Positions 1 to 64,000 of a stretch of DNA of 64,000 bases are shown piece after piece (position 1 is the stretch's first letter; the number at the start of each line of letters is the position of its first letter). The stretch comes from Atopsyche davidsoni (taxonomy: Eukaryota > Arthropoda > Insecta > Trichoptera > Hydrobiosidae), in contig JAILWY010000001.1 in assembly GCA_022113835.1 (NCBI GenBank), positions 13,260,501-13,324,500 on the forward strand, in the 5' to 3' direction. The notes beneath the pieces are model-generated. The model was not told the DNA's origin. It was given only the letters and a program-made list of their open reading frames with translations, and did no database searches. The position numbers and the translations under genes were made by a program.

Positions 1-109
1 CGGAAGACATTTGCAAAACAAACGCGACCGTTCATCTCATTAATACCCATCGATCGTCTAATTACCGTTTGTTGGGATGTAATTAAAAATCCGAGTGGCG
101 GGAAGAGCG

Positions 110-899
110 TAATTATTGCCTGACAAGCGGCTTCTGTCCTGGCGCGGGAGGGGGACGCAGCGAGCGGGGCGGCGCGCGAGCGAGCGAGACGGCGCACGGG
201 AGGGGAAGCCGGAGCGCTCAGTCGCGGGACGGTTGCCGCGCCGCACACACGTCCCGAGAGCCCTCGCCCCTCTCCACCCGGAATCCCTCGATGTACATCG
301 CGAAACTCCGAATCGGATAAAATATTCAGTGTTTATAATGAATTCCGCATAACCCTCGACGGTGAACCGTGATGCTGAGCTGTCGCGCCGGCTACGTTCG
401 ATCCGCAGCGGAATACGAATAAATTGCAACAATTTTAATGAAGCCACCGCAAATTGACAGGCGGTGATTTTTATTGCCCAATTAAGTTCGTTTTGCGTTG
501 TCGCAATTATATTTTATGACACTCCGGTCCGGCGGCGAGTGACTTGCGCAATTCGTGTTTTTCTTTGCGTTTCTCTAATTAATCGCTTTTGAGAAAAACA
601 CAGCTCCGCGGAGGCACGGAGATACAGCGGATTCGAGGCGATTGGAAATTTGGCCGCGGTTTGGCAACAGTGAAGTGTCATCCATCCGAGGCCCGTGACG
701 ATAGCCGGCGGGGTGCTAACCTGTGGCTGCGGAGCGCCGCGCGAGCCCGCCCAGCTGATCTCAATTAACCGGCAGGTGTGTTGTGTCTGGCCCGGAGGAC
801 CCGCGCGCTCCTTGCACTCGGTCGTGTGTAATTGTGAAGTGTGTCGGAACATTTTAATTGCCAAGGAAGCTGTTTGCGAACCGCATTTTTTAACAACAG
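110..899 (+). promoter_or_regulatory. GC-rich block, possible promoter and 5' untranslated exon
   Basis: This is the most GC- and CpG-rich stretch at the left edge, especially 130-290. It has a TCAGT initiator-like word at about 216-220. An AACAG/GTATGTG splice-donor-like junction lies at 899/900. No convincing protein frame spans it. If transcription starts near 218, a 5' UTR exon could run to 899, and the AT-rich rest of the window would be intron. It could equally be a conserved non-coding element. The exon reading is inference only. Confidence 0.22.
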
Positions 900-959
900 G
901 TATGTGTGCTATTGTTTATTTGTGTCCGCTTATTAGTCGCTTCCCATTAGCCTGACTAG

Positions 960-3430
960 AACTCCCAGCGTTTGCATGCGCAAATTATTGTCGTAATTGA
1001 GACACTTTTTTTAATAAATTATTATTGTGCTGTAAAAGTGTGTCGCCTGAACGTCGATTTTTTAAGTATACCCGAACACCGAGCAATAAGTTTTACGATA
1101 CCGACACAATAACACCGGAGGCCCGGCCCGCCGTTAAAGGCCGGTCTGCTGAATATTTAATCTTATTAATTTCTAATCATAAAAGCGGTCATTAATATTT
1201 CCTGATTTATAATTCAATTATAATATGACAGTCAGCCAGATCGTGTTTCTCATACATCTACAAACGCATAAATAAATTGATATTATTCTCGGATGCGAAG
1301 GTTGTCGGTTGCGCAAAAAAAAAATCAAGTCCAAATTAACCTTTTAATTTCGGGTATTTAATTAAAATGTTAATATCCGGCCATCTGGCAGTGAGCTCTT
1401 ATATAAGTTACCGAGTATACAAAAAATACAAAAAGAAAACTGAACATCGGAGGGTATACACAATAAAAGATAATTTGGCGAATTACATAAGTTTGAATGT
1501 CTAATGAGGTGACTGACGAGGGACTCAACCGGTTTTGGCTCCGAACCGCGACAGAACCGGGAGCGAACCGCCCGAGCTTTAAACCACTTCATCTGCAAAT
1601 TAGCAACGGTTTTATTGACAAAGCACCGTTTGCAAGTTACAAGTCGTTGTGTCATTGTTGATTAGTCGAATCACCGCTTCGTAAGGCAATTGGTTTATAA
1701 TAATGTAAATTGACGCTATAGACGTGGTCTTTGTACAGCAATTATTGTAATGTACGTGAGATATAAGCGGATGAGTTGCTTAGTCACTGTGGGTTGGTTA
1801 GTTTTCGGTAAGTTATTATTTACAACTTTTAGACATAACAATTATTACAAGTAGTATGATAAGCGCTTTAAATAGTTTTATTTTCAATAGCATTTAGATT
1901 TACTTTACATCCAGCTATATACTTTTACAGTTATTTAATGCCCGCATCGCATTTTGTATACTTAGAATTGTTTGCACCCGTAATTTTCTAAAGAATCTTC
2001 TAGTTTACATATTCTTCCAAATCTGTATATAAAGCATGTCTTAATTTCACTATGTATATTTATGCTTTCATAATTTAACAAGAACTTTTCGCCTTGTTCT
2101 CACGGTAAATGTAAATATTATTGCATGCTTTAAACATTTATTCGCAATGTAACATAAATATCGTTTTTTTTGTGAGTGTAAGCTATTATGGCATCAAAAA
2201 GTTTTCGTTTGCTTTGATCATTAAATTTTTATCGGTGTTTAGCTTTGTACGAAACAAAATTTAATTAATTTAGTTAAATTGAGCTTCAAAGTATCTATTA
2301 ATCGATTCTTTTGAGTTCGTGTGCTTTATTGAAAGTTTAACCAAACGATACAGGTGTACTTCCTCTTAACCGCCAAAGAACAGGATGGTTACAACAAATT
2401 AAATACAATGAAAACTAAAAAAAAAACATGTTGACATTTCCTCGACCGATATTGTTTGTTCTGTTGACAATCACAGAGGAAGTTACGGTTTGAATTTATA
2501 ATCCCCATAAAATTAAGTCTCCCAATAGTTCACTTCCGCCTATACATTATTTCGCTTCAGTAAATGTCAATTGTTCTTGACATCCCTAATATATTTTAAT
2601 TTATGTGGATATACAATTAATTTAGTCATAACGATGCTAGCACAATGAGGAATAAAACTAAAAACGTGATTTTAGTACGTTCTTAAATGACAATAGCTAA
2701 TTCATTATGCCTTGAATGCTTACCTGTTCATTTGCATTTATAATACCTTATTATGAAAATCAACCCAATTACCCGTGTCCATTTAATATACAAGTATTAA
2801 CTATCTGTATTAATAATAAAAAATAACAATAATCTATTACTTGGAGTAAATTGAACATATTGTCAATAGATCAAAAATTCAACACCCAAAGCAAATCGAT
2901 CATGCCATAATTATTTATACGATTTAATATTTTTTGTAGACCTTTTTACTAAATCTTTTACCAGCCGTTTCTAATTAATATATTACATATAATATAAAGC
3001 CATTTGCTTAAACATGTAAGCGTGACGTGTGGTTTATTGACACATTGTCAACATACCCTTGTTTATCTTTGTTTATTTGTATTTAACTAGCCTGGCTAAA
3101 CAAATGATTTTTCCCAACACAATATAACACTAACCCAGAGAAAAGTCTTACTGTTCATTTTTACCGATTCTTTTCGAGGACGGTGATGTTTTTAAGTATT
3201 GTGGTTATCGAAGGAAAATCCCAGAAAGTCTGGTAGTGGAGGGGCAGATTTGCCCATATACGCTCCCACGCGTCCGGATTTGTACATAAACCATACTGCT
3301 GACTTGGCGAGTACAGCTTCGTTTTATTTTATGCCGTCGATTTCCTTGTTATTGCTTACATGGCCTATCGTAGTTCACAGCACCGAAACTTCTCGACGCT
3401 GCTGCGGCTTCTTCAGCATATATATATTTC
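960..3430. other. AT-rich stretch without recognisable features
   Basis: I see no long ORF, RNA gene or clear repeat here. A slightly GC-richer patch at 1500-1640 has no supported coding frame. Homopolymers and simple AT-rich words dominate. Confidence 0.5.
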
Positions 3431-3435
3431 ATATA

Positions 3436-3545
3436 CAGTTAGCCCTCCTATAATGCGGCACTCTTATAACACGGTTTCCATTTAACGCGGAGCTGCGACA
3501 AATCCTATAGCGCGGTATTCTTTTAACACGGATTCCGTTCAAGAT
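3436..3545. mobile_element. Probable end of a pogo/Tigger-like DNA transposon or MITE
   Basis: Directly after a TA, the sequence begins CAGTTAGCCCTCCTATAATG. It continues with repeated words of the kind 'TATAACACGG', 'TTTAACGCGG' and 'TATAGCGCGG'. This matches the style of the complete pogo-type MITE at 59016-59419, which starts CAGTAATACCCC and carries internal 'ACGCGAATTT' words. No matching right terminus was found, so this is likely a decayed or truncated end. Confidence 0.4.
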
Positions 3546-5516
3546 CATTCTATCAACTAAATTGGCTTTAATACATTTTCTATAAATTACTCGTAAATCA
3601 AAAGCTATATATCTTGAGACTTCATTTCTCTCAAACTGATCTTTTAAAGGTGCGCAGAGCGAAATTTGAGAAATAGGTATGAACTTGCTTACCTTCGTTA
3701 TTACATAAATATATACATTTGATGACCAAAGTAAAGATTTGCTAAGCGAGGAAGACATTCGTCCCATTAAAATTATAAGAGTAAGATCACACATATTGGA
3801 CATCGAGGGAGTTTGATATCAAATTACATTTTTTTTATAATTTCCTCGGGTACGAGTTATTCTAGCTTAGACTCGGATTAAGATCCTTAGGCTAGAGTTG
3901 TATGTAATTTCCTACTGAAGTTTGAAATGTTTCACATGCCTAGCACAGTCAGCGAGTTTTTAAATTTAAGTTACTTTTTAGCGTCAAACGTTTAAATAAT
4001 GATCCTTATATGACAAGGTGTATCCAAGTTAACATTAATTAATTATATATTATCTATCTTATTCCATAAAAGTTACAAAAAATAAAAAGCCGGTTACACG
4101 CGGAGCGACACAACTTAAAACCGATTTGTAATAGATAGTGTTAAAACACGTGTTTGTGATAGATAAACAAATATGCCAATTAATGAACTCGATGCGGCTT
4201 AAGAAAGTGCCTTAGATAATATATAAATATTGATAAGAAATTTTACTTATCGTATATCGGAAGCTTAAAGAGGTACCATCTTCCATATTGCGAGCTTTCT
4301 CAATCCGCAAGAATGCTTTCTGCAAAGCATTAATTTTACGAGGGGATATGTACTCTGTAATATGTTGAATTCTTTATCGAGAATTTTGTTATTCGGGGAC
4401 AGATAATGAATTCCACGTCCCCGGCTGGGGTTCGCTTGCGGGATGTTTCACGTTTATGATTCACTCATGTTCGTTATTTCTCTTTAGAGTCCGGGACGCT
4501 TGTCAGGCAGTGGGACTTAAGCGTCTAGTGGTGGGCCAAAAGAGCAGACCGGCCACAGAAGCTGCTACACCAGTGACAATAAAACAAACCTGTTAATCTT
4601 TAAAAAAAAACACATTCATTTATCAAGGTTTATATTATCAACTGCATCACAGTAGCATTTAAAAGATATGTACATTCAAACTTAAACTATAATAAAATAT
4701 TTTTTCAATCAATTTCTTCTGCTTGTGTGTTCTTAGTAGATTCTATATGTATTCTCGTTGCCAGTCTGTGGTAAGCCACAAAATGTCAGAAGCTTTAATC
4801 TTATTTAATGCCTTATTCACATTTAAATGAAGTCATTAAATGCGTCATTTCGCTTGTGAATAGCGGATTCTTCCGCGGCCTTTCAAAGGTTTAACCTCAA
4901 AAGGTACTCGGATTGTACTTAATGTGTATCAATATCGGCTGTTATCAGTTAATTAGCATCTATACAATAGTTTCATTTATGATTAATTATGACAACGTGC
5001 TTAATATAGCTACTCGCTACTCCTGCTATCTCCTTAAGGCCATCCTTTCACCGGCGCTTTGAGTCCCCTTGTTTCTATTTTAAGCCCCGGGGCAGCAACC
5101 CAGGACTTCCTTGCCCTAACGACGATCTTTAGATCTGCAAATTGCAATCTAAACCTCTTGCTAGTCGTAATGACGTCTCGACTTCCATTTTGCTGCCTTA
5201 TTGACTATTTCCGGTCGCTGTGCTGTCTAAGCATGCGCTTCATTTTTTTAAAATTTTACTTAGTTAATAAATATATTGCTTAACACTAAGCACATTTAAA
5301 AGCAAATATAAAATGACTTTTATTTTTTATTACGGCTATCTGCCCTTTGATAGCGCTTTAAGGATTGATTACGCAGTGGTACATTTTATAATTTTTCAGG
5401 TTTTATTATTATGTTATATTAAGTGTTTGTGAGCACCGTTCATGTTGACATAATATAATAAATCAAAATCTGATTAAGTAATTGAATCCCTCTATCTAAA
5501 CAGTGATCGATCTTTG
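3546..5516. other. AT-rich stretch with small GC patches
   Basis: Nothing coding was recognised. Somewhat GC-richer patches lie at 4400-4570 and 5040-5110. They have no frame, splice pattern or repeat that I can support. Confidence 0.4.
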
Positions 5517-5758
5517 GTGTCGCATTCATTCAATCAGTGGATACTTGTATATGATTCACAAATACACGGCCGTTATTTCTAGTCCACGTCTGGGCTGTCG
5601 CCGTGTGTTCCGAGCTCTGAGCTAGGCCGAGCTAGGCCGAGCTAGGCCGAGCTGGGCCGAGCTGAGCTGAGCTGGGCTGAGCTGGGCCGAGCTGGGCTGA
5701 GCTGGCTTTCATGGCTCCATGGCCGGGGCCTCTCGTGTGTCGCATTCATTCAATCAGT
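5517..5758. repeat. 22-bp direct repeat flanking a GC-rich minisatellite insert
   Basis: GTGTCGCATTCATTCAATCA(GT) occurs at 5517-5538 and again, identical, at 5737-5758. The 198 bp between them contain the 10-bp minisatellite. This is either a long target-site duplication around an inserted repeat or a local 220-bp duplication. The inner left part (about 5539-5600) contains 'TTGTATATGATTCACAAATA', which resembles tails of some lepidopteran short repeats; that comparison is from memory and weak. Confidence 0.75.
5621..5705. repeat. 10-bp GC-rich minisatellite
   Basis: About 8.5 copies of a 10-bp unit GCTRGGCCGA run in strict register. Variants include GCTGAGCTGA and GCTGGGCTGA. The GAGCT core is self-complementary, so the array can form multiple short hairpins. 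Confidence 0.9.
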
Positions 5759-7959
5759 TAATGGAGGCCTTAATGGGAGGAGATAAATAAATTTGTAGAA
5801 CTTTATTGTAGTCCGCCATTTTATCACGTTTTTATTTATATTTTATGTTCGCCTCCGGAGGAATATTCTGTTCGATGGAGATATGAATTTCCATGGGGAT
5901 CTTTGTTGGCAACAATTTTGCATTTATTATTAGGGATTTATTGATCGTATCGCTTTGTTGGACATTTCCTAGTGCCATCAGTGGAGCCGTAACTCTTAAA
6001 AGCAAACATCAGCACATAGTCACTTCATTATGGCGATGATGTTAAATAACTTGATGACTTATTTATTGCCAGTAAACTTTTTAGTTTTATATCTTCATGC
6101 ATAAAAAACTCCAACGCAATGACTTTGTATGTATGCTATAGCACTTGCATAAGTTACACGACGAGTAAAAATAATAATTTTCATTTACTTGCAATAAATC
6201 ATATTTTATTTAATTTGCAGTTATATATTGATTTCAGACAGAAACAATTTTATTTATTCTTCAAAAACTATCATAGTGGCAGTTTATTTATAATCACAGC
6301 TTTGATTGTTTTTTAGTATAAAATCAATTAAAATAATCTCATATTAAATAGTCTGCCATACAATGAGTAATGACATTATACACAATCTGTAATCAATTCC
6401 AAAAGTCATTTTAATATATTTACTCAACCAACAGCCAACTCAAGTTGCTTTCCACAGCCTCTTTCTCTGTACGGTGAAGACTGTAGCACGGCGGGTATGA
6501 GGGTTGCGGGGGTGCAATCAGCCCGGCTGTCAACAGAGAGGGTGGCTAATGAACCCGCAGGGGTGCCCGCAGAGGGTTCACTTCTACATCGCAACTAAAA
6601 TTACCCATTCCTAATATGGCTGCCTTTAAGCAGATTACTCTTAACTTCATTACTGCATTTTTCAAAAGCTTTATCCCTGATTACAATTAAAACTGTATTA
6701 AGAAGATATACATCAGCTGTAGCTATTTTTAAAAAAATATTTATATTTATTTTTTATTTAAAATAAATTTCATCGTCTTAAAAAAAATGCGCCAGGGATT
6801 TGTTAATGCTATCGATATGTATAATTCAATATTAGTAAATGCTTTAAGATGACGTATACTCAAGGAATTGGTATGGTTAGGCGCGTTGAGGTTAATTCAG
6901 GTTTTGAAAACTTTGATAGTGTAATGAAACTTTGATAGTGTAATAAAAAAAAACATAAAAATATATACTATATAATATGATATAATATTAGGTGTTTGTT
7001 ATGAAGCGAGGGTTGGCGCCCCTGCCCGAGGCTCCCCTGGGGTCGGAGGTGTTTTCTTTGCATTGTTATACCGTCAATGAGAGGAACTTCAGGGCTGATG
7101 AAGTGCGACTCAGGATTCGCAGAAGTGCCAACTTGACGGCGCAAATCCCGAAACAATTATTTTTATAGAGTTTCGCAAGTTCCGCGAGCGCTGCCATGCC
7201 GTAAGCTCTCTGCTGGAAAGTTTTTATTGGATACAAATTGATACTTGGAAGAAGGCTGTTGTTCAACTTACGCAATATACTCCTTTAAAACTAGGCGTAT
7301 TGTTTTTAATGCATTTTTTTTTATTATGGTTCAACCACTGTCAATCGTTGCCAGTCTAATGATAGATGAGTGTTTTACTTTGTATTTATTATTTCTCAGA
7401 TCCACTAAAGGCCTTAAATTTACAATAATTATTTTTTTTATCTAATATCACATTTTTAAAATGTAATCTGCAGCTTTCAATTTATGTTAATATCTTGCAT
7501 GCATATAATCACTGTGAATACTTAAAACGGTCTAGTTTTTGGTTTTGAATGAAATTCAAGTATTTGTTTTTTAAATAGTATATTTCAGTATACTTTTATA
7601 AAATACACATTGAATTTTAAATATTTGTCAGAAGTTAATTCATTTTATTTAAGTACGTAAATCAAATAATCTATTTTCTGAAATATTTTTAGTTTTATGC
7701 ATTTATAAAATTTAACATTAATGTAAGTTATGAAAGTTCAAATCAACACAACTCATTCTATGTTTCATTATAATGCGAGTAGATAAATAATATCCTTTTT
7801 TGTTATTTGGATTGATCAAAGCTAAATGTGCTTGTATTTGAATAAGAATTTAATTTTTCAATGGAAATGTTTTAATCTTGCAAGAGTACACGGAGACGAA
7901 GCAACCGTTATAACGAATACCTTGTATTTTGTTTTCAAGTGCGGCGACATGGCGACACA
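5759..7959. other. AT-rich stretch with two GC patches
   Basis: GC-rich patches lie at 6470-6600 and 7000-7150. The second has an open minus-strand frame of about 60 residues with no recognised domain. A 19-bp tandem duplication (AAACTTTGATAGTGTAATG) lies at 6908-6945. No gene is supported. Confidence 0.4.
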
Positions 7960-8660
7960 AAAATAATTGGGTCGGGAAGAATGCGCCCTTTTCACACCCC
8001 GAGTGGCCGCGCAATTAGTATGTCGAAATCCTGATTATTACTTCTCACCCCGTCTTCAAACGCAGCCCTCGTCTGAAAAAAACGTTCCGTAATGGTCCTA
8101 CCCCCAATTAGTCGCGGCGCGTCAAACAATCCGACAATTTGTACGAGTCCCCCCTAGCGGGACAATTTGTACAATTTGTTCAATTTGTTTGCTCAAACGT
8201 CCTCATTAAGGACCGAAGAGACTGCTTTGACTCTCTTCCTTAACTAAAACCGACACCAATTATGCTCGCGCAAGTCTCTAACGATCTTGGACGCCTCCGA
8301 GCCGGAGATCTCTGCGGCACAACAATCGAAAAAATAAACCCGCGCTGCGGACTCTATTGAATTATTCAATTCAAATTATTTATTGTTGCCCGGGGCCTCG
8401 GACAGATCTGACGGTCAAGAGATAGTTACCGGAGCTCCCCGTCCAATTAGGATTACATAAATTAAACGGACGCTGTTTGGTGGTCTCGAAAAGGAAGCAA
8501 TTAAGACGGGCGGGCGGGAGACTTCTCCTGGTGGCGTTCAATTATTTGGTTTCATTATTAATTAAGATTTAGTGTAGTGGGCCGCACCGCGCTGATAAGT
8601 TGTGACGCCGTAATGATGCGTGACGTTGCTGTGATCGTCACTGTATATGGTTTTATCATT
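7960..8660. promoter_or_regulatory. GC-rich non-coding block with homeodomain-type words
   Basis: The block stands out from its AT-rich surroundings. It contains several AATTAG/TTAATTA words, for example near 8013, 8106, 8445 and 8560, with no convincing coding frame. This composition is typical of conserved non-coding elements near developmental genes. Conservation itself cannot be seen from one sequence. Confidence 0.3.
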
Positions 8661-9176
8661 ATTTCACGAGCATGAGGCAATCAAGCTGAACGTGAGGTAT
8701 ATAGTTCTTCTATCTGGAAAAATAAGTGGCTGCAAAGTTAAAAGTAGCAAGATAAGCATTCAGAGGTAGCTGTGTACTCGTTTTGTCTCCGGCATTTGAT
8801 TTGTACAAAAAAATCACAAAAAACAGATTAGAGTAACTCTTGAACGATTTTTTTAATGAAGCGATTTAATACGAGTATGTTGAAAAATATAAAAAAAAAT
8901 TTACGTAAAGAAAGTTTTTTCAATTTAAAAAGTTAAAATAACCATGAAATTCAAGTTATTCAATAAAAATCTTTTTCGAAATTATCAAAATTAATGTACA
9001 GTTTCTGTGTAACTTTCAGTGTATTAAAATGAAGTTTATTTTTATATTCATCAACTGTAAGAGTCAAAATCACTAAAAAATATTTTCGCAGATTAAAGTT
9101 ATGCTAGCACCGGTTTGTTGTATGCTTTTTTGGCACTGTAATCAACTAAGAGAAGTGTTGGATTTAGAAGAAAACG

Positions 9177-9256
9177 ACATGGCTTGCCTCTCACCATGTG
9201 AGGTTGGTGACCATTTCCTCGAACATTTCCCTGGTCAATCAGCTGGATGATGCTAT
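9177..9256 (-). pseudogene. Remnant of an RTE-type reverse transcriptase C-terminus
   Basis: On the minus strand this short stretch can be read as FEEMVTNL followed by a stop, preceded by a block matching the CAGCTGATTG motif also seen in the larger remnant at 49213-49425. The same EMVxNL ending occurs in the repeats at 41668, 58541 and 63208. It is a heavily deleted fragment, identified by likeness to the endonuclease-reverse-transcriptase tail common in arthropod genomes. Confidence 0.45.
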
Positions 9257-9507
9257 ATTTATTGTTAACGCATATTTATAAGAGAAAACAAAACATTTTT
9301 TTATAACTTGAAACGCCTACCCCGGAAGCCGGCTACGCGAGATGTCCCTCACAACAGCCAATACAATACGGGGTGCTTCATTTGATATTGTCTGAGATCC
9401 GTACAAAAAGGCGCTTGTTACCCGGCGGGAACCTACGTCGTCAGTTTAGTTCCGTAACGAGGCGATGGATGGTCATTACTGCGGCGGGCGGCGGGGGCCT
9501 CGTTAGC

Positions 9508-9652
9508 GCCCCGCTTCGCCCCCGTCTCGCCCCCGCTTCGCCCCGCCTCGCCCCCGCGTCGCCCCGCCTCGCCCCGCTTCGCCCCGCCTCGCCCCGCCTC
9601 GCCCCGCCTCGCCCCGCCTCGCCCCGCCTCGCCCCCGCTTCGCCCCCGCCCC
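9508..9652. repeat. C-rich minisatellite, about 10-bp unit
   Basis: About fourteen copies of CGCCCCGCYT, some with one extra C, occur back to back. The minus strand has regularly spaced G4-G5 runs with six-base loops, so it could form G-quadruplexes. Open frames on both strands here are by-products of the repeat and are not genes. Confidence 0.9.
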
Positions 9653-9719
9653 TGGAGTATTCATTTGGTTCATTCATGGTGGCACTGCGGCCCAGCGAGG
9701 ACGGCCGGGAGACCGACTG

Positions 9720-11379
9720 AAAAGGATTGATTATGACGAGGCAGGAGGAGCTCTTGTGCGGATTTGCATCTTGATTTATAATTGTTCGCGTAAATACGTA
9801 TTGATTGAGCCCCGTGCTGTACAGCGCCCTTTAATGCAATCAGAGATAGTAAGAGTAAACTTATACACGTACCGAGGTTTTTATTTACAATGACCATTAT
9901 GATATTAAACCAAGGCTTAAGTAGATGTGCTTTTGCAAACGACGTACTGAATAATAATTACGCCTTTCATTAGATATTAATCTATTATTCTGCATGTTTG
10001 TCTATGTTTCTTTCCAATTCATGTTTAGATAAGCTGAACGAGGAAACTTTAAGGTAAGTAAACTGTACTCAAGTATTATACGTCACAGTAAATAATACAA
10101 GATATACTTGTTTCATCACTAAGAGAAAAATTTCAAATAGTTTAATGATGCTAGAGAAAATTTATTAGGCTGGAAAGTCTATAAAAAAATATACCAGTTA
10201 AAAAACAACAAAAAAATATGTTAAAAATAATATTTTTTATCATAAAAATACAACATTTTTAACGCTTGAATTGCATTTATCATAAGAGCTTTAATATTTA
10301 TAATAAGTTTCTATAAATTTATAGGTTTACTAGTATTTATTATCTTCAATGTATTTAATATCGTTAAATTTTCTGATAGCCGTTAAGATTCAATATGAAG
10401 ACAAATTGAATTCTGAGCTATTAATTTTATATTGAATGTTAATTCAATAGATTATTAATCAGCGTTTGTGGAACACGTAGGCGGTGATTGGATACATTAT
10501 CCAACCTTCAAAGAATCATTACAGAGTCATAATTCTAACATTGTATGTAAGTTTACACGAAGAGTACTACAATCAACCATTAGCTCTTATGATGGTATAA
10601 CAAAGTTAACTATTAAAATATTTCATTATTGGATCATACAATGTGCCTGGAGCGTCGGAGACTTTACGAACTTATTTATTTGATTAATTAATATAAAATT
10701 TTTATTTTTTAAAAAGGTGTGCTGTAATTAAAAGTATGTACCTGACTTATTTAAGCTAGTACCTACCCGCTGCCACCTGGGCTTCCCCCAGAGTTTATAG
10801 ATTCGCCACATTTGTTGTGTCCTCAATGAGTCATTTAGAATAGGTGACGGGGCAATAGGTGAAGAGAGTCACTTCCATTGTGCTATGAGTACATTCTTGT
10901 AAGTAATTTTTAGTATAGGTTGTATTACTGAATAACCTACGACATAGATTTGATGCTACCAGATTTAAGGCTTTTTTTATAAAAAGTGTAATTTTTGGGT
11001 TAGGTTAGGTTAGTTCATAGTTTGTCACATAGTAAATCCAAGCGTGAACAGATCAACAGACTGTTAAAAATTTACATAAAAAAACCTCAAAATAATTTCA
11101 CATCAGTGAATCCTAAACTTCATTGCTTTAATTTTAATTTTAATATATTTTAAATGATTTAAACATCACACCATAAATCATTATTTGAAAACTTATGTGT
11201 TTAAGTAAATCTATATATTTGAATGGGTCAGCATGAATATATGCTCAGTAAAATGGTCGCCAACGTCCTCTAGAATTTATTTGAAAATTGTACATAGGTT
11301 TAATATTAATAAATCTGTGTTGGAATGAATGAGTTCAAGAAATAGAAAAAAATATAATAAGCATCGCAATTAGACCAAT
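9720..11379. other. AT-rich stretch without a gene
   Basis: No coding frame, RNA gene or large repeat is seen. It includes a short TTAGG run at 10997-11013. Confidence 0.45.
10997..11013 (+). repeat. Short interstitial TTAGG run
   Basis: GGGTTAGGTTAGGTTAG contains three TTAGG units. TTAGG is the canonical insect telomere repeat. A second short run lies near 56145-56156. Both are too short to imply a telomere fusion. Confidence 0.6.
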
Positions 11380-11790
11380 TTACAGTGGTTGAAAAAGGAC
11401 ACGTATTTTACGCTTTGAGAATCCTCCCTCAAATTAGTTTGAAATGTTTCATCTCGCGCTGTATATTAAAATGATTTACAGGGAGCTCGCAAAATAGCTT
11501 TAATTAAATTGAGAATGTACCAGCCCACGCCGCCTCTCGGAGCGGTTTTAATATGAAAAACTTGCACTAACTGCATGAGGTGATTTATTCACAACAGGCC
11601 CCGCTAAGGGTTGCGCTCTGCGCCGGAGGCTCTGCTCCTACAAATTACAACACTCCAATCTCCAGGGCGCTTCCTTCCACCTCTCGATGAGCACTAGGCA
11701 AGCAACGCTTAACGAACGACCAGCCTTCGATTCAGGGTGGAGCATTTTTTCCAGCTCTGCTGAATTTATGAATTTCCCCCAGGATCAATA
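11380..11790. promoter_or_regulatory. GC-richer non-coding block
   Basis: This composition island within AT-rich flanks includes a patch CCCACGCCGCCTCTCGGAGC near 11525 and 'CTTTAATTAAATTGAGAATG' beside it. There is no coherent ORF. It could be a cis-regulatory element; this rests on composition only. Confidence 0.25.
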
Positions 11791-13903
11791 CAGATTTTTT
11801 TTTATTCTGTTTCAAGTTTCACGGGATTTTCTTGTAAACAGCAGAGTGAACGTTGAATAAATAACCACAGTTGCTGGTAATATTTTTAACGTTTAATTTG
11901 ATATTTATTCGTTTGAGTATCTTTTTGGGTCTATTTGTATGTACTTATAACCATATTTAAATTCCGAAACGTATATTAAATTTAACAGTGATTACCAAAC
12001 TGCCAAATCCGTAACATATACGGCGTGGAGAATTAATCGATTGAAATTGTATTTGATTGACAAATTGTAAATATTCTTAGCATGCTATTTTTAATAGTTT
12101 GATCTAAATTGTAGATCGATTACCATAGAAATGGCTTTTTTCAAATCGTTGTGGAGTATAAAACCGGTACGCTACAGGCTTTGAGAATAAAGGCGTTAAA
12201 GTATGTTAGATAAATTAAATAATATAATAATTATATGAGCTGTATGACTAATTTTTGCAATTATGTACGTGGGAAGTTAAATATCTTATTCATTAAAAAT
12301 AATTATATTTAAACTTAATACTTGAACATATATCTACAATAATAATTTCACTACTAACCTATACTAGCAGAATAATTGGCCATATAAATTATCGACGAGT
12401 TGAAGTAAACTTGCATACTCAATAAAAATATTTTAAAAACTCTTTGTCATTGAAAAAAATATACACAGATACATGTCAAGATATCTTAAAAAAATTCACA
12501 CTTTAATAAGTTACACGAGCTGCATTTTTTGCATTTTCTCGTAAAATTATTAAAAAAAACAATTTCACTGGATGAAAATTATATAATAACTTAATATATG
12601 GCATCTCATCTCCTTCACAATATTTCGATCTCAAACGCATATTAAATAAAGGCTTAAGATTATATATTTATCTAAATATCAACTAAAAGTATTATGTTTA
12701 TTTAATTTTATTGCGCAATATATATATATTACTATGGTAATTGCGTAATATAAGATATCACTATATACTCAGTACAGATTTCTGCATTTAAATATCATCA
12801 TCCAGTCACCAACTGGCTCTTGCCTAACTCAAAGCATTAATGACTCAAAAAAAGTATATTTTAATAATAATAAATTGTATTAATACTACGCTAATCTTGC
12901 TCACGTATTATTATAATCTATAATTGATGGTCTTATAAAGAATTTTTATATAAAAAACATCACTTTATTTTAATAAGGATTTTTATTTATGAAGCTCCAT
13001 AATACAATAATATTATTTTTAAAGCAATGACGTAATGCATTAAAACCCACTGAATTCCTCATTTCATTGTTATCTCATAAATTTACATATATTTCCATAC
13101 TTAGTGCACATTTACCGTTGAGTTAAAAAATAGACATTTAAAATGCAATTCAAATACAGTAAAACTCACGTGTGTTTTTTTGTATTTAAATTAATTATCG
13201 CTTGTTAATAAAACTCGTGAGATTTCCTTAATTTCTATTTAATAGTTGTTATTAATCGTTGGAATAAATTAATGGTTGTACATAATGAGTTGTCGTTTGA
13301 TTGAATTTTGAAATCTAGTAATCTACTTGAAACGCACTTGCTCGCTAATGGCAATTTCATTCATGTTATGTATATTAGATGCTAATGAAATTTCTCTATA
13401 ATATGCAACAAGACTTGTTTCTCGGAATGCCTAGAACAATGAAACATTGAATTCATTATTAATTAGCAGCTTAACTAGAATGCAATGCGCAGCAATAAGA
13501 TGAAATCTGTGATAATCACATTTGCATGCAATTAAAAATGATATGTAACATTTCAACATAATGCAGTCAAGCTTACTTTATCTCGCCATTCTGGTGTGAT
13601 CAGAAAAATGCTCTTGGTGTAATCAGAGTAATTAAATTATGCTCGGTTTATTGATAAACTCATTATATGCTGTTTTTGCATCTTTAAAATAGGTTAGTAC
13701 TGAAATTGAATAAATTAGTTTGCTCTTATAAAAATTAAAGTTTTTAAAGTCTATATTAGTAACTTGACATGTGTGTGTATAAACTAAAAATCATTTATCT
13801 AATGTTGCAAAATACTTGAAGAAATGAACAAGGTATTTACAAAAATATGTTTGAGCAAAACTGTGTTTTGAAATGCGGTTCTCGTTTTATTTGAGTAGTT
13901 AAC
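11791..13903. other. Very AT-rich stretch
   Basis: No gene, RNA or structured repeat was recognised. Many ATTA and AATAAA words occur at about background level for this composition. Confidence 0.45.
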
Positions 13904-14239
13904 ATGGCGTACTTTGTCGTTAATCGATTGAACGTACTTGAAAGTTTAATGGAAGACGTAAAGCGTTTCAATCGGATCGTTTATTTGTCTACGGGAATAG
14001 TGATCACTTGCAGCGCAGAAAATATGGCTCGAGTGCAGTTCGAGCTGATGTCCCACAAACAAGTACATACTCTGTTATTAGTTTTAACTTGTCTTAAGTA
14101 TTGTTTACTTGTTTTCTCAGACAAGTTTAATAACAGTAAAAAATACTTAAAAATACTTATCATTTGTGATTATCATATAAATGGAAACCGTCTATTATTC
14201 TTTTGTAAAGTAATAATATACATTTTTTTTTACAATTGA
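13904..14239 (+). CDS. Unrecognised 111-codon ORF, doubtful
   Basis: The frame opens with a real ATG in good context (AACATGG) and reads MAYFVVNRLNVLESLMED. The first 55 or so codons look moderately coding-like. The last half is AT-rich, hydrophobic and lysine/isoleucine-biased, as expected for random AT-rich DNA. No domain is recognised. It may be a fragment of a repeat, a first exon, or chance. Confidence 0.12.
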   Translation: MAYFVVNRLNVLESLMEDVKRFNRIVYLSTGIVITCSAENMARVQFELMSHKQVHTLLLVLTCLKYCLLVFSDKFNNSKKYLKILIICDYHINGNRLLFFCKVIIYIFFYN

Positions 14240-14427
14240 CTACTCAGAAATCGAATCCGGCTTCTCAATTATATTAAATTAGAAATCACCTGTCAGAAAA
14301 GGATCGAGCGGGTAAACCTCAGGTAAAAGTAGATAACCGAAACCACACTCCCAATAACCTAATCAAACAAAAAAAAAAAGCTTTGGTAGAAGATAAGACC
14401 CCATCTGTTAAAATTCTTTGGACGTAC

Positions 14428-14566
14428 CTTCGATCGACACGCTTGTATGGGCACTAATTTTTCGTGCATTGTGGTGGTTGTTTCTGGCAGCCCTGGGGCC
14501 AGGCGGGACCCCTGGCTGGAGGCTCTGCCCCCCGGGCCCCCCGTGCCCCCTGCTCCCCCATGGATC
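14428..14566 (-). CDS. Candidate internal exon on the minus strand
   Basis: This GC-rich block is 139 bp long. It is bounded on the minus strand by an AG (AATAAGTCAG/G) and a strong donor (CGAAG/GTACGTCC). Two minus-strand frames stay open through it. One is glycine-rich and then reads ETTTTMHEKLVPIQACRSK up to the donor; the other is also glycine-rich. The polypyrimidine tract before the acceptor is poor and no homologue is recognised. A plus-strand acceptor (TTTCTGGCAG/CCC) is a competing reading. Confidence 0.22.
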
Positions 14567-14844
14567 CTGACTTATTGGCCGCGGCGCGACTTTAGCCTTA
14601 ATGACTGGCCTCGGAGATCAGGCCCGTGTCGGGGAGTATATCATCACGCCCGACAGAGCGTTGCTCGTGTATGCAGATTACTGCACTACAGACGTTCTCA
14701 TATTTATCTTACTACTTAATGCTGTTTTTTTTTTTTTTTAATATAAAACTCATAGCGACTGTTATATGCAAAAAAATATTGAAATTAAGTTCAAAAAGTT
14801 TTAAAATTAAAAATTTGATTATATACCTAGTACATGCATGCTGA

Positions 14845-14913
14845 TTTACGCACTTCAGAATGTAAAGGTACAAATATATGCTGTTGGTACCTTGACATTC
14901 TAAAGTGCGTAAA
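14845..14913 (+). ncRNA. Pre-miRNA-like hairpin
   Basis: The left arm 14845-14871 and right arm 14887-14913 pair over 27 positions with two internal mismatches, around a 15-nt loop. Arms start TTTACGCACTT and end AAGTGCGTAAA. A 69-nt isolated hairpin of this shape matches the usual size of a microRNA precursor. I do not recognise the mature sequence as a known miRNA. It could instead be a tiny MITE remnant or be expressed from the opposite strand. Confidence 0.4.
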
Positions 14914-15249
14914 ATATAATATAATACAATGAAATCACCCCCCTTCTCAATGGACAGTAAATGCGCAGTAGTCTTTGTCTCAGCTGCGGATTTCAGGAGG
15001 CTCGAAGGGGACTTCATAGGCCAGCACAGAGTCACGACGCAATAACCTAGTTTCGAAAACATTCCTGAATTTAATAGCGATGGGCAAAGTCGTCGATTTT
15101 GATTTTCGATTAATCCGAATATATTTTTTTAATAGTGAAATAATGAGTATTATGACGGCTTTTGAACTGCCCGAATTTTCGATATTCAATTATGTATACA
15201 TTCGAATTTACTTATGACTAGAAGAATATTTCGATGTAATTCATTATCA

Positions 15250-15900
15250 ATGAGAAGCTTTCTTTCCCTCGGCGTTGAGCGCAGGATCCATCAGCCTCCA
15301 GTTTGTGATCGAAAGACCGGTTTAGTTTCCGGCGCGAATTTAATTTATCAACCTGATTCTCTACGGATCCACTCGAGTTCTTACTTCCCGGGCTGTCAAA
15401 ACAACTGTTACATATCACACACGGCATTAGGCCGCACGGTGAAGGCGAGAACGTCATTCGCGGAACGCTCGAAACTTAATGTATTTTACAACTCGGATTC
15501 TTGCGTCACCCGAGTCAAGCGACTATAAAAAGTTGCTAATGGACCGGGACGCGGAGCGTTCGCTATAAATGTAAATTTGAGTGATTCAAACACTATTAGT
15601 GAGAGATGCTCGGCGTTAGTTTTAACAACGCTCCACTTCCGCGCAAACAGAGCGGGGGTGTCATTAAAGGCGCCGATGGTGACGTACCGCCTCCGCGGGG
15701 CTCTGTGCGAATTTCACTCCCGCATTGTGTGAAAAACTGTCGCCGGGCATTCAAAGGTAACGAGGCAGGCCGCCATTACCGGCGGCGCGGCAAATGTCGC
15801 ACTCCGTGTTTTTGCCCGCGGCTTGCCTAATTGACGCGCCTTGCAAATGTCTCTCGAAACTCGAGGCTCTGCAATCCGTGTGATCGCCCACGGGACGAAC
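15250..15900. promoter_or_regulatory. GC-rich non-coding block
   Basis: This extended composition island holds several CpG-rich patches (for example 15540-15560, 15640-15700 and 15760-15840). It also has short open frames of about 74-104 codons that overlap on both strands and show no recognised domain. It may be a conserved regulatory element or an unrecognised exon region. Confidence 0.25.
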
Positions 15901-15987
15901 CGTTGGAGTGATTTTCAGTAGATATTTATGCTATTATGATAAAAGTATCTCTGTATTTTGTCTTCACTCTGAGTTTATTAAATTTTT

Positions 15988-16033
15988 TGCATGACTAGTT
16001 TCGACCAAATAGACTAGGTCATCATCAGATGCA
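15988..16033 (-). ncRNA. Hammerhead ribozyme core 1
   Basis: Read on the minus strand: stem I TGCAT (16033-16029), core CTGATGA (16028-16022), stem II GACC/GGTC with a 10-nt loop, core GAAA (16002-15999), minimal stem III C-TA-G, cleavage triplet GTC (15995-15993), and stem I partner ATGCA (15992-15988). All catalytic-core bases of the hammerhead family are present. Predicted cleavage falls after 15993. Oddities are one extra U between the core A9 position and stem II, and a stem III of only A-U and C-G. The ACTAGT around stem III is palindromic, so two copies could pair into a longer stem III and act as a dimer. Confidence 0.72.
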
Positions 16034-16142
16034 TAACTCATAACTGAGTTATGTAGGGTGGAGTGATTTTCAGTAGATATTTATGCTATAATGATAAAAA
16101 TACCTTTGTATTTTGCCTTCACTTTGAGTTTATTAAATTTTT

Positions 16143-16188
16143 TGCATTACTAGTTTCGACCAAATAGACTAGGTCATCATCAGATGCA
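16143..16188 (-). ncRNA. Hammerhead ribozyme core 2
   Basis: It has the same arrangement as core 1, shifted by exactly 155 bp: stem I TGCAT/ATGCA, CTGATGA at 16183-16177, GAAA at 16157-16154, and cleavage triplet GTA in place of GTC. The family rule needs U followed by any base except G, so GTA is acceptable. Cleavage at both cores would release a 155-nt RNA spanning 15993-16147. Confidence 0.68.
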
Positions 16189-16195
16189 TAACTGA

Positions 16196-16241
16196 TGCAT
16201 CTGATGATGACCTAGTCTATTTGGTCGAAACTAGTAATGCA
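16196..16241 (+). ncRNA. Hammerhead ribozyme core 3, inverted
   Basis: On the plus strand: stem I TGCAT 16196-16200, CTGATGA 16201-16207, stem II, GAAA 16227-16230, GTA 16234-16236, stem I partner ATGCA 16237-16241. Core bases are intact. It lies 7 bp from core 2 in opposite orientation, so the two cores form one large inverted repeat. Confidence 0.66.
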
Positions 16242-16341
16242 TAAAATTTAATAAACTCAATGTGAAGACAAAATACAAAGGTACTTTTATCATTATAATA
16301 ATAGATCTTCACCAATCAAATGCCTTGTCCCTCAACAAGAT
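16196..16341 (+). repeat. Inverted single unit of the hammerhead repeat with a distinct tail
   Basis: The unit matches the reverse complement of the tandem units until about 16298. It then switches to a different tail, GATCTTCACCAATCAAATGC onward to CAACAAGAT at 16341. The same tail occurs in the copy at 47431-47577, so it marks a second, shared element end. Immediately after it, AGATATTTATGCT (16339-16350) again matches the tandem units, suggesting a further broken unit. Confidence 0.6.
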
Positions 16342-16351
16342 ATTTATGCTT

Positions 16352-16389
16352 TATCTTATCGTTTTGTCTATCGATAAAACGATAAGATA
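16352..16389. repeat. Perfect 14-bp stem hairpin
   Basis: TATCTTATCGTTTT (16352-16365) is the exact reverse complement of AAAACGATAAGATA (16376-16389), with a 10-nt loop. It follows the hammerhead array directly and may be part of it. Confidence 0.7.
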
Positions 16390-18040
16390 TATTTGAAAAA
16401 AAATCAAGACAGAATTTGAACTCTTACTTCCACAGCAATCGCGGCCCAGTGCTCTTGAGCAAGAATTTGAATTTGTTTTTATATTTTCAGTATTTATAGC
16501 ATAACAGTTTGTCATATTTCCACCTACTTTATTTTGTAATTATCTGAGAAATCACAGATCGTAGTTTATTTTAATTTATAATCAATTATGTAGAATCACG
16601 ACTTTTATAATGACGTCTGGCTACTGGCGTCATAGTTAATATCTGTTAATTAACGATTTAGTGACTAAAATGGATACACGATTAATCATTGAATATTAAA
16701 TAAATTAGGTAATACCTAAATTAATATAATAACATTTTATTTTTATACGCGGTGTTTCAAAAGATATTCTATAACATAAAAAAAGAAAACTTATTGGTTT
16801 TTTCTGACAGCACATATAATATTGAAATTTTATTTTTAAGCTGCTTCCAATCAAGGTTCTTTCATAATCAATTTATACAAATTAATTTTATTTACACCAA
16901 GATCAATATCGTTTTTGTAGTGTTTCCATAAGTGCATAAACGAATCTAAATGTTTTGCAATAGAAAATAATCTTATATTATAATTCAGAAAAAATAAATT
17001 AAAACCGCTTTAAGTGTGCCAGAACTAATAACTTTTATGACTTTGGAGACACTGTGTTTATAAAAAGGGATTTTAAATTCTGTTACATCATAAATAACAA
17101 AAAATTACAAAAGTGTTTATTTCCTGTCGAGAATAGACTACCACACTATGTTTTTATAATTAAAATAATTAATTCGCCTGACCTTTTAAAGGAAGAACCG
17201 AGTTATGTTTTTTTGTACTATTTAAACGCTAAGAAGTTATTTCAACTGGAAACTTAAGTATATATTAGCAGAATGTATCTCGGAATTAATTTATACGATT
17301 AACTTTACAAGAACAAAAAGTAGATTTAATTAGCTGTCCGTATGATTCAGTATTAATCGAATTAACAGCTGGAGTTTCGATTAACCTCGCCTGATTTGTC
17401 GACAGACCTAGCAGGCGGAATGGTCCGTTGTTTATGAGACTCGATCTGATGGGATTTTTTATTATTATTTCAAGTTTGTTTTCTCTTTGGTCAACATTGG
17501 AAACCAATTATTTTATGTAAAACTCTCGCCGGATTATTTAATTAAGTATTAAATTTTATTTCGTTAATTATGTTCATCAGAAAAAGAGAAGATCGTACTA
17601 TTTTAATAAGAAGAACTTAGATTTATGAATAATTTATTCCGTAACCTATTAGAGCTGCAATAATTACAAAAAACACTCTTTTTACGAAAATACATTCATG
17701 GAGACGTTGCTTTTATCTCTTTGGTATTATAAATAATTTAAATCTCATAACTATTTATATATATTTACTATTATTAAGGTTTATCATATCTGGTCTGAAA
17801 TATATATATTTTTTGTAATTTTTTGTAGAAGAGTTTTGAACTGAATTATTGACTATATATTATCATCGCACACAATCGCAATCCTCAAAATCTACAACAC
17901 GTATTATATTATGTGTATTTTAATTGAAGTTTTATTTAACGACTGTTTTATGTGTTTTTAAAAGCCATAAAAACAGAATTTTCCATTTAAATTCTTGCAA
18001 AGTGCTTTAAAGAGGTCGTTTATTATTCTCCGATTATCTG
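16390..18040. other. AT-rich stretch without a gene
   Basis: No supported frames or repeats. Short ORFs here are AT-biased and lysine/isoleucine-rich, as expected by chance. Confidence 0.4.
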
Positions 18041-18044
18041 AAAA

Positions 18045-18215
18045 ATGAACGATACTCCAGGTCTTCCTCGGGAACAGCCGACCTCGAGCATCCCCGCGCA
18101 GCCACCGGAGGTCCGATCAGACACTCAACCGGACGAGCAGACTCCCAAACTGTGGTCCGCGAAACGCAGTTACCAGCGCGGCATGCTTACATCCGATATC
18201 GGAAGGCTCAGTGTC
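18045..18215 (+). CDS. Candidate first coding exon, unrecognised
   Basis: A sharply bounded GC-rich patch inside AT-rich DNA opens with ATG (AAAATGAACG). It reads MNDTPGLPREQPTSSIPAQP and continues PEVRSDTQPDEQTPKLWSAK, a proline/serine/glutamine-rich stretch of the kind found at N-termini of regulatory proteins. The frame runs on into clearly intronic AT-rich sequence after about residue 56. The possible donor (CTCA/GTGTCA near 18212) is weak. No domain is recognised. A conserved regulatory element is the main alternative. Confidence 0.25.
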
Positions 18216-18450
18216 ACTTTTAGGCTATTGATCAATAATTGTGTCAATTTTAATGATTTTCACTTGTCAATAATAAAATTTAATCAATGTGATTTATTCA
18301 TATTAAAAATATTTTATAGACAATGTTTAACTGTATGAAATTACAATTTTTTGATAAAATTAACCAAAACAATAAAATATTTGAATTTTCATTGAAATAT
18401 TTTTTTATAGCAAATAAATACAATACTGTGAATTAATATAACCTTATATA

Positions 18451-18676
18451 GGGTGTCCCAAAATTAACGCAAGATTTGAATTTGTCGCCATTTTTGCAGT
18501 AAAGTTTTAAAAGGCTATGCCAAGCTTTCATTATTTTTGAAATATTGTTAAATAATGAAGACACGTTATTCTATCGTGTAACGTTCCATTTTTACTAACC
18601 CTAAACTGTCAGCTGGTGTTCCCAAAACTTAACTGCGAAAATGGCGACAAATTCAAATCTTGCGTTAATTTTGGGA
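18451..18676 (+). mobile_element. MITE, Tc1/mariner-like termini
   Basis: The left terminus GGGTGTCCCAAAATTAACGC continues for about 58 bp as an imperfect inverted repeat of the right end, which finishes GCGTTAATTTTGGGA at 18676. The last five terminal bases are lost on the right. The left end abuts TATA, compatible with a TA target site. There is no coding content in 226 bp, so it is a non-autonomous element. A partial second copy is at 42778-42927. Confidence 0.75.
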
Positions 18677-21497
18677 TTTAAATTTATTAATAAATATTTT
18701 GTTTTTCGTTTTCGCGTGCTTAAAAAATAATAAAGCACAACGGGATAGTTTACTACACTATTGAGATATTAAACACTGCAAGGCTTTGGAGCCGCTGAGG
18801 TCATCAATAAGTGTTTACGGGTATATTCATTGAATTGATTAATTAAGTAAGGCCCCGTATGCGATGTCTCTCGCTTAGCTCGAATATTTTTTATTGTGCC
18901 ATTAAATTAGCACGTTTCTTGAATACCAAGTGATTGTTATTTACGACATTGTTTACGCTCGTTAATAGAAATAACATTTACAGAACTCTGTTTACATTTA
19001 CATCTACACAGTGGTATATTTACATTTAAATTAACTTTGTAAAACGCCAATTTGAATAAATTGATTGGATTTGCCATCATAGTTAATTCAAGAATTGCAT
19101 GTTTCTATGATATTAAGAGGATATCATTAAGCACAGAATAAAAATAACTACCCGTGCCCTTTATTTACAGTTAGATGTTATGTATTATTTATTATAAACA
19201 TGGAATTAATTAACATTAAAATGTAAACTGGTTGATTATAGAACTCAATAGAAACTTAATGCACTCTACTAGCTTCATTTTAATTATAAAATAAATAATG
19301 ATAGCCACTCTGGCTATATTAAAATAATTAATATGGATGTTCAATAATAACTCTTTTCAATTTGTAAATCTATTATAAATAATTTTATTCTTACAGTAAA
19401 CAAAGTATTACCAATGCGACGTATTATACAAGAAGAGATCGATATTGCATTGATAGATCATTATAAAAAAAATAATTAACTTAAATAAAAGCATCACACT
19501 AACAAGAGTGTGTATTTATAAATTTTAAAGTTTCACTCATTTCAAAGGTCAGAACAAATTTAATTTATTTCATTACAACAAATATGCTAACTTTTACATG
19601 ATTTGCAATAAATCTTTATTCTCAAAAAAAAAAAACAAAATTAATTGATTGAAGATGTTAGATGAATGAAGGATGTTTTAAAACGGATACATCTCTTTTA
19701 TTCGATGCTAATATTTATTGTGGTCATAAAAAAAATCTTTTTAAAAACAACACTTAAAATTTCAAAGATTCTAGGCCATCCATTCGTGAATGAGAAACAA
19801 TTTATATTCGCGTTTATGGGAACTTTATATATAATTTAATGTTAAATGGAGAAGCTGGACTATTGCAGTGTTTAATTAGACGAGGCATTCTCTATTTGCA
19901 GGCGTCTGGTTGTGTATAATTTATACAAATGCTCTGTTATATATTTATTAACACACGCTCAAGTGTATGTGAGCACACGCACGCCATGTAATACGTGTAA
20001 AAATAAGCTGTGAATTTAATTAAAAAGAAGTCACAGAGTAAATTTAATTTATTAAAGTCACAAGTCTCCGCGGAGAGAAAAACATGATTAACATAATGTA
20101 GTATCGCATGTCAGATTCGGTGGCCAATTAAAATGTCACATAAGATATCACTTGTTGGGCCAAATTAAAAAAATGCGCAGACACGAACTTGAATTTATTT
20201 AACACAACATATACTTATATAATTATTAATGAACGTATTCGTTGGTACGTCGTGCTCCAAAATGTTTTTTTTTTGATAAAGACTGGAAAATATCTTTGAA
20301 ATGATACTCGCAGTTTTCTCACCGATAAACATTGTAGACAAATTCAAACATAACTTACGGTAATATGATGTTGTCATGTCGTCGTTAAGATAATGACATT
20401 TAATCTGCCTCGTGTTTAAACCAATCGACATTTCCAACAACAAACACACACCTAAGAAATAATTGGTAATTATTTTCAATTATATATGTTTTGCCTTATT
20501 AACCCCCTGAGCGCTGGTTGTTTCTGACTAAGATTAAAAAAAAAAAAGACACTTAAATGCTGCAATTGTTATAAAACTGTGTTGAATATATTTATTAAAA
20601 ATATCTACAAATAATATTTGGTAGCATAAGAATAGTCGTTGCTCAGCGATTGCAAGGCCTCCAGGTTCAAATGTAAGGAAACCTTTCTGATATTTATATA
20701 TGGTAGATGTGATTTCTCTGTAAACGAAAAGACCAATTCTAAATACGTAACAGGCTGTTGCTTCAAAATCGATTGCTTTTATTGGAAATTTATATCAACA
20801 AGAAGGTTATTGATAGATTTTCTATTTGAATCATTATATTGTCACAGGTTTTTGCCTACAAATTCACTTAATATAATAATTATTTAAGATTGGTTCCTCA
20901 TCTGTTATTGACCCCAAATCATTCTTAATACGTATGTTCATAAATACATTGTTTAGATCACCTGATAATGTGTATCTCATTCGTAGAATTAACAAAAATA
21001 ATTAGTAAATATAACAGTTCCAAGCAATTGAGGCGTCCATCAGTTTTAAACGGGAAGAATAAAGAGTAATGGCATCTAATTCATCTCTGCTTCGAATGGG
21101 AAGGTTTCTTCTTAAGTAATTATTTATTTAAGTGCTTAGCGGATTGAATAATATTTCATTAGAGTGATCTCGCGATTGGATTTTGAATGAGATAGTGAGA
21201 GAGCTGGCGGGCGACTCTCGCCTCTAGTGACCCTGTTGGCCAGCTGATCCGAGGAACAGCTGTTGCTAATACCGCCGCGGCAGGCGTGCTCAAGCGTGGA
21301 CCGCACACAATGTAACACATTTAACTTCGAAATTAAATAACATCATCATTACTGTATCGCGTGGTCCGACTGGAATTTTAATTGAAGTCGCTAAGTCATC
21401 AACTGCATGACCAACTGCGGCTACTACGGCTGGCTGTTCAATTCTAGGTGATCGTCTTTTGCATGATTTTTTACAGGATTCTAAGCGAGATACTTTT

Positions 21498-21499
<2 letters not shown>
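18677..21499. other. AT-rich stretch
   Basis: No gene was recognised. A short GC-richer patch at 21190-21310 has no supported function. The word AGGTTCAAATG near 20660 looks like a tRNA B box but lacks an A box. Confidence 0.4.

Positions 21500-21563
<64 letters not shown>
21500..21563. repeat. (TA)n microsatellite
   Basis: An uninterrupted TA dinucleotide run of about 31 units. Confidence 0.97.
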
Positions 21564-21566
<3 letters not shown>

Positions 21567-22544
21567 CTGGGTTGGGGTCCTTTTGTAACGACAGTGATAT
21601 TGTCTGTTTAATTTAGGCATAACGTACAGTGATGAGTCCCATTATTCCGATAGATATTCGCATTACATATAATTTACCTGTTTTTCGTCAAAAACCGGAC
21701 ATAATCTCTTTCTGGCTTTTAAAAAGTAATTAATCTCTCGGCTTTGTCTAACCGAAGGAAGATTAACAAAGCGTGAAATTAGGTAAGAAAATGTTTTACT
21801 CGTTAGAACAAACGAATACGGACATTATAATACTTCATTAAAAACAATTTAATTAATCATAACCATATTCAAATTTTTAATTAAAAACAATACCTTTTTT
21901 ATTAAAGTATTTGGCGAAAATTATCTTTTTGTATATTATATAACGGTAACGGTTTTCTTGATATTTAAATATGTATGGTATGCACGTGTAAAATAATGCA
22001 TACACATAAATGCATTTTTATTCGTAATTTGTATATTTAAAAATAATAAAATTTAGTATGTATAATTTTTCCCATACCTGAACTCAGTTGTGGCTCCTAT
22101 CGAAATAGAGACAACGACATCATCTGATTTAAAATATAGTCAAATGTATCCCATGTAGGTCTTATGCCAATTGTAATTTCGAGTGGTGTAAAATTAGCCC
22201 TAATTGTATCAAAATAATAATTTGATTAACTTTAAGCGATAATTTATAAATTTAAGAAGTATTAAACTTGGATAAAACTCCTATAATTTTCTTAGTAAGG
22301 ATTTAATTAAATTTTTTGAGGCAGTTGGATTGGTGTTTTGTGATTTAGTATATGATGTTATTCATGCATGTATTTATTTAACAAAATATATTGGCGAAAT
22401 TTTTTTTTATCATTATATGCAATCTTAATATTTAATTATTTTCTGCTTTTCATTCTCTTTAAAATGCGATGAGAATTCTTCGCAACAGCATCGAATTTGA
22501 TAATATTTTACTCATTATTTAAAAAAATAACGCATGTATTACAC

Positions 22545-22546
<2 letters not shown>
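21564..22546. other. AT-rich stretch flanking the retrotransposon 3' end
   Basis: No feature is supported. The last bases before the poly(T), ATGTATTACACGA, are the left insertion flank of the R1-clade element. Confidence 0.4.
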
Positions 22547-22600
<54 letters not shown>

Positions 22601-22603
<3 letters not shown>

Positions 22604-22872
22604 GTCGGCCCCGGGCAGCGCTGTGGTACTACTTCCGGGTGCCGACAGCTGGTCTTTTAATATATAATATAATCATTCATTCGTGAGGGGGAGTTTCCCA
22701 GGGAGCGCACTTTTCGCTGCTCCCCAGTCTGCCTCCCCTCCCTTCTATTCGTCTCTGGCATTCTTTGGTGCGCTGAAAAACATGAAAGCTGAAAAGCATG
22801 AAAAAGATGTCCCGTGCTCTTCAGCTCTCGATCCTCTTCAGCGCCGTTTTTGTCCTGTCCGTGGGCTTCTCC
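22601..22872 (-). other. 3' UTR of the R1-clade element with terminal stem-loop
   Basis: Just before the poly(A), CTGTCGGC and GCCGACAG (22641-22648 and 22602-22609) pair. A further CCGGG/CCCGG pairing lies inside, with one bulged base. A stem-loop at the extreme 3' end is a common recognition signal for the reverse transcriptase in this group; that role is inference. The same loop sequence recurs in the fragment at 42567-42615. Confidence 0.7.
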
Positions 22873-25800
22873 TCAGGTCGGAGCTCTGGAGGCTATTTGG
22901 CGTTGCCTCTCGAGCTCCTCCCTTCGGGTCATGGTCTTCTCGGCAAAGGAGACGACTCCGTCCCAAGCTCGCTGGTCCTTGAGCATGGACGGCACTAGCT
23001 CGTCCGCCGTCCAGACGATGCCAAGGCTGTTCCGAAGTCGCCATCGCTCCACTTCGGTCGCTCCGCAGTTGAAGAGGGCGTGCTCTGCGTCGTCGCTGTA
23101 GTCGTCGCACAGTGGGCAGCTCACGTCGACAGGTCGGCCAATCTTCTCGAGGTAGCTACCGAAGCAGCCGTGCCCCGAGAGGAGTTGGGTCAGCCTGTAG
23201 GTGACCTGGCCGTGTCGTCGCGAGATCCACGGGCGGATGTCCGGGATGAGCCTTCGCGTCCAGCGCCCTTTGGTGGATGCCGCCCATCGCTGTTGCCAAG
23301 TCTCGGTGACGTCTGCCCTCGCGCTGGTCCTTATAACAACGAGGTCTTCCTTCTGTTGTCTCGCCTCGTAGATCTTTTGGCGTTCTCGGGCCATCAGATC
23401 TACCGGCGGCATGCCAGCTATCACCAGAGCTGCGTCTCCCGAGATCGTGCGGTAGCCGCATATTATCCTGAGCGCTGCTCTGCGCTGGACGCTGGCCAAC
23501 ATATTCCTGTAGTGGGAGATCTCCATCGTGTTTGCCCACGTCTCCGCACCGTACAGGATCTGTGACATCGTCACGCTGGCCAGCAGTTTCCGTTTAGATT
23601 CCATCGGTCCTCCCACGTTGGGCAGCATTCTTGCTACTGCCTCAGTAGTTCCAGCAGCCTTCCGAGTAGTCCGTCGTATGTGGTCCGTGTACTTCAAAGA
23701 GGTGTCGAAGTACACGCCCAGATATCGGGCGGACCTCTGCGGGACTATTTGTGCCCCACCCACGGTGATGTTAGGTGTGGGGTACTTTCGTCTGCCACAG
23801 AGCATCACCGCTTCCGTCTTGTGGCAGGCGAGCTCTAATCTGTTCTCCGCAAGGCTGTGGGAGATTCTCCTGAGGGCTTCATTTGTTCTTGCCTCCAGTT
23901 CGTTGATCGTTTTCGCTGAGACGACAACGCCAATGTCGTCAGCGAATCCTATCTCCTCCGCTCCCTCCGGCAGCTCCGTGTTTAGTACCGCGTCGTACAT
24001 CACATTCCACAGCAATGGTCCGAGGACGGAACCTTGCGGAACTCCGCACGTGAGGTGTCTCGCTGCTGGGGGGGCACCTGCTGTGGAGTAGCGGACGACA
24101 CGGTCCTCGAAGTAGCTGGCGATGGTCCGGCGGAGGTAAGCAGATATGCGCTTTTTTTCCAGTGCTCCGAGAATGATGTCCCAAGAGGCACTGTTGAAGG
24201 CGTTTCTAACATCGAGGGTGATCAGGAGACAGTACTCGCGCGTGCACCGCGTCCCGGCGTTAGCTTCCTTCATCCTCCGGTGGACTCTGCTAATTGCGTC
24301 TGCAGTCGATCTGCCCCTGCGGAACCCGTATTGGACGTCGGATAGTCCGCCGTTTTCCTCAATTTCTATTTCAAGTCTGACCTTGAGCAACCGCTCAAGC
24401 AGCTTGCCCAGTCCGTCCAACATGCATAGTGGTCTGTAGGACGAGGGCAGGCCTGCCGGTTTGCCTCCCTTGCGCGCCAGCACTAGGCGGGCTGTTTTCC
24501 AGCATCTCGGAAATGTGCGTTCGGCAAGGCACTGGTTGTATACAGCCAGCAGCGCTGAGGGATTTTCTCGCACGGCCAGTCTGATGGCTTCGTTCGGGAT
24601 GCCATCTGGGCCGGGTGCTTTACCGTACGGAAGTCTTTTGGCCGCCTCCCGTAGTTCAGCCATGTTGAAAGGGTGGGCAACCTCTGTGGCAGCGTCAGGT
24701 ATGGGGTTCATCATAGGAGGGCGAGTAGGGAATAGAGCGTCCAGGATCGTTTCCAACATCCCTGGCAGAGTTATCCCTGGAATTGCCTCCGGAATTCTTA
24801 ATTTCTTCCTCACAATTCGATACGCCCTGCCCCAAGGGTCGTTATCGACTTGTAGGCAAAGGTCCTTCCAGCACTTCTCTTTGGCTGCCTTGATAGCGAA
24901 TGCAAACGATTGTCTAGCAGCTTTGGCGTTGGCCATCTCCACGGTGCAATCGAGAGTGCCTGCTTTGCGACGTCGCTTGCGCTGGAGCGCACGTCTGGCA
25001 GCAATTGATGTTCTGCGTAGGGCTGCAATGTTGTCATTCCACCAGTATACAGGTCTTCTCGTGGGGTGGTTGCTTCTTCTTGGCATTGACTCGTCGCAGG
25101 CATCGCTTACTCGCTTGACCAGAGTTAGCGCTGCTTCTTCCAGGCTCCCTGCCTCGGTTTGCGGGTTGTTAGGCGTTGCAAATTTCTTAGAGAATCTGTC
25201 TAGATCCATCTTCGCCAGGTTCCAGGACGGTGTTCGATCTGGCGCTGATGTTGCATTGTATAGGGGGTTTCGGTCGAGGATTTCGTAAGAAATGTATAGA
25301 TGGTCGCTCAACGACTCGTCTTCAAGAACCCTCCAACCTCGAAGCGCACGTGCAGTTCTAGGGCTCGCGAAGGTGACGTCAATCACTGACTCCGACGTTC
25401 TTCTCCGGAAAGTGCTGCTATCTCCCTCGTTGCATGTTACCAGACCAAGTCCAGCCGTCATATCTGCAAGTGCTGTGCCTCTTTTATCCGTTGTCCTCGA
25501 ATTCCACTCCGCGGCCTTGGCGTTGAAATCGCCAGCGAGGAGTACCTCACCAGGGTGCGCCCTGATGTCTTGCTCAAGTTGGGCGAGGTACGCCTCGTAT
25601 TCTGCCAATGTCACATTTGGTGAGATATAGCAGCTATACAGACGTACGCCACAGACCCGGATCCAGGTGAAGCCGTGTCCGCTGGTTCCAACCTCTTCGA
25701 TGGGCGTATTGCCGAAAGTGACTACAGCCGTCTTGCCTGTTGTGTCGCTTGTCCATCTGCTGTTCTCCGGAGGTGTACGGTGCTGCTCACAGATGATGGC

Positions 25801-25893
25801 GATGTCCGCCCGTGTCTCTCGCGCTTTCTGATCCAGCAGCGACTGTGCAGACTTGCAATGGTTCAGATTAATCTGTATGACGTACAGAGGCAT
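22873..25893 (-). CDS. ORF2: endonuclease-reverse transcriptase, R1 clade
   Basis: This 1006-residue protein carries out target-primed reverse transcription. Residues 1-205 form an apurinic-like endonuclease: N9 in IQINLNH, E36 in IICEQH, D122/N124 in GDFNA, and SDH at 196-198. The reverse transcriptase occupies about 410-700: KAPGPDGIPNEA near 425, LDVRNAF with D561, GVPQGSVLGP at 617-626, and the catalytic FADD at 650-653. A zinc finger C-X2-C-X8-H-X4-C lies at 926-943. Length is close to the usual 1000-1100 residues of R1-clade ORF2. The ATG lies inside the end of ORF1 (26-bp overlap in another frame), so translation probably depends on reinitiation or frameshifting. No disabling change is visible. 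Confidence 0.95.
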   Translation of the reverse strand: MPLYVIQINLNHCKSAQSLLDQKARETRADIAIICEQHRTPPENSRWTSDTTGKTAVVTFGNTPIEEVGTSGHGFTWIRVCGVRLYSCYISPNVTLAEYEAYLAQLEQDIRAHPGEVLLAGDFNAKAAEWNSRTTDKRGTALADMTAGLGLVTCNEGDSSTFRRRTSESVIDVTFASPRTARALRGWRVLEDESLSDHLYISYEILDRNPLYNATSAPDRTPSWNLAKMDLDRFSKKFATPNNPQTEAGSLEEAALTLVKRVSDACDESMPRRSNHPTRRPVYWWNDNIAALRRTSIAARRALQRKRRRKAGTLDCTVEMANAKAARQSFAFAIKAAKEKCWKDLCLQVDNDPWGRAYRIVRKKLRIPEAIPGITLPGMLETILDALFPTRPPMMNPIPDAATEVAHPFNMAELREAAKRLPYGKAPGPDGIPNEAIRLAVRENPSALLAVYNQCLAERTFPRCWKTARLVLARKGGKPAGLPSSYRPLCMLDGLGKLLERLLKVRLEIEIEENGGLSDVQYGFRRGRSTADAISRVHRRMKEANAGTRCTREYCLLITLDVRNAFNSASWDIILGALEKKRISAYLRRTIASYFEDRVVRYSTAGAPPAARHLTCGVPQGSVLGPLLWNVMYDAVLNTELPEGAEEIGFADDIGVVVSAKTINELEARTNEALRRISHSLAENRLELACHKTEAVMLCGRRKYPTPNITVGGAQIVPQRSARYLGVYFDTSLKYTDHIRRTTRKAAGTTEAVARMLPNVGGPMESKRKLLASVTMSQILYGAETWANTMEISHYRNMLASVQRRAALRIICGYRTISGDAALVIAGMPPVDLMARERQKIYEARQQKEDLVVIRTSARADVTETWQQRWAASTKGRWTRRLIPDIRPWISRRHGQVTYRLTQLLSGHGCFGSYLEKIGRPVDVSCPLCDDYSDDAEHALFNCGATEVERWRLRNSLGIVWTADELVPSMLKDQRAWDGVVSFAEKTMTRREELERQRQIASRAPT

Positions 25894-27289
25894 GGCGCTG
25901 CTGTCTGTAGGCCTTCAGGTATTTCCTGAAAGCTGCACACTGTCCACTCCCTTTCGCGTGGTCGCTTCTCCCCCCTTGGGAAGCGCACGTGGAGCACTTG
26001 GGATTGTTGTGGCACTCCTTGGCCTTGTGGCCAGGCCGGCCACAGGTGAAACACTGTTTACTTCGGTCCTGGCCTCTGCATTGATGGGCTGCGTGGCCAA
26101 AGTCGAGGCACCTAAAGCATTTGGGGATGTTCAAGTGTTCTCTCACTCGGCAGCTTACCCATCCGACGCGGATCTTGCCCACCGCAATGAGAGATGCTGC
26201 TGCGCGGGTCGCGATGTCAACCAGGCCTGTCCGTGTTCCATTCCGGGCCGGGAGGAACTTAACGGCACTGGTCGTGTCCGGTGGGCATCCTCCGTGTGTC
26301 GCTAGTGCAGTGATCAATTCATCCTCGGTCGTCGATTCATCTAGGTTGTGTACTTCGACTGTCGTTGTGGTGCCGAGGCTTTTGACGCTGGCATTCTCGC
26401 CGAGAGCGCCAGCTACCGCCTTGGTCAGTCTGGTTGCGGACTCAGTGTCGGCTCCCTCCAGCTCGACTATGATGAACCCTGCGCGGGTCTTGCGGACAGT
26501 CCGGACGTTGGCGCCTTGCTCATCCGGCCTGACCGCAGTCTTCACCGCGGAGATCGTCTCTGCGGCGGTCTTCCCGTTGAGGGGACGTATCTCCACGGCT
26601 GGCATTTTCCGCGCCGGGAACCGCATTCTGGTCTGCGGGGGTTCAGGAGGGCGCTTTTTGGCGGCCCGCCTTTTGACGATGATGAAGTCGCCGTCGTCGT
26701 TCTTCGCAGAGTCTGTAAGCGCTGCCGGCGGTGCTGCTGCTGCTTTTGATGGTGGTGCTGCTGCTGCTGGTATCCGTGTTGCTTTTGACACTTTTGTCCG
26801 CGGTGCTGCTATCGGTGCTGCTATCGGTGCCGCCGCTGCGGTCTTCTCGGGTGCTGCTGCTGCGGTCTTTTTTGTTCCTACTATTGTTGTTGCTGTTGCT
26901 TCTGCGGGGGGCTGTCGCCGACTATGTTGCGGTTTGGCCGCTACTTTCCCCGTTTTGTATGTGGGAGGATTGCATGTCGACTTACGCGCGGGGACGGCTG
27001 CCGCCATGGCATATGTCCCAGGTAGCGAGGCCCTTGAGGTCGTAGGTCTGGAAGCGGGTCTGGGTGCTGGGGTGGTCATGGTGCGTGCAGCGACACGCTG
27101 TATACACAGCCGTGTTACCGAGCGTAGCTTCTCGATTGCCGCCTTAAGCGCTCGATTGGTGTTTGGCCTGAGCAGCTCCTCCATTTCCCTGGTGAGTTTT
27201 TCCAGCTGCCAGGTAATTTCCAGGTCCAGAACTGGTAGCATTTCTTTATTCGCGCCTAGTTTTTGTGGGATTTGTTTTGAAAGCGCCAT
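25868..27289 (-). CDS. ORF1: zinc-knuckle nucleic-acid-binding protein, R1 clade
   Basis: This 473-residue protein would bind the element RNA and form the ribonucleoprotein. The N-terminal part (about 20-70) is predicted helical. The middle (about 75-200) is low-complexity, rich in Ala, Pro, Lys and Thr with repeated AAPIAAP-type words encoded by GC-rich triplet repeats. The C-terminus has two canonical CCHC knuckles (C-X2-C-X4-H-X4-C) at 391-404 and 413-426 and a third, variant cysteine/histidine cluster at 432-451. This pattern is standard for R1-clade gag-like proteins. It ends 26 bp inside ORF2. Confidence 0.93.
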   Translation of the reverse strand: MALSKQIPQKLGANKEMLPVLDLEITWQLEKLTREMEELLRPNTNRALKAAIEKLRSVTRLCIQRVAARTMTTPAPRPASRPTTSRASLPGTYAMAAAVPARKSTCNPPTYKTGKVAAKPQHSRRQPPAEATATTIVGTKKTAAAAPEKTAAAAPIAAPIAAPRTKVSKATRIPAAAAPPSKAAAAPPAALTDSAKNDDGDFIIVKRRAAKKRPPEPPQTRMRFPARKMPAVEIRPLNGKTAAETISAVKTAVRPDEQGANVRTVRKTRAGFIIVELEGADTESATRLTKAVAGALGENASVKSLGTTTTVEVHNLDESTTEDELITALATHGGCPPDTTSAVKFLPARNGTRTGLVDIATRAAASLIAVGKIRVGWVSCRVREHLNIPKCFRCLDFGHAAHQCRGQDRSKQCFTCGRPGHKAKECHNNPKCSTCASQGGRSDHAKGSGQCAAFRKYLKAYRQQRHASVRHTD

Positions 27290-27740
27290 CTTTTGGTCAT
27301 CCTACAAGTACGTCGGTACTACAGACAGCGACTCAGAAGGTAACTGGATTAACTAGATAACTAGAATAATCTAAAATAATCTGGGTGTAGAATAATTCAT
27401 TTTATAATAATAATTCATTATATAATGATCCTGGTGTAGAATAATTCAGGATGGTCCATCCGTAAACATCCAATGTAACCGGTGACTTGTGCGGGTGCGG
27501 GCACTAAAAAGGATCTCGTGTACAACTTCTTTTGAGGTTATGTTTTGTACGAACTTTTTAGAAGATAGTCGAAATAATTGGCAGATCAGTCAAACAATTT
27601 TCACAAAACCCTGCTGTGGCTTCACTATTCACTTGTGCCGTTCACTGTTTGTCGGATGGCCGGTATTTCATCCAGGTTTCTATATATTTGTTCGGAGCTC
27701 TTTGTTAGGACGTGCAAATGACGTGGAATGATGAATCGCG
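27290..27740 (-). other. Probable 5' UTR and promoter of the R1-clade element
   Basis: The stretch upstream of the ORF1 start is non-coding. GGTGTAGAATAATTCA occurs at 27384-27399 and 27433-27448, separated by AATAATTCAT-type words, giving a small internal repeat. The sequence is GC-richer than the flank to about 27740, where an AT-rich run begins; this shift sets my approximate element boundary. An internal promoter is expected for the class but no motif is certain. Confidence 0.45.
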
Positions 27741-29070
27741 GTTATTCCTAAACTTAATTAAAAAAAAATAGTCATAAATAATTTAAATCACAATGAGTGG
27801 TGGGTGCGAAGTGGATTCCATTTACATAATATCAATTAAAAATAAAATTTCCACCTCCAGCTTCAGCTCGTGTACCTCTTAAACGTCAAGTCGTAATTTT
27901 TATTAATTTGTTCATTCTGAGGAATCGTAAATCTCATTGCTCAGAATAATCCCCTAATTACGATGGCTGGAAAACACGCCTTGCCGGGGCGGTCGCTCTG
28001 TCTGCCCAAATTAATTTCTAGTAAAAAGTTAATAATTCCAATGCAAAAGTATGTTAACTTAAAAAATAAATTAAAAACGCTCGCTTTAATGACTAGAAGC
28101 AAAGCTTTTTAGTGATTGCTTTTTATTTTATTTGCTCGCATCTTCGTAGATTCTTAATGTAATTGCATGTTTTTTTTAAGCACAAAGGTGATAAAAATTT
28201 CTATAAATTTTTATTTAAAAAAATGTATACCTCACTGACCGCTTAGTTTCGGATTTAAGTACGAGCTAAAAATTAAGTTGTTTTAGTTCTGAAAAAAATA
28301 CGTTTATTGGCTAGCTCTAAAGGTAAGGGAAAATCTTGTAAGTTATATAGATCTTCATGTAAGTAATAAAGGGAAATGCTGGTGACGCAAAATTTCAGAC
28401 ACTATCGGATTTGCCTTTTCCATATTCTGCCTCCTACCATCTTAGAATAGTGTAATTTATAGACTCTTCATTACAATGATCCAACTTAGGATAACACTTC
28501 CCCATTCGATAAAAATAAGTTGAGATTGAAACGTTGATGTAATATTTAAATATACAATATGAAAAAGATTTGATTTCTAGACGATAAAAAAATTACTCTA
28601 AAAATTTTGTTTCTTGAATGGTTTTCATTGTATGGATGTTTTCTTTTTTTACTAAAATACTAACACGCTTCATCTACTGTTTATGTTTCGGCAACTTGCT
28701 GATCCTGAATGGTTTTATGAAAGACAGCAGCATCTGGAGGCGACATGTCTTAATCGGTTCTGAGAAAAATAAGCCACCATAGCCATGTTAATCTGCGACA
28801 CATGCACCATCTGTCATATCTTCATATTTTTTGAAGGATTTAAATGAACTCATTATAAAAATAACACATCTTCAGTGCTAACATGGAGCCAACAGTTGTC
28901 CTGCGCACGGGAAGTGTGTGGCAGCAGCGACTTCGATATCCATACTATAATAGCGATTGGTGCAAAGATCTGTTCAAATATTTAATATATTTATATCTTT
29001 ACAGGTATGCTTAGTTAACATTGTGTTTTCAGGTAATCGATGTACACAATATATGCAAAAAAAAAATCTT
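27741..29070. other. AT-rich stretch
   Basis: No gene or repeat is supported. A short GC-richer patch at 27960-28010 has no frame. Confidence 0.4.
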
Positions 29071-29146
29071 GCACGGTGGTCCAATCGGGTACGGTGCTAT
29101 GACACGTTGGTCAGAGATCGTGGTTTCGAATCTCATAAAAAAGCTT
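29071..29146 (+). repeat. tRNA-derived SINE head, degenerate
   Basis: An A-box-like GGTGGTCCAATCGGGTA and a B-box-like GGTTTCGAATCTC are about 45 bp apart, as in tRNA promoters. The B box carries one extra T and the cloverleaf is broken. This is likely an old SINE remnant and not a working tRNA. Confidence 0.35.
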
Positions 29147-29559
29147 TTTATGAGCAAATCGGTTTATTTTTTAAATAAATGAACGACTTTAAAATTTACT
29201 TCAAACATGTGTCAGTGTAACAACGAAAGTTGTACGTTATTCGATCATATACTCATGTAATGAATTGTATCAACCTCTAAGCTTTACTTTGCGGTTGATG
29301 TTTAGCAAACTAGTATCACATATGGTTTATGAACCTTAACTGATGTTGAATTTGGTAGATTAGTTCAGTAGCAAAAAAATGCATTGGAAAATATAACAGG
29401 ACGCTAGTAATCAACTGTCGTTTTGGAGTGCTGAGATTAACGTTTAACCTTGGTTATTAGAACTACAAATTTGGCACTGTATTATTGAAGAACGAGTGCA
29501 ATTTATTGTGTGTTGTATATTTGAGGCAAAACTCCGCGTTTAGGCCTAATAACCGTTGC

Positions 29560-29900
29560 TTTATCTGGCGCCCTATCTGCCTATTCCGAAACTAATTTAT
29601 GTGAACTTTTAATTGGGTGCAAAAACGTTAGGTGCGCTCCTCCGCGGGCCGTAGGGAAGGCCCACACCTCGACTAATGCCGGCGGGTCACGATCGCTCAC
29701 GAAACTTTCCGCTAATCTAGTGTTGTATCCGAGCACCCCACACATCGCACCGAGCGGCTTCCGCGAAGAATTTAAGCCAATTATAAAGATTTTCAGAGTG
29801 CGATAAAACTCCGACTATCTGGATTATTATATTTTCCATACAAGCGAAACTTTCTTTTGCAGCACTGCTGTAATGAGCCGCCATATTTCTCAACGCCGCG
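29560..29900. promoter_or_regulatory. GC-richer non-coding block
   Basis: This composition island contains CCTCCGCGGGCCGTAGGGAA near 29640 and several ATTA words. No ORF longer than chance. Possible regulatory element, on composition only. Confidence 0.25.
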
Positions 29901-31810
29901 ATAATACATCCGTGTTTGTGGATTTTAGTAATTATGCTATGTTTTTTTTTTCTATTTGTTCAGTAATATTGTTGTTAATTAATTGACTTCTCTTGCGATA
30001 ATCATCATCTATGCATCGACAGTGGCGTGCAGTTGCTTTCAAATCAACGTAAACTATTTTCCTTTGCAATTACAAGTACAAAGAAAAAATATTTTAGTTT
30101 TCGTGATCAGAATATAGTTTTTTTTGTAGAGATAGTTTATGATGTTTTCCTGTTTACATTTTGCATATATGTTATTGCAATTGGTCGTTACTTTTAACTC
30201 ATTAAATATTGCCGACTTGTTCAAAATAATCTTTTGAAGATTTGAAGAAAAGTTTGTAACAAGCTAACAAATATGAACACAAGTTTAAAAATAAGCTCTA
30301 TTACACTGATACACATCAAGTTTTTAAGTGACGTAATAACAACGTTTATTATAAAACAACAACACGTGATATATTATAAATTATATAGTTTGTTGATCAG
30401 CTCTCCATATTAATAGTTTTTTTTTTTAAATAGTGTATCTTTTTTATTGGAAGCTGCTCTTCGTTTACTGCTCACTAGATGACGTCATATTTTTTTACAA
30501 ATAAGAATCAACTGATACTGTGCTGGAACATATACCCAGATAATTGTCCTTCCTATTGAATATTTAATTAAATATACTAAATATAAGGTTACTTTATAAA
30601 AACGAAGAGCGGTGAGACAAAAAAACTGTAAATTGAGTAAATTAGACTCGAAAATTTGTAAACAAAATTAATGAGCGTTTTTATTAATTTATTGCAGGTA
30701 AATTATTAGTTTTGATGTCGGAAATTAACATGTATAACACCATAAATATAAGCATTATAATATTTGAAAGTAAAATTGAAAAAAAAACCTCTGCTGCCTA
30801 TTCAAATTTTATATTTTAATTGGTTGTAATAAGTATCCACGGTATAATATTGTTTTGAATTTTACGTCTTTATATTGGGTGTGTACGTTAATGAGAATGA
30901 TTGTTATAAAAATGTGTTAATTGTTACAACCGTGTTAAAAATGTTAATATTGATTATTTCTACTATATTTATTTAAATGAAATGCAGTCGTTATTGTGCA
31001 AGTTAATGCAGAGTGAGCACTATTCGCCATTATGGTTTTAATTGGTTGACGTCATAGTTTTATCATTAAAAAAATCCAAGCTCTACTCATTGTTAAAGAA
31101 GTATGTTAGATTGATAGATAAAGCATAATGAAACACTTACCTGGTAGGTGGACGTACTTAATTATAAGAAGACACAAAATTCTTTACTTTCATATTTTTT
31201 GTAACACAAAGGTCCACAGTCAATTAATTTTTACTATAAAGAGAAGTAACATTTTAATCATAGCATTATTTTTGTTAACATTCATATTGATTATAATTAA
31301 GATAAAGAACGCGTTATAAAGAGTTTTTTCTTACCAAACAATACTGCATTTAAGCAAGTCATAGTGAGGGTTTAGTATTACAAAATAACAGTATGTTTTT
31401 TTTATATTAAAAAAAATTGTCTCTTATATTCCATTGAAAATTCACGTGAATAATTAATTATAAATTGCAGGCTTATATGACATTTAGCTTTAAAGATCTG
31501 ACGGAGAACTAACATAAAAAATAAAACTGAGAGCGTAGTATAATATGTAAAATAAATAAAAGGATTATAGACATCATGACAATAAACTCGGTTCACTCAA
31601 ATAATTACTTTCTTATATGCTTTGTGTCATGTTATTTTCATTATTTATTGTGTAACGAATTAACATGTATGGGAAAAAAATACAAATAAACAACGCATAA
31701 ATTTATTCATTTGAGTGCTGATTATGACAAGAGAGACACGTTTTTTTCATTCAGTTGCGGTAAATCTAGATATTTTGTAAAACAAGTATTGTTATTGGAC
31801 TGCAAAGAGT
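29901..31810. other. AT-rich stretch without a gene
   Basis: No supported feature. Short ORFs are AT-biased and lack domains. Confidence 0.4.
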
Positions 31811-31814
31811 GAGC

Positions 31815-32060
31815 CAATTTCGATATTTAAGATGTAGATTTTATGGAAACCAATTTGCTGTGGCGCTTTCTTCAGGTGCCCTGCAGCGACGAGAGGCTGC
31901 ATCTAATTCAAGATGGCCACGGCAGGTATCCGCGCACAAAGGCAGGAGTATTGTCTCACTAAAAATACAAATTGCATTCCCAAGAGCGATTTGGTTCGCT
32001 CCCTTTGTGGGAATCGAACCTGTTACCACTGCAACCGCAACGTTCCGCGGTGCATATTAT
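31815..32060 (-). repeat. Probable tRNA-derived SINE
   Basis: On the minus strand a perfect B box (AGGTTCGATTCCCAC, about 32022-32008) lies downstream of GCGGTTGCAGTGGT, which could be the remnant of an A box. The remaining 200 bp form a GC-richer body. This is a different family from the SINEs at 54.8-62.9 kb. The 3' end and any duplication are not resolved. Confidence 0.4.
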
Positions 32061-35000
32061 TAACCATCAAATTAAATAGAAAAGCGATCATCCGTAGAAA
32101 ATGCAACCGGAGTCGACACAGATGAAGAAACGCAACTGGAGGTGTTTACTTTGTGTAACTCATTCAAATGTCGTGTTTTGAGTGACTCCAACAGTTTATG
32201 CAAATTCGACCGTTCATTTCGCAATTACAATATTCACGTTTTGAACTACGTGCGTTAAAATTTAACAAATGGTAACAATGCAAACCAGTTAATTGATCTG
32301 TTCATTGCTGAGCGTAAATACAAATTATATTAGACTCTAACAAGTTAGTTCTGAAATATACTTGAACGTTGAAAAAAAATATTTTCTAGATGTACTTGCA
32401 AGCTGGGAGATAATTCGATGCAACTCCGAAAGCCAATTTTTAATAAATTATCAGTCAAAATTGTTGTTCAATTATGTGAAACATACCCTTAAATTTTAAG
32501 TAAGGCTATGGCTATACGGACAGCTATCATCTTAGGGGAGCTCGCGTGAAACCTATGCTGGAGAAATAGTTTGTATTTACAGTTTCTTGGGAAGCAATCA
32601 ATAATATACAAAGAGATTTTAAGTGCTCTACATTATAACCTAACCCACTTATCTTTTTTATCAGTGACTGGGGCTAATGATTCTGAACCCATACTTAGGA
32701 AGGAATCTTCACAGAGAGAAGTAAAATTGTTATGGCGTTTCTTTTGTCAAAAGATATTTTTATTGAAATTCACTTATGTATCCTCTTAAGTACGTCGTTA
32801 AAATTTTATATTGAAAGTATAAATAACCCATATTTGGATAAATAAATAATCGCAAGGTGCATTTAATTATTTATTTACTTATTATAAGCATTATATCAAA
32901 GTGATGCGTATTATTTTTACTTTAAAATTAATTTTAGTTCTACGTAGTTCTTTTCCGTGGACACGAATTATAACGTTAAATTTTAGAAATTGACAGCAGG
33001 CGTGTACACGTCCTAGAATAAATTATATCGACAACTAGTATTGCACGTTTTAATATTGCTTTATGTTTAATTATTTATATATTAATTATTTGAAGAAAAA
33101 AAAATTAAAAAGCTTAGTTTGCCATGATGTTAAGACCGCAGAAAGGATCAATCAAATTTTATTAACAGTAAAAGAAATCGAACAAGTATAAAAAAAAGTT
33201 AATTAATCAATACGGTAACGGAACTTGAGAAAGAGCTTGTAATGCAATTAAAAATAATCAAAACATCTAAATAACCGCATAAAAATACCCATAAAGTTTC
33301 CATACAAAGAAAAATAAAGCCTTAAAAATCCGACCGCTGAATTATTGTGAGAACTGAAAAAAAACGCGTAACAGATTAAAAAATATCATTAGGGTAAATG
33401 TTTACTTTATGAGCCAATTAATCTAAATTCCAAATTACCAGCGAGTTTCTAAAAATACTGTCTAACGATGCCGAATTCAGTTACGTTTCTCTAAGCGACT
33501 GTGATACGGCCGAGTGTCGATAAGCCAGTTTTGATAAAAATGGTTCAACGCCCTAACTGCTAATTAACTCTCCGGTTACTAACAAACCCGTGGATAATGT
33601 TACACCAGTCCGACCGGCTTAAATCATTTTAGTTATCCCCCTTATGACTGAAGAAAAAAACTATTTTGTAGTACCCGATTGTAAAAATATAAATATAACC
33701 AAAATATAGACGCAACTGTTTCGCTCTTAAGTAAACAACGTTAAGTTAGTTTTTTTTTTAAATTTCTATAAAAGAAATGAGTAGTCTTGTTAACCGTTTG
33801 TTATTATATATATTTAAGTTTTACCCTCAAAAAATCAGCTTGGAAGTAGCGTGACTTATTAGGGTGCAAATTTTTTAAAAACTTTTGTTAGTAAGGTATA
33901 TTTTCTTCTATACATTTTATTATCGTAACGTTTGATAATTAAACCAATAACTGCTTTGAGTTGTGATTATCAAACATATGGTTGTACCCATGGCGGGTTT
34001 TTTTTTATTTCAAATATTTTATTAGATTAGCCACAGCAAGAGATTACGAAATACATATTGGTAGTGATCGCCATCGTATTTTGATGACTATTTAGACTTA
34101 TTTAATGCTTATATATGTGTATGAAAAGTATACACTTCGTAAGAGCCACGCTTTTCCTTTACTAATATTAAATAACAATAAAATATTAGTCTCCTATTCC
34201 GAGGTCTGAGATGCCTAGGAATGAATAGTTCTCTAAAGTACTAAGGAAAAGTATGCTTAAACGTTATATAATTATGAATAATTTAAAATAGGTAAGCTCG
34301 GTTGTTTTTGAAAAATTAAATAAACTCTTGTTTCAAAACACAAAATATAAATATATTTATATTTTACTTATTAAGATTCTTATTAAGTACGATTTTTATA
34401 ACTCATTAAAGTCTGCAGTTTTTTTTATTACTTCATTTATGCTATAATGGCTTCAATATCTTATTTATATAACTGCCTCTAGCTTTATGTGTAATTAAGC
34501 ATCGTAAAATGAATTTGAATATTACCTAAGTGATTATAAAATATTTATAAATTTATATTGACGACTACCGTCCGAAAATAATTATAATTGTTTTTTGTTG
34601 AAGCAATCACACTTAAGAGCAGCAAAGTACGTCGCATTATTTTATAAAATATTCCAGGTCACAACAGACGCGATCAAATTTTTTTTCATTATAAATAAAA
34701 ATTGTCATTGGATCCAAAGGCTATACATATATAAAGATGAAGATTGTTTTAGATAACAGTATTTTTTTATACATTAAATACTACTGTGGTTGGAGATGTG
34801 TTCATGCATTTACAATAATAAATTTTATTCAACATATCCGATGATTTTACAAGCAATGTAAACAATTTTGTGTTCCAGGGGCAACTAGCATGGTGTGAAT
34901 CTGAATTTGTGTGATTTTCGTGTGCAACTAGAATTATTTATTATTGTGTATTATAGATTAATAAAAATATGAAATAGTTTTATAAAATGTTGCGGTTGTA

Positions 35001-35150
35001 TATGCAGCAGCATGACAAAGCAAAAAGTTTTAATAACGTTGATTGTACTTTTATCATAATTATAAAATTAATTAAATTGCTTTTGAAAGAGTATTTTAAT
35101 CTCAGTAATTGAATCGTTTATCAGCAGAAGGATTATTCTAATACGGCCTT
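32061..35150. other. AT-rich stretch without a gene
   Basis: Nothing supported. A mild GC rise at 33460-33630 contains TTATCCCCCTTATG and scattered AATTA words but no coding frame. Confidence 0.4.
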
Positions 35151-35189
35151 ATCATTGATTTCACACGTTTTCTGATTTTCATTTAAACC

Positions 35190-35420
35190 CAATCTTACCT
35201 ACAAGATAAATACACGCGGCGGGGGAGGGAGACAGCGCTGCGACGTACGTTCCCTTTCTAAAGCCGCTGTCAGTGTCATTGTTACTTTATCTTTTATTTA
35301 CTTCAGCTTCTCGATCCAATCTTCCATTGCATTACACCGTCTATCCTGTTGTCGCTCTCTCGGTCGCGCAAATGTGGGGGCAACGAGGGAGAGGGTGATA
35401 GCCTATACTGTTTATTTTAT
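35190..35420. promoter_or_regulatory. GC-richer non-coding block
   Basis: Includes GCGGCGGGGGAGGGAGACAG near 35215 and GTGGGGGCAACGAGGGAGAG near 35373, both G-rich, with no coding frame. Candidate cis-regulatory element. Confidence 0.25.
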
Positions 35421-35949
35421 ATTTTGTTCCTTCCGATATTGGTGTCGTTTTGGAGGAAAAGAGTTATTGCAAGTTGTTATTGTAGTGCGCCTCTTTGCTG
35501 CTGGAGCTAAATAGATTTTTTTTAAAGGAGAGCGACCTATTTTATTTATTCGTTCCCGGAAGAAACTTTTCGATATTACCTGAAGCTCGCGAACTACACG
35601 TGCAATATTTCTTATATATATTACAAAAATATTTTAACAAAACACTTTTTTATCAATCTGAAACTCATTTATATGAATTTATTTAATATATACATGATTT
35701 ATTGAATTTTCAGATATATAATTATTAATATTGTTTCTTGAGTTCCTTTCTAATACAGGTCAAATTAGCGACATAACTAACGTGCTCATCGTCGCTTTCG
35801 GCTTACGACTGTAAAAAAGAGGGGTTTGTAAAGAAACCCATTGAAGACACAGAGCTCAGTCATTTAAAACGTGACTTCCTATTCTGAAACAAATTTGATT
35901 GCATATCTGATATTGATATATGCTTATTTAGGTTCGCATTCTAAAGGTT

Positions 35950-36500
35950 TGACACGGTGTATTATTGTCAACAAACAAGCGAGATAATTCGTTATCACCC
36001 GATTTCAAACAAACACACAACCACGTCGGGAAGCTACCTGACAAGACCCACCTTAATCCAATTAATGCAGAGCCACCCGAGCTGCCCACCTCTACAGTAT
36101 ATAAAATTCAATCAACATAGCTCTTCATGCCCTTTTAGTGGCGTTATAAACAAGTGGAGAGTGAAAATTGTTTTCCCGGAGTAAGCACCTTACAAATAAA
36201 CCGGGCCTGAACGTGATACGCAATAATTTAATGTGAAGGGGTGGGTGCGAGGGATGGGAAGAAGGGGAGGGAACGACAGGGAGGGGGCTCGGAAATGGAA
36301 GTAAGGATGAGCCGCGTATTGAAAACGTCAGACAGGTTATCATCTGATAGGAAAAGTTTCTATTCGATTTGTGTGATTTAAAGGACACCGTTTTCGAAGA
36401 CGTTTAGACTCTTCTCATAATTTTATGCCGAGTCGTGGGTTTCCTAAATGTTTTGGAAGCCATTATAACTTTTCTTGAGCGCCGAAGTGGGTCGTCGCTC
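35950..36500. promoter_or_regulatory. GC-richer block with a purine-rich G tract
   Basis: Short frames on both strands lack domains. 36235-36300 is an almost pure purine tract with repeated GGG/GGGG runs, a potential triplex or G-quadruplex former. No gene is supported. Confidence 0.3.
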
Positions 36501-37740
36501 TTTTATATCAAGGCCTGAAATAAAGTGGAATCAAGTTTGATAATACCCATATCAAATATTTAATTTAAAAACTTTATAATTTTTGTCAATATTTGTCAAG
36601 TCCGCTTTCGATTTTTATGAATTATTTACCTTATATAACCTGAAAAAAAACACATATCATTTTAACCCATACGTAACATCTTCCCTTGTAATATTAATTG
36701 AATATATCGTTTTTATTTATTTATTCAGTAATTTATTCAATTTCGATATATTTATGTTAATAAACGATTACAACTTAGGTATAAGATATTATATTTACAA
36801 TTTTTTTACCTCGATAAATTCAAAACTATTTAAAAATTTATGTACTTGTGATTAACTTACTTTTTAACTTCAAAATATGTCTTGATTTTTTAATCTGTAG
36901 AAACAAATAAATTATGAATGTTGTAATATAACTGATGAGAAAGTAATACAAATAAAAAATATCAATTCTTTAGTAAAATTGATATTTGATATGATATCGT
37001 TACTCACCTAATTATTAGCGGTTAGAGTAGAGTTCTCTTGTGGAATCAACGCAATATATTAATTTTATATTATACAATGAATTCATATATTTATTTTCAA
37101 TAACACTTTTTAATTTAAATTTCAATTAAACGTTTTTTTAGATGCAATATATATATATTTGAAATTTTATCAGTAAAAAAACACAACACGTTTAAAGCTA
37201 CAAAAATATTGCTCGATCCCCACCACTATCATATTACTTTTAAAAAATATATTTTCGGCTTAGTGATAGGTATAAGAAAATATATAAATTTGCTTTAGAA
37301 AAAGCACCCGCTTTAACACGTGTATTTTTGTTAATATCATAAAGTTTTATCACAATGTACGTAATATTGAACGCGAACAAAGTACGCTTTATTTAGAAAA
37401 GAAAAACGGTGGGGTTAAGTTTGGTTAAAAATGACATCCGTTCAAAATTAATAGCATAACAGAAAACTGACTAATAATATGTAAAGTAGTTTATTGATGC
37501 TTAACTGCAGATAAAAACTATATATAATTCTAGCCACCACGTAAATCCACAAATTTGTACCGTTAAATGGACTTTTGATTAAATTTAACAATATAAAATT
37601 TATCACTACATAAACTTTATATCTATGCATCCAATAAGATCGAAAAACTATTTTCATAAAATAGTTATAAAATATATAATAGAATATCTCATTACAATGA
37701 TAAAATCCTCAATGAAATTGAATCTGTCGTCTAGAAGTTA
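36501..37740. other. AT-rich stretch
   Basis: No feature is supported. Confidence 0.4.
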
Positions 37741-37967
37741 TCAAACTTGGGCCCTCGAATTGCTTCCAGAAGACAATTCCAATCCTAATAAAACTTTTAA
37801 TGCGTCCAGTCCAACTAAAACATGACTTGTTCTAAAAGAGGCTTCGACGCTGCTGACAAATTGAATCTGTTCCTTGCGGAGGCTTTCCTGGGTTTTTTCA
37901 GGATTTACCCGTCTCCTTAGGATTCCCACTGTCTTCATAGTTTTTGTTTTCACGATCATTAATCTTG
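37741..37967 (-). CDS. Candidate terminal exon or broken gene fragment
   Basis: On the minus strand an acceptor-like TTGATTTCAG is followed at 37967 by an open frame to a TGA at 37741. It includes VNPEKTQESLRKEQIQFVSS and, further on, LVGLDALKVLLGLELSSGSN. GC content rises well above the flanks over exactly this interval and codon choice looks coding-like. I recognise no domain. It may be the last exon of a host gene, a transposon ORF remnant, or chance. Confidence 0.28.
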
Positions 37968-37977
37968 CTGAAATCAA

Positions 37978-40970
37978 TATCCAGTCAATTTTATAATTGA
38001 AGCCTTCTTATTACTATCGATATTGTTTAATAAACAAATAGCACTATTATTTTAAAAAATTATCATTATATTTAAGCACATAGCGTTATTACTTGATATG
38101 TATTATTAATAATGTGCTAAAGTTTTAATAAAAAAAATAAAATCGATCAATTTTAGCATACTCAGGTATTTGTGCCCGGCTTATTATGGGTTTTATTTAT
38201 ATTTAAAAAATAAAATTTGACAAAAAAAAATTTTTAAGGAGAAAACTATGTAAATGATTTATTATTTTAATGATAAAGCTTGTCTTTTATTTGTGACGCT
38301 ATTTAAAAAATCTGCCATGGCGTTTAGTTTTTATTACAAAGGGCGAATTATTTTAAAATACAAATATCCGAAAACCCATGAGTTTACAAAATATTTTTGA
38401 AGTGTGTTTAGTTTTTGTCTCTGTTTTGACATGTGAATCTCTTTTATATCATGTTGATTATTAGTATGGAGTGATAAAAATATATCTAGACTGTCATGGA
38501 TAAAAAAATATATTTGAAAAGCCTCTTAGTACTATCACTTTGTAAAATCAAAATCCGATCCTCTCGGTGTGCCGGCGTGTGGGGGTATGGGGGTGCGATT
38601 ACATTTAAACATCCGGAATGCCCTGAAAGGGTGGGGATGATACTCCGACAGTGCTAATGCCGCAGCTGGCTCCAGCAGGGGTGACAAATTACAGCGCCGA
38701 CCCTCTTCCCACCTGAAGATGCCCAGGATGTGATTATTGGTAATAATTATAGCTTTCTTGACCTCCTAGTATTATCCTGAATAAGTTTCTGATTATAATC
38801 TTACGGGGCGTAACACCTAACACAGTGAGAATATGTTTTAGTTAAATTCCAAAAAAAATGTAAGCACACACAAAAAACGCATCAATTAATTATAAGCCAA
38901 TTAATTTATTCATAATGTCTTCCGCTCTTGATAAGTAACAACACGGAAGTGTTTACCAAAAAAAAATAATTTTTGAGTATATTTTTTTTAATTATGACAT
39001 GGTTTTGCATGCTTTTTGATATGACTGAATAAAAATTTTGAATATTCATTTATGATTTTATAAAAAGTACGCTTTAAAATATATGTGTATAATAATCTCA
39101 TGTTCATTTGAAAAATTGAAAAATTATATTTTATACGAAATATTTGATATAAAATGTATATGAAAGAAAATATTTTTTAACATCCCAAAAAGTGGGGAAT
39201 AACCTGTAGTCGGTGAGTCCCGCTTAAACAGAAATTCAAATTAACATAATACATTAAAAAGCGAGTCTCATTACATTAGCAGGATTATTCCCCCTAAGGA
39301 CAACCCTAGCGGCGTGCAAGCGAGAGGGCGGTCCGCCGTCTCTTTCTCTCATTAGGGTAGGTCGGTGTCTCCCCCCCCTCACCCCCCACCCCCCCAAGGG
39401 CTGCCACTCCCGCCATATTGTTTTAAACTGAATTGCATTCGCGGCGGTCTGTTTTTAAGCTCGTTGTGAATTGGTTTTTGCGGCGTTCCCGTTACTGCTT
39501 CTAGATCGTTACAGATATTTTTGCAAGGTTGTCGCAGGTTGTTTTTACTATCAGTGCTGATGTTTTCAAGTGTGGTATAAATCTTTTTAATAAAGCTTAA
39601 CCTTTTTATGTTCTGTTATACAATAATTATATTTTCATTAATGATATGTTTTAAAAGAAGTACGCTGATTGTATTTCCAAAGCACTATTTTAACACATAT
39701 AAAACATAATCAAAATAGCTATTGCTATGGTTCTCTTTAACGTGTAAACTTTAAAAAAATTCCTATGAACTATTGTTAAAAGTTTATAAATATTAAATAC
39801 AAACACCATCGCAACAAATAACCCCACACCGAAAAGCATCATATTCGATTTCGGCTTATCGATTTTACTTAATTTGTGCATTGCATGTTGGGGATGAAGT
39901 GTACGCCTCTTTTTTTTTTAAAGTATACGTCATATATATTGTAATTTAATTATATTATATTATAGCGTTTATAAAAAACGACAAACAAAGAATATACGAG
40001 CCCAAATGCATTAATTTTTGATTTACGTATTAGGATGAGAAAAAAGTGAGCAAACCACTGTGATTTTAAAACATTTGCAAATGAAAAGCAGTACTTGGAA
40101 CTAGTAGATAAATAATTTAATACGTATTAACATCAGATACAAAAGTCATTGTGCTAAGCAAGTTATTCGTTGAACAAATAAGCAGGTTTGTAAAATTTAC
40201 TTCAAAATAAATATTTATATTTTCGATGCAATTCATTTGAAAAAAAAAAAATAAACAGGCACTGTCTGCTGTTTGCTGAGTTCCGTGCAGTTTTTAATTT
40301 CGCGTTCATTTTATAGTCACTAAAGTCCTCTGTCGTTTTTGAATGCAGTTTTCAATTTTTTCGCCCCCCCCCCCCCTTCCTATGCCGTGCATGCCCGCTC
40401 CACGCCCGCGCAGCCATGTGTACGCAATCACACGAGGTCAGAGGGCACTCGCAGGGGCGCTCAACATTTTTCAGGGACGTCAAAGGATCAACTGTCGTAT
40501 GAATGAAACGATTCTATCCTTTGTCATGTTTTTAATGTATTTTTTTATAATAACGTTTATACTTTGTACTTTATTATTATGTAAAAACTCAAAAACAATC
40601 AAATTGTATATTTTTCTTTTGAAAACCAAAAAAATATACTACTAATGATATTGGAAATAGATTAACTGATTTCATTGTTAAATACATAAAGTTTTATTTT
40701 TTCAAACATAAAATTAGTTGGATATGTTACAGCGTGTATCTACGACTGATGGAATAATATACTGTGAAGTGGTAGTGGGGAGCTTTCGGGGTTATGTTCC
40801 TGGAACGACGGGCATCATGTGTGTGAGAATGAGCGTAAGCGATGGCGGAGCACGCGGCGTGCATTGAGCTCCCCTGACTTATACGGAATTTCTTTCCCCT
40901 AATCTCCCCTGCCTTTATCCAAATTGGATCTTGAATAATAAAGAATCGGAGTGATTGGATTTTATTCGTT
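37978..40970. other. AT-rich stretch with GC patches and C tracts
   Basis: GC-richer patches lie at 38560-38720 and 39280-39450. C-rich tracts occur at 39370-39395 (three runs of six to eight C) and 40364-40376 (13 C). No coding frame is supported. Confidence 0.4.
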
Positions 40971-40974
40971 AAAT

Positions 40975-41130
40975 TCAATTAGTACAGGCCCGCTATGCTT
41001 CCGTCCCGTTCGCTCCCGCGGAAGGCTCGCGCGCGCAAGAGGGACGCAGCCCCTTGTTGCTTCGAGAACGTTCGATTGTATAGGTCGGGAACAAAATGAA
41101 GCCTTTGTCGAATTTTCATTATAAAGTTGT
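40975..41130. promoter_or_regulatory. GC-rich non-coding block
   Basis: Starts around GTACAGGCCCGCTATGCTTC and is CpG-rich to about 41070. It has no ORF and no recognised RNA. Candidate regulatory element. Confidence 0.22.
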
Positions 41131-41667
41131 TACTCTAAGGCGCAATTTAAGTATAAATCGAGCTATTGATTGGTATCCGTAGAGTTATTCAGTTCTGTGG
41201 ATTATCGGATTTCGTTACAATACATTGTTTTGCCAATAAAACTTACGTTATAAAAATAAAAAAAAAAACATAAATTACTATGGTCATACGGCCAGAAGGC
41301 GACTAACTATGCATTAGATCGAGTACATGTAAAAATTAAATTGTAGCCGTTTATTTAATTACTATCCGGACCATTTATGTATTGACATGTTCTTGCAGTT
41401 AATTTTTATTAGCTTCTCTAAATGTAATACTAGATTGGCCTACTTGTACAGCTTGACACAGATTTTTTTAATTTTGTGTTGCTATATTGAATTTATTTAA
41501 GTATCGATTTGTTTTCATAGGTGGAAAGAGTGTAAAGTAAGTTTTTTATTTATTTCAAAAACGTTATTGAAACTTATCTACTAATTAAATAGTTACCTGA
41601 TCTCACTTCCCCCGTCTTGCTACATTTGAATTTATTAAATATATATGTGATGAGTATATCATATTTT

Positions 41668-41965
41668 ATTCATCAAGTGCCTCTCGTCAGAGAAGGTTGG
41701 CGACTATTTCACTGAGCATATACTCATGCTGAGCCAGTGTTCATGGTTTTCTTATGGGAAAATAGTGTTGTGGGTCCCCGGAAGGATAAGTCTGCGTATT
41801 GCTGCTGCCCAATAGCATTATTATATATAATTTCCTTATATTGCTCTGGCATTTAGACCAACAAGGTACTTCCAGAGTACATCCCTCCAAAATCATTCCA
41901 AGTCCGATCCTTTACGCATGCTGTACAGAGTGGAAGCCATGCACAAGCATATTTAGAGAAATATA
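41668..41965 (-). mobile_element. Non-autonomous repeat with an RTE-like tail, copy 1
   Basis: It aligns by eye over its whole length with the copies at 58541-58911 and 63208-63591 but has internal deletions. On the minus strand it ends GAAATAGTCGCCAACC and then GAGGCACTTGATG, the DNA form of the C-terminus of RTE-type polymerases. The upstream part is not coding. This looks like a short parasite that shares the 3' end of an RTE element so that its enzymes can copy it. Confidence 0.6.
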
Positions 41966-42566
41966 TCATATATTTATTCACAAATTAATAAGATAAAATA
42001 ATACACACTTATACATATCTACTAGTGTGCTATAAATTGTTGGATTCTAATATGCTCAAACCGCATAAATTTATTTTGATTTAAGGTCTAAGGTCTTAAG
42101 AAAAACCTTCTATTAATCCGTTTGAAAGATAAACATTATTATTTTTTGAAAATGACTCCGGTAGTGAAAGCTTGTTCCTAACTATTTCTTTCTTCTTTTA
42201 TCCCCTAACCGTTTTGTCGCTCGTTACCTCTGTTACTATTAACTCGCTTTGTCGTACTGCAATATCATTCGTTCGTGTCTCGTGTCCCATTCTGGCCATT
42301 TTTCGAGCATTGCATGGATCAAATTGATCAGTTGTTATCAGTAGCACTGCCCATTGACAGTTTCGCCTTATTTCAGAAGCTCATACTACACGATTCCTTT
42401 CTGGTCCCACCAAACGCATAGCATAGTCTTCTTTCCGAACCGATGTTTCCGTGCCATCAATGATGATGATGATGATGCTTTACCAGGTGAACGATTTTTG
42501 CGTTTAATTGTTAGCGCCATCTATGTGTGAAAGCCAAAACCTTAGTAGAGCACCTAGAAACATGCC

Positions 42567-42615
42567 TTTTTTTTCCTGGGCAGCGCTGTGGTACAACTTT
42601 CGGGAGCAGAAACAA
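42567..42615 (-). mobile_element. 3'-end fragment related to the R1-clade element
   Basis: A short T run is followed by GGGCAGCGCTGTGGTACAAC and TTTCGGGAGC, matching the terminal stem-loop region of the full element (from 22614) with a few changes. Such tiny pieces are the usual 5'-truncated products of target-primed reverse transcription. Similarity fades after about 50 bp. Confidence 0.5.
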
Positions 42616-42777
42616 ACCTTGAAAAAATAAATGGTGCCCGCCGCCCGACCGGCATTCTGAAATGTGCTCTTGGGTGCAAAAAGGTTGGGGACCCCTGCCC
42701 TAACGTATAACGGGCTATACTTGCCTTAGTGACTATGTGATATATTGAAAAAAAAAAATATATATATATATAGGTGC

Positions 42778-42927
42778 AATAATGAAGACACGCTGTTCTA
42801 TCGTGTAACGCTCCATTTTTACTAACCTTAAACTGTCAGCTGTCAAACTGTTTTTTTTAAGTGTTTCCAAAACTTTACAGCAAAAGTGGCGACAAATTCA
42901 AATCTTGCGTTAATTTTGAGACAACCT
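42778..42927 (+). mobile_element. Truncated copy of the 18.45-kb MITE
   Basis: It starts inside the element at AATAATGAAGACACGCTGTT and runs through CGACAAATTCAAATCTTGCG to a right terminus ending GAGACAACCTTTA. It retains terminal bases lost from the 18451-18676 copy, while the whole left inverted repeat is missing. A TA-rich tract borders it on both sides. Confidence 0.7.
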
Positions 42928-42984
42928 TTATATATATATATACATATTATATAGTATTATACCCCATTATTGTTTACTGTTAGT

Positions 42985-43285
42985 TTTTTCGCCGCCACAG
43001 CTCGAGGGGTGGCTCGCCCCGAGTCAGCAGACCGCGGAAGCGCGCCCATCAATCAGAGCTTTGTTACAACCCGCGCGCCACCCTCGGCCGGAGCCTCTTT
43101 TTTAATCTTAATAAGATTGAATATTAAACGGCGGCGCCGGAAATTAAGTTTCACTGCGAGTTTAATTAAGTTAGTTGGGTGTCACGCGACCTGCCCGCCG
43201 GAGCCTCGCCGCCTCGAGACGCCAGTCACGAGCCACGCCATACAGTTTGCCCGGCCACATGTAAACAAACCTACTCATCACATAC
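42985..43285. promoter_or_regulatory. GC-rich non-coding block
   Basis: This CpG-rich stretch has an AATTAAG/TTTAATTAAG core at 43140-43170 between GC-rich shoulders. A plus-strand frame is open but has no domain and no coding bias beyond GC content. Candidate conserved element. Confidence 0.25.
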
Positions 43286-43899
43286 ATCATGCGTTATAAC
43301 CTATTAAATTCACACCAACCAAAAAAAATATATACATAATATTAAAAAAAAAAAAAAAAATAATCCCAAAACACGCATTTTTCAATTTGCACTACCTGTT
43401 ATACTACAGTGACTTTGATTATTATATTGTTTCTATATAATGTATATCGCATTTCGAATATCATACGAAACTCTTAAGATATGTTGTTTGAGATATAATT
43501 TATGTTTATGTACGAAAAATTCGCTTTATATTCTTATAAAATAAAATTTAAATATCAATTTGGTTTTATTGTGTTTGCAAAGAGCTGTAATAAAACTCCA
43601 CTGCCAGTAATGACGGCAATAATTCCTTATTAAGGCCAATAGAGCGACTGCCATACAAGCCCAAGAGCTTGGCTTGCCAATTAATTATTATACGCACATA
43701 TTTTTTAAATATAAGAAAAGCGAAACAATCAAGAACGTACCATCTATTTTTATTCGCTTTCCAATTCGTATATTAATATCGCACGTTTGAGTTTGATCTG
43801 CCGCAGAAGGCACAGTACGCCACTGATAAAGGTGTTTTATAAACACAATTTAACCGAGCCATTTCACGTAAAAATTAAAGCAAAACACCCCGTGAATAT

Positions 43900-44110
43900 G
43901 TTAACGTAATTTATAATCTAATCTCCCGAAGTTTTTCCATCCCTCGCGGGGTGCACCCGCCCTCGGAGGAGTGCCGGTTAATAATACCTGGAGGAGGCGA
44001 GGACGCACGCCAAGGGAGTATCTTCCCCAACCAGAAACCAATTATTTCAAGGCGCTATTGTTAATCTTGATCACCTGGGAATGCTCTTTTCACACTTAAC
44101 CCTTTTTAAA
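43900..44110. promoter_or_regulatory. GC-richer non-coding block
   Basis: Contains CTCGCGGGGTGCACCCGCCC near 43943, a partly self-complementary word, and TTAATCTTGATCACC. No ORF. Candidate regulatory element. Confidence 0.22.
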
Positions 44111-46719
44111 TTACGCCATAAATATTAAATTCATTTGCTAATCAAGATTATAAGTATACTTAAAAGTAAGAAGGAGTTGCTATGTGTTTTTTCTTTCTTT
44201 ATGTTTTGTTTATTTTTAATATCAACTTAAACTATTGTAAATGGCTGTGTAAAGGGAATCGATGTGGTTGAATATTACTTAAATGTTTAATATTTTCATT
44301 ATTCTTGGATGGGGCAAAATTCATCAATTTCACAGTCAAACAAGCCATTCATTGAAGATACCGTTCTGCCAATAGTTAAAAATAAGAAGTAATTTCGACT
44401 CGTTGAATGAAAAATAACATTGTGCTGTCTGAAATTCGATCACGGATAAAAAATATATCCGCTTCTTTGATGTTCTGGCAACATTTTTTACAATATTAAT
44501 ACATATGAATTTAAAGAAAACCATATACTATGTCATTATATTTTCGTACTATTATCTGGTTGATATATATCATTCATGATAGTTAATGTACAACTCAATT
44601 TATAATAACCGTTTCCCACACTTCTCAGAGATCTTAGTAGTGTATTATAGAATAAACGCAGTGATTTATATTAACCAGACACGAATTCGCACGTTTTCAA
44701 TTGACAAAAATTTAAAAAACAACATACTGAAGTAAAACTTTCGCTTCTAATTAAAAAAACTCGTTCAAGCTTCCGTCAAAAATAAATTTCAAGAATATTA
44801 TTAATTAAACACGTAAAATCAACTATATCACGCTATAGTCAAGCAAGTAGGTTTATTGAATATTATTATGGGAAACTCGTACTTAATGGTTACTTAATAA
44901 AACTTTTAGAGTACACAGTTTATATTCGTATATCCGAATAATTTCAACTCGGCTCTGATTGCAAATCTGTGAGAAACTCGCTTTTTATTCCCCGTGAATT
45001 TCTTGCCGCCAATGTGGCAACTTTAGATTGCAACTCAGCACAATTCGATGCAGATCATTTATTGGATAACCAACAAACCATAAAATAATCACATTAAAAT
45101 TATATTTTTTTCCAGGTGAGAAACTTCAAAACTCATAATTTAAACGAGGAGTCTATGTGATTGCATTCTTTAAAATTATATGCAAAATACACTCGTGAAC
45201 AAATATTTTCAGATGAATATAAACAACTGTGGTTTTGATTATATTTTAATGTCATGTAATTTTTTTTTGTTCGAAAGGTTTTCACTGAAATCCAAAGAAA
45301 TTAAGAAGTTTTTTTTTGAGCCAAATAAAGGTTATGTACAATTTTAAAGTAGTGTTTTTGATTCTTTAATACGCCAATAGCAAAATTACTCAGTTGCGTT
45401 TCTGCTTGACGGTTGCTCAGTGAAGAATGGCATTTACAATTACCAGCATATCGAGCGTCGCATTATACGATCATTAAAGTAAAACATTTTGATTAAGGTC
45501 TCGTATCGCTTTATCTATTGTCAACTTCCGTGGCCATGAGAGACTTCCACAAGCCGCGTATCGTGGAGCAATTTCTAAGTATTCATTAATGCGATGCTAA
45601 TTAAAGGAGAAATTCTAATTACGTACAACGCTACACAGCCCGAGTCAATTATCACGCAATATTCCATACAAAAATGCTTCGGGAATATTGCATAGTTTAC
45701 CTGCACGATTTAATAAAGAGTCTCATTAAATTATATGGTTTGTTTAGTCATTACTGTTTTTCTGATCTACTTTTTTTCTCTTTGTTGCAGAAGGTACGTA
45801 GTGCATTTTCCACACTGGATTCCTGCCGACGCTGTTGAAGTAAGCTATTATTTAATTATAACTATAAGTGACATGTTAAAAAGGTAAGTGTGCATGGTTA
45901 GATACGCTTTTGCGATATTACTAAAGATATTTTCTCATTTGTGATTATGTTTTATTACAACATTTATCATTATCGTTTATCAACTACAAGTATTACCCGT
46001 ATAATGTAACTTACCTCCTAAAGGTATGTTAAAAGAGCTAAGTACTTACAACTTGAAGATGTAAAATGAATAGGCCCAAATAATACGATAGGAATTGATC
46101 TAAATGATATAGAGTTATAAAAAATAACAGTATTATTAAAAATTAGTAAAGAGTATTGTGCTATTATATATTAACTATATAAGTTAAGTTACGATTGGAT
46201 GTTAAAAATTATTTGAGACAAGCAGGCAAAAACAATAATTTAAAGTTATTTAAGTCTGTTTTTACCTTCTCAACTGGAAATAATTATCACGCGTAGGTTC
46301 AAAATCATAACTAGCCATGGTATTAGATGAGAAAGTTAAAATGCACTCTATTGTAATTTAATGTACAAGATGTCTCTGAATGCTTATTTATTACTCGTGA
46401 CATTCATTACATTACTAAAAATGACCAATAATGAATTAGTTTTAATGTGAACTGTTTATATTTATTTTAGTTCTAAGATCTATAAGAATTAAATTTGTAG
46501 TTTTATTACACAATAAATTATAATAATAAGTCATAACAGCGTAATTTTATGTATTTAAAAAAAAAAGTATTCGTTTTATTAGAATTTGTCGTACAATTTA
46601 TATTTTACTGTTAAAAGATTATTTTATAATATTTTCCACGTATAAATAAATTGAGTTACGCGTAATGAATATAAAACGATATAAATCACATTAGCAAATT
46701 AACTTCTCAATAAAAACAG
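44111..46719. other. AT-rich stretch without a gene
   Basis: A modest GC rise at 45380-45730 carries AATTAAAGG and AATTACGT words. Nothing coding or repetitive is supported. Confidence 0.4.
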
Positions 46720-47110
46720 CCTCGAGGTAGGCGCCGACATATTGACATTCTATTAAGTCCTCCAAATACCAGCCGAGTTCTCCATTATCGTGTGAGCAGA
46801 TTTTCTATTAACTGGAAAGTTGGCAGGCCGAGGGTGGGTTCGGCTCGGTTCGACTCCCGCGCAGGTGTCGGCCACCGCCTTAGAGGCAATATCCGCCGCA
46901 CTTCCGGTCTAGAGGAAATGAAACCGGAAGCTCCGCTGTATTAGGGGGTGGTGCACTACAATGGGGTGGGATAACTTCTTCCCCATCCCCCTGCGAATGT
47001 AATTTACTTGCTGCATTAATTAAAATCGACCTTACATTAGTTTAATTACTCCGTTTGTGTGAGTTCTGCTTATTAATAGCGTGATATTCCACGAGTTTGG
47101 GGTGGCGTAT
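46720..47110. promoter_or_regulatory. GC-rich non-coding block
   Basis: A block of GC-rich patches (GGGTTCGGCTCGGTTCGACT near 46836) alternates with TTAATTAAAA words. There is no coding frame. Candidate conserved element. Confidence 0.25.
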
Positions 47111-47430
47111 GAAATATAAACTACCCCAAGCTAATTGCAAAATTAAATTTATCCTGTATAGCGCTGGGCAAATGCGTGGTAATTAAATACATATTTTATG
47201 GTATTAATATCTATTATTCAAAATTAAAATACGTTCTACAAACATTTAATTAAGATTATTTATCGTCAAAAAAACGGCTTAGGGAAGAAATTCATGCAGT
47301 ATTGAGTACATATTGTTGTATATTTTCTTGCGGTATACCGTGTAATTATTATAAACCATTCTATGCAATCACTATGGATCTAAAAAATGAATAACTCAAT
47401 ACGTCGTCAAGTAACTATTTATTATATTTA

Positions 47431-47577
47431 ATCTTGTTGAGGGACAAGGCATTTGATTGGCGAAGATCCATTTTTTATAATGATAAAGATTACTTTGTAT
47501 TCTTTCTTCACTTTGAGTTTATTACATTTTTTGCATTGTTAGTTTCGACCAAACAGACTTGGTCATCATCAGATGCA
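47431..47577 (-). repeat. Fourth copy of the hammerhead repeat, solitary
   Basis: It matches the inverted unit at 16196-16341 over its whole length, including the tail CTTGTTGAGGGACAAGGCAT onward (47433 on). Sequence divergence and a changed core indicate an older insertion. No tandem partner is present. Confidence 0.65.
47532..47577 (-). ncRNA. Decayed hammerhead ribozyme core 4
   Basis: CTGATGA (47572-47566), stem II, GAAA (47546-47543) and stem I TGCAT/ATGCA are conserved. The cleavage region reads CTAACA in place of CTAGTC. The essential U before the cleavage base is therefore C, and the ACTAGT palindrome is lost. It is probably inactive. Confidence 0.5.
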
Positions 47578-47829
47578 TAACTAAACTGAAAAACGATGAA
47601 AATCTTGATTTTTTTCATGAGGTTACACTTTAGGACTATTGCGACTTTGTGGTGATCGTATTATGATTTTTTCGCTCAAAACGTATAAATGATATAAAAA
47701 ATTTTGATGAGTAAATAATTAGGATTTTTATGACTGTGATGCATGTTTGAGTATATACGTCTTAAGAGAGGGTATGTATGCGCATCTTAGTGGTTAAATC
47801 TCCGAAATGAAATAAGTAACAGTTATTTT

Positions 47830-48090
47830 CCGTGTAATTACAATCGACAAAGGGGTGGCGGGGTGCGCTGATAGCGTCACCCGGGCGCGTCGCTCCGAAC
47901 AAAGTTGGTCGACTCCGTAGCTCGCCAGGGCTTTGGGAAGTCGGGTCGGAATCCAATTTGGGTGCGGGCGGGGCGGGCCGGGGGCCGCGCTGACAGCTCT
48001 CTGATTGAAAAATACGGAAACATGTTTATGGAAGAGGCGCCCCTGCCTTGGTTTGTGCCTCAACACCGTCCGGCCGCGTGAAGCCTTTTA
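47830..48090. promoter_or_regulatory. GC-rich non-coding block
   Basis: A CpG-rich core (GGGCGGGGCGGGCCGGGGGC near 47968) lies in AT-rich surroundings. Overlapping frames on the minus strand have no domain. Candidate regulatory element. Confidence 0.25.
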
Positions 48091-48439
48091 AAAATTCATT
48101 TTAGGGTCGTCAGAATATACACCATGTGCCTTAAAATATTAATAAATAATAAATATTAAATACGCCATGTGTATGAGATATTACACATTACGAAGATCCC
48201 TCTAAAGAAAGCGCTGTTGCCTTTCCATAGCTACTCTGTGCTTGTCCAGTTGCAAAATAAAACTCCGATTCTCGATACATACCTGTAAAAATATAATTGC
48301 GTCATTTATAATTAAATTTGCTTGTATTTTAGTAGTGCGCAATTATAAATATTACCCGAGTAAATATCACAATAAAGAGTATGACTAAGCAGAATTTAGC
48401 GTTAAAAAAGTAAAACCATTTCGTGGTTTAAATGGCGTA

Positions 48440-48700
48440 ACAGCCACACGCACACCAGCCGCGGCGTCTATTATATCGTTATTCACAAATTTACAATAAA
48501 AACCAATAAACGCAAAAAGTCACCACTCGTTAGGGCCGCGGTTGGCTCACGCAACACCGAAGGCTTGATTCAGCCGCGATTGGCTTTGAGGGACCGCAGG
48601 ACGGGGGCCCTCGGTGGGTCGCCCCCACGCCCCCACCCCTAGTTGCATCCCCCACACCCGCCGCACAGGCTTTTTTCCCGCAGGTAACTGTGGCATTTTA
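48440..48700. promoter_or_regulatory. GC-rich non-coding block
   Basis: Contains TTTACAATAAAAACCAATAA near 48490, with words similar to Hox-type TTTAT/ATAAA sites, followed by a C-rich stretch 48600-48670. No ORF. Role is inference from composition. Confidence 0.22.
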
Positions 48701-49212
48701 AATATTTTTTTTTATAATTTTTGCAAAACGCTATTGTTTAAATTTATATAAATATTTTAGTTACTTTACGCTTTTCACTGTTTGTTTCGTTATTACATTT
48801 TCAAAGCGTATAAAAATTAAATGCAGAAAGCCTTGCTCGTGTGGCGGGACGCGGAAGGGTTGCCGAGGGCGCCTCGCCGCTCCACCCCTGATTGCCTTCA
48901 ATCCACACAGCACATGTCAGTCTGCCTTTCAATGTTTCCCATACACTTCTCGCACACGTGCTACCTGGCAAAGAGAACTTGCCTCTGCCACGTCATTTTA
49001 AATTCTGTGCGGTAATTTGGTTTACGTTTATAAAACGTTTTTAAGTTTGATTTGACTTTAAACTCTTCTGAGTTTCTACCGGTGATTTTATTTATGAAGT
49101 GTGTTTGTTGCATTTTTTTTAAGGCACAAACTAAAAAGGTAAATAAGTATTTTTTTAGAATTGAGGAAGAATTGAGGTGGCAATAATATGACTGTATGAG
49201 GTGTCACAAATG

Positions 49213-49425
49213 AAAATGCGCAAAGACAGGGAACTCTTGACGTTGGTAAAGAAGCAAAAGGTCACCTATTTTGGTATTAAGTAAGGCATCCTCCAGCTGA
49301 TTGTCCAAGGAAAAATCAACGAAAAAAAGGGCATTGGAATAAGGAAGTTAGGCCCAGGATAGGGATAAGTTCGCGGAAATGGTCACTAACCTAATACGAG
49401 GAGAGGCATCAGAAGAAGAAGATGA
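49213..49425 (+). pseudogene. C-terminal fragment of an RTE-type endonuclease-reverse transcriptase
   Basis: The frame reads KDRELLTLVKKQKVTYFGIK, a stop, then LQLIVQGKINEKKGIGIRK. After a frame change it gives EMVTNL and a GAGGAGAGGCATC tail. This is the well-known C-terminal signature of RTE-type polymerases that are abundant in insects (a YFGH/ILQLIxxGKIxGKRGIGRK-like pattern). Stops and frameshifts show it is dead. Its end is shared by the non-autonomous repeats at 41668, 58541 and 63208. Confidence 0.7.
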
Positions 49426-49499
49426 ATATACGTTTCTACCGTTCGTACGTGAATGTTCGATTTCAGCAAAGGTATTGGTCTCTTAATGCATCGATAGTA

Positions 49500-49690
49500 C
49501 AAATTCCCCTAATACCGCGGCGGTAGAATGGGATCGCGGGCTTGCACCCCCGTCCCCTTCCTCGCCATCCGCAGATCCAATATTAATGCCGGCGTACATA
49601 ATTGTGTGCACACTCCTCCGAGGGGCATTTAATATCGGCCGTCACTGCGCGAACAAATAAAAACTGCTGACTTTAGTAATGCTTATTCCA
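49500..49690. promoter_or_regulatory. GC-rich non-coding block
   Basis: Includes ACCGCGGCGGTAGAATGGGA and a downstream CCAATATTAATGCCGGC word. There is no open coding frame. Candidate conserved element. Confidence 0.22.
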
Positions 49691-51129
49691 TGTAAGGCAG
49701 ATGCTGCATCTTCGCTTGCACGGGCACAGTAGAAAACATGATATATATCATTTGAGAGATTAATTAAATTTCTTTTGGGAAAACTCTAAGTAAATACCGA
49801 ACTATAAATAGGTTTTCGTTTAGAAGTTACTAATAAGATTTTAAAATGTTATAACTTGTTTTCATATGTAAAAAATACCATTTGAATTAAAAACTCTCTG
49901 AACATAATAATAATGAAAATTGTTAGGATGTTATCAACAAAATGAAACGACAGTTTCCTCTGATTTTTTTTAGACTGTGTGTCTATAGACGCTTCATTTA
50001 AGTCATTTGTGCTTGGTCTAGCCGTAGCAGATCACAATATTCGACCTGTACCCATTAACTGTCAACTCAATAATCTGCTTGGCAAACAGCAGTTACGGTA
50101 TTGTCGAAATTTCTTATGATATTAATAATTTATAGGACGACTCCCGAGTCGAGCTGAAAAACTCCATGATATTTCCAATAAAATTATTTGAAAAAGTTAA
50201 GAATTTAATACTTGAGATCATACCTTGGAATTCGTGAATAGTTTGCTTGCAAAGCAATAAGCGGCAGATTTGGCCCGCGACCCCCCTTTCTCCTCCCGGG
50301 CAGTAATATTGGATTCTCTTTACTCGTAATAGTCACCGCCATAAATATTAATAAACGCCTTTGAATTCTTATAACCACATGTAAAGCACATATAAAAATG
50401 CTACATACGTACTTCTGTTGTAAGCGGAATATGTTCCCGAGGAAATTTAATTTTCTTTTCGTTCTAGCTCATATTTATTCGCCTGTATGGGTTGACACGT
50501 TTGCAATTACGGATCGTACATTTTCTTAGCTCAAATTGACACAAATGAAACGCGTAGCTATATTTTTTATTTCGGCTTCGCCATTGTGTTTATTCTCATG
50601 TTGTAAACGAACGCAATATAACACAGTTTTAGTTATAAGTTTGTTAATTCGCATCGCGTGCCTTGGCGTTGAATATCACGCCATTTATGATAAGTGAGAT
50701 ATTTGCAAGCTAAATACTAAGCTTGTTATAATACATTTAAATTATAATTAATAAAAACTTGTATAATTAGTTATTCAAAAATGTCACAAGGCACTTTAGT
50801 TCTCAAGTAAAGTTGCGTTTCAAGGGTTTTTTTTTCAGTCACGCAATATCTCTCGGTTACACTTTGTATAATTTGAAACATCGGCTATGACATGCAAGTG
50901 CTAGAAGCATTTTCTCAGAAGCATTGCGCTAACGATCGTTACCCCGTTTCCAGACGATACATACTACCATTAAACGCTAATACTTAAAGACTTAGAGGAA
51001 GAAGTTTATTTAATAATTTCATTACCACATTTAATATTGAGCATTATATATTATGTTTTTTGATACATCAACACAAAGTAAAGATAGTAGATGGGATCGC
51101 CTTTTCCGCATTTCTGTTTCAATGCAATT

Positions 51130-51570
51130 TCAGCTGTATCACTCGGGCGGAGAAAATAAATATGCATCAAGATTTCGACGAAAGATGCGAAGGGAATTTC
51201 ATTTGCTCACCACGCTCCCAACATGCTAACATCGGCCACTGGCGATTCGTCCGTCCAAACAAAGTGACTTTGCCAATTCCCCGCAGAAAGGCCCGGCCCC
51301 GTTCTCTCGGCCGCTTATCAAACTAGGCATTTTGCCACACGCACATCCCGGCCGCGTAAGAATTCGTTTTTTGCGTCGGCCCTGTTTGCAAATAATGGGA
51401 AAAATGTACGACCCTCTCCCCCCGCCGCCCGCACCACCCCCCCGGGATGAGATATCCAATAATTCCGAACAGGCTCGCAATAAATGAGACCTATTGGAAT
51501 GTTTAATAAAGCAATTGAGCGAGATCCCGGGGCGGGGCGGCGGGGCCTCCCAAAGTGAGAATTTCATGTG
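51130..51570. promoter_or_regulatory. GC-rich non-coding block
   Basis: C-rich tract CCCCCGCCGCCCGCACCACC near 51420 and a G-rich counterpart GGGGCGGGGCGGCGGGGCCT at 51529 flank an ATTGGAATG/CAATTG region. A 113-codon minus-strand frame is simply GC-driven. Candidate regulatory element. Confidence 0.25.
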
Positions 51571-51779
51571 AGAATTATGGAACCCTCTAGATTGAGCTGT
51601 TGTCGGGAATTTCTGTTATTTTTTCTTACTCTTGAAGTCTGATGTCTTTATTCCTTAACCCGAAATGGAAGAATGCGGGGGGTGTAATCAGCTTTTGTTT
51701 TTTTTCCACCTTATTATTAGTATACTAGAATTTGCATAAAAACATAAAAACGTTTAATATTTCTTATCAAAATCAACAG

Positions 51780-51821
51780 CCTCGTAATTACACAAGGTGA
51801 TACATTTGTGTAATTACGAGG
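51780..51821. repeat. Perfect 16-bp stem hairpin
   Basis: CCTCGTAATTACACAA (51780-51795) pairs perfectly with TTGTGTAATTACGAGG (51806-51821) across a 10-nt loop. The stem contains TAATTA, a homeodomain-type site. It is shorter than a usual microRNA precursor. It may be a transposon remnant or a regulatory palindrome. Confidence 0.7.
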
Positions 51822-51939
51822 TCAGAAAAACCCATATGTTGAATTATCAAAAGCGAACTCAAGTTATACTTTAAAAAAATTGAATTAAATTTTATATCAA
51901 TATTACAAATTGAACTTAGATATTGCGTACATTTATTGA

Positions 51940-52100
51940 GTCTGAATTACCCCATTGTGGAACCGCTGCCACTGGCTGCCTGTGGAGAGGGGCGGGGTGG
52001 CCTCTAATGCGATTATCATCATCCGATATGAAATTACGCGCAAACAGACTGGCGCGATGTATTCCAACGTCCGGTATAGCCACCCACCTTGTGTTTTGGG
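51940..52100. promoter_or_regulatory. Small GC-richer block
   Basis: Contains GGGGCGGGGTGGCCTCTAAT followed by GCGATTATCATCATC. Overlapping frames of 90 and 121 codons on opposite strands have no recognised domain. Candidate conserved element. Confidence 0.2.
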
Positions 52101-52569
52101 AAGATTGTTGTGATGTATGCACCCATTCTATTATACTTCTAAGAACTCGTATAATATATATACTAATATCAGCTGAAAAAATATACAATGTACTACGTAT
52201 GTGTAAGGCTCCAAGAATAGAGATATTAAAATTTTCGTGTTTTTTTCATTTCACTAAAAATATTGTAGATAATTTTTTGATTTCGTAAAAAGTTTAGCAC
52301 AGATTTGAATTACAACAATCCGATCTCGTGGAAAATCAGCAAAGAAAATCTTCGGCTAGCATCGGCTCGGGAGTTTGACTCTCCGATACGATAAGGCAAA
52401 GTTCCTTTTATATTAATTGTTTTAAATAATTTTCAATATATTTATGATGCTTTTATATTTCCGAAAATGGTTTCTATCGAGTGTTTTTGGGGTGATACCT
52501 TGAGTTTGTACACCTTCTCATTTTTCGGGTATCCCTTCATTAGAAAGTGCTTCAGTAGCAAACAATCGT

Positions 52570-52910
52570 AGTACACCTCGGCAAGTAATAAATTCAAATG
52601 AAACCCGCCAACTTTAGCAGCCGCACCGCGAGATGGAAATTATTTTCTTTTATTGCGAGTAAGCTCGGGCACGCAGTAAGCACCTCACATTACCTTACAT
52701 TACAATTCAAGCTACAATTTATTTTTCCAATTTAGAATGTCTTGCACATAAGTTGCTCCGGGGGTGGGTCTCCAGCTAGGGGTCGCCAACTCCAATAACA
52801 CCGGATTTAATTACCAGATAACTCCCTTGTTTACTTTTATTCCCAGCTCGAGAACAAATAAGGGTTTTATGAAACCCTTTTAACAATATCAATAAATTGA
52901 AATGCGTATT
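52570..52910. promoter_or_regulatory. GC-richer non-coding block
   Basis: Has GCCGCACCGCGAGATGGAAA near 52619 and repeats the short words CACCTCACATTACCTTACAT near 52680. There is no coding frame. Confidence 0.2.
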
Positions 52911-54830
52911 AAGCGAATAAGTATTTTAAATTGCTTATTCAGCTTTGTATTTTGGTTTGTTTCGATATTTATTTTAGAGAAACTATCTTATATGTAAATT
53001 GTTAATTATATGAAAATAATATTTAAAAAGTTTTTTTTATTGAGAATTTTATAATAGTCTTGCAGGATAAGCTTTGAAATTCAAACCATAAATATACTTT
53101 ATCCAAACTTGATGATAGATATAATAGTTAGTCAAATTACAAGAAGCCTACATCACTTATCGAGTTTTACGATCTTTTTCTATTTATTTAGCATCATGGT
53201 GAAATATTTTTTTTTAGATATACCGATACTACCACTCAAAAAAATGTAACTGGCTTAAAAAAGTTTTTATAATTTTTTTTGAATAATTTTGTAAATAAAT
53301 AATTTTTCATATGTAGCATTAAATAATTAATACGTATGCGGACGTATAGCGTGTACAATAATATAAATGTGCCATGCAATAAAAGCTTTTTCCAGTATTC
53401 ATTATCAGTAAAACGGTGTTGCCTATGAGTGCTGTTAATTAATGGACCGTATATATCTCAATAATTTGTATAATTACATAACACATATTTTTCATTAAGT
53501 TAATTCAACTGCATGTCTTATTCTAAAATTGACTTCGCATAAGCAGATTTTTTAACGTATATTTTCTAAGCTTCAATTATTTTTACATGAGTGAAATGAT
53601 ACGTCTTCTTTGGAAATAAAAGTGCTTAAAATTGTCAAACAAAGTGTGGCAATTCAAGCACATCATATACTAACACAAAAAATATATAAAGCTACAATCA
53701 ATCAATTGGACAAAAAAATTACAATCCCTAACATTTCTTGTTTATCGATAAAATCGTCTTTTTTTTTCAGCCGAATTATAAGAGTTAATAGAATGAAGTT
53801 AAAAATATATTTTACTTTAAACTTAATATTTAAATGGCAATAAATTTCTATATTTCTTATAACATGGGTGTATCCCTGGCAGCAGTTCTGGTAATGTGTG
53901 TAGTTAAATCGCCCCACTTACTGCTGGAAAATTGCATACGAGCGGCCACAGCTGCTCCGCCCCTGGAGTGCTCACCCCCCCACCCTGTTAACCCCCATCC
54001 CCCCACCAACAGCTGAGCGATCCTGATTCAGTAGGAATCCTGTAAAACAATTTCAATTGCAATATCATACCACACGTGCATGACAACAGCAATCAATCAA
54101 GTTGCATGCTTCGATATAATGTTTGTGATAGCAAACTTAATGGATACATTTATACATAGCACTTAATTGATAACATGATAGAGAACAATATCACCATATA
54201 TTATTGTGTTATATAATTCAAGTTAGACACAAAAAAAGAGTAGACCTAGCGATGAAATTAAAGTACTGCTCTATTAAAGAAAACGCTTGACAATGTATGT
54301 CATAGATTTTGATACAGTATTTTGATACAAACATATATATAACACTATAAAAGTAAAACACAAGTATTAAATAAAAGTAGTATTTCATAACATAATATTA
54401 AAATAGCAAGTGGTTGGAGGTCCTTCGGGCAGTCTGTTCTCTTTACGAGGTGTCCTTATTGCAGGCCGCTCGGGTTCCCTAACCGCTGCTAAATGACAAT
54501 GCTTGCTCAAGACGCATCTGCTGTAAATGTGAAATAGCATCAATGCGGAAATCATAAAAATTCCTATTAATAAAGTAATATTTTTTTTTATAAATTAATA
54601 AAAATTATTTAGTTAACGTAGTTTAGTACTTTAACATGACTTTTGTTGTCACTAACAAGACTGACTAGCCACGAATTCAATGTATCAGAATATATGCAAA
54701 TAGCTTTTTTTGCTTTTCACGTCAATAATTTATTTACAGATTTATGGAAATACATTAACAAGGTTTTATGGTTTACCACTTTCATATACATTGTTTTCTC
54801 AATTATTGTTTATCTAAAAGTATTTCAGCA
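52911..54830. other. AT-rich stretch with one C-rich patch
   Basis: Apart from a C-rich patch at 53950-54010 and a small GC-richer patch at 54410-54500, nothing is supported. Confidence 0.4.
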
Positions 54831-54993
54831 GTTTATGTGATTAAGCATATTTTTTCACACATTGAAAACGATTAAAGAAAACTCTCAGAAAATATCATCG
54901 TGACTTGTGAGGGATTCGAACCCACATCCCCAAGCTTTCATGGCCGGTGCATTTATCCAACTATGCTAACGAGCCACTGCAATTTAGTGAGAA
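54831..54993 (-). mobile_element. tRNA-derived SINE, left (inverted) copy
   Basis: Read on the minus strand, it has an A box (TAGCATAGTTGG) and a perfect B box (GGGTTCGAATCCC) in a tRNA-like head, then a family-specific tail ending GCTTAATCACATAAAC. It is identical to the right copy. Confidence 0.75.
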
Positions 54994-55045
54994 TTTTTTT
55001 TTTTTTTTTTTTTTTTTGCATATTGGTTCATATGTAGATTATGAT

Positions 55046-55077
<32 letters not shown>

Positions 55078-55079
<2 letters not shown>

Positions 55080-55240
55080 CTCACTAAATTGCAGTGGCTC
55101 GTTAGCATAGTTGGATAAATGCACCGGCCATGAAAGCTTGGGGATGTGGGTTCGAATCCCTCACAAGTCACGATGATATTTTCTGAGAGTTTTCTTTAAT
55201 CGTTTTCAATGTGTGAAAAAATATGCTTAATCACATAAAC
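55078..55240 (+). mobile_element. tRNA-derived SINE, right copy
   Basis: The head folds much like a tRNA. Acceptor GTGGCT pairs with AGTCAC, the D stem is GCAT/ATGC, an anticodon-like loop CATGAAA lies between CCGGC and GCTTGG, and the T arm has GGGTTCGAATCCC. The base before the anticodon position is A where T is required, so it is not a functional tRNA. The tail (ACGATGATATTTTCTGAGAG onward) is shared with copies at 57327, 59893 and 62813. Confidence 0.78.
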
Positions 55241-57320
55241 ATACTAATACCTGCATGGGTAAATAAATACGCATCCTGATTAACATTAATCCAATTTAAT
55301 ATATATATTTCAGCAGTGTAAAGCCTGAAAGTCGCAGTGGAACGTCAGGGACACGTATTTACACTAGTACATCATTGTCAAAATATTTGAAGCAGAAATA
55401 CACAAAGCAGCAAAAATAATAAAACATTTATTCTAATGATTTACATTGTCAGAGCATATGTGTGTCTAATTTATAGCTTCTCATTAAAAATAATGAAATC
55501 ATTCGTTACAAGATGTCCGTAATTACCGAGTCAATATTTTATGCAGCCATAAATTTATATAAGAATCACCGAAGCGGAATGTCCCGAGGGCCCTCGGCTT
55601 CCTGCGGCCGCTTCGCATAAGTAACCGGTTATTATGAAATTGAATACATCCACCAACACCAACTAACGACTGCAAAATCCTGTCAATGGTTTAAATCGAC
55701 TGAAACACCTTAAGCTCTCGCCCGACCCCGTGCTGGTGATGAAGGCGGTTTGAACACAATGTACGACAGCGCAGCCAGTGCTCTCAAAGCAGGAGTAGCT
55801 TTTCTTAGCTTATTTAAAAAGCATCCTTCAAACCAAATCTGTTTTAAAAAATTATAAAATTGTCATATATAAATACAACCCATACAACAGGTTGTATACC
55901 TAAATTTTGTCTCACCTAAAAAGGAATGAGTATTCAACGAATCCGCATTATACAGTATGCATACCAATTGATAATCGCCTTGTGTACAATTTTTTTTAAA
56001 TCTAGTTATATAATATATAAAATTCACCCATCTGTGTTAATTAAAAAATATATATATACTTGATAATTACTATACTATGACAATTTGATGAAGAGATAAA
56101 AATTGCGGCCCGTAAACCATTAAATAATATGATTAAGCACGTTGGGTTAGGTTAGGCTAGATTAATTATTTGTGATGTTTTCCTTAAAAAGATTAACGGT
56201 CTTTTAGCGTGGAGTGCAATGGTGTCGCTGCTGCAGGAAATAGCTTCTGACATGTTTATCTCTGGTGAACGTACCGAATGAATTAGCATGGCATCATAAA
56301 CTGTTCTGCTGATACCAAAATGGCTTCTCTTAAAGATCGAATTGACCAACATTGTAGCTTAATGCGTTTCTTCAAAGTGGGAAACTGGTTATTACTGGAC
56401 ATTCACTTTAATTATTGCTGTTTATATAAATAAATAATGCCATAAACAATATTTAAGCGCTTGTTTCCTTTTATTTTAGACGTCGAGCTTTTATACATCA
56501 AATGTTAAAGAAGACTTTCACATTTTATATTAGAAATTAAATACACATATACTCTGATTCTGATACTTTTTAGCTACTACATATATATTGCCTGAAGATT
56601 TATAATCATAATTATATAGCGGAAGCTAATAATTAAGCGTTCAAGTGATTACTGTACACACATAAAATGGTGTGCACAGTGAATTAATTTTCATGAGATT
56701 TAAATTCACACCCACTAGGGAAGAGCAGTCTGGTGATTTCATCCTTTTATTTCTAGCCCTATGAACAGACGAGAATATAAACCATTAGCCGTTTAAATAC
56801 ATAATTATAATTAGGCCTTTATACGTCCATAAGTGCGGGTCTATTGAATGTTGATTTACAATATATTTTTACATGAGCTCTACAAACGAGAGACATCTAT
56901 ATTATAATTATACTAATGAGGGTATTTATCATTGAAGTTATGCAGGCGTTATTAAAGCAATCCAAGGCAATTGAGATTGTGTACGTCTTGTCACGTTTCC
57001 GGTTTTAACATTTAATTAGAACATGTATCGTAATCGAAGAATTTTCTTTTTATTAAACCTGAAAAGAATATAAACGTTTTTGCAGAATCGGAAATAGCTT
57101 TACTTTCCCTGGGTGCATATTTCGTAACAAACATGAATGTCAATATACTCGTAAAGCAAAGAAAGTCTTTGAATTGAAAGAATTTAATCCTTAATTTCTA
57201 AGGTAATAACCGAAACAGCACAGCTTGAGGTGTAAACTAGTCCAAGTTGTATATATTATTGATTTTTGTGAAGACCGTCTCACAGGAAGTACGATTTTGC
57301 CTATACAGGTTTTATTGATT
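55241..57320. other. AT-rich stretch with one GC-richer block
   Basis: 55560-55770 is GC-richer (GAGGGCCCTCGGCTTCCTGC) and could be regulatory. A 66-codon minus-strand frame at 56152-56352 has no recognised domain. A short TTAGG run is at 56145-56156. Confidence 0.35.
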
Positions 57321-57326
57321 GATAAT

Positions 57327-57402
57327 GTCACGATCACGATGATATTTTTCAGAGAGTTTCTTTAATCAATTTTCAATATTTGAAAAAATGTACTAATTCA
57401 TT
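57327..57402 (+). mobile_element. SINE tail fragment
   Basis: CACGATGATATTTTTCAGAG and the following TTTCTTTAATCAATTTTCAA match the 3' part of the SINE at 55078-55240. The tRNA-like head is absent. Confidence 0.6.
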
Positions 57403-57479
57403 AACAATAGTCCAAGTTGTATATTTATTTTAAAAACTGATGCGTTTCGTTTGCGGGTATTAGTGTTAACAACGCCTAA

Positions 57480-57730
57480 TTTTGCAACTCACCCGCGCCC
57501 TCGCCCCGGCGGAACAAAGCGGTCTCACCTGGGCCAGGTTAATTGCATTACGCTTCGTCTACAGCTGACTTATTAGCGCCCATTGTAAACTCGTTCTGTG
57601 CGCCCGCCGAGGGAAGGGTTAAGTCATTATAAATAAGTGCGAGTGCTCACGACTCGGACGTAAAAAGCCCCTCGGAACAATTTCATACGAGACGCCTTAA
57701 CCTTTGCGAGCCGCTGTACAATAATTTGTT
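57480..57730. promoter_or_regulatory. GC-rich non-coding block
   Basis: CACCCGCGCCCTCGCCCCGG and a second GC patch CGCCCGCCGAGGGAAGGGTT flank a TTAATTGCATTACG core. No coding frame. Candidate conserved element. Confidence 0.25.
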
Positions 57731-58540
57731 TTAATGCGAACTGCTTTCAATTATATTGAGATCTTGAAAACATGCATACATTAAGTCACCCACTTAATAT
57801 ATATTTTGTATTACTAATTAATTTCAAGCGTGGTTTATCGAAGTCATTACACGGTATAAATGGTTTGATGCGCTATGACATATCTCTTCAAATGTTACTA
57901 AACTACACTCAATGTTTATTTTTTGGCATTAAAATAACACATTTCATAAACACTGTTTCAGTATTATAAATTTAAAAAAAAACAGACAATTTAATCATAA
58001 AATATTTATATTCGAAAAATTTAGGATTATCAGCTTATATATTATTTTAATTTATTGGTACTTTATCTAATTAAGTGCACCAATTGCATGAAGAGGAGCC
58101 ACTGTATATTAAAAGTAGGATGCTGTTGAATGACCATCATGTTGTCCGACAATAAACAGCCAAGCGGACGATGAATCACAGCCAAAGTCATTACAATTAC
58201 AGTCATAATATATTGCATATTAAAAAGGAATTTCGAAATGATTTCTCCGAGAAATCGAGTAATACACGGAATTGTAAAGGTTAACATAAATTACACACTT
58301 CGTGTATGGCTAATTCATTTATAAGTTGAATTAACGGCCTCAAACACCGTCGACTTAAATCATGCATACAAAAAATAAGTAATGGTTGACCATAAAAATC
58401 TCTCACAGTAATGATCGCTTTCATTCGTCTTTTTGTAAGAAAAAACCTTTTACGGAATAAAATCAGGTAACAAGATATTTTTAAACACGATCGAAAGCTC
58501 ATTCAGAGGAATAGTGATATATTGGTGCATTAAATCATAT

Positions 58541-58911
58541 TCTTCATCAAGTGCCTCTCATCAAGAGAAGGTTGGCGACCATTTCACTCAGCATATCATC
58601 ATGCTGAGCCAGTGTTTATGATTTTCTGTGGTGGGTTCTACACCGCAGTTTTATATTGGAAGGAAAAATCTGCGTATTGCTGTTAGCCAATAGCATTATT
58701 ATATAATCCTTTACTTACAAAGCTCTGGCGTTTAGATCTAATACTCCTGCAGCAAGCTACAGAAACAATACCAGGAGCCTCCCCACCTCCACGAGGTACT
58801 TTCAGAGCACATCTCTCCACAATCACTCCATGTCCATTACCGATCCTTTACACATGCTCAGGGTACTGAATGGCAGCTATACAGCATCAGAATATGCAGA
58901 GCGGGGAGGTT
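58541..58911 (-). mobile_element. Non-autonomous repeat with an RTE-like tail, copy 2
   Basis: One of the two long copies, about 370 bp. On the minus strand it begins AACCTCCCCGC and ends with LSEMVANL-type coding remains and GAGGCACTTGATGAAGA. The body is non-coding. The same head, body and tail order occurs at 63208-63591. Confidence 0.65.
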
Positions 58912-59015
58912 CATCATCTAGTGACAATAAATTATTAAATGACCAAAAATCACAGCTTGAAATCAAATATATTATCATTAATATTTTTTAGTACATAGCA
59001 TAAAAAATATAAGTA

Positions 59016-59419
59016 CAGTAATACCCCGCTTTACGCGACCCCGTTATGTGCGGCTTCACTATAACGCGAATTTCAAATTTCGCGTTTAAATGCCTCGCAT
59101 TACGCGAATTTCATTATTTAAGAATGTGTATGAACATAATGTAATCATTGACTTCTCTTAACAATTTAAAACAGCACTGGGTGTTATGAACGCATTTTAC
59201 AAGAACGTAAAAGAAACGCTACCCAAAAGACAATAGGTGTATTTTTCAGTAAATATAACATGTAATACTGCATAAAGTGTTTTTAGAATTAAAGTGATTG
59301 GTTTAAATGATTCTTTTTTTTTGTATTAAGTTTTGACTATGTATGCATGTTTAATCGTAAACCCCGATATACGCGATTTTTTCCGGAACGTATCCCTCGC
59401 GTAAAGCGGGGTATTACTG
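59016..59419. mobile_element. Complete pogo/Tigger-type MITE
   Basis: The 404-bp element has perfect 23-bp terminal inverted repeats. The left starts CAGTAATACCCCGCTTTACG (59016-59038) and the right is its exact reverse complement (59397-59419). A TA target duplication lies at 59014-59015 and 59420-59421. Sub-terminal ACGCGAATTT words repeat inside. CAGT ends and TA targets define the pogo/Tigger group. No transposase is encoded, so it depends on an element elsewhere. Confidence 0.88.
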
Positions 59420-59591
59420 TAGTGACTTTTGCGTATTTTATCAATTCAATTGCAGTGATGTGAAATATGGCCGTGATTTAAGTTTGGAACACTCAATCGC
59501 GTGTTCATTTTATGAAACAGCGTGTTCCTTATTTGAAAATTCAAATAAGGAAGTGTCCGCGTCGTAAAGCCGCGGCCCCAGTGCGGCGCGC

Positions 59592-59647
59592 GCGCACGCC
59601 CCGCCGCACGCCCCGCCGCACGCCCCGCCGCACGCCCCGCCGCACGC
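59592..59647. repeat. 12-bp C-rich minisatellite
   Basis: About 4.5 copies of CGCACGCCCCGC run in register. The overlapping frames, which are repetitive Gly/Arg/Ala on the minus strand, are by-products. Confidence 0.88.
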
Positions 59648-59892
59648 GCGCGCCGTTTGTCGCGCGTCGCCTGCAATAATAATAATGCACTTCGTCACAT
59701 AGTCGGAATATTTCGCAGCCGGGCGGGGATTTGTAGCGGCCACGCGCGCCAGACTACCGCCCTGGGGGATGCGAGGATAGAATGCGACATATCTTGAGGC
59801 CGCATGTTAAAATAAATATATCTCAAATTCACATAAAGATTGAAAATAATTCACAAGTACACTTATAATAAATAATAAGGCATAATCACTAC

Positions 59893-60060
59893 GTTGGTTC
59901 ACTTATAAATTATGATTGATAAAAAAATTCGTTTAATTGCAGTGGCTCGTTAGCACATGGGGTCAGTGCACCAGCCATGTAAGCTTGGAGATGTGGGTTC
60001 AAATCCCACACAAGTCACGATAATATTTTTCTGAGAGTTTTGATCAATTTCATTATTAAC
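59893..60060 (+). mobile_element. tRNA-derived SINE, diverged copy
   Basis: Leader TTGGTTCACTTATAAATTAT then a short A run and the tRNA-like head, with B box GGGTTCAAATCCC and an intact T stem GTGGG/CCCAC. The tail CACGATAATATTTTTCTGAG follows. The leader matches the spacer of the inverted pair at 55018-55049, showing that the A run lies upstream of the tRNA head in this family. Confidence 0.65.
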
Positions 60061-60651
60061 TTAAACGATAACAATTTTTTACACCACCTTCTTTGATAAA
60101 AAATAAAAATTAACATTATTTATTTTCATTTACAATAGTTGTGCACGTAGGTTATAAGGTGGTTGTGTAAGCAAAAATATGGATGGAAAAGCCTTTTTAT
60201 GCAGTTTTTTGGTAATGCATTTGCTATGTTAGCATAGTAAATAGGTTTTTTAAAGGATATTCGTGTGCTTGTTATTGTGGTGTCGTGAAGTTGTTGACCA
60301 CAAATTTCAAAAACTTCAGGGCATTTTATTCCATGGATAATTTATTAAAATGTATATTATGCCATCAGAAAATCTGAGAGGTTTATATTCTAAGAATACT
60401 CATGGCATAAAAGCTCGCGCAGCAAACACTCCCAGAAAAACCGTGAACTATGTTCAAAACGGGCTCTCATGATAAATCCTAATCCGCGAAAACAAATCCA
60501 GCTGATACTCAACTAAAACAAAGTGCCTCGTAACTCCCCGGCCTCCCCGCCGCGCGACCCCGTCCCCCTCGCTCGCTCTCAATTTGTCATCCGCTCTCCT
60601 AATATACACAAATACCCGGGAGTCATAATACAATTTTTATTATTCGTACGT

Positions 60652-60738
60652 GCCCCGCCGCCCCGCCGCCCCGCAGCCCCGCAGCCCCGCAGCCCCGCAG
60701 CCCCGCAGCCCCGCAGCCCCGCAGCCCCGCCGCCCCGT
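60652..60738. repeat. 8-bp C-rich minisatellite
   Basis: About eleven units of CCCCGCAG or CCCCGCCG. The minus strand reads GGGG separated by four bases, a textbook G-quadruplex-forming pattern. The 155-codon plus-strand frame across it owes its length to the repeat. Confidence 0.9.
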
Positions 60739-60989
60739 CGAGCGAAAGCCGCTAATGGCAGATTTACTCCCGAGACGCCCGCGGGTTACTTAACATTTTT
60801 GATGTTTGTCTTCCCCCGCCCCGGCCTCCTCTTTTGTCTTCTTTGTGCTAACACGTTCTTACATGAAGTATGCATAAGTGGCAGTCTTACGGATTTAGGG
60901 GACAGGGTGGGACCGTTCGTCTTTTTTATTATTCTTTTGTTTGCGTATGGATTATATCTGATGTTTTACTGGCTTAAATGGTCCTTGTG

Positions 60990-62389
60990 AAAATATTTAA
61001 TATGCTGCGGTTATATTAAAGTTTACACGAAATAGAGGGAGGTATACTGAAATTTATTTAAAACTGTATGAAACCGTTTTACAGTTGAAAAAAAACACAC
61101 ACACACGCGTTGTGCAACTCCAGTGTATTTTTTTTTTTAAATTTAAATTTAAATAATGTATAAAAATATTTAAAAAATAAATCACAATTTTACATATTTC
61201 TATGAAATTTATTACTCATAATTATCTATGTCTTCATTTATAAAAGGCTGCAGGCATTGGATATTAATGATATTGTAAACATCTCCGTACTGCGCTTAAG
61301 TACTGATTTGAACTATCAATATTATTATTTATTATGTAATTATTATTTCATAACTTATAATATACACAATGTAATTAATTATATGCGTGTATTTCATTTT
61401 TTTTATTATGATATTAAACATTAATGAAATATAAAGTTTGCTGAGTCATCGCATGTCATTAAATCCGCTGCCGGCATGACTGCAACATTTGGTCTATTAT
61501 TTTTTTAATGTTATCTAATAACAATATATGTAATGAGTATGGTATGAACTCTATTGAGAACAATGACTATACGAGTGTTAATAGTTTGATTGGGTTAATT
61601 GTAATTATTAATGAGCTCGAAAGTAATGCCAATCGCAACAACACCATGGAAATGCAATTACCATAACAGTGAAGGGAAAAAGCACTCTAAGACCATTTAG
61701 TCAAATCTGACAAGGTAGTAGTATTTTTGTGATATGCTTTCAATTATTTTTTTAAATATTGTGATGTGAAGAAAGTTTAATTCTAGTTTTGATAAATATA
61801 TCAGGCTCACACGTTTTGCCTTTTGATGCATAATATCTAAATTATTTAAATATTTTGTTTTGATATTAGAGATAAAATCTAAGCGATATTCTCTACCTTG
61901 TATTACAATAATACGTATCTATATAATGCACCACTACTAATTTCAAGGGAAAAAATTTGCTGGAATTTTTTTTTAGAACTGTGGAGCCTTACGAAGAAAA
62001 TTAAAAGAGAAAGCTATTAAATAAGCTGCTTTTATGCAGTTTAATTTAAATCTCAAGGTGAAAACTATGTATATTTTAGTGAACTGTTACCAGTTCTTAA
62101 GAAAATCTGAATATTTACTCTTTGATAAGAAAAATTGAACAACGAGTGTTTATATATATTTATATTATTTTTCTTTATATATTAGCTTATGTGAATCAAA
62201 TATTCAATTATCTACGAATATTTTTAATTTTTAAAACAAACATATTACTACAGTCGACACCAAATATAAAAATTTTATCATAATAAATTTTATCATCAAA
62301 TTGTTTGAAACATGGATACAAATCGAAGTTTGTTCATGATAAAATTTAAGACACGCGCTCTTGCGAATTTCTTTAAAGAAAAGACCTTT
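60990..62389. other. Very AT-rich stretch
   Basis: No gene was recognised. A 12-bp inverted repeat (AAATTTTATCAT, 62285-62296 and 62336-62347) is the only structure seen. Confidence 0.4.
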
Positions 62390-62640
62390 AAACGCTTTAC
62401 ACGTGGTCGTTACTAATTCTCTGGCTTTCTGGGAGCATCAAGTCGCCGATATTGGAGTCAATAACACTCCAGCCAGCCTACAGCGGCCATCCCGGTCGCC
62501 GTTCCCTCCCTAATGGCGTGGGGTGAGCCCGAGTGTCGAGCAGACAGGCAATATCTGAATGTCATTCCATGCACTGTTTGCGTAAGGGTGCGGGAGGGCT
62601 CTTTAAAGAAAGCCTTTTGGCTACAGGGCTGAGCTAAGTG
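62390..62640. promoter_or_regulatory. GC-richer non-coding block
   Basis: CAGCGGCCATCCCGGTCGCC and neighbouring patches stand above AT-rich flanks. A 68-codon minus-strand frame has no recognised domain. Candidate conserved element. Confidence 0.22.
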
Positions 62641-62812
62641 GATTAAAAATAGCTTGCAATTCAACGATGCTACTTTCTATCTTGGATTCTGTTACGGTAC
62701 ACTTGTTTAAAAATATATGCTATTTTTTAAAGCGTATCTAAAAATCTTTAGATCTTTTAAGCTATAGTTTTGAATTAACTTTCGTTTGACTAAATACATA
62801 ATTATTACTAAT

Positions 62813-62976
62813 ATGATTAGGCACATTAGTTCACACATAGAAGATGATTAAAGAAATTCTCAGAAAAATGTCATCGTGATTTGTGTGGGATTTGAACCCA
62901 CATCTCCCGGCTTACATGGCCGGTGTATTGACCCTTGTACTAACGAATCACGAATACACTACATATGAACCAATGT
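62813..62976 (-). mobile_element. tRNA-derived SINE, diverged minus copy
   Basis: On the minus strand it has leader TTGGTTCATATGTAG, a tRNA-like head with B box GGGTTCAAATCCC, and tail GATGACATTTTTCTGAG. The downstream plus-strand flank AAATACGCATCTGATTGACA resembles the flank after the inverted pair (55268 on), so the repeat unit may be longer than the SINE part. Confidence 0.62.
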
Positions 62977-63207
62977 GCCCAGGCCAACCAAAAATACGCA
63001 TCTGATTGACATTCAATCCAAAAAATAGACAAATGCATAATTGTTAAAAAAAATTAATAATACTCATTTTTAAATTCATGTACAATTTTATCTTTATTCT
63101 GACAATGCGAGAAATTTTAATATAAAAAAATGAATATAAAAGTTATTTCGATAAACATTATTAAATAGACAATTTTTAAAATTTGATTAATTTATTTCGC
63201 ATTAATA

Positions 63208-63591
63208 TCTTCTTTATCAAGTGCCTCTCCTCAGAGGAGGTTAATGACCATTTCACTGAGCATATACTCATGCTGAACCAGTGTTCATGGTTTTCTAAGG
63301 GGGAAATAGTGTAGTGGGTGGGTTCTACACCGCAGTTTTATATTGGAAGGAAAAATCTGCGTACTGCTGCTGCCCAATAGCATTATTATATATTCCTTTA
63401 GCGTTTAGATCTTATACTCAGTCTGCAGCAGACTACTGAAACAATAGCAGGAGCCCCTCCACCTCAACAAGGTATTTTCAGAGCACATCCCTCCACAGTC
63501 ATTCCAAGTCCATTGCCGATCCTTTACACATGCTCAGGGTACAGAATGGCAGCCATGCACAAGCAATACAATGGGAAAAGCGGGGAGGTTT
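63208..63591 (-). mobile_element. Non-autonomous repeat with an RTE-like tail, copy 3
   Basis: About 380 bp, near full-length. It is collinear with 58541-58911 throughout (GGTTCTACACCGCAGTTTTA block, CCAATAGCATTATTATAT block, CATGCTCAGGGTAC block). The minus-strand 3' end carries EMVxNL-like remains and GAGGCACTTGATAAAGAAGA. Confidence 0.65.
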
Positions 63592-63789
63592 AGGAGTGTA
63601 AATTTAAACAAAAAATACGATCAAGCTTTGGACAATTCATTATTTTTGTAAAAACATGGAATATCACAAAATAAACAAGACTGTAGTGCATAAAAAAAAA
63701 TACACAAATTAGTAACGTCAAGATTTAACTTAAAGCTCCATCCGTCATCGCAATGTTGTGTCCTAAATATTTACGCATATTAATAATAT

Positions 63790-64000
63790 GTTTACCTGTT
63801 GATTTATACCCTTCAGTGCCGCGTTTGCGCCGCGATAAAAAGCATTCGCAAATAAACGAAGAATAAAAATGATAAAACTGTGCAGAGGTGTGCAGCTCGG
63901 CACGGCCTCGGGCACCAGCTGCCCCTATTAGGGAATTAAACGCCGTAAACAATGCCTTCCGAGGCGCGCTTTTGCGTGAAAAATACTCTTTCAAACACAC
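63790..64000. promoter_or_regulatory. GC-richer block at the window edge
   Basis: Includes GTGCCGCGTTTGCGCCGCGA and GGCACGGCCTCGGGCACCAG. A minus-strand frame runs off the window edge but shows no recognised domain. It may be regulatory or part of an exon beyond the window. Confidence 0.2.

Follow-up and report, generated by a model that had tools for sequence, protein, structure and literature searches.

The window analysed here, a stretch of 64,000 nucleotides of Atopsyche davidsoni DNA, contains four copies (A to D) of a small non-coding sequence with a hammerhead-like motif. They are likely members of one dispersed retroelement family whose full copies measure about 150 bp, and the family is best matched by the pseudo-LTR (pLTR) of a Penelope-like element (PLE) that lacks the coding body. 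Membership of the four copies in the PLEs is probable, and the locus is otherwise an ordinary retroelement relic. We propose that B and C represent a composite insertion, in which the inverted, tail-less B would be joined head-to-head to the direct, tailed C between 13-bp target-site duplications, and that A would be an added 155-bp direct repeat with 29 bp of target DNA included. The features are listed below by window coordinates, with the strand where one applies.

15904-15919: putative target-flank copy 1, 16 bp, an exact match to 16059-16074 and not covered by the BLAST homology to C and D
15920-15932: copy 1 of AGATATTTATGCT, the putative target-site-duplication sequence inside the duplicated A unit
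15933-16038, minus strand: element copy A, pseudo-LTR-like, with no recognisable tail; its nhmmer match extends weakly to 15892
15987-16034, minus strand: hammerhead-like motif A, with a palindromic ACUAGU in helix III, H17 = C and an extra U beside stem II
16032-16053, minus strand: short palindrome heading copy A, with two 9-bp arms around a gap of 4 nt, a predicted hairpin
16059-16074: putative target-flank copy 2, an exact string match
16075-16087: left 13-bp putative target-site duplication AGATATTTATGCT, an exact string match
16088-16192, minus strand: element copy B, inverted, tail-less, head-to-head with C
16142-16189, minus strand: hammerhead-like motif B, H17 = A
16190-16341, plus strand: element copy C, direct, tailed, the inverted-repeat partner of B
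16195-16242, plus strand: hammerhead-like motif C, H17 = A
16304-16341, plus strand: 3' tail of C, common to D (37/38 identical) and not recognisable in A and B
16338-16350: right 13-bp putative target-site duplication, whose first 4 bp (AGAT) are also the last of the shared tail
47431-47583, minus strand: dispersed element copy D, with tail and 3' end as in C
47531-47578, minus strand: degenerate hammerhead-like motif D, with CUGAUGA and GAAA kept and ACUAGU changed to ACUAAC

A reading made from the sequence alone (the sequence-only reading) had reported two cores 155 bp apart on the minus strand, and this spacing was confirmed, with the CTGATGA...GAAA cores starting at 16028 (A) and 16183 (B) of that strand. 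Tandem Repeats Finder recovered a direct repeat at 15904-16193 (period 155, 1.9 copies, 94% matches), and the direct-repeat copies A and B were 94.2% identical over 138 bp in BLAST. Beyond the earlier claim, a third core (C) lies inverted on the plus strand at 16201, head-to-head with B, and a fourth, degraded core (D) is dispersed, at 47572 on the minus strand. All four copies were joined by BLAST (B versus C, 94% over 127 bp; B versus D, 90% over 107 bp), and a search of the window with a profile of the four copies returned no fifth copy above chance, the next match having an E-value of 1.5.

On the minus strand the unit reads GCAT-CTGATGA-T-GACC-TAGTCTATTT-GGTC-GAAAC-TAGT-H-ATGC, where H is C in A and A in B. 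The cleavage arithmetic given earlier is correct, in that H17 falls at 15993 and 16148 and double cleavage would free 15993-16147, that is, 155 nt. The word "intact", which had been applied to the cores, was too strong: the core letters and stems are present in A, B and C, but one extra U stands after A9, between it and stem II, helix III comprises 2-3 bp, and the Rfam score is low. The ACUAGU of A, B and C is self-complementary, whereas the ACUAAC of D is not and D also loses the A15.1-U16.1 pair, so motif D is probably dead.

To describe the motif we used a descriptor that required CTGANGA, tolerated a single extra base, and set minimum lengths of 4 bp for stem II, 2 bp for stem III and 4 bp for stem I, with GAAA between stems II and III and UH between stems III and I; its thresholds were set after the cores had been seen. 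The descriptor matched three times in the window (A, B and C) and not once in 200 first-order Markov shuffles, counts that are to be read with the post hoc thresholds in mind; core D fails it. Over 101 aligned positions, differences within the motif (48 positions) and elsewhere (53 positions) were 1 and 6 for A-B, 2 and 5 for A-C, 1 and 3 for B-C, 5 and 10 for A-D, 4 and 7 for B-D, and 5 and 8 for C-D. The direction of these differences would fit a core under selection, and we make no claim of it, the numbers being too small and non-independent.

The covariance-model check named in the sequence-only reading, against the Rfam type I hammerhead, came out divided. No hammerhead was returned at the locus at the gathering threshold, and a search of 621 bp at E <= 5 returned none either, the hairpin matching microRNA and other families below their cutoffs. 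On a 76-nt stretch holding motif A, RF00163 (Hammerhead_1) matched over its full length (positions 1-45 of 45) with 13.8 bits and E = 0.64, below its cutoff of 34; it was the sole family listed among 4227 for this stretch, and the alignment treats the extra U as an insertion. In a control at the cutoff, Rfam also missed full-stem cores in seven loci with the extra U and in five loci without it, and three cores of one viral contig stretch (L026) were missed at E <= 5 as well. Since full-stem cores were missed too, the silence of Rfam is weak evidence, and since cores without the extra U were among those missed, the extra U is not established as the reason.

The extra U recurs in other sequences. 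The pattern CTGATGA-T-GACC..GGTC-GAAAC was found at 75 IMG/VR and 19 GTDB loci (94 in all), comprising 99 cores, while A, C or G replaces that T at 11 IMG/VR loci and at least 120 IMG/VR loci have no inserted base. A stem I of at least 4 bp together with a closed stem III of at least 3 bp was present in 38 of the 99 U-insert cores, in 2 of the 11 cores with another base, and in 93 of 135 cores without an inserted base (from the at least 120 IMG/VR loci). Some GTDB matches look coding by eye (L076, L083, L085, L086, L091 and L094, in similar context) and were counted as misses. As extra-U cores with complete stems were found, hammerhead-like motifs that are otherwise complete can carry the inserted U. 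The locus provides an animal repeat in which a minimal motif of this sort has an extra U beside stem II, a variant that viral and bacterial contigs show again, there with complete stems. These contigs resemble copies A-C in the extra U and in the same stem II base; they differ in contig type and in the completeness of stems I and III in the 38 cores, and the comparison concerns the core alone. A pattern that included stem I and ATGC occurred at 0 loci in IMG/VR, and the stem II loop of copies A-D was absent from all 99 extra-U cores of the 94 IMG/VR and GTDB loci. The section on core variants in PMC3088659 does not describe this U insertion.

Two further observations were made among these contigs. 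The viral stretch L026 holds three hammerhead-like cores, at 1952, 2550 and 2883, and a Pistol ribozyme above the Rfam cutoff at 1279-1355. Many IMG/VR contigs (L001, L012, L014, L041, L064 and others) carry cores of the form CTGATGAT-GACC..GGTC-GAAAC without a closed stem III, which form recurrent families, some of them just upstream of an ATG by eye, and which may be phage 5'-UTR hammerheads of other topology.

Within the locus, B and C form an inverted repeat with arms at 16087-16189 and 16195-16297 (103 bp, 96% complementary) and 5 nt between them, and the junction reads GATGCAT-CAGTT-ATGCATC. The tail of C reads GATCTTCACCAATCAAATGCCTTGTCCCTCAACAAGAT, and D carries it at 37 of 38 positions with the same 3' end. 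The 13 bp of the putative duplication occur exactly at 15920, 16075 and 16338, that is, outside A, outside B and after the tail of C, and the homology of B with C and D ends at 16087, one base into the 13-bp duplication. The simplest reading of the 13-bp repeat around B and C is a target-site duplication, and as the 13 bp recur at both ends, it would follow most simply that B and C were inserted together. The 16 bp TGGAGTGATTTTCAGT are repeated before A and before B, and each unit has a 29-bp stretch, TGGAGTGATTTTCAGTAGATATTTATGCT, where the BLAST homology with C and D stops. We infer that these 29 of the 155 bp per unit are probably target DNA, which undermines 155 bp as a natural monomer. 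The empty target site would then have been the 29-bp stretch once, followed by TTATCTTATCG. For D, the best duplication candidate is 7 bp and unconvincing. Just past the right target duplication, a separate hairpin lies at 16352-16389 (17-bp arms, 94% complementary).

A single standard insertion does not account for copy A and its 29-bp repeat. Aligners place its flank opposite the tail, and nhmmer carries its homology out to 15892. When the 48-bp left flank of A was compared with the tail, 44 and 40 of 2000 shuffles were as good in global and 163 and 146 in local alignment; for the 29 bp common to A and B, compared with the tail in 2000 shuffles, the corresponding numbers were 201 and 211 (global) and 1072 and 292 (local), so that these 29 bp show no significant similarity to the tail. 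A much-decayed tail in A is conceivable on this weak similarity, against which the exact recurrence of the 13 bp is the main argument. A may have arisen by tandem duplication of the flank together with B, or may be an insertion of its own that duplicated 29 bp; the pairwise differences (A-B 7, A-C 7, B-C 4) do not decide the order of events.

Several features that would be expected of a pLTR remnant were found at this locus: a shorter inverted copy beside a direct one, with a palindrome at the junction, B tail-less and C tailed; a short, optional 3' tail on C and D, and weak similarity to it at most on A; and a 13-bp putative target-site duplication around B and C. Cervera and de la Pena reportedly described in 2014, according to passages that cite their work, pseudo-LTRs of PLEs with minimal type I hammerheads. 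In the account of Arkhipova (2013, PMC3846280), as far as its relevant passages go, Penelope inserts comprise two direct pLTRs and an adjacent shorter inverted pLTR with an optional 31-bp tail, the junction palindromes are most often head-to-head and attributed to self-priming, and the target-site duplications are of 8, 9 and 10 bp. Passages of PMC7761336 and PMC6155905 give the PLE hammerheads as minimal type I forms without helix III, which according to the former occur in tandem or dispersed, may cut as dimers, and are without the loop I-loop II tertiary contacts of the canonical fast form.

The link to Penelope-associated hammerhead repeats that the sequence-only reading had drawn therefore fits the locus, by the minimal helix III, the tandem and dispersed copies, the head-to-head inverted copy with its junction palindrome, the optional tail and the short target-site duplication, so far as the published passages describe these. 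The locus differs from PLE pseudo-LTRs in its duplication of 13 bp, compared with the 8-10 bp given there, in the apparent target DNA carried by A, perhaps in the extra U beside stem II of copies A-C, and in its coding content, as no reverse transcriptase/GIY-YIG body was seen in 4.5 kb around each locus. A six-frame search of 14500-18999 and 45500-49999 (E <= 0.1) returned no Pfam family, hence no PLE reverse transcriptase or GIY-YIG domain, and because of this the locus was not classed as an autonomous PLE. That candidate was set aside, no open reading frame with a reverse transcriptase or GIY-YIG domain having been found in the two 4.5-kb stretches.

If the copies are pLTRs, the self-complementary ACUAGU of helix III would pair two RNA copies and allow dimeric cleavage by a minimal type I hammerhead, and the RNA of tandem pLTRs would be trimmed in this way. 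The head-to-head inversion would come about if the element inserted by target-primed reverse transcription and, at its palindromic head, primed itself or switched template.

Twin priming by LINEs likewise generates inverted 5' halves accompanied by target duplications. B and C might be a SINE-like element moved by a LINE, target-primed, with a 5' inversion by twin priming and with the hammerhead as the 5' part of the element, a route that we regard as rather unlikely. It would suit the common 3' end of C and D, whose heads differ by few bases, the single 13-bp duplication, and the presence in the window of an R1-type LINE with long open frames at 22873-27301. The tail, however, is without poly-A or a simple repeat, and the junction palindrome, the tail-less inverted copy and the minimal hammerhead all fit Penelope better. 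A BLAST of the tail against the window returned C, D and one 11-bp match, and as it matched none of the R1 element, the tail is not the 3' end of that element.

The LINE itself, a non-LTR retrotransposon at 22873-27301 on the minus strand, contains a 1013-aa open reading frame with endonuclease and reverse transcriptase domains. We take it to be of R1 type, the name borne by one match. An adjacent 477-aa frame has a CCHC knuckle that scores marginally, at 20.7 bits where the cutoff is 20.8. Among the 120 of 408 matches that were listed, those named by organism come from Trichogramma wasps and the flea Xenopsylla, which points to an insect host.

The sequence-only reading had also considered a tandem, retrozyme-like element of unusually short unit. 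A non-LTR retrozyme of this kind would have the 155-bp unit as its true monomer, which would be cut twice, ligated to a 155-nt circle and reverse-transcribed in trans by a PLE. The exact 155-bp spacing is in line with this, as are the ACUAGU and the permitted H17 kept in both cores, and animal repeats of 150-450 bp, those of insects included, are stated in passages of PMC7229834 to make RNA circles of about 170-400 nt. The length is therefore less exceptional than had been thought, as 155 bp lies within the 150-450 bp of the animal type I hammerhead repeats in that source, near the short end. The 155-nt circle, in contrast, found no support: 29 bp at one end of the unit resemble target DNA, C and D end differently at the 3' side, the array comprises two units beside an inverted one and is not a longer head-to-tail series, core B is predicted to lie in the 103-bp hairpin with C, and helix III is minimal, not canonical. 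We judge a retrozyme monomer distinctly improbable. The locus illustrates how a tandem retrozyme can be simulated by an insertion that includes an inverted copy: where the unit contains target DNA, regular tandem spacing is no proof of a monomer.

Compared with the animal non-LTR retrozymes, as portrayed in parts of PMC7229834, the locus is similar in its small size, within the range of 150-450 bp, its non-coding tandem units and the type I hammerhead-like motif in each of them, and differs in having two units plus an inverted one, apparent target DNA in the unit and a minimal helix III. It shares with the hammerheads of the newt satellite and the axolotl retrozyme (passages of PMC7229834 and PMC6155905) a very weak helix III and a self-complementary tip that would favour dimeric cleavage. 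The newt and axolotl units differ in being 330-350 bp long and of very high copy number, and those passages describe no inverted head-to-head copy.

We also considered a hairpin or foldback DNA repeat whose likeness to a hammerhead would be due to chance or to a long-dead relic, and regard it as very improbable. In its favour are the large inverted repeat, the Rfam score under its cutoff and the broken core of D. Against it, the motif was held by 0 of 200 shuffles (with a descriptor chosen afterwards) and is repeated in three copies, and D stands alone, with no second arm to form a hairpin, so that single copies of the family disperse too.

With regard to activity, minimum-free-energy prediction for a minus-strand transcript of 15880-16330 (451 nt) gave a fold of -203 kcal/mol in which core B pairs with antisense C. 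A transcript without C (15880-16190, 311 nt) was predicted at -56 kcal/mol, and a plus-strand transcript at -208 kcal/mol with core C buried. The minus-strand transcript would yield antisense C first and B 5 nt later, and because B follows antisense C and is predicted to fold onto it, cleavage is probably blocked at the locus. A would stay outside the B/C hairpin but would lose its dimer partner. When two cores were cofolded as RNA, the dimeric hammerhead of the textbooks did not appear; since secondary-structure energies ignore the tertiary core, this result was used neither way, and it lends no support. Stems I and II alone were predicted at -7.5 kcal/mol against a minimum fold of -10.0 in A and B, and at -6.9 against -10.8 in D.

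We give very little credence to a bolder scheme, in which an A-B dimer would cleave through ACUAGU despite the extra U and release a 155-nt circle, with the inverted C acting as a built-in antisense off-switch. Were it true, the 155-nt circle would be smaller than the animal circles of about 170-400 nt in the relevant part of PMC7229834.

Two other kinds of repeat were observed in the window. A perfect 187-bp inverted repeat, either a recent inversion or an assembly artefact, has its arms at 54831-55017 and 55054-55240, separated by 36 nt; each arm holds a tRNA-Ser(TGA) gene, and the arms end on the inside in poly-T/poly-A. Tandem repeats of 8-12 bp, rich in G+C, occur at 5619-5705, 9507-9646, 59593-59655 and 60652-60737, examples of which are GAGCTGGGCC, CGCCCCGCCT and GCCCCGCA.
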